A stretch of 39,859 bases of DNA from an uncultured Clostridia bacterium (GTDB lineage Bacteria > Bacillota > Clostridia > TANB77 > CAG-508), in assembly GCA_947625825.1 (NCBI GenBank), contig CANQPV010000071.1, positions 1 to 39,859 on the forward strand. Reading direction: 5' to 3'. Under the pieces are notes generated by a model. That model made no database searches and was not told the origin of the DNA. It saw only the letters and a program-made list of their open reading frames with translations. The translations under genes were made by a program, and so were the position numbers. This document shows positions 1 through 39,859 of the stretch, one piece after another. The stretch's first letter is position 1; each line of letters begins with the position of its first letter.

Positions 1-59
1 AGAATTTTTAATAAAGATTTGTGCCTTCCACAGACGAGCGAAGCGAAGGCAAGGAAGGA

Positions 60-2684
60 ATGAGATTAAATATGGCAGAGTATTCACCAATGATGCAACA
101 TTATTTGCAAACGAAAGAAGAATATAAAGATTGCATTTTATTTTATCGTTTAGGCGATTTTTATGAAATGTTTTTTGATGATGCAATAACTGCATCTAGA
201 GAGCTAGAATTAACTCTAACAGGAAAAGACTGTGGTCAAGAAGAAAGAGCTCCTATGTGTGGAATTCCTTTTCATGCAGCCGAAACTTATATTGCAAAAT
301 TAATTGAAAAAGGCTATAAAGTAGCTATTTGTGAGCAATTAGAAGATCCAAAACTTGCTAAAGGAATTGTTAAAAGAGATGTTATTCGTGTAGTAACACC
401 TGGAACTGTTATGGAATCTAATCTACTAGAAGAAAAGAAAAACAACTATATTATGGCTATTTATAAAAATGGCATTTATTATGGTGTTTCTGTATGTGAT
501 TTAACGACAGGAGACTTCAAAACCACTCAAATTAAGGATCAAAACAATTTTGCCACATTAATGGACGAAATTTCAAGATATTCTCCAGCAGAAATTGTAG
601 TAAATACTATGATGTACAATTCAGTAGAAGAAATTACTAAAATAAGAGATAGGTTTTCAGTATATATTTCAATGCTTAATGAAGAAAATTTTGATACAGA
701 TTATGAAGTATTTAATGTTAAATATGAAGTTATAGATGAAAATGAACAAAAAATAGAAAACATGCAAGATAATTTATTTTGTGTAGCAGCAAGTAATGGC
801 TTAATTACTTATCTAAAGCAAACACAAAAAAATGATTTAGATTATATTCACAAAATTACATTATATAGCACTAACCACTATATGAACCTAGACATTAATG
901 CTAGAAGAAACTTAGAAATTACCGAAAAATTAAGAGATAAAAGCAAAAAAGGAACTCTCCTTTGGGTATTAGATAAAACTTCTACATCTATGGGAGGAAG
1001 ACTACTTAGAAGATGGCTAAATGATCCATTAATTGATGTTTTTAAAATTAATGAAAGACTAGAATCAGTTAAAGAACTAAAAGAAGATATTATTTTAAGA
1101 GGAGATGTAGTAGATTCATTAAAAAAAGTTTATGATATTGAAAGATTAGCTGGAAAAATTTCTTATGGAAGTGCAAATGCAAGAGATTTAATATCACTTA
1201 AAAATTCTGCAAAGCAATTGCCAAATGTAAAACAAAGCTTATGTAATGTAAAATCTCCTTTATTAAAACAATTATATGAAGACTTAGACACATTAGAAGA
1301 CATATACAAAATTATAGAAGATTCTATTGTAGATGATCCACCAATTAGTGTAAAAGAAGGTGGAATTATAAAACTTGGCTATAATGAAGAAATAGACCAT
1401 TTAAAAGAAGCAACTACAAATGGTAAAAGTTGGGTATTAGATTTAGAAGCAAAAGAAAGAGAAAAAACTGGAATAAAAGGTTTAAAAGTAGGATTTAACA
1501 AAGTATTTGGCTACTTTATAGAAGTTACAAAATCAAACTTATCAATGGTTCCAGAAAGCTATATTCGTAAGCAAACTTTAGCAAACTGTGAAAGATATGT
1601 AACAGAAGACTTAAAAAAAGTAGAAAATGAAATTTTAGGTGCAGAAGAAAAAGTTATTAACTTAGAATATAATGCTTTTTGCGAAATTAGAGATAAAATA
1701 GAAGCACAAATTAATAGAGTACAAAAATCTGCTAGTATAATAGCTGTTTTAGATGTACTTTGTTCTTTAGCAACAGTTGCGTATGAAATGAACTATGTAA
1801 TGCCTATAGTAGATAATAGCGGAATGATAGACATTAAAGATGGTCGTCACCCTGTTATAGAAAAAATTTTACCAAGTGGCAGTTTTGTAGAAAATGATAC
1901 ATATTTAGATAAAGATAGTAATAGGTTAGCAATTATTACTGGTCCTAACATGGCAGGTAAATCTACATATATGAGACAAGTTGCATTAATTACATTAATG
2001 GCTCAAATAGGAAGTTTTGTACCAGCATCTTATGCAAGAATAGGTGTTGTAGATAAAATATATACAAGAGTAGGTGCTTCAGATGATTTAAGTATGGGCC
2101 AAAGTACTTTTATGGTAGAAATGATGGAAGTAGCTAGCATTTTAAAGGAAGCTACTAGCAATAGCCTAGTTATTTTAGATGAAATAGGTAGAGGAACATC
2201 TACTTATGATGGCCTTTCTATTGCATGGGCAGTAGCAGAATATATAAGTGATAAAGAAAAATGCGGTGCAAAAACACTATTTGCAACACACTATCATGAA
2301 TTAACATCACTAGAAGAAAAACTAGAAGGAGTAAAAAATTACTCAATTGCTGTTAGAGAAAAGGGAGAAGATATTGTTTTCTTAAGAAAAATAGTATCTG
2401 GTGGAACAGATGAAAGCTATGGAGTTCATGTAGCTAAACTTGCAGGTGTTCCACAAGTAGTTACAAAGCGTGCAAATGAAATATTAAAAACATTAGAAAG
2501 AAAAAGCATTTTAGGAGATAAAGCACAGGAAAAAGAAAACAAAAAAGTTGCAAGCGGACAACTTGACTTATATAATTATAAACTAGCAGAAATTGCACAT
2601 GAATTAGATAAAGTAGACTTAAATGAGCTAACACCAATAGATGCACTAAACACATTAGTGAAAATGAAAGAGAAAATGGGGTAA
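60..2684 (+). CDS. mutS: DNA mismatch repair protein MutS
   Basis: Full-length protein with N-terminal mismatch-recognition motif (YKDCILFYRLGDFYEMFFDDA), Walker A (TGPNMAGKSTYMRQ) and DEIGRGTSTYDG. ORF track starts at GTG 21; ATG 60 or 72 is more plausible. Confidence 0.98.
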   Translation: MRLNMAEYSPMMQHYLQTKEEYKDCILFYRLGDFYEMFFDDAITASRELELTLTGKDCGQEERAPMCGIPFHAAETYIAKLIEKGYKVAICEQLEDPKLAKGIVKRDVIRVVTPGTVMESNLLEEKKNNYIMAIYKNGIYYGVSVCDLTTGDFKTTQIKDQNNFATLMDEISRYSPAEIVVNTMMYNSVEEITKIRDRFSVYISMLNEENFDTDYEVFNVKYEVIDENEQKIENMQDNLFCVAASNGLITYLKQTQKNDLDYIHKITLYSTNHYMNLDINARRNLEITEKLRDKSKKGTLLWVLDKTSTSMGGRLLRRWLNDPLIDVFKINERLESVKELKEDIILRGDVVDSLKKVYDIERLAGKISYGSANARDLISLKNSAKQLPNVKQSLCNVKSPLLKQLYEDLDTLEDIYKIIEDSIVDDPPISVKEGGIIKLGYNEEIDHLKEATTNGKSWVLDLEAKEREKTGIKGLKVGFNKVFGYFIEVTKSNLSMVPESYIRKQTLANCERYVTEDLKKVENEILGAEEKVINLEYNAFCEIRDKIEAQINRVQKSASIIAVLDVLCSLATVAYEMNYVMPIVDNSGMIDIKDGRHPVIEKILPSGSFVENDTYLDKDSNRLAIITGPNMAGKSTYMRQVALITLMAQIGSFVPASYARIGVVDKIYTRVGASDDLSMGQSTFMVEMMEVASILKEATSNSLVILDEIGRGTSTYDGLSIAWAVAEYISDKEKCGAKTLFATHYHELTSLEEKLEGVKNYSIAVREKGEDIVFLRKIVSGGTDESYGVHVAKLAGVPQVVTKRANEILKTLERKSILGDKAQEKENKKVASGQLDLYNYKLAEIAHELDKVDLNELTPIDALNTLVKMKEKMG

Positions 2685-2780
2685 TGGGGACAGGTCCCAT
2701 TGCTTGTTTTCAAGCACTTAGGGACAGGTCCTTTTTACCCACAAGGGGAAAAAGGGACTGTCCCTAATTACCCTTTACAA
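2684..2780. repeat. Nested GGGACAGGTCCC / GGGACTGTCCC inverted-repeat element
   Basis: ttagggacaggtcctttttaccc...ggggaaaaagggactgtccctaa forms a long hairpin directly after mutS; another ggggacaggtccc copy lies just upstream. Confidence 0.7.
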
Positions 2781-2850
2781 ATGCTCAAAAAAGTGCTAAA
2801 ATATATTTTAAGATAGCATTGCTATCAAAAAAATAAAAGGAGACCATATT

Positions 2851-3015
2851 ATGAGCAACGACAGAGTTTACACAGCAAACAATGGTAGCAAAAGCCGGGG
2901 CCGCGAGAAAAAGACCAAGGAAAGCAGATGCGAGTTTTGGAATATCTGCTCTTCGGGAGATCCTGAGGTAGTGGTTCGGTGCAGTGTCAAGGATTGCCCT
3001 TTTAAGAAGGGTTAA
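2851..3015 (+). CDS. Small 54-aa Cys-containing protein of unknown function
   Basis: ATG with SD (aaaggagacc); MSNDRVYTANNGSKSRGREKKTKESRCEFWNICSSGDPEVVVRCSVKDCPFKKG*. Much more GC-rich than its surroundings; followed by a terminator. Below the ORF-track cutoff. Confidence 0.6.
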   Translation: MSNDRVYTANNGSKSRGREKKTKESRCEFWNICSSGDPEVVVRCSVKDCPFKKG

Positions 3016-3029
3016 TAAATAATATGAAA

Positions 3030-3067
3030 GGCCGGCAGGTTTTAATTAACTTGCCGGCTTCTCCTTT
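3030..3067 (+). terminator. Rho-independent terminator-like hairpin
   Basis: gccggca...tgccggc followed by a T-rich tail. Confidence 0.6.
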
Positions 3068-3159
3068 ATATAAAAAATATTTTATTCATGTCTTAGTTGA
3101 CTAAATATAGCATAAGATATAAAATAAAAGAAGGTAATGGCAAATTATAAAAAAGGGGA

Positions 3160-4809
3160 ATGATTAATTTGAAAATACAATTAAATGAAAAAGACATTGA
3201 AATAACAAATGAGCAAAAAACAGTAGCTGAGTTATTTCAAAAAGAAATAGAAGAAAACAATACAATAATTGCTTGCAACTGCAATAATGAAATTAAAAGT
3301 TTAAATTATATTCCTAAAGAAAATGATAAAATTAAATTTGTAGATTTACTATCAAGAGATGGAAGAAGAATTTATATAAGAGGGCTTTTGTACATAATGA
3401 GCATGGCATTTCATGAATGTTACCCAGAAGCATATCTTAATGTTAATTATCAGCTTACAAATGCAATGTATTGTGAAGTTGACAATATGGAAGTTACAAA
3501 AGAAATGGTTAGTAAAGTTGAAATAAAAATGAAGGAAATTATACAAAAAAACTTACCTATTAAAAAAGTGAAAATGAGTAAGGAAGAGGCAAAAAAATTC
3601 TACGAAAAAGAAAAAACATTAAGAGGTATATTACAGCTAGATAATAATCAAAAAGCTGGTGTTTCATTATATTTTTGTGAAAATTACTATAATTATTTTT
3701 TTGGCGTAATGCCAATTAGCACAGGTTATATTAAAGTATTTGAGTTACTTAAATATAATGATGGATTTTTACTTAGATACCCAAGTAAAGCAAATCCATA
3801 TGTTTTAGAAAATGGAATAGCAAGTAAAAAATTAGTTGCTACACTTGATGAGTATGAAGATATTCATGATGTTTTAAATATTAATACATTGTATAAATTA
3901 AATAAAAAAATAAGGGAGGGAAAGGCCTCAGAAGTAGTAATGCTTGCAGAGTCTTTACATGAAAAGAAAATATCAAACATTGCAGATGATATTATAAAGC
4001 ATAAGGAAGTAAAAGTAGTTTTAATAGCAGGTCCATCATCTTCAGGAAAAACTACTTTTGCTAAAAGACTAGGAATACAGCTAAAATTAAATGGCCTAAA
4101 GCCTGTTACAATATCAGTGGATAATTATTTTGTAGAAAGGGAAGAAACTCCACTAGATGCAAATGGAGAATACGATTTTGAGTGCTTAGAAGCAATAGAT
4201 AGAAAGCTATTTAATAATCATTTGCTTGCATTATTAAATGGCGAAGAAATAGAATGTCCAACCTTTGATTTTAAAGAAGGAACAAAAAAATATGATGACA
4301 AAAAAATGAAACTTGCAGATGATGAAATATTAGTAATAGAAGGAATTCACTGTTTAAATGATAAATTAACAGAAGCTATTCCAAAAGATAAAAAATATAA
4401 AATATATATTAGTGCATTAACTGTTTTAAACATAGATTATTATAATAGAATTTCTACTACAGATAGTAGATTAATTAGAAGAATTGTTAGAGATAGTAAG
4501 TTTAGAAGTTATCCAGCACTTCAAACTCTAAAAATGTGGGATTCTGTAAATAGAGGAGAGCAAAGTCATATATTTCCATTTCAAGATGGTGCAAATAGTA
4601 TGTTTAATACTTCATTAATATATGAGCTATGTGTACTAAAAAAATATGCAATTCCACAGTTAGAAAAAATAGATAACTCATACCCAGAATATGCAGAAGC
4701 AAAAAGGTTATATGAGTTTTTGAAATATTTTGAAGATATAGATGATAGCTTAGTTCCAAAAAATTCTTTATTAAGAGAGTTTATTGGTGGAAGTATTTTT
4801 GAATATTAG
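3160..4809 (+). CDS. Nucleoside kinase (uridine kinase/phosphoribulokinase family, TGS-like N-terminus)
   Basis: P-loop VVLIAGPSSSGKTTFAKRL, SVDNYFVEREETPLD, LVIEGIHCLND, IRRIVRDSKFR. Confidence 0.9.
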   Translation: MINLKIQLNEKDIEITNEQKTVAELFQKEIEENNTIIACNCNNEIKSLNYIPKENDKIKFVDLLSRDGRRIYIRGLLYIMSMAFHECYPEAYLNVNYQLTNAMYCEVDNMEVTKEMVSKVEIKMKEIIQKNLPIKKVKMSKEEAKKFYEKEKTLRGILQLDNNQKAGVSLYFCENYYNYFFGVMPISTGYIKVFELLKYNDGFLLRYPSKANPYVLENGIASKKLVATLDEYEDIHDVLNINTLYKLNKKIREGKASEVVMLAESLHEKKISNIADDIIKHKEVKVVLIAGPSSSGKTTFAKRLGIQLKLNGLKPVTISVDNYFVEREETPLDANGEYDFECLEAIDRKLFNNHLLALLNGEEIECPTFDFKEGTKKYDDKKMKLADDEILVIEGIHCLNDKLTEAIPKDKKYKIYISALTVLNIDYYNRISTTDSRLIRRIVRDSKFRSYPALQTLKMWDSVNRGEQSHIFPFQDGANSMFNTSLIYELCVLKKYAIPQLEKIDNSYPEYAEAKRLYEFLKYFEDIDDSLVPKNSLLREFIGGSIFEY

Positions 4810-4821
4810 TAAGAGGAAAAA

Positions 4822-5130
4822 ATGGGAAGAAAATTTACAAAATTAGATGAAGAATTTATATGTGAGCATTGCGGAAAAAAGGTAGAAAAGCTTGGATATA
4901 CGTGTAGAAATCATTGCAATAATTGCTTGTATTCTAAACATGTTGATATTAACCCTGGGGATAGAGAAGAAACTTGCCATGGCATGCTAGAGCCAATTAG
5001 GGTAGAGTTAGATGGCAAAAAAGGCTATGTTATTGTTTACCGCTGCCAAAAATGTGGTTCAATTAGAAAAAATAAGGCAGCAGAAGATGACAACATGGAT
5101 TTGATAATTAAGCTGACTGCAGAAAATTAA
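4822..5130 (+). CDS. RNHCP domain protein
   Basis: EFICEHCGKKV...YTCRNHCNNCLYSKHVD...CHGMLEPI...YRCQKCG; the RNHCP motif is visible. Confidence 0.88.
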   Translation: MGRKFTKLDEEFICEHCGKKVEKLGYTCRNHCNNCLYSKHVDINPGDREETCHGMLEPIRVELDGKKGYVIVYRCQKCGSIRKNKAAEDDNMDLIIKLTAEN

Positions 5131-5142
5131 AACAAAATTAAT

Positions 5143-5261
5143 TAAAATATTAGAGTAGCCACAGCGGTTTAATATATGTTTTTTCGTGCTTTAGTCGAGA
5201 AAAAACATATATTAAACGCAAGCGACGTGGCGGATAATTTTAAGGCTAAAAATAGCAACTT
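5143..5261. repeat. Dispersed hairpin-rich repeat, copy A
   Basis: Perfect 19-bp stem GTTTAATATATGTTTTTTC (5167-5185) / GAAAAAACATATATTAAAC (5199-5217) nested within GCCAC/GTGGC; shares long conserved blocks with 39390-39528. Confidence 0.85.
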
Positions 5262-5266
5262 TTAGT

Positions 5267-7711
5267 TTAAACTTCTCTATATAAATTACCATTAGTATAT
5301 TCTTTACCATCTAATTTTTCTCTATTATAAACTGCATCTATAACTTCATTAATTTCACTTATAGTTTCATCAATCATGTCTATTCTAACATTAGAAATAG
5401 GCAAGTCATTAGTAGAAATAGAAAGTTTTTTACTATTAAAAATTAATGTTACAGTTTGTAAATTATCTGGAATAACTCTAAATTTAAAGCCAAGTCTATC
5501 TTTTAAATAGTAAATATTCTCTCTTTGACATCCTGTTCCACAATCTGGGTGGCATTTATTAGTTTTTCCTAAAAAACAATAATTTGATGCCATAACAGGC
5601 AGACTTCCATAAACAATTAATTCTGCATCTACACTAGATGAATGCAAAATTTCTTCTATATCATCATGATTTAATTCTCTAGATAATGTAACTCTGTTTA
5701 AGCCGAGCTTTTTAAATTCGTCTATTGAGTAATTATTAAACACATTCAAAGAATAATTACCAACGAAATCATAGTTATCTTTATACTTTTCCAAGAATTT
5801 CAAATCTGCTAAATTTGAAATAACAAAGCCTTTAATATTAAACCTACTAGTTATTGAATCTAATGAGTTTAATATAATATTTTTATAATTTGCTTTTATA
5901 ATAGTAGGTATATATATGTATAAGTCATAATTTTCAGAAAGATAATCTATAATATCATAATAATTTTTATTAACTAATAATTTTAATGCTATATAAATTC
6001 TACTAATTTTTTCTTTATGTAATTTAGAATAATCATAATCAAAATATAAATTTCTTAAAGATAATGCAATATTAGGATGTTCTACATTTGGAATATATGT
6101 TACAGTTTCTTCCTTTTTTGTAGAAGCCGTAATAGGCTTTCTTATAACTTTTTTCATTATTTCTTCTTCAAGTTTTTCTAAAGCATTTCTTCTTAAATCA
6201 TTTAAACTACTTATACTTGGAACATATAATCCATCATCCAAAAGAACAGTAATATTTTGAAAATAGTATGGAGTATTATTTGTTTTAGAAATTTGCTTTA
6301 CTACTCGTTCTACGCTAATAGGTGTTTTTAATGCGTCTATTGGAACAGTATTAGAAGAAACCTCTAAATGAATATTATTATAAATAGAATTTCCATTATT
6401 TATTGTAGAAAGTTTCATTTTAATAGGCAAATCTTTTTTTATTGTTACAGTACAATTAAGAGGAATTTTTATATTTTCAGCATTTTCATAAGACTTTTTA
6501 GCAAAATCGCTTAAAGCCTTGCTACTAATACGGTAAACCTTATCACCTGCAGAAATATTTCCTTTTAAACGACCTATTGTAACTTCGCATCCGCTAGCTG
6601 CATCTTTTAAGTTTAAATTTTTAATCATTAATTCAGAAACAAAGTATGTTGTACTTTCTTTTTGAACAGCAATAGAATCGCCAATTTGTAAATTATTTTC
6701 TAACTTTAGTGTAATATGACCTTTATTTGCATTATATTTATTTACTTTTCCAAGATAAATTCCCATATTATTTGGCTTTTCTGGAAATATAAATTCTTTA
6801 TTTGGATTATTATCTAAATGTCCATTAGAAAAACCACCACGGTTGAATACTTGCATTAAATCATTAACATCATTTTCATCTATAATAAATTTTTCTTCAT
6901 TTAAAACCATATCAATATACTTACGATAAATTCTAGTAACTGTTGCAACATATTCAGGGCTTTTCATACGACCTTCAATTTTAAAACATTTTACACCAGC
7001 TTTAATTAACCTAGGAAGAAAAGCAATGCCACATAGGTCTTTAGGGCTTAACAAATAGCCTTTATCCATAGTTGTTACCTCATTAGTATTTATATTTTCA
7101 CGTAAAAGTTCGTAAGGCAATCTACATGGTCCAGCACATTTGCCACGATTAGCAGAACGGCCGCCTGCCATACTAGAAAGCAAACATTGCCCAGAATAGC
7201 AAATACATAGAGCACCGTGAATAAAAACCTCAATTTCTACATTAGAATTGCGGCAAATGTATTCAATTTCATCTATAGACAATTCTCTTGCAAGCACAAC
7301 TCTTTTAAAGCCAAGCTTTTCTAATTCTAAAACGCCTTCTAAATTATGCACAGACATTTGTGTACTAGAATGAATTGGCATATCTGGAAAATGCTCAATT
7401 AAAAATTCAGCTAATCCAACATCTTGAACAATAATTGCATCTATACCTGATTCATAAGCCTTTTTAGCTAGGTTAAGTGCTTCTTCAAATTCTGAATTTT
7501 TAATTAGTGTATTTAAAGTTAAATGAGTTTTTACATTTCTTAATTTACAATAACTAATAACCTTTTTTATATCTTGAAGTCCAAAATTATCTGCATACAT
7601 TCTAGCATTAAATTGCTCTGAGCCAAAATATACACTATTTGCACCATTTTGAACAGCAGCTTTTAAACAATTCCAATCTCCAACAGGAGATAAAAGCTCT
7701 ACTTCTGGCAT
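5267..7711 (-). CDS. U32 family peptidase (full length with DUF3656-like region)
   Basis: MPEVELLSPVGDWNCLKAAVQNGANSVYFG; FIHGALCICYSGQCLLSSMAGGRSANRGKCAGPCR. Confidence 0.95.
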   Translation of the reverse strand: MPEVELLSPVGDWNCLKAAVQNGANSVYFGSEQFNARMYADNFGLQDIKKVISYCKLRNVKTHLTLNTLIKNSEFEEALNLAKKAYESGIDAIIVQDVGLAEFLIEHFPDMPIHSSTQMSVHNLEGVLELEKLGFKRVVLARELSIDEIEYICRNSNVEIEVFIHGALCICYSGQCLLSSMAGGRSANRGKCAGPCRLPYELLRENINTNEVTTMDKGYLLSPKDLCGIAFLPRLIKAGVKCFKIEGRMKSPEYVATVTRIYRKYIDMVLNEEKFIIDENDVNDLMQVFNRGGFSNGHLDNNPNKEFIFPEKPNNMGIYLGKVNKYNANKGHITLKLENNLQIGDSIAVQKESTTYFVSELMIKNLNLKDAASGCEVTIGRLKGNISAGDKVYRISSKALSDFAKKSYENAENIKIPLNCTVTIKKDLPIKMKLSTINNGNSIYNNIHLEVSSNTVPIDALKTPISVERVVKQISKTNNTPYYFQNITVLLDDGLYVPSISSLNDLRRNALEKLEEEIMKKVIRKPITASTKKEETVTYIPNVEHPNIALSLRNLYFDYDYSKLHKEKISRIYIALKLLVNKNYYDIIDYLSENYDLYIYIPTIIKANYKNIILNSLDSITSRFNIKGFVISNLADLKFLEKYKDNYDFVGNYSLNVFNNYSIDEFKKLGLNRVTLSRELNHDDIEEILHSSSVDAELIVYGSLPVMASNYCFLGKTNKCHPDCGTGCQRENIYYLKDRLGFKFRVIPDNLQTVTLIFNSKKLSISTNDLPISNVRIDMIDETISEINEVIDAVYNREKLDGKEYTNGNLYREV

Positions 7712-7804
7712 AAAATCCTCCTAAATTTAAATTCTAAAATAATTGTAACACATTTTTTATCTTTTGCATACTATATTATATACGAAAAAGAAGGAGGAGA
7801 TAAC

Positions 7805-7969
7805 ATGCCAGAAGAAAATAGAGATTGTGGATGTGGTTGTAATTCAAACAATGGCGGCTTTTTGAACAACATATTTGGTGGAAATGGTTGCTGCTGTGGA
7901 GATAATACTATTTTATTCTTCATAATAGTATTTTTATTACTATTTACTAATTTTGGAGGTAATAGATAA
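7805..7969 (+). CDS. Small 54-aa Cys/Gly-rich membrane protein
   Basis: Strong SD aaggaggag; MPEENRDCGCGCNSNNGGFLNNIFGGNGCCCGDNTILFFIIVFLLLFTNFGGNR*; hydrophobic C-terminal helix; terminator follows. Below the ORF-track cutoff. Confidence 0.7.
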   Translation: MPEENRDCGCGCNSNNGGFLNNIFGGNGCCCGDNTILFFIIVFLLLFTNFGGNR

Positions 7970-7992
7970 TAAATAATAGTACTTATACTAAT

Positions 7993-8042
7993 AAGAAATG
8001 TGAACTTTGTGTAAATTTTTATACAAAATTCACATTTTTTTT
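7993..8042 (+). terminator. Rho-independent terminator
   Basis: aaatgtgaa...ttcacatttttttt long hairpin plus T-tract. Confidence 0.8.
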
Positions 8043-8050
8043 GATTTTAA

Positions 8051-8079
8051 TTGACGGCATAAAACAACAATGTTATACT
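8051..8079 (+). promoter_or_regulatory. Sigma-A-type promoter
   Basis: TTGACG-17-TATACT; the implied TSS lies upstream of ATG 8129. Confidence 0.6.
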
Positions 8080-8128
8080 TATTTTGAAATTATATGTAGA
8101 ATTTAGCATTACTAACGAGGAGGAAAAA

Positions 8129-10333
8129 ATGTTATTAAAAAACATTTTAATAAATAAAGTTATAAGTATTTTATGTATTATTATATTATTAACTAGTTTA
8201 ATTGCACTTTTTATTGGAAACAATACTAAAGCTGCTAGTATAGATGATGAACTTAAAGAATTTGAAAAATATCCAGGATATGTAGAACTATTAAAAAAAC
8301 TAAAAGAATCACATCCAAATTGGACTTTTGAAATATTAAAAACAGGGCTAAAATGGCCAGAAGTAATTATTGCAGAATCTACTGGCTATCACGGAAGAAA
8401 TGTAGTTCCAAAAAGTTGGAACAGTGCATATAAATGTGTTTGTGGAAAAGTAGTAGATGCAAGCTGGACATGTGCTTCAACTGCTACAGTTGCATATTAT
8501 ATGGACCCTAGAAACTCTTTAAATGAAGACTATATCTTTCAATTTGAAAAATTAACTTTAGGAGAGGTTTCAAAAGAAGAATTAGAGCAATTAAAAAAAG
8601 GTGTAGAAACAATTCTTTCAGACTGTGACTATATGCAAGGAAAAATTAAATACTATGATTCAAAAGGAAAAGAACAAACAATAAATAAAACTTATTCAGA
8701 GGTTATTATTGAAGCAGCACAGCAATATAATGTAACACCATACCATTTGGCTTCTAGAATACGTCAAGAGCAAGGTACTGGTAGTGGTAGTGCAATGATT
8801 AAGGGTCAATATAAAGGCTATGAAGGTTTATATAATTATTTTAATGTTGGAGCATTTGGAAGTACTACACAAAGAATAATGGAAAGTGGTTTAACAAATG
8901 CTAGAGATTACGGTTGGACAGACCCAGAAAAGGCAATAAAAGGTGGAGCTTCTGTAATTTCAAATGGTTATACTTCTCAAGGACAAGATACTTTATATTT
9001 AGAAAAATTTGATGTAGACAAAACAAATGGACTTTATTCACATCAATATATGACAAATGTTTCAGCATCTAAAACAGAAGGCGAGCAAATTCGCGAAGCA
9101 TACAGAGATGTTGGAATGCTTACAAAAGACTCTAAAATAATATTTAAAATTCCTGTATATGAAGATATGCCAGAAATGCAAGCACAAATACCAGGTACAG
9201 AGCAAATGGTTACAGAAGATGTAAAAATTAATGTAGATAAAGTAGAAGTTAAAGCAGGAAAAGGAACAGACTTTACTACAATAGCTACTTTAAATAAAGA
9301 TGAGAAAATATTAAGAATAGAGCTTGATAACAATAAAGATTCAAACGGAAAAGCATGGGATAAAGTAGTTTTAAAAGATGGAACAAAAGGCTATATAATG
9401 AGGGATTATTTAACTAAGTTTAATATTGAAAATCCTTTAAATGAAGAATATATTGTTACGGCATATACAAACTTTAGAAATGGTCCAGGAACTACTTCTA
9501 CAACAATTTTAAAACTTCTTTCACCAGGTCAAATAGTAACAGTTATTGAAAAAGATAAATATAAAAATGTAGATAAAGAAGATTGGTATAGGGTAAAAAC
9601 AGCAGATGGAATATATGGCTATGTAGGAACTGGCTATATTGCACCTTATGATCCAAATACAAGTTCAGTAGATAAAGTAAAAGTAGTTTGCACAGATGGT
9701 TTAAACATTAGAAAAGAGCCAAGCTCAAATAATTCTGTTCAAATATTAAAAACAGTTCCAGAAAATACTATTTTAACAAGAACAGAAAAAGATGTAAAAA
9801 GTTCAGATACTAAATATATATGGGATAAAGTTACAACAAATGGTGGAATTGTTGGCTATGTTGCAAGACAAGATCCAGAAACAAAAAAAGCATGGATAGA
9901 GCCTGTAGATGAAAATAAGCCAAACACAGAAGAACCAAAGGAAGATCCAAAAGTTGAAGGTAATGGCTTTAAAATAGTTGATAACAATTTAGTATGTGAG
10001 CCTAACATAACAGTAGAAAATATAAAAAGCGTGGCAAAAGAAGCAACAATTAAAGATGGAAATACTACTAAAACCACAGGAAATTTAGCAACAGGTTGGA
10101 AAATAACTGTAGGTGAAAAAACATATTCTATTGTAGTAAAAGGTGATGTAAATGGAGATGGAAAGGTAACAACAGTAGATGCAGCGAGAGTTTTAAAAAA
10201 TGCTGCTAGTAAATATGAATTAAAAGATGTATTTTTAATTGCTGCTGATGTTAATAATGATAATAAAGTAACAACAGTAGATGCAGCAAGAGTTTTAAAA
10301 GCTGCTGCTGGGAAATATAGTATATCAATATAG
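8129..10333 (+). CDS. Secreted glucosaminidase-like wall hydrolase with bacterial SH3 domains and C-terminal dockerin
   Basis: Signal peptide; EAAQQYNVTPYHLASRIRQEQGTG...; repeated SH3 segments (TAYTNFRNGPGTTST, TDGLNIRKEPSSNN); dockerin pair GDVNGDGKVTTVDAARVLKNA / ADVNNDNKVTTVDAARVLKAA. ATG 8129 has SD gaggagg. Confidence 0.87.
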   Translation: MLLKNILINKVISILCIIILLTSLIALFIGNNTKAASIDDELKEFEKYPGYVELLKKLKESHPNWTFEILKTGLKWPEVIIAESTGYHGRNVVPKSWNSAYKCVCGKVVDASWTCASTATVAYYMDPRNSLNEDYIFQFEKLTLGEVSKEELEQLKKGVETILSDCDYMQGKIKYYDSKGKEQTINKTYSEVIIEAAQQYNVTPYHLASRIRQEQGTGSGSAMIKGQYKGYEGLYNYFNVGAFGSTTQRIMESGLTNARDYGWTDPEKAIKGGASVISNGYTSQGQDTLYLEKFDVDKTNGLYSHQYMTNVSASKTEGEQIREAYRDVGMLTKDSKIIFKIPVYEDMPEMQAQIPGTEQMVTEDVKINVDKVEVKAGKGTDFTTIATLNKDEKILRIELDNNKDSNGKAWDKVVLKDGTKGYIMRDYLTKFNIENPLNEEYIVTAYTNFRNGPGTTSTTILKLLSPGQIVTVIEKDKYKNVDKEDWYRVKTADGIYGYVGTGYIAPYDPNTSSVDKVKVVCTDGLNIRKEPSSNNSVQILKTVPENTILTRTEKDVKSSDTKYIWDKVTTNGGIVGYVARQDPETKKAWIEPVDENKPNTEEPKEDPKVEGNGFKIVDNNLVCEPNITVENIKSVAKEATIKDGNTTKTTGNLATGWKITVGEKTYSIVVKGDVNGDGKVTTVDAARVLKNAASKYELKDVFLIAADVNNDNKVTTVDAARVLKAAAGKYSISI

Positions 10334-10348
10334 AAAGTGAGAAATAAA

Positions 10349-11932
10349 ATGAGAAAAATATTTAAAGTATTTATAACAATTCTTTTAATCTTAATATTAA
10401 TTTTTGCAGTTAAAGTTAATACCACAAAGGCTGTATCAACTACTTTAAGTGCAAGCAATGCAACAGTAAAATCAGGAGAAAGTTTTTCAGTAAAAGTAAC
10501 ATCATCTATTAAGTTATCAGGATGGACAATATCTTTAACTAATAGTGATAAATGCACTTTTTCTGGTGCAGATGGTGAAATAGTAAACGGTAAAACAGTA
10601 TATGGGACTAATATGGATGGAGCAACAAATTTAGCAACATTTAACTTTAAAGCACCAGAAGTAACTAAAGATACAACATATACTATTACTTTTTCAGGTA
10701 CTGAAATGTGTGATGCTTCAAGTGCTGCGGATGTTAATAATGCTACATGTAGTGCAAAAATAACGGTAAAAGCAAAAACAACTTCTAGCGGAAATGGTAA
10801 TGGAAGCTCAGGCAGTAGCGGAAATGCTACATCTAAGAAACCAAATTTTACTACAGTTAATAAAAAAGTATACACAACAAACGATGTAAATTTACGTTCT
10901 AGTTGGTCAATATCTAGTAGTGCAGTTTTAGTATCTGCAGGAACTGAGTTAACTTTAACAGGAACTTCAACAGAAGTGGTAGATGGCTATATATGGTACA
11001 GAGTAACTTATAAAGGAGCAACTAAATATATTGCTAAAGACTTTGTTTCAGATACAAAACCAGAAGATGTAGATTATCCAGAAACAATAAAATCTAGCAA
11101 CAATTACTTATCTTCATTGGTGGTAGAAAAAGTAACGTTAAGTCCAGAATTTAGTAGGGAAACATCAGAATATACTGCAACTTTAACAGAAGATTTAACG
11201 AAACTAAGTGTAACTGCTAAGGCAGAGCATAATAATGCAACAGTAAAAATAGAAGGAAATAATAGTATAAAAGATGGAGAAAATACTATTAAAATTACAG
11301 TAACAGCAGAAAATGGTTCTAAAAAAACATATACTGTAAAAGTAACTAAAACAACTGATGATACTAATATAGAAACTTCAGCAAATCCTAATGCTAGCCA
11401 AACTATTGATGATAGTAAATTAAAACTACAATCACTAGAAATCTTAGGAGTAGGCTTTAGTGATGGCTTTAACCCGGACCAATATTCATATGAACTAAGC
11501 TTAAATATTGCAGTAAATGAATTAGAAATTACAGCTGTACCAAACAGAGAAGATGCAACAGTTGAAATTTTAGGCAACAGCGACTTTAAACAAGGTGATA
11601 ATCTTATTACTATTTTGGTAAAATCAGCTTCTGGAGAAGAAACTACAACATATCAAATAAAAGTACATTTACCAATAGGAGTTGTTCAAACTCAGCATAA
11701 TATAGAATTCTATATTATGTGTGTGGCTGTTGGAATTGCAGTTCTTTTATTTATACTTATAATAACTTTAATTACTAAAAAAGCAAAAAGAAGAAAGGAT
11801 AATAAATTAAATTATACAGAAGATACTATACCTACTGCAAATATGGAAAAAGAAGAAAACGATGATGATTTTTTAGATAATATAGAAACAAATAAAAAAT
11901 CAAAAGGCTCAAAAGGAAAACATTCTGTATAA
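10349..11932 (+). CDS. Membrane-anchored protein: cohesin-like N-terminal domain, SH3, two cadherin-like beta-sandwich domains, C-terminal TM
   Basis: TTLSASNATVKSGESFSVKVTS...NLATFNFKAP; VNLRSSWSISSSAVL; YLSSLVVEKVTLSPEFSRETSEYTATL and LQSLEILGVGFSDGFNPDQYSYELSL; IMCVAVGIAVLLFILIITLI. Confidence 0.72.
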   Translation: MRKIFKVFITILLILILIFAVKVNTTKAVSTTLSASNATVKSGESFSVKVTSSIKLSGWTISLTNSDKCTFSGADGEIVNGKTVYGTNMDGATNLATFNFKAPEVTKDTTYTITFSGTEMCDASSAADVNNATCSAKITVKAKTTSSGNGNGSSGSSGNATSKKPNFTTVNKKVYTTNDVNLRSSWSISSSAVLVSAGTELTLTGTSTEVVDGYIWYRVTYKGATKYIAKDFVSDTKPEDVDYPETIKSSNNYLSSLVVEKVTLSPEFSRETSEYTATLTEDLTKLSVTAKAEHNNATVKIEGNNSIKDGENTIKITVTAENGSKKTYTVKVTKTTDDTNIETSANPNASQTIDDSKLKLQSLEILGVGFSDGFNPDQYSYELSLNIAVNELEITAVPNREDATVEILGNSDFKQGDNLITILVKSASGEETTTYQIKVHLPIGVVQTQHNIEFYIMCVAVGIAVLLFILIITLITKKAKRRKDNKLNYTEDTIPTANMEKEENDDDFLDNIETNKKSKGSKGKHSV

Positions 11933-12042
11933 TTTTTTATATAAAATATAAAAAATTTAATAAAAATTAGAATTTACGAGAATTTTTATTTTAAAAGTGC
12001 AATAAATTTATTACAGAGAATTAAATTGCATATTAAAAATGC

Positions 12043-12071
12043 TTGACTAATAAAAATATAAGTGCTATCAT
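12043..12071 (+). promoter_or_regulatory. Sigma-A-type promoter
   Basis: TTGACT-17-TATCAT upstream of the 175-aa surface protein gene. Confidence 0.6.
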
Positions 12072-12107
12072 TTTATTAAATAAAAAGTGAAAGGAAGATA
12101 AAAATAA

Positions 12108-12635
12108 ATGAAGAAGGTTTTAATAATATCTTTATTATTAGTACTAATGCTAACATTTTCTACTACATTAGTAAGAGCTGCTACAACAGAAGCAGACTTA
12201 CAAAGAAAAGCTTTAGAAATTTTATCAAAAGTAAAAACAGAAACAGATTATACTGCAACAGTTGAAAGAGTTTTCAGACAATATGATTTTACAGAAGAAC
12301 AACTTTCTAGTGCTATGTCTGAAGCAAATAAAATTGAAGCAGTTGTAGAAACTAACGGATCAGACCCAAAAGCTTATTCATCATCTGTAAAAAATTCTTT
12401 AGTAAGCATAGCTCAAACAGCGGCTCAAGATTTAGGAATGCAATTAACAGTTGATTCTAAAAATCATGTAGCTACATTAACAAAAGAGGGTAGTACAGTA
12501 GCGGCTGTAGATACAGAAACTGGAAAAATTAAACAAACAGGTAGCGATAATTTAATGTTTGTAGTATTAGCTGGGGTAGTAGTAATTGCCACTATTACAA
12601 CAGTGGTAGTAAAAAAGGTTACAGCTGATGCATAG
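12108..12635 (+). CDS. Secreted surface protein with sorting-signal-like C-terminus
   Basis: Signal peptide; C-terminus KIKQTGSDNLMFVVLAGVVVIATITTVVVKK resembles a TG motif, hydrophobic stretch and basic tail; next gene is a sortase. Confidence 0.6.
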   Translation: MKKVLIISLLLVLMLTFSTTLVRAATTEADLQRKALEILSKVKTETDYTATVERVFRQYDFTEEQLSSAMSEANKIEAVVETNGSDPKAYSSSVKNSLVSIAQTAAQDLGMQLTVDSKNHVATLTKEGSTVAAVDTETGKIKQTGSDNLMFVVLAGVVVIATITTVVVKKVTADA

Positions 12636-13251
12636 AGAACGTAAAAATAATACTATTATGAAAGCAACTATAAGCAATTTGGTAGTTGCTTTTATATATG
12701 TATTAATAATAGTACTAACTATAGGTATACTTTTTTCATCAACAATTAGCAAGGCAATATCGCTAATTAATACAATATCAATTGATAAAAATAATGAAAC
12801 TTTAGAAGATGTAAAAATAGACTTAGAGCATAATCAGCTACAGTCATATCCAGAATTTGGAAGTAAATACGCAACTATAATAATAGAAGACTTAGATATT
12901 AACTTACCATTATATTATGGAGATACATATTCAATATTAAGATATGGTGTTGGACAGTCTATAGCAGGCTATTTTCCAGGAGAAGGTAAGTCAATTATAT
13001 GCATGGGGCATAATAGTAAAAAATTCTTAAGAAGACTACCAGAAATAAAAATAGGTACTAAAATAAGAATAGAAACAGTGTATGGAAATTATACATATAC
13101 TGTGCAAGAAACTAAAATAGTACACCAAACTGAATTAGATGCTATAAAACCACAAAGAGAAAAAGAAATATTAACATTATATACATGCTATCCGGTAGAT
13201 ACTTTGGGTTATCCAACACAAAGGTTTATTGTTTATGCACCTTTAGATTAA
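12628..13251 (+). CDS. Sortase
   Basis: ICMGHNSKKFLRRL (His), LTLYTCYPVDTLGYPTQRFIVYA (TLxTC...R). Overlaps the stop of the upstream gene. Confidence 0.88.
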   Translation: MHRERKNNTIMKATISNLVVAFIYVLIIVLTIGILFSSTISKAISLINTISIDKNNETLEDVKIDLEHNQLQSYPEFGSKYATIIIEDLDINLPLYYGDTYSILRYGVGQSIAGYFPGEGKSIICMGHNSKKFLRRLPEIKIGTKIRIETVYGNYTYTVQETKIVHQTELDAIKPQREKEILTLYTCYPVDTLGYPTQRFIVYAPLD

Positions 13252-13304
13252 ATGAAAATATTAGCATAAAGTAGAATAAGCAAAAAAAGAAAGGAAAATT
13301 CAGA

Positions 13305-14120
13305 ATGGCAAAAAAAATAGTTACATATATTTTAGGATTTATATTAGTTATAACACTGCTAATATCTATAGCTTTAACAATATTAAATCAAACAGTATTA
13401 AAAAAAGAGTTTGTAATTAATTTGCTAGAAAAAAATGAATATTATTCTAAAATATATGCAGATATATATGATACATTTATAAATAATACAGTGCAAACTG
13501 GATTAGACGAAAGTATTTTAGATGGAATAATAACAGAAGAACAAGTTAAAAATGACGTAAATTCATTTGTAAATTATTTATATGGAATTGGAGAAATTTC
13601 TATTGATACAGAAGGAGTAAAAACTAGATTAGAAGAAAATATAAACAAGGAAATTGAAAAAAACGGAAAAAAATTGGTACAAAATGAACAAGAAGCAATT
13701 AACAGATATGTAAGTAAAATAGTAGAAATTTATGAAGACGGTATAACATATGCAAAGTCATATGCAAAAACAATAAGTAATATAGTTCAAAAAGTACAAA
13801 AAGCTTCTAATATAGCACAAATAGTAGGATATGTAGCTACATTTGTGATTGCATTAATATTAATTACAATAAATAAACTTAAAGTAGTAAAATACATTTC
13901 AGTAAGTATAATGAGCTCTGGTATACTACTTATAATTCCAAAAATAATAGAAGCATCTGCTATGGAAATACATAATATATTAATATTAAATTTAGCATTT
14001 TCTGAAGTATTAATAAATGTAATTGAAACTATAATATCATCTTTTATGATAACAGGAATTATACTTTTTGTAATAGGATTTGTGTTTAGCACTATTTATG
14101 CAAAAGTAGATAAAGAATAA
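13305..14120 (+). CDS. Multi-pass membrane protein of unknown function
   Basis: N-terminal TM, helical extracytoplasmic region, several C-terminal TM helices. Confidence 0.7.
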   Translation: MAKKIVTYILGFILVITLLISIALTILNQTVLKKEFVINLLEKNEYYSKIYADIYDTFINNTVQTGLDESILDGIITEEQVKNDVNSFVNYLYGIGEISIDTEGVKTRLEENINKEIEKNGKKLVQNEQEAINRYVSKIVEIYEDGITYAKSYAKTISNIVQKVQKASNIAQIVGYVATFVIALILITINKLKVVKYISVSIMSSGILLIIPKIIEASAMEIHNILILNLAFSEVLINVIETIISSFMITGIILFVIGFVFSTIYAKVDKE

Positions 14121-14151
14121 GATATTCTGCGGAGAGGTGGAAAAAACAGAA

Positions 14152-14463
14152 ATGGCAAAACAGAAAAATAAAGAAGTAAAAAAAGCATCTAAAGAGTTAG
14201 AAAGAATGAGCATGAGCTATGAGGAAAGATGGCTTTATGATGCAAGAAAATTTAGAGAATGGGATGAAAGAAGTTTAAAGGAATATGAAATGGAAGAAGC
14301 AACAAAAAAGGGAGTTGAAATTGGAGAGAAAAAAGGAGTTGAAATTGGAGAGAAAAAATCAAAATTAGAAACTGCTAAAAAAATGTTAGAAGAAGGAATA
14401 AAAATAGAAACAATTATAAAAATAACAGGTTTAAGCAAAGAAGAAATAATGGATGCCAAATAA
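14152..14463 (+). pseudogene. C-terminal remnant of Rpn/PD-(D/E)XK transposase-like family protein
   Basis: NKEVKKASKELERMSMSYEERWLYDARKFREWDERS...KGVEIGEKKGVEIGEKKSKLETAKKMLEEGIKIETIIKITGLSKEEI resembles only the tail of this family; no nuclease core. Confidence 0.6.
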
Positions 14464-14493
14464 TATGCATATAATGATATAGACAAAAATTTA

Positions 14494-14528
14494 AGCTAGT
14501 TAAGATAAAAACTTAACTAGTTTTTTTA
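14494..14528 (+). terminator. Rho-independent terminator
   Basis: ctagttaag-ataaaaa-cttaactag-ttttttt, perfect 9-bp stem. Confidence 0.85.
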
Positions 14529-14596
14529 TTGCAAAAATAAATTATATGGTTGGCAAAAAAATACGTTCACATCTAACAAAAATGAATTAAAATAAA

Positions 14597-14776
14597 CTAT
14601 TTTTCTAAATTAACTAGAGCATATTTTAGTGCGGAAATAATTAAACTATTAAAACTTTGATTACTTTCTTCTGACAATTTCTTATATTCAGAATATACAT
14701 CTTCAGGAAATCTAACTGTCATTGGTACATTTGCATTTAACTTATTTACCCTTTCTATCCTACTTACTTTAAACAT
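14597..14776 (-). CDS. Ribbon-helix-helix (Arc/CopG-like) DNA-binding protein
   Basis: MFKVSRIERVNKLNANVPMTVRFPEDVYSEYKKLSEESNQSFNSLIISALKYALVNLEK; SD GAGGTG before ATG 14776. Confidence 0.75.
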   Translation of the reverse strand: MFKVSRIERVNKLNANVPMTVRFPEDVYSEYKKLSEESNQSFNSLIISALKYALVNLEK

Positions 14777-14840
14777 ATTAGAAACACCTCTTTTGTAAAA
14801 TGTTACCACAATATTTTTATAAAAAATATAACCACAACGG

Positions 14841-14869
14841 TTGCATTGAGGTTTCTTTTACTGTATAAT
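14841..14869 (+). promoter_or_regulatory. Sigma-A-type promoter of FkbH operon
   Basis: TTGCAT-17-TATAAT. Confidence 0.65.
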
Positions 14870-14902
14870 ATTGTCGAATTATGAAAATTTGGAGTGAAAA
14901 AA

Positions 14903-16684
14903 ATGAAAGAATTAGAATATCCATTTGATGTGAATTACATAATGAAAAACAAGAAAAAAATAAAAAAAGAATTGTTATTAAATAAAGGTTTAATAGATAA
15001 AAAGATAGCAATTTTAGGAGGGTCAACTACTAGCGAAATAAAAAATATGTTAGAAGTATTTTTATTAAACTATGGCATTAAACCTATTTTTTATGAATCA
15101 GAATACAATAAGTTTTATGAAGATGCTGTTTTTGGCAATGAAGAATTAGATAAATTTAATCCAGATATTATATACATTCACACAACAAATAGAAATATTA
15201 TAAATTACCCAACAATGTATGAGGACGCTAGTATAATAGAGGAAAAACTAAACTCTGAATATGAAAAATTTAAAAAAGTTTGGGAAAAGTTATTTGAAAA
15301 ATTTAATAGTATAATAATTCAAAATAATTTTGAATATCCATATTACCGCTTATTAGGAAATAAAGATGCAAGTGATATTCATGGAAAAACAAATTTTATT
15401 ACTAGACTTAATCAAAAATTTTATGATTATGCTAATAATACAAACAATTTCTTTATTAATGATATAAATTATGTATCATCTTGCTATGGATTAGATAAAT
15501 GGTCAAATCAATTTTACTGGCATATGTATAAATATGCTATGGAAGTACCAGCAATACCTTATTTAGCATTTAATCTAGCAAATATTATAAAATCAATCTA
15601 TGGAAAAAATAAAAAAGCATTTGTTTTAGACTTAGATAATACTTTATGGGGTGGAATTGTTGGAGACGATGGAGTAGAAAATTTAGCTATAGGTCCAGAA
15701 GTTCCAAGCGGACAAGTATATTCTGAAATTCAAGCTTATTTAAAAGAACATAAAAGCTTAGGAATTATTTTAAATGTAAATTCTAAAAATGAATATGAAA
15801 ATGCAATAGCAGGATTAAATCATCCAGCAGGAATATTGAAACCAGATGATTTTATTATAATTAAAGCAAATTGGAATCCTAAAAACTTAAATATTAAGGA
15901 TATTGCAGAAGAATTAAATTTAGGAGCAGATAGTTTTGTATTTGTAGACGATAATCCTGCAGAAAGACAAATTGTAAGTAATTACATTGAAGGAATTGCT
16001 ACACCAGAAATAGATGTACCTGAAAATTATATAAGAATTATTGACCATAATGGATATTTTGAAGTTACAAACTTTTCAAGTGAAGATTTAAAGAAAAATG
16101 AACTATATAAAGATAATGCAAAAAGAAGTCAAATGATGGCAACATTCGATAATTACGATGATTATTTAAAATCTTTAAAAATGAAAGCAGAAATATCTTC
16201 ATTTAAACCAGTATATCTAGAAAGAATATCTCAATTAAGTAATAAGAGCAATCAATTTAATTTAACAACTAAAAGATATTCATTAGCAGATATTGAAGAA
16301 GTAAATAAAAATGAAAACTATATTAAAATATATGGAAAACTAGAAGATATATTTGGAGATAACGGAGTAATAAGTGTAGTAATTGGAAGCATCAAAAATA
16401 AAGATGAATTACATATTGATTTATGGATTATGAGCTGTAGAGTTTTAAAAAGAAATATGGAATTCGCTATGATGGATGAATTAGTTAGGAAAGCTAAAGA
16501 AAAGAACATAAAAACTATATACGGTTACTATTATCCAACTTTAAAAAACAAAATGGTTAGTAATTTTTACGACTTACAAGGATTTGAAGAAATTTCTTGT
16601 GATGATGAAGGAAATAAAGTTTACAAATTAGACATATCAAAAGGATATATAAATAAAAATAATGTAATAGAGGTGTATGAATAA
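14903..16684 (+). CDS. FkbH-like HAD-IIIC protein
   Basis: AFVLDLDNTLWGGIVGDDG...LGIILNVNSKN...FVFVDDNPAERQIV plus C-terminal GNAT-like region. Confidence 0.92.
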   Translation: MKELEYPFDVNYIMKNKKKIKKELLLNKGLIDKKIAILGGSTTSEIKNMLEVFLLNYGIKPIFYESEYNKFYEDAVFGNEELDKFNPDIIYIHTTNRNIINYPTMYEDASIIEEKLNSEYEKFKKVWEKLFEKFNSIIIQNNFEYPYYRLLGNKDASDIHGKTNFITRLNQKFYDYANNTNNFFINDINYVSSCYGLDKWSNQFYWHMYKYAMEVPAIPYLAFNLANIIKSIYGKNKKAFVLDLDNTLWGGIVGDDGVENLAIGPEVPSGQVYSEIQAYLKEHKSLGIILNVNSKNEYENAIAGLNHPAGILKPDDFIIIKANWNPKNLNIKDIAEELNLGADSFVFVDDNPAERQIVSNYIEGIATPEIDVPENYIRIIDHNGYFEVTNFSSEDLKKNELYKDNAKRSQMMATFDNYDDYLKSLKMKAEISSFKPVYLERISQLSNKSNQFNLTTKRYSLADIEEVNKNENYIKIYGKLEDIFGDNGVISVVIGSIKNKDELHIDLWIMSCRVLKRNMEFAMMDELVRKAKEKNIKTIYGYYYPTLKNKMVSNFYDLQGFEEISCDDEGNKVYKLDISKGYINKNNVIEVYE

Positions 16685-16929
16685 TGGAAAAAGAAGAAAT
16701 TTATGAAAGATTAAATAATGTTTTTAGAGACATATTTGATGATGAATCAATAGTTGTAACTGCTGAAACAACTTCTAATGATATTGAAGATTGGGACAGC
16801 TTAGAGCATATTAATTTAATTGTAGCAGTAGAGCAAGAATTTGGAATTAAATTTAATATGAATGAAGTAACAACAATGAAAAATGTTGGAGAAATGGTAG
16901 ATATTATAATGTCTAGAATGAATAAATAA
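16684..16929 (+). CDS. Acyl carrier protein
   Basis: NDIEDWDSLEHINLIVAVEQEFGIKF; DSL phosphopantetheine site. Confidence 0.92.
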   Translation: MEKEEIYERLNNVFRDIFDDESIVVTAETTSNDIEDWDSLEHINLIVAVEQEFGIKFNMNEVTTMKNVGEMVDIIMSRMNK

Positions 16930-16946
16930 TAAAGTGGGTGAATTAA

Positions 16947-17330
16947 ATGAAGTTTCATCATATTGGAATAGCTACTAATAATATAGAAGAAACCTTATCT
17001 AAATTAAAAAAATATTTTAATATTAAAGAAATAAGCAAAATTATATATGATGATAATCAAGATGCTAACTTGTGTATGATTACTTTAGAAGATGGCATAA
17101 AAATAGAATTAATAAATGGAAAAATAGTAGAAAATTTATTAAAAAAAAGACAATATCTATATCATACTTGTTATTCGGTAAGCAATATAAATGAAACTAT
17201 TAATAAGTTAATAGAAGATGGGGCTTTTTTGATTAGAGAACCTAGAGAAGCTATTTTATTTAACAATAAAAAAGTTGCTTTCTTAATGTGGAATTTAGGA
17301 TTAATTGAACTAGTAGAAGCGGAGGATTAA
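16947..17330 (+). CDS. VOC family protein (methylmalonyl-CoA epimerase/glyoxalase-like)
   Basis: FHHIGIATNNIEETLSKLKKYF...YHTCYSVSNINETINKL...FLMWNLGLIELVE. Confidence 0.85.
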   Translation: MKFHHIGIATNNIEETLSKLKKYFNIKEISKIIYDDNQDANLCMITLEDGIKIELINGKIVENLLKKRQYLYHTCYSVSNINETINKLIEDGAFLIREPREAILFNNKKVAFLMWNLGLIELVEAED

Positions 17331-17332
17331 CA

Positions 17333-18853
17333 ATGGAATTAACATCATTTGTATTTTTAATGTTTTGTTTACTTACCATATTAATATATTTTATTATACC
17401 TAAAAAATTTCAATGGTTTATTTTACTTATATCAAGCATTGTTTTCTTATTTTGGAATAACTTTAATATATCTACAGTTATACAAGCACTAATTGTTTTG
17501 ATACCTACGTATATATTAGGTATTCAAATAGAAAAGTATAGCAATACAAAAAAAGGTAAATTGTTTTTAATAATAGGAATCGTAATTATTTTAGGACAAT
17601 TAGCTTATTTAAAATATACAAATTTATTTTTAACAACTGCAAAACACTTATTAAATTTAATTAATATTGAATATAAATTTACTCCAGTATATAGAGATTC
17701 TTTGATAGGAATAAGTTATTATTCATTAATTATGATTAGTTACCTAGTAGATATATATAGAGGAGTATGTAAATCACAAAAAAATATATTTAAATGTGCT
17801 TTATTTATGTCATATTTTCCAATACTTTCTTCAGGACCATTCATTAGGTATAATGATATAAATGAAGATTTGTATGGAAAGCATGAATTTGATTATACAA
17901 GAATGTGTAATGGATTAGTTAGAGTTTTGTGGGGAATATTTAAAGTTTTAGTAATATCTGAAAGATTAAGCATTTTTGTTAATGCAGTTTATGGAAATTT
18001 AGGAAGCTTTAATGGAATATTTATAGTAGCTGCTGCAATATTCTTTACACTACAGTTGTATACAAACTTTTCAGGTTCAATAGATATTATTATGGGAATA
18101 TCAGAAGTAATAGGTATAAAATTACCAGAAAACTTTAGCTTACCATTTTTTTCAAAAACGATTACAGAATTTTGGAGAAATTGGCATATTACTTTAGGTG
18201 CATGGCTTAGAGACTATATATTCTATCCATTACAAAAATCAAATATTATTCAAAGATTAAACAAAAAGTGTAAAGAAAAATTTGGTAAAAAGATTGGCAA
18301 AAAAATACCATTATATCTTACTATGTTAATCATGTGGATTTTAATAGGAGTATGGCATGGAGGAGCATATACATATATTATTGGTTCAGGATTATTACAA
18401 TTTTTATTTATATTTTTAGAAGATATACTAGAACCATTAGCTAAAAAAATAAATAGTAAATTACATATAGATATGAATAGTATTGGCTATAAAATATATC
18501 AAATTATAAGAACATTTTTACTATTTTCTTTCGCTATGATTTTCTTTAGAGCAACAAGTGTATCAAATGCCATAAATATAATTAGAAGTATATTTAATTT
18601 TGATATACCACTATTTACTAATATTAGCCTTATAGAATTAGATATATTTGACTTTATAATTTTAATAGCATCATTAATAGTATTATTTATAATTCAATTA
18701 ATAGCTCGAAAAGGTAGTGTTAGAGAAAAATTATCAAGAAAGAATATTGTATTTAGATGGATAATTTTATATGCTTTAATATTTGCAATTATAATTTTTG
18801 GGTGCTATGGACCAAACTACAATCCAGTTGCTTTTATTTATAAACAATTTTAG
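17333..18853 (+). CDS. MBOAT family O-acyltransferase (AlgI/DltB-like)
   Basis: TEFWRNWHITLGAWLRDYIFYPL; IGVWHGGAYTYIIGSGLLQ; many TM helices. Confidence 0.93.
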   Translation: MELTSFVFLMFCLLTILIYFIIPKKFQWFILLISSIVFLFWNNFNISTVIQALIVLIPTYILGIQIEKYSNTKKGKLFLIIGIVIILGQLAYLKYTNLFLTTAKHLLNLINIEYKFTPVYRDSLIGISYYSLIMISYLVDIYRGVCKSQKNIFKCALFMSYFPILSSGPFIRYNDINEDLYGKHEFDYTRMCNGLVRVLWGIFKVLVISERLSIFVNAVYGNLGSFNGIFIVAAAIFFTLQLYTNFSGSIDIIMGISEVIGIKLPENFSLPFFSKTITEFWRNWHITLGAWLRDYIFYPLQKSNIIQRLNKKCKEKFGKKIGKKIPLYLTMLIMWILIGVWHGGAYTYIIGSGLLQFLFIFLEDILEPLAKKINSKLHIDMNSIGYKIYQIIRTFLLFSFAMIFFRATSVSNAINIIRSIFNFDIPLFTNISLIELDIFDFIILIASLIVLFIIQLIARKGSVREKLSRKNIVFRWIILYALIFAIIIFGCYGPNYNPVAFIYKQF

Positions 18854-18873
18854 AAAGAAGAGAGATTAAAATA

Positions 18874-19923
18874 ATGAATAAAAATATAAAAAAAACTATT
18901 GTGTTTTTACTTATTTTCTTTGCGTTATTATATTGTACAACTAAAATTCTTTGGCTACCGAAAAATTCTGTGGCATATTTTTATGATGAGCCTAAAAATT
19001 CTTTAGATGTTATATATATAGGAAGTAGTAATGCATATGCTCATTTTAATACAACATTAGCATACAATTTATACGGCTATACTACTGCGCTTTTATCTAC
19101 AGATTCGCAACCATTTGTATTAACGAAATATTTAATTAAGGAATCAGAAAAATACCAACACCCCTCTCTATATGTCATTGATTTAGCAAAAGCATCAGAT
19201 TTATTAGATTCTTATACGGGAGAAGAACTTAGAAATACAATAGATGCTATGGAATTCTCAAAAAATAGAATAGATGCTATTAATGAAGCTTTAAGTTATA
19301 AAAAGGATATAAGCAAAAATGAATATGTTAATTATTATTTTAGCTTTTTAATGTATCATAATCGATATAAAAGTATATATGGAAACCTTATTAAATATAA
19401 TACTTTATACAAAGGATATTTATTTGTTAAAGATACTACTATAATACAGCCACAAGATGAATATATTTGGAATAAGAATATGACAGAATTGGAAGAAGAA
19501 AATAATATAATTTTATATAGTTTAATTGATTATATTAAAGATAAAAATATAAATGTATTATTTATAGTACCTAAAAGATACTATGAAACTAAAGAAAATG
19601 AAAAAATAAATCAAATTATTAAAATATTACAAGAAAATAAATTGACAGTTATTAATTTTAATACTTTAGAAGATTTTAATAATATTATAGATTTTAATAC
19701 TGATTTTTATAATGCTAGACATTTAAATGTATATGGAGCAACCAAATATACATTATACTTCGCTAAATATTTAAAAGAAAATTATCAACTACAAGATCAT
19801 AGAGAAGATGAGAAATATAGTTCTTGGAGTACCGAATATGAAAGATTTAAAAAAGACTTTAATAAATTAACTAATAAAAATTTTGATGAGTTATTATTAG
19901 AATATAAAAAAACTAAAATTTAA
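18874..19923 (+). CDS. DltD/AlgX-like SGNH-type membrane-anchored partner of MBOAT
   Basis: N-terminal TM, LDVIYIGSSNAYAHFNTTLAYNLYGY, ARHLNVYGATKYTLYFAKYL. Confidence 0.75.
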   Translation: MNKNIKKTIVFLLIFFALLYCTTKILWLPKNSVAYFYDEPKNSLDVIYIGSSNAYAHFNTTLAYNLYGYTTALLSTDSQPFVLTKYLIKESEKYQHPSLYVIDLAKASDLLDSYTGEELRNTIDAMEFSKNRIDAINEALSYKKDISKNEYVNYYFSFLMYHNRYKSIYGNLIKYNTLYKGYLFVKDTTIIQPQDEYIWNKNMTELEEENNIILYSLIDYIKDKNINVLFIVPKRYYETKENEKINQIIKILQENKLTVINFNTLEDFNNIIDFNTDFYNARHLNVYGATKYTLYFAKYLKENYQLQDHREDEKYSSWSTEYERFKKDFNKLTNKNFDELLLEYKKTKI

Positions 19924-19943
19924 ACAAATTTTAGTTTTTTTTT
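19909..19943. terminator. Rho-independent terminator overlapping the stop codon (usable from both directions)
   Basis: aaaaactaaaatttaaacaaattttagttttttttt. Confidence 0.8.
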
Positions 19944-20023
19944 GACCTAAAAAATAATTAAAAGCAGTATAAATTTATAATATTTTAAAATAATATTAAT
20001 GTATATACTTATTTTAATGAAAA

Positions 20024-20041
20024 ATTTCGTAAAGTCTAATA
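20024..20041 (+). repeat. Left inverted repeat (IRL) of putative invertible switch
   Basis: ATTTCGTAAAGTCTAATA, perfect inverse of 21122-21139; part of symmetric core ATTTCGTAAA-gtctaatat-TTTACGAAAT (20024-20052). Confidence 0.9.
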
Positions 20042-20098
20042 TTTTACGAAATAAAGATAGATTTTTGTAATATAAAAAAGTATAGTTTTTTTTATAAC

Positions 20099-21010
20099 TT
20101 ATCTAAAAAAAACTTTTTTAGTTTCATAAGAAGAATGCACATATAAATTTAAAGTAATATTTACATCTGAATGACCTAATAATTCACTTAGCGATTTCAC
20201 ATCCATTCCAATCTTTATACAATTTGTAGCAAAAGTATGCCTTAAAATATGGAAATTATAGCTTTTTATCCCACACACTTTTAAACATTTTTTAAATATA
20301 TTTTGATAGGTACGAGGTTCTATATATTTTTTTGATCCTGTTAAAAAATATTCATTTCCAGAATATTTATTTATTTTTTGTAATGATTCTAATTGATGAA
20401 TTATTTTTTCTGGTATTGGAATTTTTCTTATTGCCTTTTTTGTTTTAGGTTCATCAATTTGTATTTTTGTATTTCCTTTTTCTAAATATACTCTTTGTAT
20501 AGTTTTATCTACTAAAATTAAATCTGATTCTATATTTATATTTTCCCATTTTAATGCACAAATTTCACCTAGCCTTAATCCTGTATTCAAACATAAAGCA
20601 ATACCTATATTTTTTAAAGTATTGTTTTCTAAACAATATTGTTCTAATTTTATCTTTTCAAAGTCATTTAAAATTTGTATTTCACTTTTATTATTTCTAG
20701 GACTAGAAATTAAATCTAATTTATAATCAATATTATATTTTCTTTCAATATACTTTAATATAGATTTAAATATAGTAATTATATCTTTTACTGTTTTAGA
20801 AGAAAGAGTTAAAGAAAGATAATCTATATATATATTAAAATCATAGTCTATAAAATAGTAAATATTTTTATTTTCAAAATATAAAAGTATATATTTATTT
20901 ATAAGATATTTATATCTATAATATGTTGAATATTTAATAGTGTGCTTTTTAAATAAAAGCCATTTTTTAATTTCTTCTTTTAAAGATATATTTTTCTTAA
21001 AAATTTTCAT
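20099..21010 (-). CDS. Tyrosine recombinase / site-specific integrase
   Basis: Catalytic residues present: ALCLNTGLRLGEICALKW, HILRHTFATNCI, LLGHSDVNITLNLYVH. Confidence 0.95.
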   Translation of the reverse strand: MKIFKKNISLKEEIKKWLLFKKHTIKYSTYYRYKYLINKYILLYFENKNIYYFIDYDFNIYIDYLSLTLSSKTVKDIITIFKSILKYIERKYNIDYKLDLISSPRNNKSEIQILNDFEKIKLEQYCLENNTLKNIGIALCLNTGLRLGEICALKWENINIESDLILVDKTIQRVYLEKGNTKIQIDEPKTKKAIRKIPIPEKIIHQLESLQKINKYSGNEYFLTGSKKYIEPRTYQNIFKKCLKVCGIKSYNFHILRHTFATNCIKIGMDVKSLSELLGHSDVNITLNLYVHSSYETKKVFFR

Positions 21011-21075
21011 TGATATTACCTCCGTATATAATAAATAAAAATGACGAAATAAAGGATAAAAAATAGAAAAAATTG

Positions 21076-21104
21076 TTGTAATGTTAATACCTTAATGCTA
21101 TAAT
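21076..21104 (+). promoter_or_regulatory. Outward promoter inside the invertible segment, facing the polysaccharide operon
   Basis: TTGTAA-17-TATAAT with extended -10 (TGCTATAAT). Confidence 0.75.
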
Positions 21105-21121
21105 TAATATACATCATAAAG

Positions 21122-21139
21122 TATTAGACTTTACGAAAT
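21122..21139 (-). repeat. Right inverted repeat (IRR) of putative invertible switch
   Basis: TATTAGACTTTACGAAAT, perfect inverse of 20024-20041; degenerate opposite arm acatcataaa at 21111-21120. Confidence 0.9.
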
Positions 21140-21153
21140 AGGGGATGAATTTA

Positions 21154-21780
21154 ATGTATATAAAAATTAAAAAAGTTATAGATTTAGTTATAGCAATTAT
21201 TTTACTGATTATATTCTCTATTCCTATGCTAATAGTTGCAATCTGTATAAAATTAGAAGATAGAGGACCTATTATATATAAGTCAAAAAGAGTAGGAAAA
21301 GATTTAAAAATATTTTACATTTATAAATTTAGGTCTATGAAAACGCAAAGAGAAGAATTACATAGTGAATTATCACATGAAGAAATGGTAACAAAAGTAG
21401 GGAAGTTTATAAGAAAAACAAGTCTAGATGAACTTCCACAATTAATAAACATAATTAAAGGAGAAATGAGCTTTATAGGACCAAGACCATGGATTCTAGA
21501 TTATTATGAGTGGTTTACTGATGAACAAAAAAGAAGAACAAAAGTGCTACCAGGTATATCTGGATTAGCACAAGTAAAGGGAAGAAATGGTATTGATATA
21601 TTTAAAAAAATAGATTATGACTTGCAATATGTTGATAATATAAGTTTTAAATTAGATATAAAGATTGTATTTGAAACGATTTTAAAAGTTTTTACTAAAG
21701 AAAACGCAGAAATAACAGAAAATGGCATAAAAGAGGAATTAGCAGAACTTAGAGAACAAAAAGAACATGCAAAAGTATAA
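21154..21780 (+). CDS. Sugar transferase (undecaprenyl-phosphate sugar-1-P transferase, initiating enzyme)
   Basis: YKSKRVGKDLKIFYIYKFRSMKT; KTSLDELPQLINIIKGEMSFIGPRPW; RTKVLPGISGLAQVKGRN. Confidence 0.95.
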   Translation: MYIKIKKVIDLVIAIILLIIFSIPMLIVAICIKLEDRGPIIYKSKRVGKDLKIFYIYKFRSMKTQREELHSELSHEEMVTKVGKFIRKTSLDELPQLINIIKGEMSFIGPRPWILDYYEWFTDEQKRRTKVLPGISGLAQVKGRNGIDIFKKIDYDLQYVDNISFKLDIKIVFETILKVFTKENAEITENGIKEELAELREQKEHAKV

Positions 21781-21813
21781 TGAACTGAAAAGAAAAAATA
21801 AGGAAATAGAAAA

Positions 21814-22302
21814 ATGAAAACAAAAATTATGACAATTCTTTTAATAATAGTATGGATGGCAGTAGTTTTTAAATTGTCTAATCAAGTAAGTAGTGAGTCT
21901 AGCGCATTAAGTAGAACAATGACAGAAAAAATACTTATATATATGCATATTACAGATAATATGTCAGATAAAGAAGCAAACCAATTAATACAAAAAATAG
22001 AAATAATAATAAGAAAACTAGCACATTATACACTATATATGCTAGGTGGATTATTAATATTATTACATGTTAATTTATATCAAATAAAAATGAATAAAAA
22101 AATAATTATAAGTTGGTTCATAGGAACAGCATATGCAGTATTAGATGAAGTACATCAATTATTTGTATTTGGAAGAAGTGGCGAATTTAGAGATGTATGC
22201 ATTGATTCATTAGGTGTTATGACAGGAATTATGATATTACTACTAATATTAAAATGCATTAAATGTTTTAGCTATTATAAGACAATGGGGGATAATAAAT
22301 AA
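21814..22302 (+). CDS. VanZ family membrane protein
   Basis: FKLSNQVSSESS...RKLAHYTLYMLGGLL...AVLDEVHQLFVFGRSGEFRDVCIDSLGVMTG. Confidence 0.92.
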   Translation: MKTKIMTILLIIVWMAVVFKLSNQVSSESSALSRTMTEKILIYMHITDNMSDKEANQLIQKIEIIIRKLAHYTLYMLGGLLILLHVNLYQIKMNKKIIISWFIGTAYAVLDEVHQLFVFGRSGEFRDVCIDSLGVMTGIMILLLILKCIKCFSYYKTMGDNK

Positions 22303-23417
22303 TGAAAAAAGTATTATTTACGGCAACGGTTGATTCACATATTTTACATTTTCATATACCATATTTAAAAATGTTTAAGGAAAATGGATATGAGGTACAT
22401 GTTGCTACAAATGGAGATGAAAAAATACCATATTGCGATATAAAACATAAAGTTTGTTTTGAAAGAAATCCTTTTAAAATAAATAATTTAAGAGCAATAA
22501 AAGTCTTAAAAAAAATAATAGATAAAGAAAAATTTGAAATAGTACACTGCCATACACCAATGGGAAGTGTAGTAACAAGAATTGCTGCAATTAAAGCAAG
22601 GAAAAATGGAACCAGAGTTATATATACTGCACATGGTTTTCATTTTTATAAAGGAGCGCCTATTTTAAATTGGTGCTTATTTTATCCTATTGAAAAATGG
22701 CTTTCTAAATATACAGATACATTAATAACGATAAACAAAGAAGACTATGAACTTGCCAAAAAGAAATTAAAGAAATGCAAGGACATAAAATATGTACCAG
22801 GTGTAGGAATAGATAAAGAAAAATTCAACTTTGAAATGACTCAAAAAGAAAAGAATGAATTAAGAAAGTCATTAGGACTAAGTGAATATGACTATGTGAT
22901 AATATATGTTGCAGAACTTATAAAAAGAAAAAATCAATCAATGGCAATAAAAGTTATAAAAAAATTAGTACCGGAATATCCAAATATAAAATTACTATTG
23001 GTAGGAGAAGATTCATACAATGGTAAATATCAAGCATTAGTTAAAAAGCTAAATTTAGAAAGTAATGTTATTTTTGCAGGATATAGAAAAGACGTACCGA
23101 AACTTATGAAAATTTCAAATCTTGCGATATCAACTGCTAAACAAGAAGGATTACCTGTAAATATAATAGAAGCCATAGCTTGTGACTTACCATTAATTGT
23201 AACAGACTGTAGAGGTAATAGAGATTTAGTAGATAGCAAACATGTCGTACAAATTGATAATGTAAATCAAATGGTAAAAAAAATAAAACATCAAATTAAC
23301 GAAAAAAGTAATTGTTTCAAAAAGAATAATTTTAAAATGTATGAACTTAAAGAAATAACAAGAATTATGGAAGGAATTTATATTGATGAAAAAAATAAAA
23401 ATTATATTAAAGAATAA
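22302..23417 (+). CDS. Glycosyltransferase family 4
   Basis: VHCHTPMGSVVTRIAA; VIYTAHGFHFYKGAP; ISTAKQEGLPVNIIEAIACDLPLIVTDCRGNRDLV. Confidence 0.92.
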   Translation: MKKVLFTATVDSHILHFHIPYLKMFKENGYEVHVATNGDEKIPYCDIKHKVCFERNPFKINNLRAIKVLKKIIDKEKFEIVHCHTPMGSVVTRIAAIKARKNGTRVIYTAHGFHFYKGAPILNWCLFYPIEKWLSKYTDTLITINKEDYELAKKKLKKCKDIKYVPGVGIDKEKFNFEMTQKEKNELRKSLGLSEYDYVIIYVAELIKRKNQSMAIKVIKKLVPEYPNIKLLLVGEDSYNGKYQALVKKLNLESNVIFAGYRKDVPKLMKISNLAISTAKQEGLPVNIIEAIACDLPLIVTDCRGNRDLVDSKHVVQIDNVNQMVKKIKHQINEKSNCFKKNNFKMYELKEITRIMEGIYIDEKNKNYIKE

Positions 23418-24534
23418 TAGATTTATATATAAAATATATAAATTGATTTTTAATACAACATTTAAAATAATGAAATTATTTATAAAGGTTGACGATAATA
23501 TAATTTTAATAAATTCTTTTGGTGGAAAAAGTTATAACGATAGTCCAAAAATAATATTTGAGTATATGAAAACGCAGGGTAAATACAAAAAATATAAAAT
23601 ATATTGGGCTTTTCAAGAGCCAGAAAAATTCAATATAAATGGAGCAATAAAGATAAAGAGCGATACATTAAAATATTTTATCATAGCTTTAAAGGCAAAA
23701 TATTGGATAACAAATTCATCTATTGAAAGAGGATTAAAATTTAAAAATAAAAAAACAATATATATAAATACATGGCATGGCACACCAATCAAAAAAATGG
23801 GAATTGATGCTCCAAAGGGTGCTTTTAACTTTGATTCTTCTAAATTTGACATTATGTATGCACAAAGTGATTATGATGTTAATATTTTTTCAAGGGCATA
23901 TGAGCTACCTAAAGAAATATTTGCAGTAGTTGGTTTACCACGAAATGATGAATTATTTAATGTTACTCAAGAAGAAATTAATATTATAATAAACAAATTA
24001 AATTTACCTAAAAATAAAAAAATTATATTGTATGCTCCAACATTTAGAGAGTATAAGAGAGATAGTGATGGATGCATTATTGCACCACCTATAGACATAG
24101 CAAAATGGAAAAATAAATTATCAAATCAGTACATAGTTCTATTTAGAGCTCATTATGAAGTAAACAAAGTTCTTGGCATAAAAAGTGATGAGTTTATATA
24201 TGATATGTCGAGTTATAATAACTTAAATGAATTAATGAAAATTTCTGACATATTAATTTCGGATTATTCAAGTATAATGTTTGATTATTCTATTTTAAAA
24301 AGACCTATATTTAGCTATGCTTATGATTTAGAAGAATATATTGAAAAAAGAGGAATGTATTTTGACATAGCAGAGGAATTACCCAATGGAATATGCAAAA
24401 CAGAAGATGAGTTATTGTATAAAATAATTAATTGCAATTTTAAAGAAGAATCTAAAAAAACAGAAAAATTTAGAGAAAAATATATTCAAAATGATGGAAA
24501 CGCACGAAAATATATAGATGAATTAATTAAGTAA
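23386..24534 (+). CDS. CDP-glycerol glycerophosphotransferase family protein (TagF-like)
   Basis: INTWHGTPIKKMGID; KIILYAPTFREY; LISDYSSIMFDYSILKRPIF. Confidence 0.92.
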   Translation: MKKIKIILKNNRFIYKIYKLIFNTTFKIMKLFIKVDDNIILINSFGGKSYNDSPKIIFEYMKTQGKYKKYKIYWAFQEPEKFNINGAIKIKSDTLKYFIIALKAKYWITNSSIERGLKFKNKKTIYINTWHGTPIKKMGIDAPKGAFNFDSSKFDIMYAQSDYDVNIFSRAYELPKEIFAVVGLPRNDELFNVTQEEINIIINKLNLPKNKKIILYAPTFREYKRDSDGCIIAPPIDIAKWKNKLSNQYIVLFRAHYEVNKVLGIKSDEFIYDMSSYNNLNELMKISDILISDYSSIMFDYSILKRPIFSYAYDLEEYIEKRGMYFDIAEELPNGICKTEDELLYKIINCNFKEESKKTEKFREKYIQNDGNARKYIDELIK

Positions 24535-24610
24535 AGCAGTTTAAACAAGCAAAGAAGTAGCATTAATATTATAAATACTTAAATGAATGTAACTAGGGGG
24601 CTATAAAATC

Positions 24611-25867
24611 ATGAATACAAATCAAAAATTAAAGCAAATAATATTAAAAACGATTTTATTATTGTTTTTAATAACATTATTTTTAATGGCATACAAATAC
24701 AATTTCTTAGTACCATTTGTTTTCTTGATGTTTGCAACTATTTATGTGTTTATTATAAGTGCTAAAAATAAAGATATAAAAAATATTGTATTAATAACAT
24801 TTATAATTAGAGTAATATTAGCAATCATTTGCTGTTTTTATTCAGATTCTGACCCTGATGGTTATGGATTAAGAGCTTATAGTTATACATTAATGCCTTT
24901 AGAAGAATATATAAATAATATACCTTTAGGGGCCTATTTCTATGCATGGCTTGTTGGTGGTATATGGAAAATAACAGGGCTTAGTTATGCTTTGATTAGG
25001 TTTATTAATGCTTTTTTGAGTTTTTTGTCGTGCATAATTGCTTATAAATTAACTCTTTCAATTACAAATGAAAAAGTTGCCAAAAGAGTTTTATTATTTT
25101 GCTGTTTCTTTCCTAACTTAATAAGATTTTCAAGTCCATTTGCATCTAGAGAAGCAGTATTTGTATTCTTTTCATTATTGTTTTTTTATAGTACTTATTT
25201 GAACTATACTACGCATAAGGTAAAATATTTAATTATAAGTTTAATTTGTTTATTGCTATCTATGATACTTCATACGATTGCAATATCATATACAATGATA
25301 TATATATATATATATATTATTAGTAATTTAAAATATAAAAAAAAGCTCTTTTCAAACATTGGTGCTTTTTTCTTGATGATTTTATTATTCCTTGTAATAT
25401 TTAGAAATAATATAGGTACTTCGAAATTATCTATGGGTGGAGAAATGGACATTATGGAAAGGGCTGATTTCTTCCAATCTGCTTCTTCAGTTGGTAGAGC
25501 AGCATACTTACAAAATCTACATACAAATAATCCTATAATAACAATTTTAATTTTACCTATTAGAGTTGCATATTTTTTATTTTCACCATTTATATGGATG
25601 TGTAGAGTATTTTTGGATTTATTAGGATTATTTGATGGAATCTTATATTTATTAGTTTGTTATAGAATATTTAAAAATAGAAAATATTTAAAAGAAAACA
25701 AATTTATATTTGCACTTACTTTATCATCTCTATTATTCGTTTGTATTATGGGACTATCAGTTTCTAACTACGGAACTGCGATTAGACACAGACAAAAAAT
25801 AATAATACCATTATTTATTATTAGTGAATCATGTGCTTATTATAAGCAAATAAAGGAAGAAAGTTAA
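24611..25867 (+). CDS. Multi-pass membrane glycosyltransferase/polymerase-like protein
   Basis: About ten TM segments; SDSDPDGYGLRAYSY, FPNLIRFSSPFASREAVFVFFSLLFF. Confidence 0.7.
   Translation: MNTNQKLKQIILKTILLLFLITLFLMAYKYNFLVPFVFLMFATIYVFIISAKNKDIKNIVLITFIIRVILAIICCFYSDSDPDGYGLRAYSYTLMPLEEYINNIPLGAYFYAWLVGGIWKITGLSYALIRFINAFLSFLSCIIAYKLTLSITNEKVAKRVLLFCCFFPNLIRFSSPFASREAVFVFFSLLFFYSTYLNYTTHKVKYLIISLICLLLSMILHTIAISYTMIYIYIYIISNLKYKKKLFSNIGAFFLMILLFLVIFRNNIGTSKLSMGGEMDIMERADFFQSASSVGRAAYLQNLHTNNPIITILILPIRVAYFLFSPFIWMCRVFLDLLGLFDGILYLLVCYRIFKNRKYLKENKFIFALTLSSLLFVCIMGLSVSNYGTAIRHRQKIIIPLFIISESCAYYKQIKEES
25298..25317 (+). repeat. (AT)10 dinucleotide tract inside CDS
   Basis: atgATATATATATATATATATATtattag; encodes IYIYIYI. 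Confidence 0.9.
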
Positions 25868-25869
25868 TT

Positions 25870-26997
25870 ATGAAAGTAGCATTATTTTTACCTTCACTAA
25901 CAATTGGAGGAGTTCAAAGAGTAATTGTTAATTTGGCAAATGGTTTAGATAAATTAGGATGTAATATTACAATCATAGTTTGCGATGGACAGGGAGAAAT
26001 GAGAAAAAAATTACCTTCTAATAGTAAGATAATTGATTTTAATAAGAAAAAACTGCATGGTGATTTAAGACCAATTTTTAGTGCTAAAGAATTAGAAAAA
26101 TATTTAAAACAAAATAAAATTGATTGCTTAATATCAGCACCAGGATTTTCTTCTGTCATAGCATTAAAAGTAGCAAAAAAATTAAAGACAAATACATCTA
26201 TACTACTAATTGCTGATAATAAATTGTCATTGATGTTGAAGAGAAAATTTAGAAATAAAGTGAATTATTATTTATTAAAATTTTACTCTAAAAAAGTTAG
26301 AGCACATATTATTGCGGTTCACCAAAGTGCATATGATGATGCACTTAAGATATTTAAAAAAAGTAAATTTAAAATTCACAAAATATATCACCCTATAATA
26401 GAAAATTTGACTAAAGAAAAAATAAAAGATAAGAACCTTGACAATATTTTAACAAATAATAATATAATAATTTCTGCTGGTCGACTAGTATATGAAAAAA
26501 ACTATATATTATTAATTAAAGCTTTTGAAAAATTACTTAAAGACTATCCATCTTATAAATTATTAATTCTGGGAGATGGAAATTTAAAAGATTCATTAAA
26601 TAATTATTGTAAAGAACATAATTTATGTAAAAGTGTTTACTTATATGGATTTAGTAATTATGTGATTGAAAGTATGAAAAAATCTAAGCTATATGTTTCT
26701 TCATCTATTGAAGAAGCTTTTGGAAATTGCATAGTTGAAGCATTATCAACTGGAGTGAGGATAGTTTCTACTGATGTTGAAAGTGGTGGACCTTTTGAAA
26801 TTTTAGGTGGTGGAAAATATGGCAGATTGTGCCGTAATAATGATGTAAATGATTTATATAAATCTATGAAGAAAGAATTAGAAAATGAAACTTCTAGTAA
26901 AGAAGAAAGAATAAAAAGATCTAAAGATTTTAGTGTTGAAGCATCAGCTAAAAAATATTATCAGCTAATGAAAGGATTAAAAAATGAAACAAAATAA
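25870..26997 (+). CDS. Glycosyltransferase family 4
   Basis: LPSLTIGGVQRVIVNLANGL; ISAGRLVYEKNYILLIKAF; SSSIEEAFGNCIVEALSTGVRIVSTDVESGGPFEIL. Confidence 0.93.
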   Translation: MKVALFLPSLTIGGVQRVIVNLANGLDKLGCNITIIVCDGQGEMRKKLPSNSKIIDFNKKKLHGDLRPIFSAKELEKYLKQNKIDCLISAPGFSSVIALKVAKKLKTNTSILLIADNKLSLMLKRKFRNKVNYYLLKFYSKKVRAHIIAVHQSAYDDALKIFKKSKFKIHKIYHPIIENLTKEKIKDKNLDNILTNNNIIISAGRLVYEKNYILLIKAFEKLLKDYPSYKLLILGDGNLKDSLNNYCKEHNLCKSVYLYGFSNYVIESMKKSKLYVSSSIEEAFGNCIVEALSTGVRIVSTDVESGGPFEILGGGKYGRLCRNNDVNDLYKSMKKELENETSSKEERIKRSKDFSVEASAKKYYQLMKGLKNETK

Positions 26998-27934
26998 AAT
27001 AGGTATATTAATTTTATATTTTGGTAAGTTCCCTAATTATTTTCAATTATTTTTAAATAGTTGTCGTACTAATAAGGATTATGATTTTTTGTTTTTTACG
27101 GATAATGATATAAATTTAACTAATGAAGATACTAACATAAAAGTCTATAAAATGCAATTTGAAGATTTAAAAAAAATTTTTGAAGAAAGATTAAAAACGA
27201 AGATAGATATTTTTTTCCCATACAAACTATGTGATTATAAACCTACATATGGATTTATTTTTGAGGATTATTTAAAACAGTATGAATATTGGGGCCATTG
27301 TGATATAGATTTAATATTTGGAAATATTTCAAAATTTTTGATATGGGATGAAATAAAAAAGTATGACAAAATCCAAAGATGGGGGCATTTAACCTTATAT
27401 AGAAACAATAAAAATATAAATACTTTATTTAAAGAAGAAAATGGTAATTATATCTATTTTAAAACAGCGATGCATATAAAAGATGCTTGCCTTTTTGATG
27501 AACAATCTATAAATACAATATTTCAAAATAATAATATTGATATTTATGAAAATAAGAAATATTATGATTGTATACGTCGTTTTCCATATTTAAAATCAAA
27601 TAATTTTGAATATAGAAAAGGACAAGTAATTGTTTGGAAAAAAGGAGAATTATATCAGTTATATCCTGATACTAATGAAAAAAATGAAATTTTATATATT
27701 CATCTACAAAAGCGAAAATTTGAACATTATAAAGTGAATAATGAAAATAATTTTTATATAACATGTAATGGTTTTTTTGATGTTACAAGTAATATAAAAG
27801 AAATCAGTAAACCTAACATTAGGCATGTCTATAACTTTTATGCAAACAAATTTAAAAAAGTTACTATCAATATAATTAAAAGAAATTTGATTTTAAAGGG
27901 AATTATAAGTGCTGACTTTTTAAACAAATCATAG
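26984..27934 (+). CDS. DUF6625-like polysaccharide biosynthesis protein
   Basis: ILYFGKFPNYFQLFLNSCRTNKDYDFLFFTD; PYKLCDYKPTYGFIFEDYLKQYEYWGHCDIDLIFGNI. Confidence 0.75.
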   Translation: MKQNKIGILILYFGKFPNYFQLFLNSCRTNKDYDFLFFTDNDINLTNEDTNIKVYKMQFEDLKKIFEERLKTKIDIFFPYKLCDYKPTYGFIFEDYLKQYEYWGHCDIDLIFGNISKFLIWDEIKKYDKIQRWGHLTLYRNNKNINTLFKEENGNYIYFKTAMHIKDACLFDEQSINTIFQNNNIDIYENKKYYDCIRRFPYLKSNNFEYRKGQVIVWKKGELYQLYPDTNEKNEILYIHLQKRKFEHYKVNNENNFYITCNGFFDVTSNIKEISKPNIRHVYNFYANKFKKVTINIIKRNLILKGIISADFLNKS

Positions 27935-27994
27935 TCTATCAAATATAGTCTTTCAATTAAATAAATTTAACTTGAAAAATGAAAGGAAAGAATT

Positions 27995-29032
27995 ATGAAA
28001 AACAAAAAAATTTTAACCATAGTTATACCAACATATAATATAGAAAAATATATAGAAAAATGCTTGTCTAGTTTTATAAATGAAGAACTATTACCCAAAA
28101 TAGAAGTTATTGTAGTTAATGATGGTAGTAAAGACAACTCATCTAATTTGGCCAAAAAATACTCTAAACAATATCCAGAAACTTTTATAGTTGTTGACAA
28201 AGAAAATGGTGGACATGGTTCAACTATTAATACTGCATTAAATATTGCAAAAGGAAATTATTTTATGGTAGTAGATGGTGATGACTGGATAGATAATGAA
28301 GCTTTAAACAAAGTGATTAAAGTAATAGAAAATAACCAAAACACAGATGCTGTTTTTTATAATTTTGTTATGGAAATACAATCAAATAAGACACAAAGGT
28401 TTCGCAATTTAAATAAAATTTTTAATGTAGGTAATATAAAATTAGAAAACGCAAAATTTGGGATTGATAGGCAAATAGGATTAGCAAATACTATATATAA
28501 AACGGAAAACTTAAGAAAGATAAATTTGAAATTAGACGAAAAAACATATTATGTTGATGTTGAGTATATGACATATCCATTAATAACGATTCATAATGCT
28601 ATATATGTGAATGAATATGTATATCATTATTTAATAGGAAGACCAAATCAAAGTGTTAATATTAATACAGCTTTGTCTCATATAGATGATAGAAAAAAAG
28701 TTATTATAAATATTTTAAATTATTTCAAAAGTATAGATAGAAATGATATTTCAAAATTTGCATTAAATTCTTATCAATTGAAAATAGCAAGTGTTATTAA
28801 TGATTATTATGGTATTTTAATTTTTGGTGATAAAAATTTTCCAGATAAAATGAGAAAATTAGATGAATTTGTTAAAAGTTCGGATGATGAAATATATCGA
28901 ATTGTTTCAAAAAAATATTTTTATGTATTTTTAGCAAGACATTTTAATTATTCAAATTTTGTAATAAAATTATCATATTTTTTTGATAAGAATTTTAAAA
29001 GATTAAAAAGATTATTAAGAGGTGAAATTTAA
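27995..29032 (+). CDS. Glycosyltransferase family 2
   Basis: LTIVIPTYNIEKYIEKCLSSF...VVNDGSKDNSS...YFMVVDGDDWID. Confidence 0.94.
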   Translation: MKNKKILTIVIPTYNIEKYIEKCLSSFINEELLPKIEVIVVNDGSKDNSSNLAKKYSKQYPETFIVVDKENGGHGSTINTALNIAKGNYFMVVDGDDWIDNEALNKVIKVIENNQNTDAVFYNFVMEIQSNKTQRFRNLNKIFNVGNIKLENAKFGIDRQIGLANTIYKTENLRKINLKLDEKTYYVDVEYMTYPLITIHNAIYVNEYVYHYLIGRPNQSVNINTALSHIDDRKKVIINILNYFKSIDRNDISKFALNSYQLKIASVINDYYGILIFGDKNFPDKMRKLDEFVKSSDDEIYRIVSKKYFYVFLARHFNYSNFVIKLSYFFDKNFKRLKRLLRGEI

Positions 29033-30312
29033 TGAAGAATGTTCAATATTTAATAATTGGAGCAGGAATATCTGGATTAACTTTTGCCAATTACTGTGAG
29101 GGTAAATATTTAATTATAGAAAAAGAAAATGAAGTCGGGGGATATTGCAGAACAATTAGAAGAAACGGATATGTTTGGGATTATTCAGGACATTTTTTTC
29201 ATTTCAAAACAGATGAATTTAAAAATAAATTTATTAATGAAATGCCAAAAGATGAAATAATATACAATGAAAAATGTACAAAAATATTATATAAAGGTAA
29301 GTTTATAAATTTTCCATTTCAAACTAATATACATCAATTAGCAAAACAAGAATTTATAGATTGCTTATATGACTTATTTAACAAGGAAGAAAAGGAAAAA
29401 TATGATAATTTTTTAGATATGCTATATGGAAAATTTGGAAAATCCATAGTGGAAAAATTTTTAAGACCATATAATGAAAAATTATATGCTATAGATTTAA
29501 CTAAATTAGATGTGGATGCAATGGGAAGATTTTTTCCTTATGCCGATAAAGAAGCTATAATAAAAAACATGAAAAATAGCCAGATTAATTCATATAATGC
29601 TAATTTTTTATATCCTAAAAATGGTGCAGAAAGTTTTATTAAGATATTATATGATAATTTGGAAAAGGAAAATATATTATTAAATACAACTGTAGAAAAA
29701 ATAGATATCAATAATAAAATCGTTACTCTTTCTAATGGTGAAAAGATTAAATACATATATTTAATTAATACAATGCCTTTAAATAAACTTTTACAAATGA
29801 TAAAAAATCATGACGAATTATTAGAAGAAATGTCATATAATAAAGTATTAGTATTTAACTTGGGGTTTGATAAAAAATCCCCGTTATGTACTAAAGAGCA
29901 TTGGCTATATATACCATCTAAAAAATGTAATTATTATAGATGTGGTTTTTATGATAATATATTAAACTCAGATAAATTAAGTATGTATGTAGAAATTGGT
30001 TATCCTAAAAATGCTATAATTACACAAGAAATAATAAATGAACAATTAAAATTAACATTATATAACTTGAAAAAAAGTGGAATAATAACTAAAGATATGA
30101 AACTAGTAGATTATGCACCAATAGTAATGGATCCAGCCTATGTTCACATTAATACTGAAACTAATAAAAAAATTTATTGTTTAAAAACAGAATTATCAAA
30201 GCAAAATATATACACAATAGGAAGATATGGAGCTTGGACATATAACTCTATGGAGGATAGCATGGTAGCTGCTAAGGAATTAGCTCAAAAATTAGGTGGT
30301 GAAACATTGTGA
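29032..30312 (+). CDS. FAD/NAD(P)-binding amine-oxidase/UDP-galactopyranose-mutase-like oxidoreductase
   Basis: YLIIGAGISGLTFANYC...IIEKENEVGGYCRTIRRNGYVWDYSGHFFH; GRYGAWTYNSMEDSMVAA. Confidence 0.85.
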   Translation: MKNVQYLIIGAGISGLTFANYCEGKYLIIEKENEVGGYCRTIRRNGYVWDYSGHFFHFKTDEFKNKFINEMPKDEIIYNEKCTKILYKGKFINFPFQTNIHQLAKQEFIDCLYDLFNKEEKEKYDNFLDMLYGKFGKSIVEKFLRPYNEKLYAIDLTKLDVDAMGRFFPYADKEAIIKNMKNSQINSYNANFLYPKNGAESFIKILYDNLEKENILLNTTVEKIDINNKIVTLSNGEKIKYIYLINTMPLNKLLQMIKNHDELLEEMSYNKVLVFNLGFDKKSPLCTKEHWLYIPSKKCNYYRCGFYDNILNSDKLSMYVEIGYPKNAIITQEIINEQLKLTLYNLKKSGIITKDMKLVDYAPIVMDPAYVHINTETNKKIYCLKTELSKQNIYTIGRYGAWTYNSMEDSMVAAKELAQKLGGETL

Positions 30313-31784
30313 AGAAAAGTGTTACTCAAAATTATATATATAACTTAATGTTTCAAATTTTAACGGTAATATTTCCTATTATAACTACTCCATATTTAGC
30401 AAGAATTTTAGGAGCAGAACAAATTGGAATATTTAGTTATACATTTTCTATTGTTACATATTTTGTTTTATTCTCTTCATTAGGTATCAATTTATATGGA
30501 CAAAGAGAAGTCGCTTATGTTCAAGACGATAAAGAAAAGAGAAGTAAGGTATTTTTTGAACTTATATGTGTGAGAATTGTAACAACTACTATTGCTTTAA
30601 TAATATTTTTAACCTTTGCTATGTTAATTAAAGAATATAAAATATATTACTATTTATGGACTTTAGAATTAGTTGCATCATTATTTGATATAAGCTGGTA
30701 TTTTCAAGGAATAGAACAATTTAAAAAAATAATTTTTAGAAATTTAATAGTAAAAATATTAAGTTTTATTAGCATTTTTTTATTTGTCAAAAATTCTAAT
30801 GATCTTAATATATATATTTTAATTTATGCATTAACAACTTTTATAGGTAATATATCTTTGTGGTTTTATTTACCAAATAGTATAGATTTTAAATTAACTA
30901 CAATGAAAAACTTTCATAAAATAGGAATGCATATTAAATCTTTAGTTATTTTATTTGTTCCACAAATAGCTACTAAAGTATATACGGTGTTAGATAAAAC
31001 TATGATTGGTACAATAGTAATTGATAAAATAGAAGTCGGATATTATGAGCAATCACAAAAAATAGTATATTTACTATTAACGATATTAACTTCTCTAGGA
31101 ACAGTTTTAATGCCTAGAATTGCATCATATTTTTCACAAAATAACAAAGAAAAAATCCAAGATGCAATATATAAGTCTTATAATTTTGTTTTTATGATAG
31201 GATTGCCACTAATGTTTGGCTCTATATTATCATCTAAATATTTAATTCCAATATATTTAGGAAGTGAATATGAAAAATCTATATTATTAATGCAAATTCT
31301 TTCACCTATTATTCTATTTGTAGGTTTAAGTAATGTATCAGGAATACAATTATTAATCCCACTAAAAAGACAAAAACAATACAATTATTCTATTATTGCA
31401 GGAGCAATTGTCAATTTTATATTAAATATATTTTTTATAAAGTATTTATCTTCAGTTGGAGCGGCAATTACTACTGTCACAGCAGAGTTTATTATTTTAA
31501 TAATACAATTAGTTTCAATTAAAGATATTATAAATATAAAAAAAGTTTTCAAAAATTCAATAAACTATTGGATAGCTAGTATTGGAATGCTTGTATTTTG
31601 TTATATAAGTATTAATCTTTTAAATTTAAACAACTATATAATGCTTATATTATTAGGAACTTTTGGAGTATCTAGCTACTTCTTATTACTTTTATTATTA
31701 AGAGATAAATATTTAACAAGTATATTTACTTATTTCAAATCTAGAAAGAAACATAATGAAATTTTTGATAAAAATATTGAATAG
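30309..31784 (+). CDS. Oligosaccharide flippase (Wzx/MATE-like)
   Basis: MFQILTVIFPIITTPYLARILGAEQIGIFSYTFSIVTYF; multi-TM. Confidence 0.93.
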   Translation: MKKSVTQNYIYNLMFQILTVIFPIITTPYLARILGAEQIGIFSYTFSIVTYFVLFSSLGINLYGQREVAYVQDDKEKRSKVFFELICVRIVTTTIALIIFLTFAMLIKEYKIYYYLWTLELVASLFDISWYFQGIEQFKKIIFRNLIVKILSFISIFLFVKNSNDLNIYILIYALTTFIGNISLWFYLPNSIDFKLTTMKNFHKIGMHIKSLVILFVPQIATKVYTVLDKTMIGTIVIDKIEVGYYEQSQKIVYLLLTILTSLGTVLMPRIASYFSQNNKEKIQDAIYKSYNFVFMIGLPLMFGSILSSKYLIPIYLGSEYEKSILLMQILSPIILFVGLSNVSGIQLLIPLKRQKQYNYSIIAGAIVNFILNIFFIKYLSSVGAAITTVTAEFIILIIQLVSIKDIINIKKVFKNSINYWIASIGMLVFCYISINLLNLNNYIMLILLGTFGVSSYFLLLLLLRDKYLTSIFTYFKSRKKHNEIFDKNIE

Positions 31785-31796
31785 GAGGAAATAATA

Positions 31797-32807
31797 ATGT
31801 CGATTTTATTACCAGGAGGAATCGGATATATAGGAAGTCATACAGCAATAGAACTATTACAAAAAGGAGAAGATGTAGTTGTAATTGATAATTTTTCAAA
31901 CAGTAAACCAGAAATGATCGAAAAAATAGAAAAAATATCAGGTAAAAAAATAAAATTTTATGAAGCGGACTATACAGACAGAAATGCAGTAGAAAAAGTA
32001 TTTGCAGAAAATAATATAGAAGCGGTAATTAATTTTGCTGGCTATAAAGCAGTAGGAGAGTCTGTAAAAGAACCTCTAAAATATTATTATAATAACATCA
32101 CTGGTTGTATAGTTTTACTAGAAGTAATGAAAAAATATGGCGTAAAAAAATTCATATTTAGTTCTTCAGCAACAGTGTATGGAAAACCAGAAACAGTACC
32201 AATTACAGAAGAATTTAAAACAGGCGGAACAACAAATCCTTATGGCACAACAAAATTAATGATAGAGCAAATATTACAAGATGTATATAATTCAGATAGA
32301 ACATTAGATATATGTATTTTAAGATATTTTAATCCAATAGGGGCACATGAAAGTGGCTTAATAGGAGAAGAACCACAAGGAATACCAAATAATTTAATGC
32401 CTTATGTAGTAAGAGTAGCATCAGGAGAATTAAAAGAGTTATCTGTGTTTGGAAATGACTATAACACACATGACGGAACAGGTGTAAGAGATTATATTCA
32501 TGTAGTTGATTTAGCAAAAGGTCATGTAAATGCATTAGAAAAATTAAATAAAGAAGGAAAAGGATTATATATTTATAACCTAGGAACAGGCAAGGGAACT
32601 AGTGTACTAGATATGGTAAAAGCATTTGAAAAAACAACAGGTATGAAAGTACCATATAAAATAGTAGAAAGAAGACCAGGAGACATAGATGAATGTTATG
32701 CAGATGCTACAAAAGCAGAAAAAGAACTAGGCTGGAAAGCAGAGAAAACTATTGAAGATATGTGTCGTGATTCTTGGAACTATATTAAAAATAGAATTGC
32801 TAATTAA
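31797..32807 (+). CDS. galE: UDP-glucose 4-epimerase
   Basis: GGIGYIGSHTAIELL; FIFSSSATVYGKPE; NPYGTTKLMIEQIL; LRYFNPIGAHESGLIGE. Confidence 0.96.
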   Translation: MSILLPGGIGYIGSHTAIELLQKGEDVVVIDNFSNSKPEMIEKIEKISGKKIKFYEADYTDRNAVEKVFAENNIEAVINFAGYKAVGESVKEPLKYYYNNITGCIVLLEVMKKYGVKKFIFSSSATVYGKPETVPITEEFKTGGTTNPYGTTKLMIEQILQDVYNSDRTLDICILRYFNPIGAHESGLIGEEPQGIPNNLMPYVVRVASGELKELSVFGNDYNTHDGTGVRDYIHVVDLAKGHVNALEKLNKEGKGLYIYNLGTGKGTSVLDMVKAFEKTTGMKVPYKIVERRPGDIDECYADATKAEKELGWKAEKTIEDMCRDSWNYIKNRIAN

Positions 32808-32886
32808 CCTAAAAACTACTTGAAAAAAATATATTAAACATATATAATAAAAAAGTAAGTTTTACTGAAGAAGGGAAGAAAAATAA

Positions 32887-33603
32887 ATGGAAGAATTAGA
32901 TTTAGATGAATTAATTTCTATGTTTTGGAATAAAAAAATAGAAATAATTTTAATAACTTTAATAGCAATGGTTATAGGTGTAATTTATTCATATTTTTTT
33001 GTTACGCCAACATATACAGCTAAAACAAGTTTAATATTAGTACAAAGTTCAGACACAGCATCACAAAACGGAAACACTGGCATAACATCAACAGATTTAA
33101 CAATTAACTCTAAATTAGTTTCTACATACAGTGATATTGTTAAAAGAAATGTAGTATTAGATCAGGTAGCTAGTAATTTAGAAATTAGTAAAGAGCAAGT
33201 ACAAGAAATAAAAAATAGAATATCTGTAAGTCAATCAAAAGACACTGAAATTATAGATATTAAGGTAACTGATGAAGATCCAAACTATGCTACTAAAATA
33301 GCAAATGAAGTAGCAACAGTATTTAGTGAAAAAATAGTAGATATATATAATATGAGCAATGTTTATTTACTAGAAAAAGCAGAAGTACCAACAATTCCAA
33401 GCAATATAAATCATATAAAAGATATTGCTATATTTACATTTATAGGAATAGCAATATCAGCATTTTATGTTTTAATACTTAATTTGTTAGATCACACAAT
33501 AAAATCAGAAGAAGACATTGAAAAATATACAGATTTACTTGTTTTAGCAACAATACCAAACTACGAAACAGAATTTAAAACAGAAAAAGGAGGTAAAAAT
33601 TAA
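32887..33603 (+). CDS. Wzz/CpsC-type chain-length/tyrosine kinase modulator
   Basis: LDLDELISMFWNKKIEIILITLIAMVIGVIYSYFFVTPTYTAKTSLILVQ; C-terminal TM. Confidence 0.92.
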   Translation: MEELDLDELISMFWNKKIEIILITLIAMVIGVIYSYFFVTPTYTAKTSLILVQSSDTASQNGNTGITSTDLTINSKLVSTYSDIVKRNVVLDQVASNLEISKEQVQEIKNRISVSQSKDTEIIDIKVTDEDPNYATKIANEVATVFSEKIVDIYNMSNVYLLEKAEVPTIPSNINHIKDIAIFTFIGIAISAFYVLILNLLDHTIKSEEDIEKYTDLLVLATIPNYETEFKTEKGGKN

Positions 33604-33605
33604 AT

Positions 33606-34454
33606 ATGAAAAAAGAATTAATAGCATATAAAAATTCAAAATCTCCTATAACAGAAATATTTAAAACATTAAGAACAAACATACAATTTATGAATTCAAA
33701 AAAAGAATTAAAAACAATATTAGTTACATCTACACTAATAGGTGAAGGAAAAAGTTGGGTATCAGCAAATTTAGCTATAACATTTGCACAAGCAGGTAAA
33801 AAAGTTCTTTTAATAGATGCAGACATGAGAAAAGGAAGATTAGCTGATTTATTTCAGTTACCTTCTAGACCGGGGTTATCTAATTTATTATCTGGAATAG
33901 ATGAAAAAGGTCATAATGAAGAAATTAATATATCTAAAATAGTAAAAGAAACAGATGTAGATAATTTATTTTTAATAACTACTGGCAATATACCACCAAA
34001 CCCAGCAGAATTATTAGGAACAGAACAAACCGAAAAATTATTAAATGAGTTTAAGCAAATATTTGATATTATAATATTAGATGGTACGCCATGTCAATTA
34101 GTTACAGATTCTTTAATTTTATCAAGAATAGTGGATACAACAATTCTTGTAGCAGGTTACAAAACAACTAAAAAAGAAGATTTGCAGAAAATAAAAAAAT
34201 CAATAGAAAATGTTGGGGGAAAAATAGCAGGAGTAGTATTAAATAAAATACCAGTAAAAGCAAAACAATATAGTACAGCATATTATTATGGAAGTAAAAC
34301 AAAAAGTTCTTTGAATCAATCTAAAAAAGAAATAAAAGAGGAAAAAATGAAAATTGAAGCAGAAAAATTAAAAGATGAAATGCTAGACAAAGACAAAAAC
34401 GATATAATGTCACAAGTAAATAACTATTTAAATAATAAAAAGCAGGAAAAATAA
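33606..34454 (+). CDS. CpsD/CapB family BY-kinase
   Basis: SPITEIFKTLRTNIQFM; TSTLIGEGKSWVSANLAITFAQAGKKVLLIDADMRKGRLADLF; Tyr-containing tail AYYYGSK. Confidence 0.94.
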   Translation: MKKELIAYKNSKSPITEIFKTLRTNIQFMNSKKELKTILVTSTLIGEGKSWVSANLAITFAQAGKKVLLIDADMRKGRLADLFQLPSRPGLSNLLSGIDEKGHNEEINISKIVKETDVDNLFLITTGNIPPNPAELLGTEQTEKLLNEFKQIFDIIILDGTPCQLVTDSLILSRIVDTTILVAGYKTTKKEDLQKIKKSIENVGGKIAGVVLNKIPVKAKQYSTAYYYGSKTKSSLNQSKKEIKEEKMKIEAEKLKDEMLDKDKNDIMSQVNNYLNNKKQEK

Positions 34455-34457
34455 GAT

Positions 34458-35174
34458 ATGATAGACATACATTCACATCTTATTCCTAATGTAGATGATG
34501 GTTCAAAGAGCATAGAAGATACTTTTATAGCTTTTGAAGAAGCAAAAGAAGTTGGTTTTACAGACATAATATTAACTTCACACTATAAGCCAGAATATTA
34601 TGAAACAAAGCCAAGCAAGTTAACTTTTTGGAAAGATAAGTTGCAAGAAGTTATAGATACTAAAAATGAAGATTTAAAATTACACTCAGGAATGGAAATA
34701 TATATATCTGAAGAATTACCTAATCTAATTGAAAATGGAAAATTATTAAGACTAGCAAATAGTAAATATATGCTTTTAGAATTGCCAATAAATTCTAAAG
34801 TAAATTATTTAGATTATATAATATATTATTTAGATACAGTAGGCATAAAGCCTATAATTGCACATCCTGAAAGATATGTAATTGTTCAACAAGAACCTAA
34901 ACTAATAGAAGAGTGGATAAAAAAAGGTTGTTTAATACAATGTAATTTTGGAAGTATTTTAGGTATATATGGAAGTAATTCTAAAAAAATAATAAAACAC
35001 TTGTTAAAAAACAATTTGGTTCATTTTGTTGCAAGTGATTGTCATAGTAAAAATGGAATTTATTTACAAATTCCAAAGGCTTTAAAAAAAATTAAAAGAT
35101 TAGTTGGAACAGAAAAAACATATGAAATAACCACATTAAACCCACAAAAAATACTTAATGATGAAGAATGGTAA
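34458..35174 (+). CDS. CpsB/CapC PHP-type tyrosine-protein phosphatase
   Basis: MIDIHSHLIPNVDDGSKSIEDT; PIIAHPERY; FVASDCHS. Confidence 0.94.
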   Translation: MIDIHSHLIPNVDDGSKSIEDTFIAFEEAKEVGFTDIILTSHYKPEYYETKPSKLTFWKDKLQEVIDTKNEDLKLHSGMEIYISEELPNLIENGKLLRLANSKYMLLELPINSKVNYLDYIIYYLDTVGIKPIIAHPERYVIVQQEPKLIEEWIKKGCLIQCNFGSILGIYGSNSKKIIKHLLKNNLVHFVASDCHSKNGIYLQIPKALKKIKRLVGTEKTYEITTLNPQKILNDEEW

Positions 35175-35238
35175 TAATATATGTTAAAAAAGCTTTAATT
35201 AAGATAACACTTTACATTAAAGAAAGTAATTAATTTTC

Positions 35239-35268
35239 TTGACTTTTTTATGTATTATATACTATAAT
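35239..35268 (+). promoter_or_regulatory. tRNA promoter
   Basis: TTGACT-18-TATAAT immediately upstream of the tRNA. Confidence 0.65.
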
Positions 35269-35279
35269 GCAATTGGTAT

Positions 35280-35355
35280 GCCGATGTAGCTCAGTTGGTA
35301 GAGCAGTGAATTCGTAATTCAAAGGTCAGCAGTTCAATTCTGCTCATCGGCTCCA
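35280..35355 (+). tRNA. tRNA-Thr(CGT)
   Basis: Cloverleaf: GCCGATG/CATCGGC acceptor, GCTC/GAGC D arm, anticodon loop TTCGTAA, AGCAG-TTCAATT-CTGCT T arm, encoded CCA. Confidence 0.95.
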
Positions 35356-35424
35356 AAATAGCATTAGGCATATACCTTACAGGGCATTTTTTTAACATAT
35401 TTTGAATTAATGCTAAATAAAAAT

Positions 35425-35461
35425 AAAAAAGGTTGAAATTTAAAAAATTTCAACCTTTTTT
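35425..35461. terminator. Terminator-like perfect hairpin (T-tracts on both strands)
   Basis: aaaaaaggttgaaattt-aaa-aaatttcaaccttttt. Confidence 0.85.
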
Positions 35462-35462
35462 G

Positions 35463-35511
35463 TGCGGATGAAGGGACTCGAACCCAACGCCGTTGACACT
35501 GGTTCCTAAGT
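35463..35511 (-). pseudogene. 3' half of tRNA-Leu (anticodon loop to acceptor), tRNA scar
   Basis: Reverse complement CTTAGGAACCAGTGTCAACGGCGTTGGGTTCGAGTCCCTTCATCCGCA: anticodon loop, variable arm, TTCGAGT T-loop and acceptor strand, but no matching 5' half. Confidence 0.7.
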
Positions 35512-35585
35512 AGCGCAAGGCTTTTAACAATTTAAACAGAAACTAATTTGTTTGTTTGAGTTAATGTTTGGGTATAAAAAATTAG

Positions 35586-35723
35586 CAAAAATTAAAAACT
35601 AACCTAGCAAAAGCTTTTGCAGCAATACAAAGACTAATTACACTACAATTTGAAAATACTAACTTAAAGGTTGATAGACTTAAGAGGTTAGTTGATAATT
35701 TTATAAATCAACTAAATAAGTAA
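35586..35723 (+). pseudogene. Truncated MobV relaxase C-terminus
   Basis: LKTNLAKAFAAIQRLITLQFENTNLK...VDRLKRLVDNFINQLNK* matches LKTNLAKAYAAIQKVATLQIENTSLK...VDRLKRLVDNLIKKYEK* of the intact gene, with internal deletion and upstream stop. Confidence 0.88.
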
Positions 35724-35774
35724 AATTTAAAGAAACAAGTACTATTTTAATAATACTTGTTTCTTGTTATATAT

Positions 35775-35981
35775 TTACTTACTATTAATGCTATAAATAT
35801 CAACATTACTATATTTTTCTAAATTCATTTGCTCTAATGAATTTTGGATGCAACTAACAATTACATTATTAAAACTCATATCTTCTTTTTTTGCAATTTT
35901 TCTTAGCATTTCATTTATATTTTCTGGTAAGCGAATAGAAATTTTAACGTTACTCTTTTTATATTTAGAAATTTCAAACAT
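35775..35981 (-). CDS. Ribbon-helix-helix DNA-binding protein
   Basis: NVKISIRLPENINEMLRKIAKKEDMSFNNVIVSCIQNSLEQM; divergent from the pilin-like gene. Confidence 0.75.
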   Translation of the reverse strand: MFEISKYKKSNVKISIRLPENINEMLRKIAKKEDMSFNNVIVSCIQNSLEQMNLEKYSNVDIYSINSK

Positions 35982-36120
35982 TTTTTACCTCCAATTATTA
36001 TGACTTATATTTATATATATTGTCCCACAAAATGGAAACAAAAAATACCAGACAAAAGTATTACAAAAGCATAAATATTATAGTATTATATATTTATATA
36101 GTATACATAGGAGGTAAAAA

Positions 36121-37265
36121 ATGAAAAGAGATGAACAAAAGAAAGAAAGAGGTATTACGCTAATAGCCTTAGTAGTCACAATAGTGGTCCTTTTAATATT
36201 GGCAGGAGTAACCATAACAATGATATTAGGAGAAGATGGAATAATAGAAGCAGCAAGGGAAGCAGCAGAAAAAACAAATGTAGCAATAAAAGATGAACAG
36301 CAAATGTTACAAAATATGGCAGATGTGGCAAATGAGTATATAAATGGAAATGGTGGAATCGGAAGTGGAAGTGGAAGTACAAATACAGAAACACCACCTC
36401 CAGCACAATCAGAAGGAATTAGTTTAGAAACTATAAAAGAAAAGGCAACAGAATTTTACGGAAAAACAGTAAATTATACTAGTACAAATAGTACAGGAGT
36501 AACAAAATGGAGAATATTTTATGCAGGAAAAATAGATGATGGAGATGGAAGTGAACAAGGACATATATATTTAATAGCAGATGATTATATAAGTAAAGAT
36601 AATGCACCAGAAAAAGATGGACAAAAGTTGACGGGTGATGATGGAGCATACAATTTATATTTTAGTGATGAGTTATTAAATTGTTATTCTTCAGGTGCAT
36701 CAGGTATTTATAACAACCAAAAAGTAAGAAATTTACTAAAACAATATTTTGATTATTCACCAGATAGTTATCCAAATAGAGAAAGTACAAATAATAATAT
36801 AAAAGCAGTAGCATATATGCTAGATACAGAAATATGGAGTGCAAAATATGGAGATGGGGGAAAAAATGCAGAATATGCAATAGGAGGACCAACACTAGAA
36901 ATGTTTGTAAAATCATATAACGAGACACATTCTGAAAATAGCATTAGCTGTGAGGTAACAGGAAAAAATGGTTATACTTTTTCAACTGGAGATGGATTAA
37001 CTAGTGATTATGATAATATTTATAGGATACCAGAGGACGCGGCTGTTAAGCGGAATGTGGCTTGCGGCTCCTAGTGGTGTAGGAAATGGTGTACTATGTA
37101 CAATATTGAACGGGGCGGGATCGACGTCGAGTTACGACGCGAAAATACTGATGGCCGTATTGAATTTGTATCGGCTTCCGCCCATTGGTATGTTTAAATC
37201 CTGGAGTTAAATTGAAAGCGTCACAAGGAACAGAATACAACTATGAAATAATACCAGCAAATTAA
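36121..37265 (+). pseudogene. Prepilin-like surface protein with variable-type C-terminal domain, interrupted by two frame changes
   Basis: N-term ERGITLIALVVTIVVLLILAGVTITMILGEDGII; frame 1 ends at 37074, frame 2 carries SGMWLAAPSGVGNGVLCTILNGAGSTSSYDAK, frame 3 carries CIGFRPLVCLNPGVKLKASQGTEYNYEIIPAN* ending at 37265. Confidence 0.75.
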
Positions 37266-37382
37266 TAAAAGGAATGTTACAAATATAATAATGACATGAC
37301 GGATAAACTTTTTATTAAACATGGATTTAAGTAAGCCAGTAGAAGAATATGAAATACACGAAAGGTGTAAAGAGAGTGTAAG

Positions 37383-37429
37383 AAACACCAAACATAAACT
37401 AAAATTTAGCTTGTGTTTGGTGTTTTTTT
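37383..37429. terminator. Terminator-like hairpin
   Basis: aaacaccaaaca...tgtttggtgtttttttt, perfect 12-bp stem. Confidence 0.8.
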
Positions 37430-37455
37430 GGTACCGATGGTGGGACTTTAAGTCC
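37428..37455 (-). other. tRNA 3'-end-like scar
   Basis: Reverse complement ggacTTAAAGTcccacCATCGGTACCA resembles T-loop, acceptor and CCA; no tRNA body. Confidence 0.45.
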
Positions 37456-37575
37456 ATATTTCAATAATTATATAAATTTTTGTGCCAACATTGTGCCAGT
37501 AATAAAGTGACGCAAAAAATCACAAAAATTCGTAAAAAGAAACAAATAAAAAAATTATATATTTTTTTATGTTTG

Positions 37576-37604
37576 CTTGTTTTTTGTAAATAAATACTGT
37601 ATAG
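37576..37604 (+). promoter_or_regulatory. Promoter of small toxin mRNA
   Basis: ttgttt-17-tatagt upstream of the small hydrophobic ORF; position approximate. Confidence 0.45.
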
Positions 37605-37694
37605 TAATATTTATAGGAAGTAAGTTAAAAGCAGATGTGAGTGTTGCCACCTTACATACACAGTTTTTACTGTGAGAATTGGAGGTGGTGCTAT

Positions 37695-37805
37695 ATGATA
37701 GAAAATATGTTAACAATAATATATATACTTTTTTACAGTTTAGTAGCAACAACTATTATAGCATTTGCCTTGATTATTGCAATAGTAATAATTTTGAGCA
37801 AATAA
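37695..37805 (+). CDS. 36-aa hydrophobic peptide, putative type I (holin-like) toxin
   Basis: MIENMLTIIYILFYSLVATTIIAFALIIAIVIILSK*; strong SD GGAGGTGG with upstream complementary GCCACCT. Below the ORF-track cutoff. Confidence 0.65.
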   Translation: MIENMLTIIYILFYSLVATTIIAFALIIAIVIILSK

Positions 37806-37808
37806 AAT

Positions 37809-37847
37809 AAACACCACATTACGCTTCGCCTAAGCTATGTGGTGTTT
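37809..37847. terminator. Hairpin shared by the small-toxin mRNA and convergent antisense RNA
   Basis: AAACACCACAT...GCTT...AAGC...ATGTGGTGTTT. Confidence 0.75.
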
Positions 37848-37896
37848 AAACAATAAAATTGTGGTAACACACATTGTCTGTGGCTACTTATTTCCT
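37809..37896 (-). ncRNA. Putative antisense RNA (antitoxin)
   Basis: Minus-strand promoter TTGACT-17-TATAAT (37903-37931) reading into the shared terminator hairpin. Confidence 0.6.
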
Positions 37897-37956
37897 ATAT
37901 TTATTATACATAGTTTATTAGAAAAAGTCAAATGAAATTCTAAAAAAAACTGATAA

Positions 37957-38031
37957 GTTGCTGAAATAATGACGATATGCAGCAACGTAGCTTTTGTAAC
38001 TTTTGCGTATGCAAAAGTTAACAAATGCTAC
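37957..38031. other. Putative oriT of MobV element
   Basis: GTTGCTG...CAGCAAC (37957-37986) followed by long palindrome GTAGCTTTTGTAACTTTTGC-GTAT-GCAAAAGTTAACAAATGCTAC (37987-38031), upstream of a MobV relaxase. Confidence 0.55.
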
Positions 38032-38076
38032 ATAAGCTAAGTAGCATAAACCAGAAGATAAACTTACTCACACGCA

Positions 38077-38219
38077 AGCCACAAATAGAAATAAAATTCG
38101 TAAGAATTTTAATTTGAATTTGTGGCTATACAAAGGGGTTATTAGGGGAAAGAATTTCCCCTAATCATACAGAAACTGCAAAGCAGTTTCTAGTATGTTA
38201 GAATGTCAAAATTACATTC
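38077..38219. repeat. Array of consecutive hairpins upstream of mobV
   Basis: Stems at 38077-38127 (10 bp plus inner 7 bp), 38141-38165 (perfect 11 bp), 38171-38191 (perfect 9 bp), 38201-38219 (6 bp). Confidence 0.8.
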
Positions 38220-38361
38220 AATACAAGAAACCCCAAGTAGAAATTTAATAAGTGAAGTCAGGAAAGCAAAAATATCTGCTTCATTTATAGAAACGGAGGT
38301 AATATTTTTATTTGAGCCTTATAAATGGCTATCTATATTAAAAAGGAATATAAAAAAATGA
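38203..38361 (+). CDS. Small 52-aa ORF overlapping the MobV start (ATGA)
   Basis: MSKLHSIQETPSRNLISEVRKAKISASFIETEVIFLFEPYKWLSILKRNIKK*, stop overlaps ATG at 38358. Confidence 0.4.
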   Translation: MSKLHSIQETPSRNLISEVRKAKISASFIETEVIFLFEPYKWLSILKRNIKK

Positions 38362-39332
38362 GTTATGCAATTATTCGAAATGCAAACTACAAAAAAGACA
38401 ACTTAGCAGGACTATACAAACATAACGAAAGAAAAAATACTAATTATTCAAATAAAGATATTAACAAAAATAACTTTATAAAAAACTATTCAATAAAAAA
38501 ATGTAATACCACATATACAAACGCAATTAAAATATTACAAAAGAAAAATAACTTAAGAGGCAGAATAATAAAGACAACAAATATAGCTTGTGAATTTATT
38601 ATCACTTCTGATAAAGACTTTTTTGAAAAAATAGGAGAAGAAGAAACAAGAAGATATTTTGAAACTGCATATAAATTTGTAGCAAATTATAAAAACTTAG
38701 GAGAAAAATATATACTATCTGCAAAAGTGCATATGGATGAAAGTGTTCCACATATGCATTTGACATTTGTACCAGTAGTACATACTAAAGATAAAAACGG
38801 AAATGAAATAAATAAAATTGCTTGTAGTGAATATTGGAAGGGGAAAGATAGCTATAAAAGACTACAAGATAACTTTTATGCATATATAACAAAAGCAGGC
38901 TTTGACTTAGAACGTGGAAATACAAAAGAAAATACACATATACCAATAGAAACACTAAAAAAAGTAACAAACTATGAGAATATAAAATATGAAATAGAAA
39001 ATAACGAAAAAACCGATAGCCTAGATATAAGTAAAAATGAGCTAGAAACACAAAATTTAAGCTTAGTAGTAGCACAAAATAGACAATTAGTAGAATATAA
39101 CAAAAAATTAAAGACTAATCTAGCAAAGGCATATGCAGCAATTCAAAAAGTAGCTACACTACAAATTGAAAATACTAGTTTAAAACAAGAAAATATTAAA
39201 CTAAAGCAAGAAAACAATAAATTAAAAGAATATATACAACATACATTTGAAGTAATAAAAACACTTTTTGATTTTCCTGTTGATAGACTTAAGAGGTTAG
39301 TTGATAATTTAATAAAAAAATATGAAAAATAA
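38358..39332 (+). CDS. MobV/Mob_Pre family relaxase
   Basis: MSYAIIRNANYKKDNLAGLYKHNERKN; ILSAKVHMDESVPHMHLTFVPV; coiled-coil C-terminus. Confidence 0.92.
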   Translation: MSYAIIRNANYKKDNLAGLYKHNERKNTNYSNKDINKNNFIKNYSIKKCNTTYTNAIKILQKKNNLRGRIIKTTNIACEFIITSDKDFFEKIGEEETRRYFETAYKFVANYKNLGEKYILSAKVHMDESVPHMHLTFVPVVHTKDKNGNEINKIACSEYWKGKDSYKRLQDNFYAYITKAGFDLERGNTKENTHIPIETLKKVTNYENIKYEIENNEKTDSLDISKNELETQNLSLVVAQNRQLVEYNKKLKTNLAKAYAAIQKVATLQIENTSLKQENIKLKQENNKLKEYIQHTFEVIKTLFDFPVDRLKRLVDNLIKKYEK

Positions 39333-39389
39333 CTAATATAAATATAAATAGCGATATAAATTTAAAACACTAAATAAACAAATAAAATA

Positions 39390-39528
39390 GTTACTATTCA
39401 CAGCTAATTATAAATTTTAGAGTAGCCACTTGCTTCTTAATATATGTTTTTTCGTGCTTTAGCCCTAGAAAAAACATATATAATGCGCAAGCGACGTGGC
39501 GGATAATTTTAGGGCTGTGAATAGTAAC
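39390..39528. repeat. Dispersed hairpin-rich repeat, copy B, with perfect 15-bp terminal inverted repeats
   Basis: GTTACTATTCACAGC (39390-39404) ... GCTGTGAATAGTAAC (39514-39528); internal blocks shared with copy A at 5143-5261. Confidence 0.88.
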
Positions 39529-39657
39529 ATTAATTGTTACAATTTTATTACAATTTTATTACAAATTATCGACAAGTGTTTACAAGGGAAAAGAAATATT
39601 GTAAAATAAAATTATAGTAAAAATAGCTAAAAACAAAAGAAAAAGGAGTAAACTGAA

Positions 39658-39714
39658 ATGATAAAACAGCAAACCGTTGGGGCTGTACACACACACACAC
39701 ACACACACAAGTAA
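39658..39714 (+). CDS. Short ORF carrying an (AC)11 tract, truncated in the present frame
   Basis: SD aaaggag; MIKQQTVGAVHTHTHTHK*; one more AC unit would extend it to ...HTSNFVEVKEGNKAFICSELGRLFKNKNSLSFCCF*. Confidence 0.4.
   Translation: MIKQQTVGAVHTHTHTHK
39687..39708 (+). repeat. (AC)11 microsatellite
   Basis: gtACACACACACACACACACACACaagtaa. Confidence 0.95.
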
Positions 39715-39859
39715 TTTTGTAGAAGTAAAAGAAGGCAATAAAGCCTTTATTTGTAGTGAATTAGGCAGACTATTTAAAAATAAAAATAGCCTGTCTTTTT
39801 GTTGTTTTTAAATGCTAAAAAGAAAATCAAAATTTAAAACTAAAAAAGATTTTAATATT

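Follow-up and report, generated by a model that had tools for sequence, protein, structure and literature searches.

The 1,116-bp segment in front of the capsule operon is very probably a self-contained invertible promoter that carries its own recombinase and was assembled in the ON orientation, and we regard this as the best reading of its sequence. The segment lies within the window, the whole 39,859-nucleotide stretch analyzed here, which is one entire contig (C71) of the draft assembly of an uncultured Clostridia bacterium (1.07 Mb, 73% complete; genome label G000). The preliminary description had proposed such a self-contained switch for the polysaccharide operon, and the proposal is borne out by comparative evidence whose decisive weight is well supported, namely the conserved architecture of the relatives, the identity of the spacers within each element, and the occurrence of both orientations against the same first gene. 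The locus is a genuine capsule inverton; its clostridial variant with a tyrosine recombinase inside the segment is new, while the principle is not. The switch is probably functional in the window strain, and we infer from the sequence that the recombinase acts at these sites, that the promoter is transcribed, that the capsule phenotype follows, and that flipping continues in the strain. The features are listed in Table 1.

Table 1. Positions of the switch, its target operon, and the related elements named in the text (window coordinates unless a locus is given)
Feature	Position	Strand	Remarks
Left recombination site	20024-20052	.	Dyad ATTTCGTAAA / GTCTAATAT / TTTACGAAAT
Left site, 7-bp spacer core	20035-20041		TCTAATA
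Right recombination site, inverted	21112-21139	.	Same spacer as left site
Right site, 7-bp spacer	21122-21128	-	Read on - strand
Outward extended -10 promoter	21076-21104	+	TTGTAA-17-TGCTATAAT; sequence match; counterpart in 12/12 elements
Bidirectional A/U-rich hairpin terminator	19906-19941	.	-11.3 and -11.8 kcal/mol; z -4.2 and -5.7
Tyrosine recombinase, 303 aa	20099-21010	-	Pfam Phage_integrase 1.5e-27; Int/XerA matches in PDB
Recombinase SD, GGAGGT	21018-21023		
Weak candidate recombinase promoter	21060-21087	-	TTAACA-16-TATTTT; 9/12 matches
Capsule/exopolysaccharide operon, 14 genes	21145-35174	+	Intergenic gaps -35 to 79 bp
Sugar transferase (initiating glycosylphosphotransferase), operon gene 1	21145-21780	+	Pfam Bac_transf 2.5e-62
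Candidate internal promoter	32820-32848	+	TTGAAA-17-TATAAT; 11/12 matches; before wzz (32887)
TldR-like leader locus, L044	2402-5004		
TldR-like leader locus, L048	3586-4845		
TldR-like leader locus, L045	1304-3911		
Short inverton, L150 (G423:C8)	4082-4369		Same site type; no recombinase inside
Short inverton, L153 (G278:C37)	4054-4236		Same site type; no recombinase inside
Short inverton, L234 (G399:C4)	1096-1306		Same site type; no recombinase inside

Tyrosine recombinases act on core sites made of two inverted arms around a crossover region of 6-8 bp that is identical between the partners. The two sites in the window fit this layout, with dyad arms and a 7-bp spacer that is identical in both. 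The perfect 18-bp inverted repeats reported earlier are present where they were placed (20024-20041 and 21122-21139), and their extension to 22 of 23 matches was reproduced; their existence and coordinates stand, but their length does not, since each repeat belongs to a larger dyad, CGTAAA / 9 bp / TTTACG, and the full sites exceed it (Table 1). Seven of the nine central bases of the dyad (TCTAATA) form an asymmetric core. In the right site, the arm on the inner side is degenerate (CATCATAAA). The only other such pair of 18-mers at most 2.5 kb apart in the window is a short hairpin at 5.17-5.2 kb, and second-order Markov sequences yield 0.01 such pairs per window. The pattern CGTAAA-N9-TTTACG occurs twice in the window, against 0.03 occurrences expected, and no further good site turned up when the pattern was searched for throughout the draft assembly (1.07 Mb, 73% complete). 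The segment falls within the size range of invertons, in which inverted repeats bound a few hundred bp to ~1-2 kb. As assembled, the right joint in the ON orientation reads ATCATAAAGTATTAGACTTTACGAAATAGGGG, and the sequence expected for the OFF right joint after inversion is ATTTCGTAAAATATTAGACTTTACGAAATAGGGG. Near-matches at the ends of contigs C9 and C47 were considered as a second, broken inverton and were rejected, as both fall in the coding region of a repeated surface protein. Two similar copies of this large surface protein gene are found in the window's genome (L011 at the start of G000:C9 and L014 at the end of G000:C47), and their position at contig ends perhaps marks an assembly-breaking repeat or a variable surface locus.

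As described earlier, a tyrosine recombinase gene with a complete reading frame lies between the repeats. R146, H254, R257, H280, and Y290 are invariant in an alignment of seven sequences including the relatives, and the catalytic pattern R..K..HxxR..H..Y can be followed through the protein, with the lysine as a candidate only (K189). The C-terminus reads KKVFFR, compared with LDKL or LEKL in six close relatives. The difference stems from an A8 run (20105-20112) that may reflect an error of sequencing or assembly, slippage in the homopolymer, or loss of function. The weak candidate promoter of the recombinase is divergent from the outward promoter and overlaps it, and 9/12-type matches are common here by chance. 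We consider it unlikely that the segment is the remnant of a once active inverton, now fixed in the ON orientation in the window strain, with a recombinase inactivated by the A8 frame change or recombination blocked by the degenerate arm. The altered C-terminus, the degeneracy of the right site in its inner arm, and the clean mid-contig assembly of the segment would suit such a relic, whereas the catalytic residues are all intact, the spacers remain identical, the 22/23 match is retained, equally degenerate arms are found in the active-looking elements L087 and L044, and the A8 run is possibly an assembly error or slips both ways.

The closest relatives of the recombinase come from rabbit-gut ('Lapin') Clostridia MAGs, and a clade of 16 recombinases (SH-aLRT 96) includes that of the window and 12 of the 13 site-bearing ones. 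The protein belongs to the integrase superfamily, with a PHROG integrase match of 7e-52 and Int proteins among its PDB matches, and this membership would also be expected of a small mobile element, an integrase with its attachment sites, inserted by chance upstream of the capsule genes. Such an origin is extremely improbable: the element is present as a single genomic copy with no cargo, its sites are inverted rather than direct, and in several genera it heads polysaccharide operons with element-specific spacers. In addition, the best phage relative of the recombinase is not close (46% over 76% of the protein), and no close relative was found in viral contigs.

The outward promoter was also found as claimed, at the right end of the segment and reading into the capsule operon. 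The A/T-rich DNA of this region abounds in promoter-like matches (33, against 37 in shuffles), and it is the sequence together with conservation in 12 elements that places a predicted promoter inside the segment, facing the regulated gene in one orientation only. The terminator noted earlier at about 19.92 kb is real and is a bidirectional hairpin, which a strict terminator scan skips because its few G-C pairs leave it below the G-C threshold. Within the segment, the window's terminator 3' of the recombinase is weak (-4.7 kcal/mol, z -1.3), and the left site itself is a hairpin preceding a T run; a clear terminator is present at this place, 3' of the recombinase inside the segment, in 10 of the 12 elements. 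The earlier suggestion of read-through from the recombinase into the operon in the OFF state is thus not tenable as a general design, but leakiness is possible in the window strain because its own intra-segment terminator is weak. In the OFF orientation, no comparable promoter was found upstream of the operon.

The operon begins with the sugar transferase, whose likely start is the ATG at 21154, after GGGG at 21141-21144. It is followed by genes for a VanZ-like protein, a GT4, a CDP-glycerol transferase-like protein, a membrane protein, a second GT4, and a DUF6625 protein (genes 2-7), and by those for a GT2, an FAD mutase-like protein, a Wzx flippase, an epimerase, Wzz, a CpsD-like kinase, and a CpsB phosphatase (genes 8-14). 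With the sugar transferase as gene 1, no member of the UpxY/UpxZ family is found among the annotated operon genes, and an Rfam search of the window returned one tRNA and nothing else. Judged from the sequence of the candidate internal promoter, the last three genes (Wzz, kinase, and phosphatase) may escape control by the switch and be transcribed separately; shuffled sequence gives a similar number of promoter-like matches to the region around it. Upstream of the switch, a separate gene set (14894-19923) encodes an FkbH-like protein, an acyl carrier protein, a small protein, an MBOAT acyltransferase, and an unassigned 349-aa protein, ends at the terminator facing the switch, and perhaps serves polysaccharide acylation. 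Elsewhere in the window are an LPXTG-type surface protein with a class D-like sortase (12108-13251), a prepilin-like protein with an N-terminal methylation-type leader (36121-37074), and a Mob_Pre relaxase close to the contig end (38325-39332).

In the proposed mechanism, the segment-encoded recombinase would bind the arms of both dyad sites and exchange strands within the shared 7-bp spacer, and the segment would flip because the sites are inverted. In the ON state, transcription would begin near 21111 and cross the right site, with translation of the sugar transferase starting at ~21154. In the OFF state, the outward promoter would be aimed at the bidirectional terminator, and the operon would lie behind the 3' end of the recombinase gene without a comparable promoter. 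Inversion would take along both the recombinase gene and the promoter region of that gene, making the switch self-sufficient, and a single capsule is predicted to undergo reversible phase variation as a result.

The same device recurs in related Clostridia. A profile built from seven close recombinases was run against 390 genomes of the family and gave matches in 46 of them. Eleven further recombinase genes lie between inverted dyad sites of this type, making twelve elements with the window, and in all twelve the recombinase, the dyad sites, and the outward promoter are present. A recombinase inside the flipping segment, described earlier as less common, is the usual layout in this recombinase clade. 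The promoter has an extended -10 or is consensus-like, always lies at the same end, beside the recombinase start, and points outward, with its -10 ~30-45 bp from the outer edge of the element (12/12). The two copies of the 7-bp spacer are identical in each of 15 elements, a set that includes three short elements without an internal recombinase and covers L093, L095, and G399, and 14 distinct spacers occur overall. The site arms vary more freely than the spacer pairs within an element. Spacer identity within elements combined with diversity between them is as expected if strand exchange demands identical spacers.

Some genomes also have short invertons without an internal recombinase. Those of L150, L153, and L234 span ~180-290 bp, and in G423 and G278 they are presumably served in trans by the recombinase elsewhere in the genome. 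The recombinase of the window could likewise serve several promoters in trans more than its own segment, with the sites recombining mainly elsewhere, as the short recombinase-free invertons with the same site type in G423, G278, and G399 would allow. This is very unlikely for the window, as its 73%-complete assembly holds one good site pair and the spacers differ between elements, and a recombinase acting on the segment that encodes it remains the favored interpretation.

Orientation was called by which end of the segment lies next to gene 1 of the polysaccharide operon. In the window this is the promoter end, in agreement with the ON state assigned to it earlier. A search for the inverted configuration in related genomes, which had been put forward as a check, found both orientations, with five loci ON (the window, L048, L089, L095, and L106) and seven OFF (L044, L045, L086, L087, L090, L091, and L092), a comparison between species rather than strains in which L045 has the far site alone on its contig and L087 includes no more than the first codons of gene 1. 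L089 and L092 are in opposite orientations despite a shared spacer and orthologous first genes. Among 20 sites not paired around a recombinase, 11 are at most 300 bp from the end of a contig, where 0.9 would be expected. For the recombinase genes themselves, 13 of 40 are at most 1 kb from such an end (4.6 expected). This excess fits assemblies breaking at mixed orientations, or it may be caused by repeats unrelated to mixed orientation. The window segment was assembled mid-contig in a single orientation.

In most of the relatives, the first gene of the operon encodes a ~400-aa protein with a TnpB/Cas12f fold (L044 and L045, with two copies each, L048, L086, L089-L092, L095, and L106), and further leader loci of this TldR-like kind are L150, L155, L158, L161, and L234. 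The protein matches a PDB profile (5e-6), Pfam Cas12f1-like_TNB (1e-8), and PADLOC Cas12f (~1e-11), and Foldseek relates its predicted model, of moderate confidence (pLDDT 72), to Cas12f (2.5e-13) and TnpB (5e-11). By our own motif reading, the RuvC-I Asp and the RuvC-II Glu are replaced in all 12 leader proteins, and the RuvC-III position is Asp in nine and Asn in three. The leader proteins are accordingly predicted to be nuclease-dead, like TldR repressors. A conserved structured RNA of ~120 nt adjoins the leader gene, with 34 pairs, 23 of which show double changes (0/500 shuffles), and it has no Rfam match. The RNA is found in 16 of the 390 genomes, G000 not being one of them, and the leader protein in 13, of which 11 also have the recombinase (p ~1e-9, with relatedness ignored). 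Fifteen of 16 leader genes lie directly behind a dyad site and the remaining one starts at a contig start, so that every assessable copy in the 390 genomes (15/15) lies behind such a site; in G399 and on contig C8 of G423 the RNA sits between the dyad site and the leader gene. Neither the TldR-like gene nor the RNA was found in the window operon or in the window's 73%-complete assembly.

Known TldRs repress flagellin genes, and the csrA-tldR loci of Flavonifractor also lie behind promoter inversions (PMC13418256). These clostridial flagellin loci with hin, in which a nuclease-dead TnpB homologue, TldR, and a guide RNA stand behind an invertible promoter, would by analogy be the nearest precedent for the leader module of the relatives (PMC13418256). 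They differ in that they combine flagellin with a serine invertase, and the string 'capsul' does not occur in PMC13418256; the window itself, unlike them, has no TldR-like gene. No report of a capsule association of TldR was found in the literature searched. We hypothesize that the leader module silences other capsule loci through RNA guidance. Searches for exact or near guide targets with three putative guide types (G221/G372, G431/G278, and G172/G296/G224/G381) returned the RNA itself and background only, and local scans for targets found none. A 'guide' in L044 (TATGACGAAATTT) that resembles a motif (TGACGAAAT) upstream of the inverton promoters of L090, L091, and the window was rejected as too short. 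A broader scheme, which we put forward tentatively and with more doubt than confidence, is a clostridial capsule system in which each ON operon would also make a nuclease-dead TnpB-derived protein and an RNA that silence or set the remaining capsule loci, in the manner of an RNA-guided UpxZ; the window operon would have lost the leader or never had it and would depend on inversion alone.

Capsule phase variation through invertible promoters is best known from Bacteroides. The capsule operons there begin with regulatory genes, UpxY and UpxZ, whose action extends across loci (PMC7315117). The Bacteroides Mpi/Upx system resembles the loci described here in having an invertible promoter ahead of a capsule operon and a regulatory leader slot, which in the window's relatives is likewise filled by a regulator-like gene. 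It differs in that the recombinase here lies inside the flipped segment and UpxY/UpxZ are absent. The relatives have a TnpB-fold protein as leader, accompanied by a structured RNA, and the window has no leader of any kind. Hin of Salmonella is a serine recombinase that requires an enhancer and Fis. The window instead has a tyrosine recombinase and controls one operon, not two alternatives. Its layout with the recombinase inside the segment is shared with the Hin system, in which the recombinase gene and an outward promoter both lie within the invertible segment (PMC2784873). RecV/cwpV of Clostridioides difficile, like the window, combines a clostridial tyrosine recombinase with inverted repeats, in that case 21-bp imperfect ones, and switches bidirectionally (PMC2784873). 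In contrast to the window, the gene for RecV lies apart from the 195-bp switch, and the cwpV switch works by transcription termination and not by turning a promoter. Invertons of group 139 in gut Clostridia, with invertase group 35, have an adjacent tyrosine recombinase and were shown to change orientation over time (PMC11892184). Group 139 thus resembles the window in its clostridial invertons with a tyrosine recombinase nearby, a comparison by layout and not by repeat sequence, but the two examples given for it span ~250 bp, which is too short to hold a recombinase gene.

These findings extend Bacteroides-style capsule logic to small-genome gut Clostridia, where promoter, recombinase, and terminator form a portable cassette. 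The sites follow a readable code of conserved arms and an element-specific spacer, and with this site pattern the invertons of whole genomes can be listed from sequence alone. The greater surprise lies in the relatives rather than in the window, as their consistent combination of a switch with a nuclease-dead TnpB-fold protein and a conserved RNA yields a testable proposal in which capsule loci would control one another through RNA guides.

More distant recombinases, 43-47% identical, are also flanked by inverted repeats (L018, 1-60/1173-1232; L019, 1356-1438/2510-2592; L020, 1425-1463/2518-2556), which are up to 83 bp long and represent a different class of invertible element. In L023 (G038:C58), a recombinase in two frames lies between perfect 28-bp inverted repeats, TTTTCGCAAAATTAGATATTTGACGATA (110-137/1431-1458), and this is probably a decayed element of similar kind.

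Follow-up and report, generated by a model that had tools for sequence, protein, structure and literature searches.

An IS66-derived MITE of Clostridia with a hairpin core that probably undergoes frequent ectopic gene conversion

The 139-bp repeat found near the end of the window (the whole stretch of 39,859 nucleotides analysed, from an uncultured Clostridia bacterium) is probably a MITE of the IS66 type, with a hairpin that acts as a hot spot for ectopic gene conversion. The complete element, here called copy B, occupies positions 39390-39528 (+ strand; identified from the sequence and genome searches). Read directly, it has the perfect 15-bp terminal inverted repeats (TIRs) that the first-pass annotation had described: a left TIR GTTACTATTCACAGC at 39390-39404 (+), whose ends are identical to those of the IS66-family elements L264-L267 presented below, and a right TIR at 39514-39528 (-), its perfect reverse complement. 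Between them lies a structured core of 88 nt (39419-39506, +) which matches our covariance model R1 and contains the nested pairing previously proposed, with both parts present in the sequence: P1 (5' arm GCCAC, 39425-39429; 3' arm GTGGC, 39496-39500; both +) and a 14-bp stem in which ATATATGTTTTTTC at 39440-39453 pairs with GAAAAAACATATAT at 39468-39481. The P1 arms enclose, all on the + strand, the variable segment LI (39430-39436, TTGCTTC, with AGCGGT as the alternative); the P2 5' arm, with the variable stem allele TTAA at its base (39437-39453); the hairpin loop, composed of the invariant GTGCTTTAG and a variable CCCTA (39454-39467); the P2 3' arm, with the stem allele ATAA (39468-39486); and the variable segment RI (39487-39495, GCAAGCGAC, with TTGGGCGC as the alternative). 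Two single-stranded blocks had been considered conserved between copies; the loop block GTGCTTTAG is indeed invariant, and the right-hand block GCAAGCGAC is not, alternating with TTGGGCGC and other forms.

The base of the copy B stem is mismatched (TTAA versus ATAA), which places it among the few copies with unmatched arms; with this combination of arms, it looks like a half-converted copy. ORFs of at least 90 aa are absent from its interior, and its flanks carry no target duplication (5 of 8 flanking bases match). Directly upstream, near the contig end, there is a Mob_Pre (MobV-type) plasmid recombination/relaxase gene (38325-39332), the region of which is probably an integrated mobilisable element; a (CA)n run at 39690-39711, also near the contig end and in an apparent reading-frame start, is a possible phase-variable tract. 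The second copy of the window, copy A (5143-5261, +), is a decayed MITE located between convergent RNHCP-domain and U32 peptidase genes. As had been noticed earlier, and as we read directly, it retains the core (5152-5237, +) with a perfect 19-bp P2 (5167-5185 paired perfectly with 5199-5217) and lacks the left TIR; a decayed right TIR, GGCTAAAAATAGCAAC, remains at 5244-5259 (-). An orthologous copy (L168) exists in genome G027. Elsewhere in the window, a tyrosine recombinase of the phage integrase family (20099-21010) lies within a polysaccharide gene cluster, and a C-terminal remnant (14137-14463) shows a similarity, too weak for the Pfam cut-off, to transposase-family proteins of the PD-(D/E)XK (Rpn-like) type.

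The earlier designation of the repeat as MITE-like is borne out by its TIRs, 8-bp target duplications, an empty site, an uneven copy number across genomes, derivatives that are truncated or lack the core, and an autonomous partner with the same ends. Target duplications and empty sites, which the first-pass annotation had proposed to look for, were both found. An exact 8-bp duplication flanks 22 of 78 non-redundant, TIR-paired elements (0.08 expected), and the signal is confined to length 8 and offset 0, with essentially none at other lengths or offsets. One copy in the window's own genome (G000, a MAG of 1.07 Mb, 73% complete; C7:25983-26121, flanks TATTTTTC) corresponds to an empty site in two congeners, G025 and G018, to which its joined flanks align without a break (91% and 81%, respectively). 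Among the derivatives, there are copies truncated at one end, others in which both TIRs are kept and the core is deleted (L181, L187) and TIR-less copies with an intact core; some contigs end within copies.

Far from being restricted to two copies, the repeat is present in the window's genome as about 20 near-complete copies plus fragments (whole-genome search, best E 4e-80), and both the many copies and the strong covariation reported below run counter to what, according to the original proposal, would have refuted it, namely only two copies and no covariation. The congeners G018, G025 and G027 gave 21-23 matches each, other congeners 0-9 (most of them none), and a DNA search of 59 relatives gave no match beyond the genus. 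The TIR pattern extends much further, to 100 of 292 genomes and 22 of 39 genera of the family, with up to 49 sites per genome (the reversed pattern, used as a control, gives 0-1 sites), and it encloses many different interiors across the family. Searched with the covariance model, the core was found in 24 of the 292 family genomes (8 of 39 genera); all matching genomes belong to the family, and none was found outside it in the 388 genomes of the order sampled. The named core-bearing records come from rabbit gut (Lapin), rumen (RUG13298), water-deer caecum and other MAGs of uncultured Clostridia; as far as named, all are MAGs, which is the main caveat on the core data. A second conserved interior within the MITE TIRs, with the motif AAGGTGGGGACC...GTTGGGGCGTAA, is common to genera g1 and g34 (L190, 1534-1742; L237, 3238-3459; L238, 825-1042 and 1978-2189), and more lineage-specific hairpin interiors occur within IS66 TIRs in g32 (L239, L244, L246), G217 (L235, L236) and G178 (L240); neither the former nor the latter match Rfam. 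L207 contains a T-box leader-like match (1183-1389), under the Rfam gathering score.

Judged from sequence, the driver of the repeat is an IS66-family element. The first-pass annotation had not recognised the family, a point now settled by complete IS66 transposase genes lying between matching TIRs in other genomes of the family. Starting from a deleted 430-bp element in G239, whose fragment bears the IS66 N-terminal signature, we located four elements of 1.78-1.95 kb (L264-L267) with the MITE's TIRs GTTACWATTCACAGC and one long ORF each (536-588 codons), one of which (L266) carries an exact 8-bp duplication. The MITE is filed as IS66-derived because the transposase of L264 matches PF03050 DDE_Tnp_IS66 at 1.2e-17 and exceeds the cut-off of the NCBIfam IS66 model NF033517 (185.7 bits, cut-off 180). 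IS66 ends usually start with GTAA, a feature which is typical, not defining; the TIRs of the MITE and its partner depart from it, starting with GTTAC, and the assignment rests on the transposase, not on the end sequence. For two IS66 elements, ISPpa5a and ISPpa7, a published list gives repeats of 8 bp (PMC3281130). No transposase had been seen in the window. The genomes with the most MITE copies, the window's 73%-complete MAG included, yielded no detectable IS66 transposase, so the present transposase source is unseen or lost. The transposase fragment gave no match in a plasmid collection. Two other candidates were rejected: the IS66 gene of G075 as a source, since it is not bounded by the MITE TIRs, and a 2.9-kb TIR pair (G217 C17) as an autonomous element, since it encloses host genes. 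The literature searched contains the TIR string in a single unrelated plant paper only, and no comparable IS66-derived MITE was found there.

The covariance model suggested earlier was built from 42 sequences (R1) and describes the core as an 88-nt P1/P2 hairpin with a folding z of -4.5 to -6.5 on either strand. Covariation is well above shuffled controls: 263 double-changed cells over 13 pairs versus 81 ± 12 after shuffling, far above both controls. The covarying pairs include a P1 pair (CG:85/AU:21), and P1 as a whole is GCAAC/GTTGC, a compensated form, in the rumen-type genomes RUG13298 and SRR10912542_bin.48, in place of GCCAC/GTGGC. Two loci of RUG13298, L110 (1039-1280, +) and L089 (about 709-789, -), have in common a loop insertion of about 110 bp made of further hairpins, that is, an extended core. 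A pseudoknot between the loop and J2/1, pairing TGCTT with RRGYR, looked promising on inspection but was not significant versus shuffles. The first-pass annotation had spoken of a structured RNA; the structure is strongly upheld by the covariation, and the RNA part of the claim was not established, given equal G-U and A-C frequencies, copies in both orientations relative to genes, no conserved gene context and no Rfam match (at gathering or E-value thresholds), the last of which also led us to reject a known RNA family for the core.

The same observations bear on whether the core functions as a structured RNA (a leader element, processing site or ribozyme) carried by the IS66 MITE as a vehicle, kept by selection and covarying for RNA folding, an explanation which we consider possible and, on balance, doubtful. 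It would account for the loop GTGCTTTAG and the ends GTAGC/GCGGAT being conserved across genera while the stems change with compensation, for the intact core of TIR-less copies, and for the sense bias relative to co-directional neighbours in the two rumen-type genomes (16:3, p = 0.004, orthologues collapsed), where copies often lie just upstream of the ribosome-binding site. Against it, the non-Watson-Crick cells comprise 11 G-U and 14 A-C, and since these are equally frequent, selection at the RNA level is not visible; the window's group has a weak bias in the opposite direction (14 sense:28 antisense, p = 0.044, orthologues collapsed); and neither the gene context, Rfam nor the pseudoknot lends it support. 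These opposite orientation biases of the two genome groups come from a census over all loci. A dedicated riboswitch for one gene was rejected, as the flanking genes vary.

The preferred reading, conversion centred on the hairpin of an IS66-type MITE, depends on how the core alleles are combined. Each copy was coded as five segments (LI, 5' stem allele, loop, 3' stem allele, RI), giving 56 haplotypes in 78 copies: recombination among these variable segments is nearly free, stem arms excepted. The linkage between the two stem arms is strong (normalised MI 0.88 versus 0.24 shuffled, z = 24.6); the remaining segment pairs reach z of 4.2 at most, and neighbours a few bases apart have no strong linkage. 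LI and RI are weakly associated in a direction not expected from TTGC:GCAA pairing, which leaves the association unexplained by such pairing. In 15 orthologous insertion pairs, substitutions amount to 5.8% in the flanks and 16.0% in the cores; in sister species, orthologous insertions (most with flanks 90-99% identical) have cores which differ, and the alleles common to both members (LI in 7/15, stem in 4/15, loop in 4/15, RI in 8/15) are about as frequent as between unrelated copies. Within their own genome, 74 of 77 cores are distinct (four genomes). L123 and L156 were rejected as one site, having only the upstream gene in common. Short-tract ectopic conversion centred on the hairpin accounts best for this core mosaic.

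The exchange of cores at orthologous sites might instead be an assembly artefact of short-read MAGs, which we regard as improbable. The genomes are MAGs, some contigs do end inside copies, and mis-assembly could mimic part of the randomisation between core and flank, but it cannot create matched arms: chimeras would break the linkage between the stem arms, yet this linkage holds. Furthermore, almost all cores are unique within a genome and only about 88 bp long, and contigs break at some copies, not being joined at random. Somewhat more credible, and still rather unlikely, is a plain selfish MITE with neither host function nor special conversion, in which covariation is the trace of palindrome correction during replication, the arms templating each other. 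The near-perfect Watson-Crick arms without a G-U excess fit this explanation, as does L019, whose left segment perfectly complements its own right segment; however, correction between arms would erase the bulges conserved in several stem alleles, and self-templating cannot supply the loop and junction alleles that differ at orthologous sites.

Returning to ectopic conversion, we propose that the repeat is non-autonomous and derives from insertion sequences of the IS66 family that occur in this bacterial family. Acting in trans, an IS66 transposase would recognise the 15-bp ends GTTACWATTCACAGC and insert the MITE through a cut staggered by 8 bp; the ends, duplications, empty site and partner element were observed, and mobilisation in trans is what they suggest. 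Ectopic gene conversion in short tracts around the hairpin, triggered perhaps by the repair of breaks where the palindrome extrudes, would then swap core segments between copies and randomise allele combinations even between orthologous insertions, and the arms would stay matched via joint conversion, the elimination of mismatched forms, or both; the data do not separate co-conversion of the arms from selection for pairing. After insertion, the TIRs would decay and the core would often persist as an intergenic hairpin that, if transcribed, could serve RNA processing or stability, by analogy with other MITE hairpins. More tentatively, the core may constitute a new family-specific structured element, absent from Rfam and subject to hairpin-directed short-tract gene conversion, in which dispersed loci draw on a common allele pool that reassorts nearly freely within 88 bp, only the paired arms being co-inherited; that is, a natural recombining cassette, which may also be a functional RNA that an IS66 MITE has dispersed.

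These results add a large IS66-derived MITE family with lineage-dependent interiors (TIRs in 100/292 genomes of one Clostridia family) and an unusually clear case in which arm pairing is the sole strong linkage surviving recombination within an 88-bp element, making testable how short palindromes drive bacterial gene conversion; they also caution against reading a functional RNA into every dispersed repeat that covaries strongly. Compared with the IS66 family (tnpC-only, ISBst12-like layout), the likeness lies in the DDE_Tnp_IS66 transposase of the partners (a single long ORF between the TIRs, with no tnpA/tnpB noticed), the 8-bp duplication and the TIRs common with the MITE; in contrast, the MITE has no gene, its ends are GTTAC... 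and its hairpin-cassette interior is unrelated to the IS interior. The Correia elements (NEMIS/CREE) of Neisseria are short intergenic MITEs present in many copies, with possible RNase III processing (PMC2649163, PMC10969869). They resemble the present repeat in their TIRs, conserved core structure, intergenic location and abundance, but differ in TIR sequence, transposase family and core sequence, the covarying, shuffled core being distinctive of the present MITE. Like the Correia elements, the present MITE may have a regulatory role once inserted. Pneumococcal BOX elements are structured repeats built from modules, and untranslated regions that contain them can be transcribed (PMC3049150). 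They vary in length via their modules, whereas in the present MITE fixed segments swap alleles and the arms stay complementary. As a MITE, the repeat is of an ordinary kind; the family, derived from IS66 and found in Clostridia, is new, and the unusual feature is a core that evolves as a mosaic with its paired arms locked together.
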